Source: Anaerolineaceae bacterium (GTDB lineage: Bacteria > Chloroflexota > Anaerolineae > JAAYZQ01). Taken from it: a stretch of 20,607 nucleotides of DNA. The notes beneath the pieces are model-generated. The model ran no database searches and had not been told where the DNA came from. It worked only from the letters and a program-made list of their open reading frames with translations. How positions within the stretch are numbered: the first letter of the stretch is position 1; each line of letters begins with the position of its first letter. Positions 1 through 20,607 of the stretch are shown piece after piece. The translations under genes were made by a program, and so were the position numbers. The stretch covers positions 1-20,607 of the forward strand of contig JAAYZQ010000258.1 of assembly GCA_012514775.1 (NCBI GenBank), given 5' to 3'.

Positions 1-84
1 AGCTATGTGTCGAGCCCTGGTTGCGCGCGCCCGCCGCCGTTCGCCAGATTTATGGCCCGGGGTGGGGAAGGAGATGATTCGCAG

Positions 85-112
85 TTGACCCTCCCCCGGG
101 CTGTGATATAAT
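85..112 (+). promoter_or_regulatory. sigma70 promoter with extended -10 for the permease-USP gene
   Basis: A -35 box TTGACC (85-90) lies 16 bp upstream of a perfect TATAAT (107-112). The -10 box is preceded by TG at 104-105, giving the extended -10 form TGATATAAT. Transcription should begin near 119. That places the ATG at 130 only about ten bases into the message, with no ribosome site, and favours the downstream TTG at 181 as the true start. Bases 1-84 show nothing I can assign. Confidence 0.75.
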
Positions 113-180
113 GGCGAACTGCTGGTGTCATGGACCGCGACCAGGGACGATCCAGTACATCGTCCTCCAGAGGAGAGCCC

Positions 181-2507
181 TTGAGCAAGAATAACCGCAA
201 TACCACCAACGTCCCGGTCGAGGTCAGCCTCAGCCGCGACCTGAACCTGTTCACCATCACGATGATCGGCGTGGGCGGCATGATCGGAGCCGGTGTCTTT
301 GTACTCACCGGCACGGCCGCTGGCGTGGCCGGACCCGCCCTCATCCTGGCTTTTTTCCTCAACGGCCTCGTCACCACACTGACCGGCATGGCCTACGCGG
401 AGCTGGGCTCGGCCTTTCCAGAGGCCGGCGGCGGCTACCTGTGGGTCAAGGAGGGCGTGGGCGGAGTACAGGGCTTCCTGGCAGGCTGGATGAACTGGTT
501 CGCGGCGGCCATCGCCGGCAGCCTGTACGCGCTGGGATTTGGCCGCTTTGCCAGCGAGTTGTGGCTCATGGCCGGCCTGCCCACCTGGGGTCTGTCGGTC
601 CAGCAGATGACCCTGGTTCTTATGACGCTCATCGTCCTGTTCTTTACCAGCGTCAACTACCGGGGTGCCTCGGAGACCGGGAAGGTGGGCAACATCGTGA
701 CCGTGGCCAAGATCGTCATCCTGGGCATGTTTGTCCTCTTTGGCGTCCTGGCCATGGCTCGTACCGAGGCCTGGCAGGCACGATTCACGACCGGGTTCAT
801 GCCAAACGGCCTGGCGGGGGTGTTTGTGGCCATGGGCCTCACTTTTATCGCCTTCGAGGGCTACGAGATCATTGCCCAGTCGGGCGAGGAGGTGATCAAC
901 CCCAAGCGCAACGTCCCCCGCGCCATCTTTGCAGCCATCGTCATCGCCGTGATCATCTATTTGCTGGTCGGCGTCACCGCCATCGGTGCCACGGTCGCGC
1001 CCCCGGGCATGGAGGCCTACGAATACCTGGGCCAGGCGAAAGAGGTGGCCATCGTCGAAGTGGCCCGGCAGGTGTTCCCCTGGGCATCGGTGCGGTGGTG
1101 CTGCTCATCAGCGGGCTGGTGTCGACCATGTCGGCCCTCAACGCCGCCACCTACTCTTCCTCCCGCGTCTCGTTCGCCATGGGCCGCGACCGCAACCTGC
1201 CGGCCTTTTTCGCCCGCGTCCACCCGCGGCGGCACACGCCCCACCTGGCCGTCCTGGCTTCGGGCGGCTTGATGCTCATCATCGCCTGGTCGCTGCCGCT
1301 GGAGGACGTCGCCGCCTCCGCCGACATCATGTTCTTGCTGCTCTTCCTGCAGGTCAACGTGGCACTCCTGCTGCTTCGGCGCAAGTTGCCCGACCTCGAC
1401 CGCGGCTTTCGAGTTCCCTGGGTGCCGGCCATCCCGATGGCTGCCATCGTCTGCAACGCCGCTTTGGCCGTTCTGCTGTTCACCTTCAGCCCCCGGGCCT
1501 GGTACCTGGCCGCCGGCTGGCTGGTGGTGGGCATGCTTTCGTACTATACCTATTTCTCTCGCGTTGAGGCCATGGAAAGGCCCAAGGAGATCCTCCTGGA
1601 GGAGGTGTTGGTCAGCCGCGATTATTCCGTGTTGGTGCCGGTGGCGACGGAGGAGCAGGCACGCATCCTGGGGCGTATCGGTGCGGTTCTGGCCCAGGCG
1701 AACGAGGGCGAGGTGCTGGCCTTGCACGTCGTCCGGGTGCCGGTCCAACTGAGCCTGGCCGACGGCCGACTGATGCTCAAGGAGGGGCGTTCCTACCTGG
1801 AAACAGTCATCGGGCAGGCCAAGGGTCGCGACGTGCCCGTGCACACCATGATCCGCCTGGGCCGCGACGTGGCTCAAGCGGTGCGCAAGACCGTGATCGA
1901 GAACGCGTCCGACCTGATCGTCCTGGGATGGCCCGGCTACACGAACACCGCCGGCCGCCTCTTTGGCTCGGTGATCGACCCCATCCTCGATGACCCGCCC
2001 ACCGACATGGCCATCGTGCGCTACCGGGCCTACCGGCCGCTCCGCTCGATCCTCGTGCCGGTGGCGGGCGGCCCCAATAGCCGGCGGGCAGCGCGCATGG
2101 CAGTGAACATGGCCCGTGGCGAATCGAACGGCCCGGTGCGTGTGACGCTGCTGCACGTCCTGCCTCCGGGATCCCGCCCGGCCGACCAGGTGCGCGCCCG
2201 GCAGGTGATGGACTATGCCCTGGAGGGCCTGAGCTACGACGCCGTGCATCGCCAGACGGTGGAGGGGACCAACGTGGTGGATGCCGTTCTGGAGGCCGCG
2301 GAGGGCCACGACCTGATCGTCATCGGCGCCACAGAAGAGCCGCTGTTCAAGAACCTGCTGGCGGGCAACATCTCGCGGGAGGTGGCCCGCCGGGCGGAGG
2401 TCTCGGTGGTGGTCGTCAAACGCCGCAGCAGCGCCCTGCACTCGCTGCTGCGGCAGACGGTGCTGGAGCCGACCACGAGCGACGCCGGCCCCGACGACGC
2501 ATCCTAA
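181..2507 (+). CDS. APC-family amino acid permease with two C-terminal universal stress (USP) domains, frameshifted
   Basis: This is a predicted inner-membrane amino acid/cation-coupled transporter fused to cytoplasmic nucleotide-binding USP domains, roughly 775 residues if the frame is restored. The APC part (to about residue 460) shows GVGGMIGAGVFVLTG in the first helix and FIAFEGYEII in the middle. USP1 (about 478-615) carries a full G-2x-G-9x-G-S ATP motif (GWPGYTNTAGRLFGS). USP2 (about 618-755) has a degenerate version (GATEEPLFKNLLAGN). The reading frame changes at the C run 1077-1080: restoring one C joins ...RQVFP to LGIGAVVLL... and keeps the family sequence continuous. I chose TTG 181 because AGAGGAG sits 5-6 bases upstream, while ATG 130 has no ribosome site. 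The single-base change could be a sequencing error or a recent mutation, because both halves look well conserved. USP domains probably regulate transport. The substrate cannot be told. Confidence 0.85.
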
Positions 2508-3697
2508 GGACTTCTCAGGATCGCGGCAGTTTCGGGCGTGGCCCAGATGGCCGCGCCGGTGGTGTCGACGGTCAGATCGCAGAGCTGCATCTGGGGCACG
2601 TAGCACTTCTGGGCCATGAGGAACTGGTTGCGAAAGTACCGGTTGCGAAAGTAGGTGGGCTCGTACTTCTTGCGATAGTCGATATCGCGCCGCCATTTGC
2701 GCTTCAGCCGGATGGCGTCGTCGGTGAGGTAGACGACCTTGATGCCGATGAGGTGCGCGACCTCGTCCAGCAGGAACGGAAAGTTGCCCTCGATAAAGAT
2801 GACGTCGGCCGGCTTGATCTCGACGGGCACCCCGCCCGGCTTTAGCGCGCCGTCCAGGTCGTGGCTGGACGTGGCAAAGATGAAATCGTAGCGCGGGATC
2901 GAGATCGCCCGTCCCCGGCAAATGTCCTCCAGGCTCTGCCGGAAAAGCTCAAAATGAATGGCTTCTTTGCCCAGGGTGTGGATGCCCTTCTCCTCGCGCT
3001 GGTCGCGGTCGGTCAAGAAGTTGTCCATCTCGATGGAGGTGACCTGCCTTCCTGCATCCTCGAAGCGGCAGCGCAGGCGCTCGACGATCTCGGTCTTGCC
3101 GGCCGCCGTCGGCCCGGCGATGGCCAGGACAATGGGGGTGCCCTTGACGGCGATGAGCCTCTCCACGTCGTCCATGAAGGCGGCGTCCAACTCGGCGTTG
3201 GCCTCTTTGAAGGCCTTGTAGCCGATGGATTGGCAGCGATCGAGGCATCGCTGCCGTCGTTCAAAGGCCTGGAACGGCGCGCCGCCCAGGTGGGCCACCA
3301 CGGCCTCGGTGAAATAGTGCGTCCGCGTCAAGAAGTAAAAGCCGCGGATGTCAAAGTAAAAGTGGGCCCGAATCCACTCCGCCGCGTACTCCCCGGTCAC
3401 CAGCCCGACCAGGAGCATGGTGGTCAGCCGCTCGATGGTCTCGTCCAGCACGATCCGGTCGCCGGCGCGGGGCTTGATCTGGATGCCCCGAAAAAAGTCG
3501 GCGTCCCGGATCCACGCCTCGATCTCTTGCCTCGGCGCGGGCGCGACGGCGGGCCAGCCGCCCTCCCCGGGGTTCAGGTTGTTCAGGCAGTAACGGAACT
3601 CGTACAGCTCCAGGTCGTCGATGCCGGGATTGATGGCTCCCATCCTCTCGTACAGAGCCTGGGAAAAGCGCGCATAACTCAGGTCGGGCGGCAGCAT
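2504..3697 (-). CDS. P-loop kinase, phosphoribulokinase/uridine kinase-like, with an unknown N-terminal domain
   Basis: The 397-residue protein has a C-terminal P-loop kinase domain. Walker A is GPTAAGKT (195-202) after a hydrophobic strand, an acidic EMDNF follows strand 2 (223-227), and a Walker B-like strand ends in ADVIFIEGN (297-305). This arrangement is typical of the uridine kinase/phosphoribulokinase/pantothenate kinase group, so it probably phosphorylates a hydroxyl on a small sugar-like or nucleoside-like substrate. Residues 1-185 are not a domain I recognise; they are rich in aromatic and charged residues. ATG 3697 is chosen because AAGGTGAG lies 5 bases upstream and the iPGM stop ends just 4 bases before it, implying translational coupling. 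An upstream in-frame ATG at 3799 would bury the start inside the iPGM gene. It is the last gene of the minus-strand operon. Its TAG overlaps the TAA of the convergent permease gene. Confidence 0.8.
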   Translation of the reverse strand: MLPPDLSYARFSQALYERMGAINPGIDDLELYEFRYCLNNLNPGEGGWPAVAPAPRQEIEAWIRDADFFRGIQIKPRAGDRIVLDETIERLTTMLLVGLVTGEYAAEWIRAHFYFDIRGFYFLTRTHYFTEAVVAHLGGAPFQAFERRQRCLDRCQSIGYKAFKEANAELDAAFMDDVERLIAVKGTPIVLAIAGPTAAGKTEIVERLRCRFEDAGRQVTSIEMDNFLTDRDQREEKGIHTLGKEAIHFELFRQSLEDICRGRAISIPRYDFIFATSSHDLDGALKPGGVPVEIKPADVIFIEGNFPFLLDEVAHLIGIKVVYLTDDAIRLKRKWRRDIDYRKKYEPTYFRNRYFRNQFLMAQKCYVPQMQLCDLTVDTTGAAIWATPETAAILRSP

Positions 3698-3701
3698 GGT
3701 C

Positions 3702-5309
3702 TCACCTTTCGCTCTGTGTCGATCCCCGGGCGGCGCACGGCCTCCCGGTGCCAAACACCAGCGCGTCGTAGGCGCGCCGGGTCCTGGCATAGTCGCCATC
3801 GCGGTCCAGGGCGATCCCCCTCCCCATCCCGGTGACGATCCGCCCCACTCCGATCTCGTCTATCTGGCGGTCCAGCTTCTCGAGCATCGCCGGGGCGCTG
3901 CCCGGTTCCGTGCTGCGCCCGTCCAGGATCAGGTGCAGGTAGACGCGGCCGAGGCCTCTGGCCCTGGCCATGCGCAGCAGGGCCAGGGGATAGTCGATGG
4001 AGCCGTGGGAGCTTTTTTCGGTGAGGAGGCCGATGAGGTGCAGGCTCGTGTCGCGGGCCTTGGCCTCCTCGATGGCGCGGCCAAGGACCTTGTTCTCGTA
4101 GAACGAGCCATCGCGCATCGCCAGGTCGAGCCGGACGTCGTCCTGGAGCGCGACCCGGCCGGCGCCAACGTTCATGTGGCCGGCCTCGGAGTTGCCCGGC
4201 TTCCCCGGCCGCAGGCCCACTGCCTCGCCCGCAGCCTGCAACAGGGAACACGGGAAGCGCTGCAACAGCTCGTCCCACACGGGTGTCCTGGCGATAAATA
4301 TGGGGTTCGTGTCGTCGCTCTTGCCCAGGCCCCAGCCATCGAGGATCAAGAGCAGCAGGCGGCGGCGGCCGCCCCAGCGGTAGCCGGGCGCCAGGGTTTC
4401 TCCGGTCATGGACCCGGGCGTGTCCAGGGCGAGGGCGTCCAGCACGGTCGGCGCCACGTCCGCCAGCTTGCCGTCGCGCAGCGTGATAGGCTGCGGCCCG
4501 CGGGGATCGACGAGGATGAACGGTACGGGGTTGGCCGTGTGCGAGACGTGGGGCCTGCCGTCGGGATGGACCATCACTTCCAGGTTCCCGTGATCGGCCG
4601 TCACCAGCGTCACATAGTCCAGGGCCCGGGCGGCATCGATGACCTGTCCCAGCCGGGCATCGACCAGCCCGGCGCAGGCGACCTTGCTCTCGGCATTCTG
4701 GGTGTGTCCCAGCACGTCGCCGTTGGCAAAATTGACTACGACGAGATCGTAGCCCGCCTGCATGCCGCGCAGCACTTCCTCGGCCACCCGGGGCAGGCTC
4801 AGCTCTGGTACCTGCTCGAAGGGGATGCCGTGGGGAGAGGGAATGCGCGTCCCGTCCTGGCCGGGGAACGGCTGAACCCGGCCCCCGTTCAAGAAATAGG
4901 TGACGTGTGCGTACTTTTCCGACTCGGCAACGCGCAATTGCCGCAGTCCGGCGCGGCTGACGACCTGCCCCAGGGTGTCTTCGATGCTGGTGGGGGCAAA
5001 GGCCACGGGCACGTCTACGAACTTCTGGTGGTAGAGGGTCAGGATCACAAAGTGCAGATCCTGAAACTCGTGCCGGGGAAAGCGGTCCAGGTCGGGATCG
5101 ACAAAGGCCTCCGTCAGTTGGATCTCGCGCTCGCCGCGGCGGCAGCAAAAGACGACGGCGTCGCCGTCCTGGATCCGGCCGGCCGGCCCGTTCTGGCCGT
5201 CGAGCAGGACCAGCGGCTCGATCCAGTAGTCGGTCTGTCCCTGGCGATACAGGTCCCGGACGGCCCCGGCGAGGATGGCTCCGCCACGCGGGAGGGAATC
5301 ATCCGGCAT
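3702..5309 (-). CDS. circularly permuted 2,3-bisphosphoglycerate-independent phosphoglycerate mutase-like enzyme
   Basis: iPGM interconverts 3- and 2-phosphoglycerate through a phosphoserine intermediate, using two metal ions. All the hallmark motifs are present in this 535-residue protein, but in rotated order. First come elements of the normal second half: CRRGER (arginine pair, 56-61), AESEKYAHVTYF (128-139), NGDVLGHT (196-203), TADHGN (237-242), HVSHTANPVPF (254-264), KLADVAPT (281-288) and MTGETL (301-306). A short Arg/Gly linker follows (307-317). Then comes the normal first half: LILDGWG (321-327), the nucleophile loop GNSEAGH with Ser374, LDGRSTEP and AYDALVFG (513-520). The breakpoint corresponds to about residue 225 of standard enzymes, inside the phosphotransferase domain. 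Length is close to the usual 510-515. The gene overlaps the upstream HAD gene by 11 bases and lies 4 bases before the kinase. Whether it is glycolytic or has a new substrate is open; it belongs to the alkaline phosphatase superfamily. Confidence 0.9.
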   Translation of the reverse strand: MPDDSLPRGGAILAGAVRDLYRQGQTDYWIEPLVLLDGQNGPAGRIQDGDAVVFCCRRGEREIQLTEAFVDPDLDRFPRHEFQDLHFVILTLYHQKFVDVPVAFAPTSIEDTLGQVVSRAGLRQLRVAESEKYAHVTYFLNGGRVQPFPGQDGTRIPSPHGIPFEQVPELSLPRVAEEVLRGMQAGYDLVVVNFANGDVLGHTQNAESKVACAGLVDARLGQVIDAARALDYVTLVTADHGNLEVMVHPDGRPHVSHTANPVPFILVDPRGPQPITLRDGKLADVAPTVLDALALDTPGSMTGETLAPGYRWGGRRRLLLLILDGWGLGKSDDTNPIFIARTPVWDELLQRFPCSLLQAAGEAVGLRPGKPGNSEAGHMNVGAGRVALQDDVRLDLAMRDGSFYENKVLGRAIEEAKARDTSLHLIGLLTEKSSHGSIDYPLALLRMARARGLGRVYLHLILDGRSTEPGSAPAMLEKLDRQIDEIGVGRIVTGMGRGIALDRDGDYARTRRAYDALVFGTGRPCAARGSTQSER

Positions 5310-6090
5310 CGGTTCTCCGCGTTCCGGCTGCCGCTGCCGCGCCCGTTGCGCCCGATAGAGGGCCGGGAAAGAGGGTGAGGAGATCGCTCATTTCGTGGAT
5401 CACATAGTCGGGCTTGTGATCCTCGGTGGGGGGTTCCTTGGCCAGCGTGGCCGGCTCCATCAAGATAATGGCCAGCCCGTAGCCGGCCAGCCGCGCCCCC
5501 AGGATGTCGCGGGAAGGATTGTCGCCCACGTACACCGAGCGGGCAGGTTCCACGCCAATGCGGCGCGCCGCCTCGATATAGATCTCCGGGCCGGGCTTGC
5601 GCAGGCCGGTCTTGGAGGAAAGGACCACGGTCTCAAAGTAGCCGGTCAGGCCGTCCGCTTCCAGCCAGTCGGGGATCTCGGTCTCGGTGATCGTGTTGGC
5701 AATGATCCCCAGGTGATAGCCCCGCCGGGTCAGCTCCAGCACCACGTCTTTGACGTCCGGCCGCGCGACCCGCCGCCCGTCGCGATCGCGCCACAGGCGG
5801 GTGAGCCTTCCGGACAGCGGCCCGATCCTGTCGGCCGGAAAGTCGGGCAGCATCCACTGGGTCCACAGATCTCTTTCGCAGGCTTCGGTCAAGGACTGCT
5901 TGGCATGCTTCCGGTAGACCCGGTACCTTGCTTCCAGCAAGTCGCAGAAGGCATCGGGCGTCTCGTTCGCCCCGACCAGCGTCACGAGCTGCTGCCTGGC
6001 CTGACTCTGAAACTCGTCGTCCTTGACCACAATGCGCATCGTGTTGCCCACGTCGATGAAAATGGCTTCCATGTCCCTGTTATCCTTCAT
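5299..6090 (-). CDS. HAD-superfamily hydrolase (third of three)
   Basis: This 263-residue haloacid-dehalogenase-type phosphatase has motif I FIDVGNT (nucleophile Asp13), motif II IIANT, motif III lysine in GLRKPGPEIY, and motif IV VYVGDNPSRD. An alpha-helical cap lies between motifs I and II. Motif I reads D-V-G-N-T, so the second aspartate (general acid/base in most HAD phosphatases) is glycine. Glycine also occurs there in family members such as YihX, so activity is not excluded. It closely resembles the HAD protein at 6766-7539 in motifs II to IV (GARLAGYGLAI versus GARRAGYGLAI), suggesting duplication. Its ATG overlaps the previous stop as ATGA, and its 3' end overlaps the iPGM start by 11 bases, so translation is probably coupled. 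The substrate is unknown; a phosphorylated sugar or acid is likely from context. An internal ATG at 6072 is an alternative start. Confidence 0.85.
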   Translation of the reverse strand: MKDNRDMEAIFIDVGNTMRIVVKDDEFQSQARQQLVTLVGANETPDAFCDLLEARYRVYRKHAKQSLTEACERDLWTQWMLPDFPADRIGPLSGRLTRLWRDRDGRRVARPDVKDVVLELTRRGYHLGIIANTITETEIPDWLEADGLTGYFETVVLSSKTGLRKPGPEIYIEAARRIGVEPARSVYVGDNPSRDILGARLAGYGLAIILMEPATLAKEPPTEDHKPDYVIHEMSDLLTLFPGPLSGATGAAAAAGTRRTDAG

Positions 6091-6773
6091 TCGCTGCCCC
6101 CTTGCTCGCCTGTTCCCCGAAGGATGGGCACGTTGAGTAGATCTGTGAGCGAGCCGAGATAGTAGTCCGCTCTGGCGTCCGGATCATGGTTCACGGCGAT
6201 GGTCACCAGCCCAACCGCGCGGGCGCCGTCCAGCTCCTCGGCGTCGTGGCCCACGAAAGCCGCCTCGTCCGCCGGCAGCCCTGCCTGGCGCAGCGCGTCC
6301 AGGTAGATGGCAGGGTCAGGTTTATGGACACCCAGGACCGTCGAACAGGCCACGAAATCGATCCACGGGGCGATGCCGGCCTTTTCCAACCACTGCATCT
6401 TGCGTTCGAGGGAGTGCATCGTGTCGGTGACGATGCACAGGATCAGGCCGCGCTGCTTCAGCCCTGCCAGGGTTTCCTGGCAGCCGGGCATCGGACTGAC
6501 GCTGTCCGAGTGGCGGTCGATGGCGGCTACCAGCCTCTGGCGCTCCTCCGGGTCATCCAGGCCGTGCATCTGGAGCACCCGATCCCAGTATTCCTCGGGG
6601 CTGATGCGCCCCCGGCTTCCTTCCGACTTGAGCGCCTTCTGCCGCAGGCGATCCTCCCCCGTCAGCTCGGCCGGGAGACCTCTCTCCTGCAAACGGTCGG
6701 CCACGAACTGGCCCGTGGATTGCGGGCGTTGATACAGCACGCCCGCCGCGTCAAACAGGACTCCCTTAAGCAT
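6087..6773 (-). CDS. HAD-superfamily hydrolase (second of three)
   Basis: This 228-residue HAD-type hydrolase has motif I LFDAAGV (nucleophile Asp8), motif II CIVTDT, motif III in VHKPDPAIY, and motif IV AFVGHDAEELDGAR. The position two after the nucleophile is alanine. That is also seen in phosphonoacetaldehyde hydrolases (DxAGT), but I see no other reason to assign that activity. In motif IV, GHD replaces the usual GD. It is clearly more divergent than its two neighbours. The start at 6773 follows a GGGAGG ribosome site and overlaps the end of the upstream HAD gene by 8 bases. The stop overlaps the next start by 4 bases. The three HAD genes therefore form a translationally linked block in the minus-strand operon. 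Confidence 0.85.
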   Translation of the reverse strand: MLKGVLFDAAGVLYQRPQSTGQFVADRLQERGLPAELTGEDRLRQKALKSEGSRGRISPEEYWDRVLQMHGLDDPEERQRLVAAIDRHSDSVSPMPGCQETLAGLKQRGLILCIVTDTMHSLERKMQWLEKAGIAPWIDFVACSTVLGVHKPDPAIYLDALRQAGLPADEAAFVGHDAEELDGARAVGLVTIAVNHDPDARADYYLGSLTDLLNVPILRGTGEQGGSE

Positions 6774-7539
6774 GGGCAGAGGCCTCCCCCACGGGCGAGA
6801 CGAGCCCCAGGACGTCCATCAGGTCCTGGATGGCCGCGTCAGGCTCCACGTCCACGATGCCCTGGTCCGACCGGGCTGTGAGAAAGGACCGGATCTGGAT
6901 CGCCAGGCCATAGCCGGCGCGCCGGGCCCCGACGACGTCGCGCGAAAGCGTGTCGCCCACGTAGGCGCAGGCCGCAGCCGGCACCGCCATCAAGCGGACC
7001 GCCTCGTCAAAGATGCGTCGATTTGGCTTGCGCCAGCCGAAATCAGCGCTGGTCAGGACGTGCTCGAAGTAGTGGGCGATGCCGTACTCTGACAGGCAGG
7101 CCGGCACCAGCCTGCGGCTGAGGACATTGGAGATCATGCCCAGGCGAAAACCGCGGCTGCGCAACGCCTCGAGAAGGGCCGGCGCCTCGGAGCGCAGGCT
7201 CCGCGCCTGAAACCGGGTGGCGTGCAGATAGGTCAGCTCTTCGGCGACGGCCGCCAACCGATCCCTGGCCAGGCTGACATTGGACAAGATGTGCTCTGTC
7301 CACACCTGCTCGGGCGACAACTCCACCTCGCTTCCTTCTCGCCACGCCTGGTACGCCTCCATCCCGGAGACGACGGCGGCCTGTAACTCGGACACCCCCA
7401 GGCCGGGGTCCAGGTCGTGGCTGCGCAAGAACTCGAGCATCGCGCACGCACCCGCGTGGCGAGTGGTATCGTCATAGTAAACAGTCTCCAGCGTGCCGCC
7501 CATGTCAAAGATGACGGCGCGGATGCGATTGGTCGCCAT
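6766..7539 (-). CDS. HAD-superfamily hydrolase (first of three)
   Basis: This 257-residue HAD hydrolase begins MATNRIRAVIFDMGGT, with nucleophile Asp12 in a D-M-G-G-T motif I that lacks the second aspartate. Motif II is MISNV, motif III WRKPNRRIF, and motif IV AYVGDTLSRD. The cap lies between motifs I and II. The start at 7539 is preferred over an in-frame ATG at 7593 because the latter lies inside a long hairpin and has no ribosome site, whereas AAGGAAAG stands about 11 bases before 7539. It is probably a paralogue of the protein at 5299-6090. Position in an ABC-importer/RpiR operon suggests dephosphorylation of an imported or intermediate phosphate ester. The substrate is unknown. Confidence 0.85.
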   Translation of the reverse strand: MATNRIRAVIFDMGGTLETVYYDDTTRHAGACAMLEFLRSHDLDPGLGVSELQAAVVSGMEAYQAWREGSEVELSPEQVWTEHILSNVSLARDRLAAVAEELTYLHATRFQARSLRSEAPALLEALRSRGFRLGMISNVLSRRLVPACLSEYGIAHYFEHVLTSADFGWRKPNRRIFDEAVRLMAVPAAACAYVGDTLSRDVVGARRAGYGLAIQIRSFLTARSDQGIVDVEPDAAIQDLMDVLGLVSPVGEASAHA

Positions 7540-7572
7540 GGATGAATCGCTTTCCTTCCCGCGTGAGGTTGC

Positions 7573-7618
7573 CGGGCCTTTGGACACGAACACGGCGTGT
7601 TCGTGTCCAAAGAGCCCG
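7573..7618 (-). promoter_or_regulatory. long stem-loop between the binding-protein gene and the HAD block
   Basis: A perfect 16-bp inverted repeat (7578-7593 and 7597-7612; arm CTTTGGACACGAACAC) has a 3-base loop. It extends by five more G/C pairs (7573-7577 with 7614-7618) around one bulged A. There is no T-run directly after it on either strand, so it is not a standard intrinsic terminator. A stem-loop after a binding-protein gene often protects that part of the message from 3' decay or lowers downstream expression; that is my best reading. A palindromic protein site is the alternative. Confidence 0.7.
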
Positions 7619-7642
7619 AGTTCCTGTCAGCCCGTTTTATCC

Positions 7643-8896
7643 CTAGGGAGCCAGTAGACTGATGGCCCAGAAGTCACGCACGGGGCTCAGGTTTTGATAG
7701 CCAAAGAGATCGTCGCTAGGCCAGAGCTTGATCTCGTCCCTGGCCGGCATGCCTTCGGCGAGGGGCATCCCCTCCACGCCAGAGTAGGCACCCATCTGGT
7801 TCCACGGCTTAAAGCCCTCTTCCGAGAGCGCGAACTTGATGAACAGCTTGGCGGCGTTGGGATGCGGAGCCTTGTTCGCAATCGCCAGGTAAGACGCCTT
7901 CAGAATGCCAACTGTCGGTTCGAGGCCGTAGCACGGCGCCATGGCCAGCTCTCCTTCCATGGTGCTCTCGTAGCTCGACAGACCGGTCCAGCCATACCCC
8001 GGCTCGACCGACGGATCCATGCCCAGGGTCGCAAAGGCCGCGTCGACCTCGTCGCCGCCGGGTTGGATGCCGGGCTCATTGCGGGCCAGCTTCTTGAGGA
8101 ACAGGTAGCCCGAGTTAGGGGTATCGTCGCCGTAGGCCTCATCCTCGGTCCACTCCCTGCCGAAATACGCCTGGTAGGCCGCGGCCATCTCGTCCGCGTG
8201 CTGGATGATGAGCGTGATCTTGGCCGTGGTGCTGCTGTCAGAGATGGGGTCCTCCATGTAGAACTTGCCCTTCAGCTCTGGCTCGGTAAAGGCCCACCAG
8301 TTGTTGACGGGGCAGCCGTCGGGGTAGATTTCCTGGTTGTAGCCGATGACGTCTACCGAGCGGCGAGCGATGGCATACGGCCGGTCGGGGGTCACTTCCG
8401 GCTCCACCACGTCCGGGGGAAGGTACCACCACAGCCATTGGTTGGGCATGAACTCGCCATACAGCAGGTGCCCATCGCTGTTGAACCAGATGTCGCCCAC
8501 GACGTTGCCGGCTTCCTGCTCCGCCGACATTTTCACGGCAATGTCGTCGGTGTCTCCGCCGGCCAGCTTGATGTCGGGGTACAGCTCGCTCCAGGGCTCG
8601 AGGAGCTTCTCGATCTTGCTGGAGTTGGAGTATACGACGACACTGCCTTCCTTCTTGGCAGCCTCTTCGATGGCCGCCCAGTCTTCCTCTTCCGGCGTCC
8701 ACGGGCCGAGGGCGTTCGCCTTGGCCCACTGTTCCGCCTCGGTAAGCTCTTCCTCCGGCTCGGGAGCCGCTTCCTCGACCGTCGCCTGGGCCGGCGGCGC
8801 CTCTGATTGCGGTACCGCCGTCGGTTCTGCTGCGCCGCAGCCTGCCAGCATCGCCACCAACAGGCTGACCATGATCCATTTAGCCAACGTCTTCAT
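7643..8896 (-). CDS. ABC transporter substrate-binding lipoprotein (FbpA/AfuA-like extracellular solute-binding protein)
   Basis: The 417-residue precursor starts with a lipoprotein signal peptide ending in the lipobox LAGC (Cys20). A low-complexity linker rich in Ala, Pro and Glu follows (about 21-60), then a periplasmic-binding-type fold with VVVYSNSS (first strand), GDIWFNSD, and GYNQEIYP. This is the style of the iron/thiamine/2-aminoethylphosphonate/hexose-phosphate group of binding proteins. Family members bind either ferric iron or anionic organic ligands such as hexose phosphates (AfuA). The RpiR and phosphatase context favours a phosphorylated or acidic organic ligand here, by inference. 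A strong AAGGAGGAGG ribosome site precedes the ATG. It is downstream of the ATPase and permease genes rather than first. A 46-base stem-loop follows it. Confidence 0.9.
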   Translation of the reverse strand: MKTLAKWIMVSLLVAMLAGCGAAEPTAVPQSEAPPAQATVEEAAPEPEEELTEAEQWAKANALGPWTPEEEDWAAIEEAAKKEGSVVVYSNSSKIEKLLEPWSELYPDIKLAGGDTDDIAVKMSAEQEAGNVVGDIWFNSDGHLLYGEFMPNQWLWWYLPPDVVEPEVTPDRPYAIARRSVDVIGYNQEIYPDGCPVNNWWAFTEPELKGKFYMEDPISDSSTTAKITLIIQHADEMAAAYQAYFGREWTEDEAYGDDTPNSGYLFLKKLARNEPGIQPGGDEVDAAFATLGMDPSVEPGYGWTGLSSYESTMEGELAMAPCYGLEPTVGILKASYLAIANKAPHPNAAKLFIKFALSEEGFKPWNQMGAYSGVEGMPLAEGMPARDEIKLWPSDDLFGYQNLSPVRDFWAISLLAP

Positions 8897-9021
8897 TGCC
8901 TCCTCCTTACTGTTTCACGAGCTTTTCCATCGACGCCCACGCCTTGTCCTTTGTACGGTCCAGCCTCCTTTCCCATCCTGAAGGGTACGCAGGGATGCAA
9001 GCAGACCAGCCCTTCCCTCCC
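8897..9021 (-). other. intergenic spacer, ATPase to binding-protein gene
   Basis: These 125 bases hold the ribosome site of the binding-protein gene. A short direct repeat TGCAAGCAG lies at the far end, with one copy here and one just inside the ATPase 3' end. I see no convincing promoter, terminator or small ORF. Confidence 0.4.
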
Positions 9022-10101
9022 TCAACCTGCAAGCAGGTCGCCACTCTCCTTGGAGTAGAGGTTGATCATGTCCGGGTTGAATTGCAGCCAGACCGTGTCG
9101 TCCATCGACACGCTGCTGCTGCCCGGTTCCTTGATGGTGATCTCTAACTTGCCTGCCTTGGCCACGACCGTGGTATCCGCTCCGGCAGGCAGAACGGAAT
9201 AGACCGTGCACTCCAGGGCGCCGGGCACCGGTTCGGAGGAAATGGTGATGTCTTCCGGGCGGATGGCGACGATGACGGGTCCTGAAGCCTGTGGCCGGTT
9301 TGCAGACACGGCAAAGGTGCCGATCTCCACCACGTTGTCCCGGGCAACCCCCTCCAACAGGTTGACCTTGGGGTTGCCGATGAAATCCGCCACGAACAGG
9401 TTGGCCGGGTAGCGGTAGATGGTGTCGGGGCTGCCCAGTTGCTGCAGGACCCCCTCTTTCATCACGGCGATGGCCGTGGACATGGTCAGGGCTTCCACCT
9501 GATCGTGGGTGACATAGATGGTGGTCGCTCCTGCTACGTGATGAAGGTGTTTTAGCTCCGAGCGCATATCCATGCGCAACCGAGCATCCAGGTTCGACAG
9601 CGGCTCGTCCATCAAAAAGACCTTGGGCCGGTAGGCGAGCATGCGCGCCAGGGCGATCCGCTGCTGCTGGCCGCCACTCATCTCGCGCGGATAGCGGTCC
9701 TCGTAGCCCTCCATCTGCACCTCGGCCAGCGAGGCCTTGACCCGCTGATCCATCTCTTCCTTGGGCAGCTTCTGGACCTCCAGGGCAAAGGTCATGTTCT
9801 TGTAGACGGTCATATGCGGCCACAGCGCATAGTTCTGAAATACAAGGCCGAGCTGCCTGTGGCCCGGGGAAAGCGAGATTCCCTGGGAGTGCGAGAACAC
9901 GAGCTTGTCCCCGATATAGATTTCGCCGCCGTCGGGATCTTCCAACCCGGCGACGCAGCGCAACAGGGTCGTCTTGCCGCAGCCCGAAGGGCCCAACAGG
10001 GTCAGGAATGAGCCGCCCTCGATTTCGAGACTGACGTCATCGACGGCGCGCACGTCGCCGAACCGCTTGGTGAGATTGTTGATGATGATTCTTGTTCCCA
10101 T
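9022..10101 (-). CDS. ABC transporter ATP-binding subunit (FbpC/PotA/UgpC type)
   Basis: This 359-residue ATPase powers the importer formed with the adjacent permease and binding protein. It shows Walker A GPSGCGKT (37-44), a Q-loop QNYALWPHMTV (about 89-99), signature MSGGQQQR (141-148), Walker B VFLMDEP with the catalytic Glu (161-167), D-loop SNLD, and H-loop THD (His199). Residues from about 240 form a C-terminal beta-rich TOBE-like regulatory region, typical of the CUT1/iron/polyamine importer group. The ATG at 10101 follows a GGGGAGA ribosome site, 12 bases after the permease stop. All catalytic residues are present, so it should be functional. Confidence 0.93.
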   Translation of the reverse strand: MGTRIIINNLTKRFGDVRAVDDVSLEIEGGSFLTLLGPSGCGKTTLLRCVAGLEDPDGGEIYIGDKLVFSHSQGISLSPGHRQLGLVFQNYALWPHMTVYKNMTFALEVQKLPKEEMDQRVKASLAEVQMEGYEDRYPREMSGGQQQRIALARMLAYRPKVFLMDEPLSNLDARLRMDMRSELKHLHHVAGATTIYVTHDQVEALTMSTAIAVMKEGVLQQLGSPDTIYRYPANLFVADFIGNPKVNLLEGVARDNVVEIGTFAVSANRPQASGPVIVAIRPEDITISSEPVPGALECTVYSVLPAGADTTVVAKAGKLEITIKEPGSSSVSMDDTVWLQFNPDMINLYSKESGDLLAG

Positions 10102-10113
10102 GGTCTCCCCCTC

Positions 10114-11949
10114 TTACATTCCCAGGCCCTTCTTGAGACTTCCACCCCGGAAGCGGCTGATGATGAAATTGCCGATGGCGACGATGGATATCAAGATCAG
10201 GATGACGATGTTCGCCATCTGCCCGTCTCCGTTCTCGATGTAGAACATGGTCTGGCTGGCCAGCACCTGAGTCTCGGGCGTGACCAGCAGGATGATCAGC
10301 GATAGCTCGCGCATCACGGTGATAAAGGTCAGCAGGAAACCCGAGACAAACCCCGCGCTGGTCAGGGGAAATATGATGGCCTTGAACCGCCGGAGGGCAC
10401 TGGCGCCGGCGATCTGGCCGGCCTCCTCCAGCTCGCGGCCGACCTGCATCATGGCCGAGACCCCCGACCGCGAGGAATATGGTATCTTGTCGGCCACCGA
10501 CACCACGACCAACAGCGTAAAAGTCCCGTATAATGCCGGGATCGGGCCCAGAGGCTTGACAAACATGGCGATATAGACCGCGCCAAAGGCGATGCCCGGT
10601 ATGACGTAGGGAATAAAGGCCAACTGCTCGACCAGCTTGCTCAACCGGGTGCCGCGCCCCTTGACCACCGCGTAGCCGATAAAGATGCCGAACAGCGCCG
10701 TAAAGAAGGCTGTCGACAGGGCGAGCCGGATCGAGTTCCAGGCCGTCCTCCAGATCTTTGGGTTGAGCAGGACGCCTGGCTCGCCGTGGTTATAGATCGT
10801 GCCGCGCGCGCCGATCCAGTGCTGCAAGGAGAGGTTGCTCAGGGCATAGTTTCCGTCCTGCAGCATCAGGGACGACCAGATGAGCAGGCCAAGGGGCACG
10901 ACGATCACGAGGATCTGGAAAATGATCACGGCGACGAGAAAGACCTGTTTCAGCCCGCCCAGCTTGCTCACCTGGGCCACAAAGCCCCTTCCGCCAATCG
11001 TTTCGTAGCTCTTGCGCGTGCCGACGACTTTTTGGTTGAGGTTGATGATGACCAGGGAGAACAGGATCAGGACGATGGCCAGCACAAAGGCATCGGCCCT
11101 GTCGCCTACGCCGATGCTGCCCCTGATCATGGTAGAGACCACATAGTACCGGATTGGGGTTCCCAGGATGTTTGGCCCGCCAAAGGTGCCGACGACCTTG
11201 GAAAAGGTCATGATGACGCCCGACAGGATGGCGGGCATGACGAGGGGGAAGGTGATCTTGCGCAGGATCCGCCGGCGGCTGGCGCCCGCCAGCTCGCCGG
11301 CCTCCTCCAGGTTAGAGTCGATGGACATCAGCGCCGCGGACACGAACAGGAAAAAGAAGGTATAGTAGTGCAGGGCGCTGCATATCATGATGGGTACCGG
11401 CCCGTAGGCCAACCAGTTTGGGGGGCTTTGCCCCGTCAGGAATTCGAACACGCCGGGCGTCCCCCCCGAGAGCCTGTTCTTGAAGAACACCAGCCAGGCC
11501 TGTGCCAGGGTCCAGGACGGCATGATGTAGGGGATGAGCGCCAGTTGGTTGACCAGCTTTCGGCCCGGCATGTCGGTGCGGATCACCAACCAGGCCAGCG
11601 ATCCGCCGATGATCAGCGCAAGGAAGGTGGCCCCCGTGGCAATGGTCAGCGAGTTGCGCAGGGGGGTGTACATGTAGATCTTGCCCAACTGGCCGGTGAG
11701 CATCCTGGCATAGTGGTACAATGTGAGGCCGCCCACCTCGGCGTCTGGCACGCTCATCAGGTCGCGGGGCTGCCAGGTGACTGTCGTCATGACCATGCGG
11801 TAGAGGGGGATGATGATCATGTAGAACATCAGGAACAACATGATCAATGACAGGAGGACGTGCGTCCGCGTCAGCCACCGAAAGAACCTTCGGGAGCCGG
11901 CGATCAGGCGCATAGAAACGGGCTGCGATGCGAGTGCGGGAGCTGCCAT
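10114..11949 (-). CDS. ABC transporter permease, two fused halves (FbpB/AfuB type)
   Basis: The 611-residue integral membrane protein contains two tandem permease halves, each with about six predicted helices and one coupling (EAA) loop. The first loop is EEAGELAGASRRRILRKITF (215-234) and the second is EEAGQIAGASALRRFKAIIF (508-527). The fusion of both permease units in one chain is characteristic of the ferric/AEP/hexose-phosphate (AfuB) branch and means a single gene supplies the whole channel. A strong AGGAGG lies 8 bases before the ATG. An in-frame 19-codon ORF with its own ribosome site lies immediately upstream and ends in TAG 15 bases before this ATG. It forms a unit with the ATPase and binding-protein genes downstream. 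Confidence 0.92.
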   Translation of the reverse strand: MAAPALASQPVSMRLIAGSRRFFRWLTRTHVLLSLIMLFLMFYMIIIPLYRMVMTTVTWQPRDLMSVPDAEVGGLTLYHYARMLTGQLGKIYMYTPLRNSLTIATGATFLALIIGGSLAWLVIRTDMPGRKLVNQLALIPYIMPSWTLAQAWLVFFKNRLSGGTPGVFEFLTGQSPPNWLAYGPVPIMICSALHYYTFFFLFVSAALMSIDSNLEEAGELAGASRRRILRKITFPLVMPAILSGVIMTFSKVVGTFGGPNILGTPIRYYVVSTMIRGSIGVGDRADAFVLAIVLILFSLVIINLNQKVVGTRKSYETIGGRGFVAQVSKLGGLKQVFLVAVIIFQILVIVVPLGLLIWSSLMLQDGNYALSNLSLQHWIGARGTIYNHGEPGVLLNPKIWRTAWNSIRLALSTAFFTALFGIFIGYAVVKGRGTRLSKLVEQLAFIPYVIPGIAFGAVYIAMFVKPLGPIPALYGTFTLLVVVSVADKIPYSSRSGVSAMMQVGRELEEAGQIAGASALRRFKAIIFPLTSAGFVSGFLLTFITVMRELSLIILLVTPETQVLASQTMFYIENGDGQMANIVILILISIVAIGNFIISRFRGGSLKKGLGM

Positions 11950-11964
11950 TCTTGGTCCTCCTGT

Positions 11965-12024
11965 CTACCGGGAGCCCATTCGGCTGAACAGCTCGGCATT
12001 CGCCACGTGGGACAAGTCTGCCAT
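11965..12024 (-). CDS. possible 19-residue leader peptide in frame with the permease
   Basis: Immediately after the rpiR-type stop, a strong ribosome site (AAAGGAGGAGGG) is followed at 7 bases by ATG and a short ORF, MADLSHVANAELFSRMGSR, ending in TAG. It is in the same frame as the permease, whose own AGGAGG and ATG come straight after the stop. It could be a leader peptide coupling translation to the permease. It could also be an ancestral longer permease N-terminus closed by a nonsense codon, or simply the old start site. It resembles no peptide I know. The ribosome site is the only positive evidence. Confidence 0.45.
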   Translation of the reverse strand: MADLSHVANAELFSRMGSR

Positions 12025-12058
12025 AGACCCTCCTCCTTTGTGAACGACCGGCAGAAAG

Positions 12059-12928
12059 CTAGATGGTGGTGTCCAGGCGAGACTTGGCGCGCAATTGATC
12101 GAGCCGGGTGAGGGCGGCCAGGCTCTCTTCCGGCCGGGCCAACGCCACCGCGAGGATGAGCGCGTTCAGTATCGCCATTGGCACCGTCAACGAATGAAAC
12201 GTCGAAACAGGCCCTCTCCGGGCAGCAAGGATGACATCGGCCTTGTCTCGCAGGGTGATTCCCAATGTGTCGGTAAGGAGAATGGAGCGACAGCCGGTTG
12301 CGCGGGCGTGCTCCAGGACGGCGACCAGCTCGGGCCTCGCGTAGTGAAAGCCGGCGACGAGGACGGCGTCTCCCGGCTGGAGGAGCTGGAGCTTTTCCAG
12401 GAGATGGCGGCCCGATTCGGTCATGCCAACTGTGAGAATGCCAAGCCGCCTGAAGCGCAGCTCGGCCAGGCGGGCCAGGACGTCGGAAGGCCCGCTGGCG
12501 TAGGCAAAGATCCTCCGGCCGCCCAACAGGACGTCCACGGCGCGATCAAAGTCCGCCCGGTCGACGGTCTGCGACGCTTCGGTGAGGTACTGGACTTCCA
12601 TGGCCAACACGTTGGTCAATACGTGGCCCTCGCTCCGCGCCAGGTCGCCCAGGGTGTGTTGCAGGCGGCTGGCAGGGGTCGCCTCCGCGCGAAAGAGCCC
12701 TTGCAGGCAGCGGCGCAGATCGCGAAAGCCGGTGTAGCCAATGGCCTTGGCAAAGCGTACGAGGGTAGCTTCACTTACGTCCAGGCGTTGGGCCAGATCG
12801 GCCGCGGGCAAAAAGGCGGCTTCGTCGTAGCTGGCCAGGAGATAGGAGGCGATGCGCTGCTGACTCTTGGTCAGCTCGGGCAAATGGTTTTCCAACCTCT
12901 GCTGGAAGTCGCTCAGCTTCTGTTCCAT
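12059..12928 (-). CDS. MurR/RpiR-family transcriptional regulator
   Basis: This 289-residue regulator has an N-terminal RpiR-type helix-turn-helix domain (about 1-75, including LAQRLDVSEATLVRFAKAIG) and a C-terminal SIS sugar-isomerase-fold domain (about 115-255, with FAYASGPSDVLARLAELRF and FHYARPELVAVLEHARATG). The SIS domain in this family binds phosphorylated sugars or amino sugars. It is the first gene of the minus-strand operon, read from a perfect promoter at 12987-13015, with a GAGGAG ribosome site before the ATG. It is divergent from the E1/BMC operon, and the shared 212-bp control region carries several palindromes. It therefore most likely controls itself, the ABC/HAD genes and the BMC operon in response to a sugar phosphate (inference). 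Confidence 0.93.
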   Translation of the reverse strand: MEQKLSDFQQRLENHLPELTKSQQRIASYLLASYDEAAFLPAADLAQRLDVSEATLVRFAKAIGYTGFRDLRRCLQGLFRAEATPASRLQHTLGDLARSEGHVLTNVLAMEVQYLTEASQTVDRADFDRAVDVLLGGRRIFAYASGPSDVLARLAELRFRRLGILTVGMTESGRHLLEKLQLLQPGDAVLVAGFHYARPELVAVLEHARATGCRSILLTDTLGITLRDKADVILAARRGPVSTFHSLTVPMAILNALILAVALARPEESLAALTRLDQLRAKSRLDTTI

Positions 12929-12986
12929 GAAACTCCTCGAGCCTTCTGCACCTTGCAGCTACCACTTTCCATGAGGCGCGTGAAAG

Positions 12987-13015
12987 ATTATACATCAGAA
13001 TTCTGCAATTGTCAA
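12987..13015 (-). promoter_or_regulatory. consensus sigma70 promoter for the RpiR/ABC/HAD operon
   Basis: On the minus strand, TTGACA (13010-13015) and TATAAT (12987-12992) are separated by exactly 17 bases, a perfect match to the consensus. The start point should be near 12980, giving a leader of about 50 bases before the regulator's ATG. A promoter this strong normally needs repression, which fits the adjacent operator-like repeats. Confidence 0.85.
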
Positions 13016-13025
13016 GTAGAGTTTC

Positions 13026-13043
13026 ATATCGACTCACCGATAT
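13026..13043. promoter_or_regulatory. central inverted repeat, candidate operator
   Basis: The sequence ATATCG-N6-CGATAT is a perfect 6-bp inverted repeat, 10 bp beyond the -35 box of the minus promoter and 25 bp before that of the plus promoter. Its position between the two divergent promoters makes it a candidate site for the RpiR-type regulator. Confidence 0.5.
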
Positions 13044-13068
13044 TTCATGCACAAACGCAAATTGCCTC

Positions 13069-13097
13069 TTGACAAATGTGAATTGCCGTGGTATAAT
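13069..13097 (+). promoter_or_regulatory. consensus sigma70 promoter for the E1/E2/BMC operon
   Basis: TTGACA (13069-13074) and TATAAT (13092-13097) are separated by exactly 17 bases. The start point should be near 13104, about 37 bases before the GTG start of the E1 gene. Together with the minus promoter at 12987-13015 it forms a back-to-back pair of perfect consensus promoters. Confidence 0.88.
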
Positions 13098-13108
13098 GTG
13101 CATGCACA
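13097..13108. promoter_or_regulatory. 12-bp perfect palindrome at the transcription start, candidate operator
   Basis: TGTGCATGCACA is a perfect palindrome. It begins on the last base of the -10 box and covers the expected start point, the classic place for a repressor site. It contains one of the three ATGCACA repeats. Confidence 0.6.
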
Positions 13109-13140
13109 GATGATACGACATTATGCACAAAGGTGAGCCC

Positions 13141-15264
13141 GTGAAAGAAAGAGTACCCAGTCCCTTGGGAGAGGTGCGCGAGATGCTTGAGGCCCTGGAT
13201 GTGGAACCCGCTACCAACCTGATCGATGGTCTCTCTCCGCAGTTTCTTGGCGAGATCTATTACAAGATGCTCCTCACCCGTGCCTTTGAGGAGGCCGCCT
13301 GGCAGCAATACGGCCTGGGCAAGGTCCACGGCACGATGCATCTGTGCGTCGGCCAGGAAGGGGTCGGCATTGGCGCCATCAGTGCGCTCCACCCCGACGA
13401 TTATATCGTGTCAACCCATCGCGGCCACGCCCACGCCATCGGCAAGGGGCAGGACGTGCGTGAGATGATGGCCGAGCTGCTGGGCAAGGAAACCGGCGTT
13501 TGCCGGGGCCGGGGCGGCTCGATGCACATGGCCGACCTGACCCTGGGCAGCCTGGGCGCCAACGGCGTCGTGGGCGGCGGCCTGCCGCTGTCGGTCGGCG
13601 CCGGCCTGGCGATCAAGCTGCGACGTGAGGACCGCGTGGTGCTTTGCTTCTTTGGCGACGGAGCCTCCAACGAAGGCAACTTTCACGAGAGCCTGAACAT
13701 GGCGTCCATCTGGAAGCTGCCGGTGGTCTTTGTGTGCGAGAACAACCAGTATGGCATGTCGATGCCGGTGCACAAGGGCATGAACGCCGCCAGCATCGCC
13801 GACCGCGCCGTGAGCTATGCCATCCCCGGCCACCAGGTGGACGGCATGGACGTCCTGGCCGTCTATGCCAGCGTCAAGGCGGCAGTGGCCTACGCCCGGG
13901 CAGGAAACGGCCCGGTGCTCATCGACGCCCTCACCTACCGCTACCTTGGCCACTCCAAGAGCGACAAGCAACTGTACCGCACCAAAGAAGAGATCGAGGA
14001 GTGGAAGCAAAAGGACGTCATCGAGCGCCTGGAACGCTACCTCATCGAGGTGGGAATCCTGACCGAGGAGCAGGCGCAAGAGCAGCGGGCGCGGGCCGAA
14101 GCGGCCATCGAGGAGGCCATTGCCTATGGCGACGCCGGCCCCGAGCCCTCGCCCCTGCACCTGACGGACGACGTGTACCTGGAAGAGCCCGACGTGCAGG
14201 CCGCGCCGGACCGGGTGGCGCCCGCCTGGGTGCGCGACACGTTCGGGCCCCGGACGCCCGTCAACCCGCCTCCGGGCACCCGGGAGCTGTCCTACTCCGA
14301 GGCACTGCGAGAGGCCATGGCCCAGGCCCTGGCGAGCGACTCGCGGGTGTTCCTGTTGGGCGAGGACATTGGCGTGTACGGCGGTGCCTTTGGCGTGACC
14401 AAGGACCTCGTCGAGGAGTTCGGGCCCGACCGGGTGCGCGACACGCCCATCTCGGAGAACGCCATCATCGGCGCGTCTGTGGGCTCGGCCGTCCTCGGCA
14501 TGCGGCCCGTGGCCGAGATGCAGTTTATGGACTTTATCACGTTGGGCATGGAGCAGACGGTCCTCCAGGGAGCCAAGATCCGCTACATGTTCGGCGGCAA
14601 GGCGTCGGTGCCCATGGTCGTGCGGCTGCCGGCGGGGTCGGGGACGGGCGCGGCAGCGCAGCACTGCCAGAGCCTGGAGTCGTGGTTCCTGAGCGTGCCG
14701 GGCCTCAAGATCGTGGCCCCGGCGACGCCCTACGATGCCAAAGGCATGTTGCTCGCTGCCATTGCCGACAACAACCCCGTGCTGTTCGTCGAGAACAAGC
14801 TACTCTACAAATCCCGTGGGCCGGTGCCCGTCGAGGCCTACGTCGTCCCCCTGGGGCGCGCGGCCGTGCGCCGCGAGGGCTCGGGCCCCACGGTCGTCGC
14901 CACCTCCATCATGGTGCCCCGCGCCCTGGAGGCGGCGCAGGTACTGGCCGAGGAGGGCATCGAGCTGGAGGTCATCGATCTGCGCTCCCTCAAGCCCTAC
15001 GACGCACCCACCATCGTCGAATCGGTGCAGAAGACAGGACGCCTACTCGTCGTGCACGAAGCGCCGCTCATCGGTGGCTTTGGCGGCGAGATCGTGGCCA
15101 TGGTGGCCCAGAGCCCGGCGTTTGCCTTCCTGGAAGCGCCCATCGTGCGGCTCGGCGGCGCGGATGTCCCCATCCCCTACAATCCCACCCTCGAAAAAGC
15201 CGCCGTCCCGCAGGTTCCGGACATTATCGCCGCTGCGCGCCAGCTTGCAAGGACCGAGATATAG
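13141..15264 (+). CDS. fused E1 alpha-beta subunit of a 2-oxoacid dehydrogenase (pyruvate/acetoin/branched-chain type)
   Basis: This thiamine-diphosphate enzyme decarboxylates a 2-oxoacid and passes the acyl group to the lipoyl arm of E2. Both subunits, normally separate, are in one 707-residue chain. The alpha half (about 25-345) contains the cofactor motif GDGASNEG...ENNQYGM and the active-site loop [10 protein letters not shown]. The beta half (about 375-705) contains [25 protein letters not shown] and [12 protein letters not shown] with the conserved His. I chose GTG 13141 because AAGGTGAG stands 5 bases upstream; the in-frame ATG at 13123 lies in the leader next to an operator repeat. 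It is the first gene of the plus operon, 57 bases before the E2 gene. The sequence alone does not separate pyruvate, acetoin or branched-chain substrates. No E3 is in the window. About 35 extra residues precede the usual alpha start. Confidence 0.92.
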
Positions 15265-15321
15265 AAGGAAGCCGCCCACCGCAATCCACGGATTGCCCGG
15301 GCGCAGACCTGAGGATCAGCC

Positions 15322-16707
15322 ATGCCAACAGCCGTGTTCATGCCCAAGTTCGAGATGACCCAGGAGACCGGAACCATCGTCGCCTGGGTCAAGGATGAAG
15401 GGGAGCACGTGGAGAAGGGCGAGCCGCTCCTGGAAGTCGAAACCGACAAGGCCACCCAGGAGGTCGAGTCGCCCGCGACGGGAACCCTGGCCGCCGTCAC
15501 CGGCGAGCCGGGGCAGGTGATCCCTATTGCCACACCCATTGCCTACATCCTGAAGCCCGGCGAGTCGTTGGACTCGATCCCCACCGACGGGCAGAGCGCC
15601 GCGGGATCGCCATCCCCCGGCGAGGGCAGCGAGGACGGTCCGGGCGCTCCCGCAGATAACGATGCCCCCGCCAGGGCCACGCCGGTGGCTGCGCGCCTGG
15701 CCGAGAGCCACGGCCTGAGCCTGGACTGCGTCGCCGGCAGCGGCCCCCGAGGCAGGATCACCCGGGAGGACGTGGAGGCGGCCCTCAACGTGGGGCCCGG
15801 GGCGCGCAACGGCAAGGTCCGCGCGGTGCCGGCCGCCCGCCGGCTCGCGAGCGAGATGGGCATCGACCTGCGCACCGTGCAGGGCACGGGGCCGGAGGGC
15901 CGGATCCAGTCGGCCGACGTGGTGGCCGCCGCCAGGGCGCTCCAGCGCGACCAGGAGCCCGGCCCGTCCCCGTACCCGGCCGCAGCGCCCGCGGCCACGC
16001 CCGCTCCAACGGGTGACATCCCCATTCGGCGGGTCGTGCCCCTGACCAACATGCGCCGGACCATCGCCGAGCGGATGACCGCCAGCGTGCGAGAGGCCCC
16101 ACAGTTTACCGTGACGGTGGACGTGGACATGAGGCGGGCCCTGGCGGTCGTCGAGGACCTGAAGGCCGGCGAGGGCGGGCCCAAGGTCACCCTGACGGCC
16201 CTCATGGTCAAGGTGTGCGCCTGGGCGCTGCGCCAGCATCCCGAGGTCAACGCCTCGTACAGGGACGATGCCGTCGTCGAGTGGGACGAGGTCAACGTGG
16301 GAGTCGCCACGGCCATCGACCAGGGGCTTATCGTCCCCGTGGTGCGCAGGGCGGACGAGCTGGGGCTGCGGAGCATCGCGGCGCAGGTGGCAGAGCTGAC
16401 CGGGCGGGCACGGGCCGGCACGTTCAAGCGGGAGGACCTACTGGGTGGGACGTTCACCGTCTCTAACCTGGGGATGTTTGGCATCGACCGGTTCACCGCC
16501 ATCCTGAATCCGCCCCAGGCGGCCATCCTGGCCGTGGGCCGGGTGGCCAAGCGGGCCGAGGTGGGGGAGGACGACCAGGTCGAGATCCGGCCCGTGGCGT
16601 CGCTGGCCCTGACCGCCGACCACCGGGTCCTGGATGGGGCGGCGGCGGCCCGATTTCTCGCGACAGTGCAGCGTGCACTGCAGCATCCTGGTTTGTTGCT
16701 CGAATAG
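15322..16707 (+). CDS. E2 dihydrolipoamide acyltransferase with two peripheral-subunit-binding domains
   Basis: E2 forms the core of the 2-oxoacid dehydrogenase complex and transfers the acyl group from lipoyl to CoA. The 461-residue protein shows one lipoyl domain (1-80) with the lipoylated Lys43 in ETDKAT, and two consecutive peripheral-subunit-binding domains (about 119-154 with GSGPRGRITREDV, and 168-205 with GTGPEGRIQSADV). A Pro/Ala linker and the catalytic acyltransferase domain follow (about 232-461), with HRVLDG (His434, Asp438) and the NLGMFGID loop. Two binding domains in tandem are unusual, as most E2 proteins have one. GAGGA precedes the ATG by 6 bases. The next gene starts 12 bases after its stop. 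It partners the fused E1 upstream. The E3 must be encoded elsewhere. Confidence 0.92.
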   Translation: MPTAVFMPKFEMTQETGTIVAWVKDEGEHVEKGEPLLEVETDKATQEVESPATGTLAAVTGEPGQVIPIATPIAYILKPGESLDSIPTDGQSAAGSPSPGEGSEDGPGAPADNDAPARATPVAARLAESHGLSLDCVAGSGPRGRITREDVEAALNVGPGARNGKVRAVPAARRLASEMGIDLRTVQGTGPEGRIQSADVVAAARALQRDQEPGPSPYPAAAPAATPAPTGDIPIRRVVPLTNMRRTIAERMTASVREAPQFTVTVDVDMRRALAVVEDLKAGEGGPKVTLTALMVKVCAWALRQHPEVNASYRDDAVVEWDEVNVGVATAIDQGLIVPVVRRADELGLRSIAAQVAELTGRARAGTFKREDLLGGTFTVSNLGMFGIDRFTAILNPPQAAILAVGRVAKRAEVGEDDQVEIRPVASLALTADHRVLDGAAAARFLATVQRALQHPGLLLE

Positions 16708-16719
16708 GACGAGGGTTCA

Positions 16720-17811
16720 ATGACTGTGCCAATGCTCCAGATCGCAATGGATTATATCGCTCTCCCGCCTGCCCTGGCGATGGCCGTCAAGGTGGCCTCC
16801 GAGGTCGACATCATCGAGATCGGCACGCCCCTGTGCAAGGCCGTAGGGCTGGATGCCATCCGCGCCATGCGCGAGCTGGTGGGCCCCGACAAGCTCATCC
16901 TGGCCGATTTCAAGAGCCCCGACGTCGGCGGGCTGGAAGCCAAGATGGCCTTTGACGCCGGCGCCGACATGATGACCGTCATTGGGGGCGCGGCCCTGGC
17001 CACCGTCGAATCGGCCCTGGAGGCCGCCAAGGCCGCGAACAAAGAGATGCTCATGGAGCTGACCGGCGTGCGCGATATTCTGGCCCGCGCCCGGGAGTGG
17101 CGACAGATCGGCGTCGAGCGGATGGTGTACCACCGTGGCTGGGACGAGCAGGCCTTTGCCCGGCAGTGGGTGGAAGAAGATCGAACGGTCATCCGCCAGC
17201 TCATCGACATGGGCTTCAGGATCACGGTAACGGGCGGCATCACCAGGCCACTGCTGCCGTTCTTTCAGCCACTGGCCGTGTCGGTGGTCATCTGCGGGCG
17301 CGGCATCCGCGAGACGCCGGACCCCAGGCAAGCGGCCCACGAGTTCCGCGCAGAGATGCAGCGGCTGTGGGGAGGAGGGGCCAACAACGGCGTTGTGGCC
17401 CCCTTCCCCGGAGGCAAGGTAGCAGGCAACACGGCGGCCGAGAACGCCGCCAAGGCCCTTCGCTGGGGCGTGAGCGAGATGGGGCTGTTGCTGACCGTGG
17501 ACGGTCGCGACTGCCCGGGCTGCGACTCGCCCCAGCGCTTTTGCTGGGGAAGCCGGGTGGAGGTGGTCGTGCCCGCCGGCGCCAACACCGGGGACGTGCT
17601 GGCCAGGATGGCTGCCAGCTACGGGCACACGCCGGCGGCGACGCGTGGCGGCGAAGCCAGCCTGGTGCTGGATCCCGCGCAACTGCCAAACTGCACGCCC
17701 AACGAGGTGCTGGAGCTGCTCCGGGCCCTGGGCAATGCGCTGCGCGGGCTCGGATGCGCCGTCGACGTGGCGGCCGGTCTCAGCGTCGCCGAGAACGTTT
17801 TGCGGGACTAG
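16720..17811 (+). CDS. 3-keto-L-gulonate-6-P decarboxylase/hexulose-6-P synthase-family protein with an extra C-terminal domain
   Basis: Residues 1-218 are a TIM barrel of the orotidine-monophosphate decarboxylase superfamily. VDIIEIGT (29-36), LADFKSPDVGG with Asp63/Lys65/Asp68, VYHRGWDEQA (136-145) and VTGGI (170-174) match the KGPDC/HPS group. These enzymes either decarboxylate 3-keto-L-gulonate-6-phosphate or join formaldehyde to ribulose-5-phosphate. The specificity loop reads H-R-G-W-D, between KGPDC (H-R-S-R-D) and HPS (H-T-G-Y-D), so I cannot choose. Residues 219-363 are a domain I do not recognise, with a C-P-G-C pair (265, 268) and Cys275. The gene lies 12 bases after E2 with a GAGGG ribosome site and precedes the shell genes by 123 bases, so it is probably in the same operon. 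Its product may be microcompartment cargo. Confidence 0.82.
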   Translation: MTVPMLQIAMDYIALPPALAMAVKVASEVDIIEIGTPLCKAVGLDAIRAMRELVGPDKLILADFKSPDVGGLEAKMAFDAGADMMTVIGGAALATVESALEAAKAANKEMLMELTGVRDILARAREWRQIGVERMVYHRGWDEQAFARQWVEEDRTVIRQLIDMGFRITVTGGITRPLLPFFQPLAVSVVICGRGIRETPDPRQAAHEFRAEMQRLWGGGANNGVVAPFPGGKVAGNTAAENAAKALRWGVSEMGLLLTVDGRDCPGCDSPQRFCWGSRVEVVVPAGANTGDVLARMAASYGHTPAATRGGEASLVLDPAQLPNCTPNEVLELLRALGNALRGLGCAVDVAAGLSVAENVLRD

Positions 17812-17934
17812 GGCGGACACAACTGCGCCCGCCGAGAGGGACATCGGACGTGAGGACAAGGGCTTGCAGCGGCAGCAAGGCAACGGCCTGAAGCGTGCGA
17901 GCCGGCGTCAGAAGTGCATCAAGCAGGAGGAAGA
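17812..17934 (+). other. 123-base spacer between enzyme genes and shell genes
   Basis: This is the longest gap inside the plus operon. It contains the GCAGGAGGA ribosome site of the first shell gene. I see no intrinsic terminator, no consensus promoter and no supported small ORF, so the shell genes are probably transcribed from the upstream promoter. Confidence 0.45.
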
Positions 17935-18261
17935 ATGGCACAAACACAGGTGCAAATGACGGCTCTGGGAATGGTCGAGACGCGCGGCCTGGTGGCTTCC
18001 ATCGAGGCAGCGGACGCCATGAGCAAGGTGGCGTACGTCCGGCTGGTGGCGCAAGAAGAGATCGGCGGTGGGTACATCACGATCTTTGTGCGCGGAGAAG
18101 TGGGCGCTGTGCAGGCCGCAGTGGACGCCGGGGTGGCGGCCGCCAAGCGCGCGGGCGAGCTGGTGGCGGCGCACGTCATTGCCCGGCCCCACGCCCTCAT
18201 GGAGAAACTGCTGCCGGCAGGCGAGACCAAGGTCGTGCCCCTCGGGGCGCAGACGGACTGA
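17935..18261 (+). CDS. BMC-H hexameric microcompartment shell protein
   Basis: This 108-residue single-BMC-domain protein of the PduA/EutM/CcmK type forms hexamers that tile the facets of a protein shell. It has the family opening [19 protein letters not shown], the pore loop EIGGGYIT, and [16 protein letters not shown]. The GGGY pore loop gives a small-residue pore, similar to metabolosome shells. I chose ATG 17935 because AGGAGG is 6 bases upstream; an in-frame ATG at 17914 lacks a site. It is a paralogue of the BMC-H at 19634-19933. It is the first gene of the shell block, 12 bases before the BMC-T gene. Confidence 0.96.
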
Positions 18262-18273
18262 AAGGGCTGAACC

Positions 18274-18888
18274 ATGGACCTCAGGACATTTGTGCTTATC
18301 GATTCCATGCAGCCCCAGTACGCCGCACTGACGGGCATCCTGCTCCAGGGCGACACGCCGGTGGAAGGCATGGCCGAAATTTTCATGGAGCTCGCGCCGG
18401 CCAGTGACGTATACGAGGTCCTGGACGCCGCCCTCAAGACGACGGACGTCCGCCCGGGGCTGCTCCGCGTGGAGCGCGAGTACGGCACCCTCGAGATTCA
18501 CGGCTTTCGACAAGAAGACGTCAGGGTGGCGGGCCGCGAAGCGCTGGCCAGGTTCGGGCTGACGGAGGCCGATCGCTGGAAACCCGAGGTCGTGTCGGTC
18601 AAGACCGTGACCGGGGTCGATGCCTGGGAGGCGCAGCTCGTCAACCAGACCAGCCGTGGAGGGCTGCTGCTGCGCGGGCAGACGCTGTGCGTCATCGAGG
18701 TCGTGCCGGCGGCGTACGTGATGCTGGCCGCCAACGAAGCGGAAAAGGCGGCAAACATCACCCTCGTGCACTACCAGCCGGCGGGCAAGTTCGGCCGGCT
18801 CTACATCTCGGGCACCGAGTCGGCTGTGCGCGTGGCGCGGGATGCGGCCGTGACCGCGGTGAGCAGCACGAGCGGGCAGGCGCGCTAG
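18274..18888 (+). CDS. BMC-T trimeric (tandem-domain) shell protein, CsoS1D-like
   Basis: This 204-residue protein consists of two permuted BMC domains in tandem. Domain 1 (about 1-100) begins MDLRTFVLIDSMQPQYAALT and domain 2 (about 105-200) includes QLVNQTSRGGLLLRGQT and NEAEKAANITLVHYQPAGKFGRL. It resembles the CsoS1D-like and Haliangium-type trimers that form pseudohexamers, some stacked as gated double layers with a large pore. That suits passage of bulky substrates or cofactors. The ribosome site is weak (GAAAGGG). Its presence with BMC-H and BMC-P gives a complete shell inventory. Confidence 0.93.
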   Translation: MDLRTFVLIDSMQPQYAALTGILLQGDTPVEGMAEIFMELAPASDVYEVLDAALKTTDVRPGLLRVEREYGTLEIHGFRQEDVRVAGREALARFGLTEADRWKPEVVSVKTVTGVDAWEAQLVNQTSRGGLLLRGQTLCVIEVVPAAYVMLAANEAEKAANITLVHYQPAGKFGRLYISGTESAVRVARDAAVTAVSSTSGQAR

Positions 18889-18940
18889 ATGCGAGGCGCT
18901 GGGGCGCTGACCATGGCGAGGGCAGGGGAGCGAGACCACA

Positions 18941-19273
18941 ATGAAAATCTTTTACAGCGCTGAGGACATCGAGACCCTGGCGAGCCAGGGGGTACGCGAG
19001 CTGATCGTCGACGAAAACACGGTGCTAACCTCTGTGGCCCGGGAGACGGCGGAGCAGCTCGGCGTGAATTTGGTGACGGCAGGGCAGGGTAAGGCGGGCG
19101 GATCCGCGTCGGAGGCGCCGGCAGTCTCACCCCAGAAGCCGCGCGGATGCCAGCATGGCCCCCTCGGCGGCGACCAGGGCCAGGCCACTGCGCCCGGCAG
19201 GGCGCCAGGCGGCAGCTCCCCGGTGGTCGACGAGTTGATCGGCGCCGTGAAACAGCTCGTGAAGCACGGCTAG
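18941..19273 (+). CDS. small BMC-associated protein: EutQ-N-like domain, linker, C-terminal encapsulation-type helix
   Basis: This 110-residue protein has no catalytic motif. Residues 1-46 resemble the N-terminal segment of EutQ and similar small BMC-locus proteins (I-F-Y-S-A-E-D-I start, then TVLTSVARETAEQLGVNLV). Residues 47-93 are a Gly/Pro/Ala/Gln linker. Residues 94-110 (SPVVDELIGAVKQLVKHG) form a short amphipathic helix at the very end after a flexible linker, which is how encapsulation peptides look. It lies between the BMC-T and BMC-P genes. I infer an adaptor or scaffold that docks cargo to the inner shell face. The ribosome site GGGGAG is about 11 bases upstream. Confidence 0.7.
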   Translation: MKIFYSAEDIETLASQGVRELIVDENTVLTSVARETAEQLGVNLVTAGQGKAGGSASEAPAVSPQKPRGCQHGPLGGDQGQATAPGRAPGGSSPVVDELIGAVKQLVKHG

Positions 19274-19285
19274 AGGAGGCCGAGG

Positions 19286-19576
19286 GTGATCATAGGCAAG
19301 GTTGTTGGAACTGCGGTTGCTTCGCTCAAGCTGGACGCACTGAGGGCCAGCAAGCTGCTGGTGGTGCAGCCGGCCGACGCAAAGGGCGAGGGTGTGGGGC
19401 CGGCCTTTCTGGCCGTGGACCTGGTCGGTGCGGGCGACGACGAGCTGGTCGTCGTCAGCCAGGGCAGCTCCGCCCGGATGGCCATCGGCAACGATCGCTC
19501 GCCGGCCGACGCGGCCATCGTCGGAATCCTGGACTCGATCCAGTATGGCGGCGAGCAGGTGTTCACAAAGCAGTAG
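19286..19576 (+). CDS. BMC-P pentameric vertex protein (EutN/CcmL family)
   Basis: This 96-residue protein of the EutN/CcmL family closes the twelve vertices of the shell as pentamers. It shows the typical MIIGKVVGTAVASLKLDAL start, LLVVQPAD, FLAVDLVGAGDDELVVVSQGSSAR and ADAAIVGILDSI. The start codon is GTG at 19286, with AGGAGG 6 bases upstream, directly after the preceding stop. The full length matches the family. Its presence means the shell can be closed, which marks this as a real microcompartment locus rather than a stray shell gene. Confidence 0.95.
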   Translation: MIIGKVVGTAVASLKLDALRASKLLVVQPADAKGEGVGPAFLAVDLVGAGDDELVVVSQGSSARMAIGNDRSPADAAIVGILDSIQYGGEQVFTKQ

Positions 19577-19633
19577 GCAAAGGCGAATTTTAGCCGAGCG
19601 GCGCCAGGGGCGCTGCCAGGAGGAGATGGAACC

Positions 19634-19933
19634 ATGACGGAAGAGACCGATCCCGGGCTGCGGGCCCTGGGCATGATCGAGACCAAGGGCCTGGTGCCGT
19701 GCATCGAGGCCGCGGATGCGATGGTCAAGTCCGCGAACGTGAGGCTGTTGCAGCGGCGGGCCATCGGCGGGGGCTACATGACCGTGATGGTGCGCGGAGA
19801 CGTGGGCGCGGTGCGGACCGCGCTGGAAGCGGGCAGCCAGGCGGCACGGCGGCTGGGCCAGGTTGTCTCGGTGCGCATTCTACCCAGCCCACACCTGGAT
19901 CTTGAGCCGATCCTGCCCGAGCCGGTGGAGTAA
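19634..19933 (+). CDS. second BMC-H hexameric shell protein
   Basis: This 99-residue single-BMC-domain protein has [19 protein letters not shown], pore loop AIGGGYMT and [16 protein letters not shown]. It is similar to the BMC-H at 17935-18261 along its length, with a shorter, acidic C-terminus. Two BMC-H paralogues usually form separate or mixed facets with different pore chemistry; here both pore loops read GGGY. A CAGGAGGAG ribosome site precedes the ATG. The next gene begins 3 bases after its stop. Confidence 0.96.
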
Positions 19934-19936
19934 CGC

Positions 19937-20607
19937 GTGAACGCGCCGCGTGTAACGCCGTCCAGCCTGCGGGCCAAAAAGAGCCGCGGGCAAAGGATTA
20001 CGATGCTGACCGCGTACGACTTTCCCATGGCCGCGTTCATCGAGCAGGCCGGGGTGGACATCGTGCTGGTCAGCGACGCCGTCGGCACGGTCGGCAACGG
20101 GCGGGGCGAGGCCGTGTCGGTTTCCGTTGACGAGATGATCTACCACACCCGCGCGGTGCGGAACGGGACCAGGCGCTGCATGGTCGTCACCACGATGCCC
20201 TTTGCTTCCTACAACACCACCGAGGACGCCCTTCGGACGGCCAGCCGGTTGATGAAAGAAGGCGGGGCCGACGCGGTGCACATGGAGGGCACCTGCCGCG
20301 AGGCACACCTCATCGGCGAGATCACGGCCGTGGGCATCCCCGTGATGGGTCACGTGGGAGTGACCAAGCAAAAGATCGTCAGCACGGGGCGGATCAAGCT
20401 GCCCGGGCTCAACGCCGAGAGCGCGGCCGAGATCGTCGGCGACGCCGTCGAAATGGCGCGCCAGGGGGCCTTTGCCCTCGTGCTCGAGTGCCTGCCCGCC
20501 GCCCTGGGCAAGATCATCACGCAGAGCCTGGAGATCCCGACCATCGGCATTGGGTCCGGCAGCGACTGCGATGGGCAGGCGCTGGTGACCCAGGACATGC
20601 TCGGCCT
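19937..20607 (+). CDS. PanB-like (ketopantoate hydroxymethyltransferase family) protein, truncated by the window edge
   Basis: Starting at GTG 19937 with GGTGGAG upstream, 223 residues are visible before the window ends. The TIM-barrel pattern of the PanB/phosphoenolpyruvate mutase superfamily is clear: TMLTAYDFPMA, VSDAVGT, VDEMIYHTRAV, MPFASY, GADAVHMEG, MGHVGVT, LVLECLP, IPTIGIGSG. Compared with E. coli PanB as I recall it, Asp45, Glu114, His136 and Glu181 are kept (Asp47, Glu117, His139, Glu184). Metal-ligand Asp84 is Thr86, and substrate residues Ser46 and Lys112 are Ala48 and His115. The fold and metal-dependent aldol chemistry are therefore likely, but ordinary ketopantoate synthesis is doubtful. 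It is linked by 3 bases to a shell gene, so it is probably BMC cargo or a partner enzyme. Confidence 0.85.
   Translation, partial: MNAPRVTPSSLRAKKSRGQRITMLTAYDFPMAAFIEQAGVDIVLVSDAVGTVGNGRGEAVSVSVDEMIYHTRAVRNGTRRCMVVTTMPFASYNTTEDALRTASRLMKEGGADAVHMEGTCREAHLIGEITAVGIPVMGHVGVTKQKIVSTGRIKLPGLNAESAAEIVGDAVEMARQGAFALVLECLPAALGKIITQSLEIPTIGIGSGSDCDGQALVTQDMLG

Follow-up and report, generated by a model that had tools for sequence, protein, structure and literature searches.

Most catabolic bacterial microcompartments (BMCs) are explained by one idea, namely that an aldehyde released by a signature enzyme is trapped in the shell and then consumed by an aldehyde dehydrogenase (AldDH). The locus analyzed here, located in a 20,607-nucleotide stretch of DNA from an Anaerolineaceae bacterium (the window), keeps a complete shell, drops the AldDH core and pairs two remodelled enzymes instead, a lyase of the KGPDC/HPS family and a homologue of PanB. 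This raises the questions of what the shell confines without AldDH, what chemistry is left to a PanB after the loss of a metal ligand, and whether an aminotransferase-derived domain stands in place of the usual short encapsulation peptide. The reading that we prefer, and hold at roughly even probability, is an AldDH-free, sugar-phosphate BMC with the lyase and the PanB homologue as its cargo.

The genes of the locus (Table 1) form one plus-strand run (13123/13141–20607) with gaps of 3–102 bp, in the order fused E1, E2, KGPDC/HPS-family enzyme, BMC-H, BMC-T(dp), small Eut-like protein, BMC-P, BMC-H and PanB homologue, and this run stands behind a perfect sigma-70 promoter, in agreement with the single operon of shell and enzymes claimed in the first-pass annotation. 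The complete shell reported there (two BMC-H, one BMC-T, one BMC-P) and the fused E1, the E2 and the KGPDC/HPS-family enzyme were recovered as well, all four shell proteins by family matches and each enzyme by Pfam/NCBIfam matches. E1 starts either at 13123 (ATG) or at 13141 (GTG, the choice of that annotation, with AAAGGTGAG upstream of 13141); it exceeds the cut-off of PRK09212 (356.8 over 321 bits) and stays slightly under that of TIGR03182 (374.7 under 393.85). The BMC-T match to NF053796 reaches 208 bits, under the cut-off of 340. The ORF of the small protein, left unnamed at first pass, gave no Pfam and no PDB match. A second 12/12 promoter (13015–12987) is divergent and lies ahead of the RpiR/SIS regulator gene; two such perfect promoters were observed, with 0.4 expected from shuffles. 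The RpiR/SIS protein is the probable regulator of the BMC operon, and the palindrome TGTGCATGCACA a possible operator.

Table 1. Features of the microcompartment locus and of its upstream region (positions in the window).
Feature	Position	Strand	Basis
RpiR/SIS-domain regulator	12059..12928	-	Pfam HTH_6 + SIS; divergent perfect promoters
Promoter TTGACA-17-TATAAT	13069-13097	+	12/12 match
12-bp palindrome TGTGCATGCACA, putative operator	13097-13108		sequence
E1 alpha-beta fusion, 2-oxoacid dehydrogenase, pyruvate-type	13123..15264	+	Pfam E1_dh 309.7 bits, Transket_pyr, Transketolase_C; PDB relatives
E2 dihydrolipoyl acyltransferase	15322..16707	+	2-oxoacid_dh, E3_binding, lipoyl
KGPDC/HPS-family TIM barrel, residues 1-215	16720..17364	+	OMPdecase/HUMPS (Pfam), NCBIfam
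C-terminal extension of the lyase, 145 residues, CPGC...C motif	17365..17811	+	fold and profile matches
BMC-H shell hexamer 1	17914..18261	+	PF00936
BMC-T, CcmP/CsoS1D (double-stacked, gated) kind	18274..18888	+	NCBIfam NF053796; PDB HO-5816 and CcmP
Small BMC-associated protein, TIGR02536-like start	18941..19273	+	weak TIGR02536 match, 19.1 bits
BMC-P vertex pentamer	19286..19576	+	PF03319 (EutN_CcmL)
BMC-H shell hexamer 2	19634..19933	+	PF00936
PanB-like aldolase paralogue with S46A, D84T, K112H	19937..20607, cut by window end	+	PF02548 (Pantoate_transf)

A scan of ten proteins, starting at 12059 and reaching the end of the window, found no AldDH, phosphotransacylase (PTAC), diol dehydratase, ethanolamine lyase (EutBC) or glycyl radical enzyme, in line with the first reading of the DNA. 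The content to the right of the window was taken from relatives, where a BMC AldDH query gave no matches in the DNA covered behind the locus, and where sugar import and pentulose-phosphate interconversion were found instead of AldDH and PTAC. Since a first AldDH query at E ≤ 1e-40 missed the AldDH of another BMC locus in G338, the latter served as a second query, next to TIGR02518, a model that weakly matches 14/14 control genomes and nowhere reaches its cut-off. In the three genomes whose sole BMC locus is the present one (G001, G029 and G136) two BMC AldDH queries found no match, and TIGR02518 gave none, 35.7 and 38.5 bits; the same model gave 192–580 bits in G003–G008, G200 and G338, and 35 bits in G002, whose second locus runs into the end of a contig. 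The PduL-type phosphotransacylase (PF06130) was found in none of the ten genomes and matched in two of the 14 controls (E. coli and Thermotoga maritima), all these absences referring to genomes that are mostly MAGs of unknown completeness. With neither a BMC-type AldDH nor PduL in three sole-BMC genomes, the locus is therefore not a classical metabolosome. The earlier suggestion of a new metabolosome is not refuted by the downstream content of relatives and fails as regards a metabolosome in the usual sense, AldDH being absent, while the term 'new type' of BMC is unproven.

Synteny comparison, in which the cluster content of relatives rests on BLAST/tblastn and family scans and PTS and some other neighbour genes were named by reading sequences only, revealed a core common to ten relatives, nine Chloroflexota and one proteobacterial symbiont. 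Among 395 genomes of the phylum to which G006 belongs, a search at E ≤ 1e-50 retrieved G006 and no other. Seven relatives have the core (extended lyase–BMC-H–BMC-T–small protein–BMC-P–BMC-H–PanB) without interruption; in two it is spread over contigs, and in one it breaks off behind the small protein. The cluster of the closest relative, G001, continues with an AraG-type sugar importer, an SDR, pentulose-phosphate 3- and 4-epimerases, two FGGY kinases, a lactonase (SMP-30) and E3, a set that we read as a predicted Ula/Yia-like route to D-xylulose-5-P; a UlaE-type 3-epimerase and an AraD-type 4-epimerase score above NCBIfam cut-offs in G003, and both have relatives in G001. As for a possible alcohol dehydrogenase to recycle NAD, as in classical metabolosomes, an SDR follows PanB at six loci (L001, L037, L038, L039, L040 and L043), and a GldA-type gene occurs at L002 only, inserted between the extended lyase and BMC-H/BMC-T. 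An LsrF/DhnA-like aldolase (PF01791) is encoded divergently at L003 and L004, and one lies near E1/E2 at L067 (Pfam for all three, L003 scored).

The lyase barrel retains E112, H136 and T169 but has Trp in place of Arg139 (numbered as in E. coli UlaD), and it scores below the NCBIfam cut-offs for both KGPDC (PRK13306, 203.5 under 250 bits) and HPS (TIGR03128, 167.9 under 200). Five of the six residues of the KGPDC signature (E112, T114, H136, R139, T169, R192; PMC5980557, Table 1) are present, R139 being lost, and the residues E112, W139, T169 and R192 differ from the HPS signature of the same table (Asp at 112, Leu/Tyr at 139, Ala at 169, Gly at 192). Thr169, in that table the only residue exclusive to KGPDC, is retained in 11/11 BMC-linked lyases and, among the matches listed, in 118 of 120 database relatives; Trp139 is found in all 21 homologues of at least 55% identity, residue 138 being Gly in 17 and Glu in four of them. 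Since Trp139 belongs to neither KGPDC (Arg) nor HPS (Leu/Tyr), the reaction of the lyase may be neither of the two.

The C-terminal extension, fused to the barrel or a portion of it in 120 relatives among the matches listed, has no Pfam match and displays the fold of a class V aminotransferase C-domain together with a weak but significant sequence match; its model is of moderate quality (mean pLDDT 75.7), and the CPGC...C motif sits in a low-confidence stretch of the full-length lyase model. The fold is common to the serine-glyoxylate, pyridoxamine-pyruvate and ureidoglycine aminotransferases, whereas the extension comprises the C-domain only, has the CPGC...C motif added and carries Asp in alignment with the FRIGHLG arginine of these enzymes. 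BMC-H and BMC-T lie downstream of each of the 11 extended lyases that have an assigned locus (from the window and ten genomes); within the DNA fetched this holds for none of the 22 unextended ones, the L005 copy lying two genes from an extended copy. The L007 lyase, devoid of the extension and of this shell, nests among the extended copies (99/83) and is thus read as a joint loss of both; only the grouping of extended copies was used from this tree, which bears long-branch warnings (L035, L036, UlaD) and in which the Trp139 homologues are not one clade. On the grounds of this co-occurrence, we propose that the extension is a BMC targeting or scaffold domain.

The PanB homologue of the window exceeds the cut-off of TIGR00222 (239.1 over 207.55) and retains D45, E114, H136 and E181, and its divergence, pointed out earlier, holds at the residue level. 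All ten BMC-linked copies possess A-T-H at 46/84/112, while S46, D84 and K112 (E. coli numbering), which we take to be active-site residues of PanB, are kept as S-D-K in 12/12 other PanBs compared and in two PDB sequences. Ten of these 12 came from five genomes with this BMC and from G002, and two from G008; the search left out G029, G136, G200 and G338, and a thirteenth non-BMC hit, the third of G003 (C1, partial, 131 bits), was set aside. A separate PanB without the three substitutions accompanies the BMC copy in all five genomes in which the two were looked for and detected (G001 and G003–G006). Presumed metal-binding residues are altered in the BMC copies, and the loss of D84 and K112 may mean that catalysis is lost; any role ascribed to this protein is a guess. 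The C-terminal helices of the PanB homologue were considered as an encapsulation peptide and dropped, because similar helices end ordinary PanBs.

According to the sugar-phosphate reading, a phosphorylated sugar acid or hexulose would enter via the gated CcmP-type BMC-T into a lumen that would contain the lyase, held there by its aminotransferase-derived domain, and the PanB homologue. The lyase would split off a C1 unit, more likely CO2 though possibly formaldehyde, and leave a pentulose 5-phosphate, which would exit the shell, where the two epimerases would convert it to D-xylulose 5-phosphate; the C1 or the 2-oxoacid partner would be handled by the PanB homologue. This scheme is built on predicted proteins, its chances appear to us evenly balanced, and nothing found names the imported sugar. 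In the accessible text of the 2021 catalogue, sugar phosphates are suggested for part of the BMC-T(dp) family, not for all BMC-T(dp) clades.

The place of the 2-oxoacid dehydrogenase bears on an alternative in which the compartment is a 'PDH organelle' that contains E1/E2 as lumen cargo. E1 alpha and beta and the lipoyl E2 are encoded in the window, where no E3 was seen, whereas the cluster of G001 includes an E3-like flavoprotein (L049, 17275–18675). E1-E2 open the operon at four loci (window, G001, G002 and G200) and lie near the cluster in several further relatives, as such an organelle would have it; yet they are tied to the shell less tightly than the lyase and PanB, being away from the shell genes in other relatives (not near the shell in G136; in G006 only a 48–50% identical pair about 37 kb off), and the lyase-E1-E2 set occurs without shell genes at seven Chloroflexota loci (L008–L013, L015), which makes this alternative very improbable. 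In the sugar-phosphate reading, the 2-oxoacid that E1-E2-E3 would oxidise to acyl-CoA is probably pyruvate, and the reaction would probably take place outside the shell. HPS uses formaldehyde, and another alternative, which we regard as rather unlikely, is that the PanB homologue releases formaldehyde from, or binds it to, a 2-oxoacid, the HPS-like lyase joins it to or frees it from pentulose 5-phosphate, and the shell confines it in place of the acetaldehyde or propionaldehyde of known metabolosomes, E1-E2-E3 oxidising the 2-oxoacid. Confinement of a toxic aldehyde would account for the shell, the exchange of Arg139 and the HPS-like Gly138 fit, and E. coli PanB has been used to add 2-oxoacids to formaldehyde (accessible text of PMC10127515). 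Moreover, G004 encodes a 6-phospho-3-hexuloisomerase above its NCBIfam cut-off at a distance of 2.5 kb from the lyase, and G006 encodes one about 15 kb away from PanB; however, such an enzyme was detected in only 5/12 genomes (none in G001, G136, G200, G338, G005, G007 and G008), and the same model passes in 5/14 controls. The KGPDC-only Thr169, the KGPDC-like E112 and R192, and the altered metal residues of PanB also speak against formaldehyde. Slightly more doubtful still is the joint proposal that formaldehyde is exchanged in the shell by a PanB-derived aldolase and an HPS-like lyase, with the aminotransferase-derived domain as a new targeting module. If formaldehyde is the confined species, the locus would offer a natural model for C1 engineering.

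The remaining alternatives concern known BMC types. The SPU BMCs, above all SPU6 of Anaerolineae, share with this locus BMC-T(dp), BMC-P, BMC-H, the small TIGR02536-like protein, the sugar-phosphate setting and the bacterial phylum. According to the accessible part of the 2021 catalogue, SPU types have in common a DeoC-type aldolase and RpiB and use AldDH, whereas this locus has neither AldDH nor RpiB, and the PF01791 member near three loci is LsrF/DhnA-like. An SPU variant with AldDH, DeoC and RpiB encoded at satellite loci would agree with the SPU-like locus of G008, whose BMC-T is 46% identical to that of the window and which holds a 48% identical counterpart of the small protein, with the aldolase at L003, L004 and L067, with other BMC loci in 7/10 genomes, most with AldDH, and with RpiB (PF02502) in 10/10. 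Nevertheless, neither a BMC-type AldDH nor a BMC gene outside this locus was found in G001, G029 or G136, and RpiB always lies on contigs, some of them short, other than that of this locus, in three genomes (G338, G005, G002) on those of separate BMC loci; we consider such a variant improbable. An already catalogued AldDH-less BUF type, perhaps BUF2, is a better candidate, if somewhat short of an even chance, and would change the name only, being compatible with the sugar-phosphate mechanism. BUF types, defined in the accessible catalogue text as BMCs without AldDH, have a full shell without metabolosome core enzymes, as here; BUF2 is limited there to a single phylum, and 'BUF23', taken to mean BUF2 and BUF3, shares its BMC-T(dp) clade with SPU6. 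The BMC-T likeness in G008 agrees with this candidate as well. Against it, the system is also present in the proteobacterial symbiont, and the catalogue's main text, as far as accessible, contains no mention of ketopantoate, orotidine or HPS. The BUF described in 2014 comprised amidohydrolases and deaminases in the accessible text (PMC4207490), unlike this locus, and no title or abstract opening among the open-access papers listed described this enzyme set with a microcompartment.

Outside BMCs, the sugar-phosphate reading finds a likeness in the Yia/Sgb and Ula systems of E. coli (LyxK, SgbH/UlaD, SgbU/UlaE, SgbE/UlaF), where a KGPDC-family enzyme, a 3-epimerase, a 4-epimerase and an FGGY kinase are clustered as here, the L-xylulose/L-ribulose-5-P 3-epimerase and the L-ribulose-5-P 4-epimerase being common to both. 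To our knowledge, the E. coli systems have no shell, no PanB paralogue and no aminotransferase-related domain; their lyase has Arg139 instead of Trp, and the importer here is an AraG-type ABC transporter. The yia operon and aceEF-lpd are both among the predicted binding targets of E. coli PlaR (YiaJ) (PMC6958661, accessible text), a link that parallels the presence of PDH genes at this locus.

The plus strand of the window carries a promoter-led run of genes for an E1 alpha-beta fusion, E2, a TIM-barrel protein of the KGPDC/HPS family (3-keto-L-gulonate-6-phosphate decarboxylase/3-hexulose-6-phosphate synthase; hereafter the lyase), BMC-H, BMC-T, a small Eut-like protein, BMC-P, a second BMC-H and a homologue of PanB (ketopantoate hydroxymethyltransferase family), the last being truncated at the window end. 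The mirror-image promoter would drive expression of the RpiR/SIS regulator gene (see the table). The closest genome-contig match was a Chloroflexota MAG (G001, locus L001), with a lyase identity of 85%, so that the window itself probably derives from Chloroflexota as well. Relatives of the lyase were encoded in fifteen genome loci and, at E ≤ 1e-30, in 21 of 396 genomes from the class to which G001 belongs. Ten genomes (G001–G006, G029, G136, G200 and G338) possess a lyase extended by a C-terminal aminotransferase-related domain, and BMC-H and BMC-T genes lie downstream of it in every one; nine of them are Chloroflexota, and the tenth, G006, is an Olavius symbiont labelled a proteobacterium. 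Genes for lyase – BMC-H – BMC-T – small protein – BMC-P – BMC-H – PanB follow one another without a break in the window and in loci L001, L003, L004 and L037–L040. The core is divided between two contigs each in G005 and G006, and the G002 contig, in which a GldA-type gene intervenes between the lyase and BMC-H genes, stops after the small protein.

All ten BMC-linked PanB copies carry A46, T84 and H112 in place of S46, D84 and K112 (E. coli numbering, for residues with roles in metal and substrate binding), while D45, E114, H136 and E181 are retained. The usual triad was present in all 12 other PanBs compared (ten from G001–G006, two from G008) and in two PDB sequences. Among the 120 database proteins nearest to the BMC PanB, A46 was found in 119 (one gap), T84 in 119 (one Ser) and H112 in 120, and the BMC copy occurs side by side with another PanB in five of the eight genomes searched (G001, G003–G006). 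The BMC-linked PanB appears to be a paralogue that has taken on a different function.

Two queries (E ≤ 1e-40 and 1e-15) retrieved no BMC-type aldehyde dehydrogenase (AldDH) from G001, G029 and G136, each of which has three PF00936 matches, every one inside this BMC locus. The best TIGR02518 scores were 35.7 bits in G029 and 38.5 bits in G136, with none in G001, against 192–580 bits in eight genomes possessing another BMC locus; since the model gave a weak signal in all 14 controls and reached its own cut-off in no genome, the contrast is one of scores. The second BMC locus of G002 contains an AldDH fragment truncated by the contig end. PduL was found in none of the ten genomes, and RpiB, a defining gene of sugar phosphate utilisation (SPU) BMCs, was present in all ten, yet in none on the contig of this BMC locus; the genomes are mostly MAGs and may be incomplete. 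The 2021 BMC catalogue defines BMCs of unknown function (BUF) by the absence of AldDH, names BUF2, confined to one phylum, and BUF3, and sets ‘BUF23’, which we take to mean BUF2 and BUF3 jointly, in the BMC-T(dp) clade together with SPU6 (PMC8217296). The window locus may be BUF2. A search of open-access literature by title and abstract opening yielded no paper that describes a locus of this kind, its remodelled enzymes or the domain related to aminotransferases. An SPU-like BMC locus of G008 (L047) encodes a DeoC-family aldolase, BMC-P, AldDH, BMC-H and BMC-T; this BMC-T shares 46% identity with its counterpart in the window, and the small protein of the locus 48%.

Beyond PanB, the G001 cluster continues with an SDR, a sugar-binding protein encoded at L049 3162-4325, an AraG-type ATPase and two permeases, followed by a UlaE-type 3-epimerase, an AraD-type 4-epimerase, a URO-D-like protein and two FGGY kinases, and finally by a SorC-type regulator, an SMP-30 lactonase and an E3-like flavoprotein; most of this set recurs in G003, G004 and G007. 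The G003 epimerases exceed NCBIfam cut-offs (UlaE-type, TIGR00542, 296 vs 272; AraD-type, PRK06557, 280 vs 251); the G001 3- and 4-epimerases share 55% and 68% identity with their G003 counterparts. The URO-D superfamily includes methyltransferases, and its member within the sugar clusters is possibly a further C1 link. In the E. coli Yia/Ula routes, the KGPDC product L-xylulose 5-phosphate is converted by two epimerisations to D-xylulose 5-phosphate, and the yia regulator is predicted to target aceEF-lpd, among other genes (PMC6958661). The former resembles in its logic the lyase and two epimerases of the BMC clusters, and the latter is an unexpected parallel to their E1–E2–E3 genes.

The placement of E1–E2 varies. 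In the window, G001, G002 and G200 the genes stand directly ahead of the lyase gene, whereas in G003 and G004 split E1alpha, E1beta and E2 genes follow PanB on the same strand at a distance of about 10 kb. G005 carries another lyase, without the extension, which together with E1–E2 is divergent and lies two genes from the extended copy. On short contigs, E1–E2 are accompanied by AraD and SorC relatives in G029 and by a PF01791 aldolase in G338. The sole E1–E2 pair seen in G006 is 48–50% identical and about 37 kb off, and the best E1/E2 match in G136 (46%) is on a separate contig. A conserved set in seven shell-less Chloroflexota loci (L008–L013, L015) combines an unextended lyase carrying Trp139/Ala169 (E. 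coli UlaD numbering) with E1alpha, E1beta, E2 and a UlaE-type epimerase and, in most cases, with PTS-like genes, named by reading the sequences; we know of no description of this pathway. Since such sets exist without a shell, the lyase–PDH link is independent of the BMC. From its sequence the E1–E2–E3 system looks pyruvate-type, and it is probably located in the cytosol.

We propose that a phosphorylated sugar acid or hexulose would enter the compartment and pentulose 5-phosphate would leave it, as suggested by the shell set, the gated CcmP-type BMC-T and the downstream epimerases; for part of the BMC-T family containing the CcmP-type protein, the catalogue suggests sugar phosphates (PMC8217296). 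The remodelled lyase and PanB homologue, both co-occurring with the shell, would reside inside it, and residues 217–363 of the lyase, which carry a CPGC...C motif, would serve as its putative targeting domain. The C1 unit would be released either as CO2, to which Thr169 and E112 of the lyase point, or as formaldehyde, to which the loss of Arg139, the PanB partner and a 6-phospho-3-hexuloisomerase near two loci point.

The window also encodes an ABC importer, flanked by the HAD genes on one side and the RpiR regulator gene on the other, which might supply the BMC with a substrate that is phosphorylated or anionic; all three of its components score under NCBIfam cut-offs. The HAD-family ORFs adjoin this operon. 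The phosphoglycerate mutase looks circularly permuted, as its residues 17–306 and 316–523 align with 220–508 and 4–211 of the solved enzyme 1ejj. The APC-type permease seems disrupted by a frameshift, which could be a sequencing error: its N-terminal part and the remainder occupy different ORFs, with the frame switch near 1000–1100.

Coordinates of features in the window and in loci of relatives
Feature	Stretch	Position	Strand	Remarks
APC-type permease with UspA-like C-terminal domains	window	130-2507	+	ORFs 130-1272 and 441-2507; named by reading the sequence
2,3-bisphosphoglycerate-independent phosphoglycerate mutase	window	3702-5309	-	single 535-aa ORF, halves swapped
Three successive HAD-family ORFs	window	5299-7593	-	overlaps of a few bases; named by reading the sequences
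ABC importer	window	7643-11949	-	binding protein, UgpC/PhnT2-like ATPase, double-length PhnU2-like permease
Mirror-image sigma-70 promoter	window	13015-12987		12/12; placed to serve the RpiR/SIS regulator gene
Sigma-70 promoter	window	13069-13097		12/12 match; heads the + strand gene run
Glycerol dehydrogenase, GldA type	L002 (G002)	6184-7491		above an NCBIfam cut-off; between lyase and first BMC-H, in this relative only
URO-D-superfamily protein	L049 (G001 cluster)	10016-11047		within sugar cluster
URO-D-superfamily protein	L050 (locus of a relative)	6258-7301		within sugar cluster
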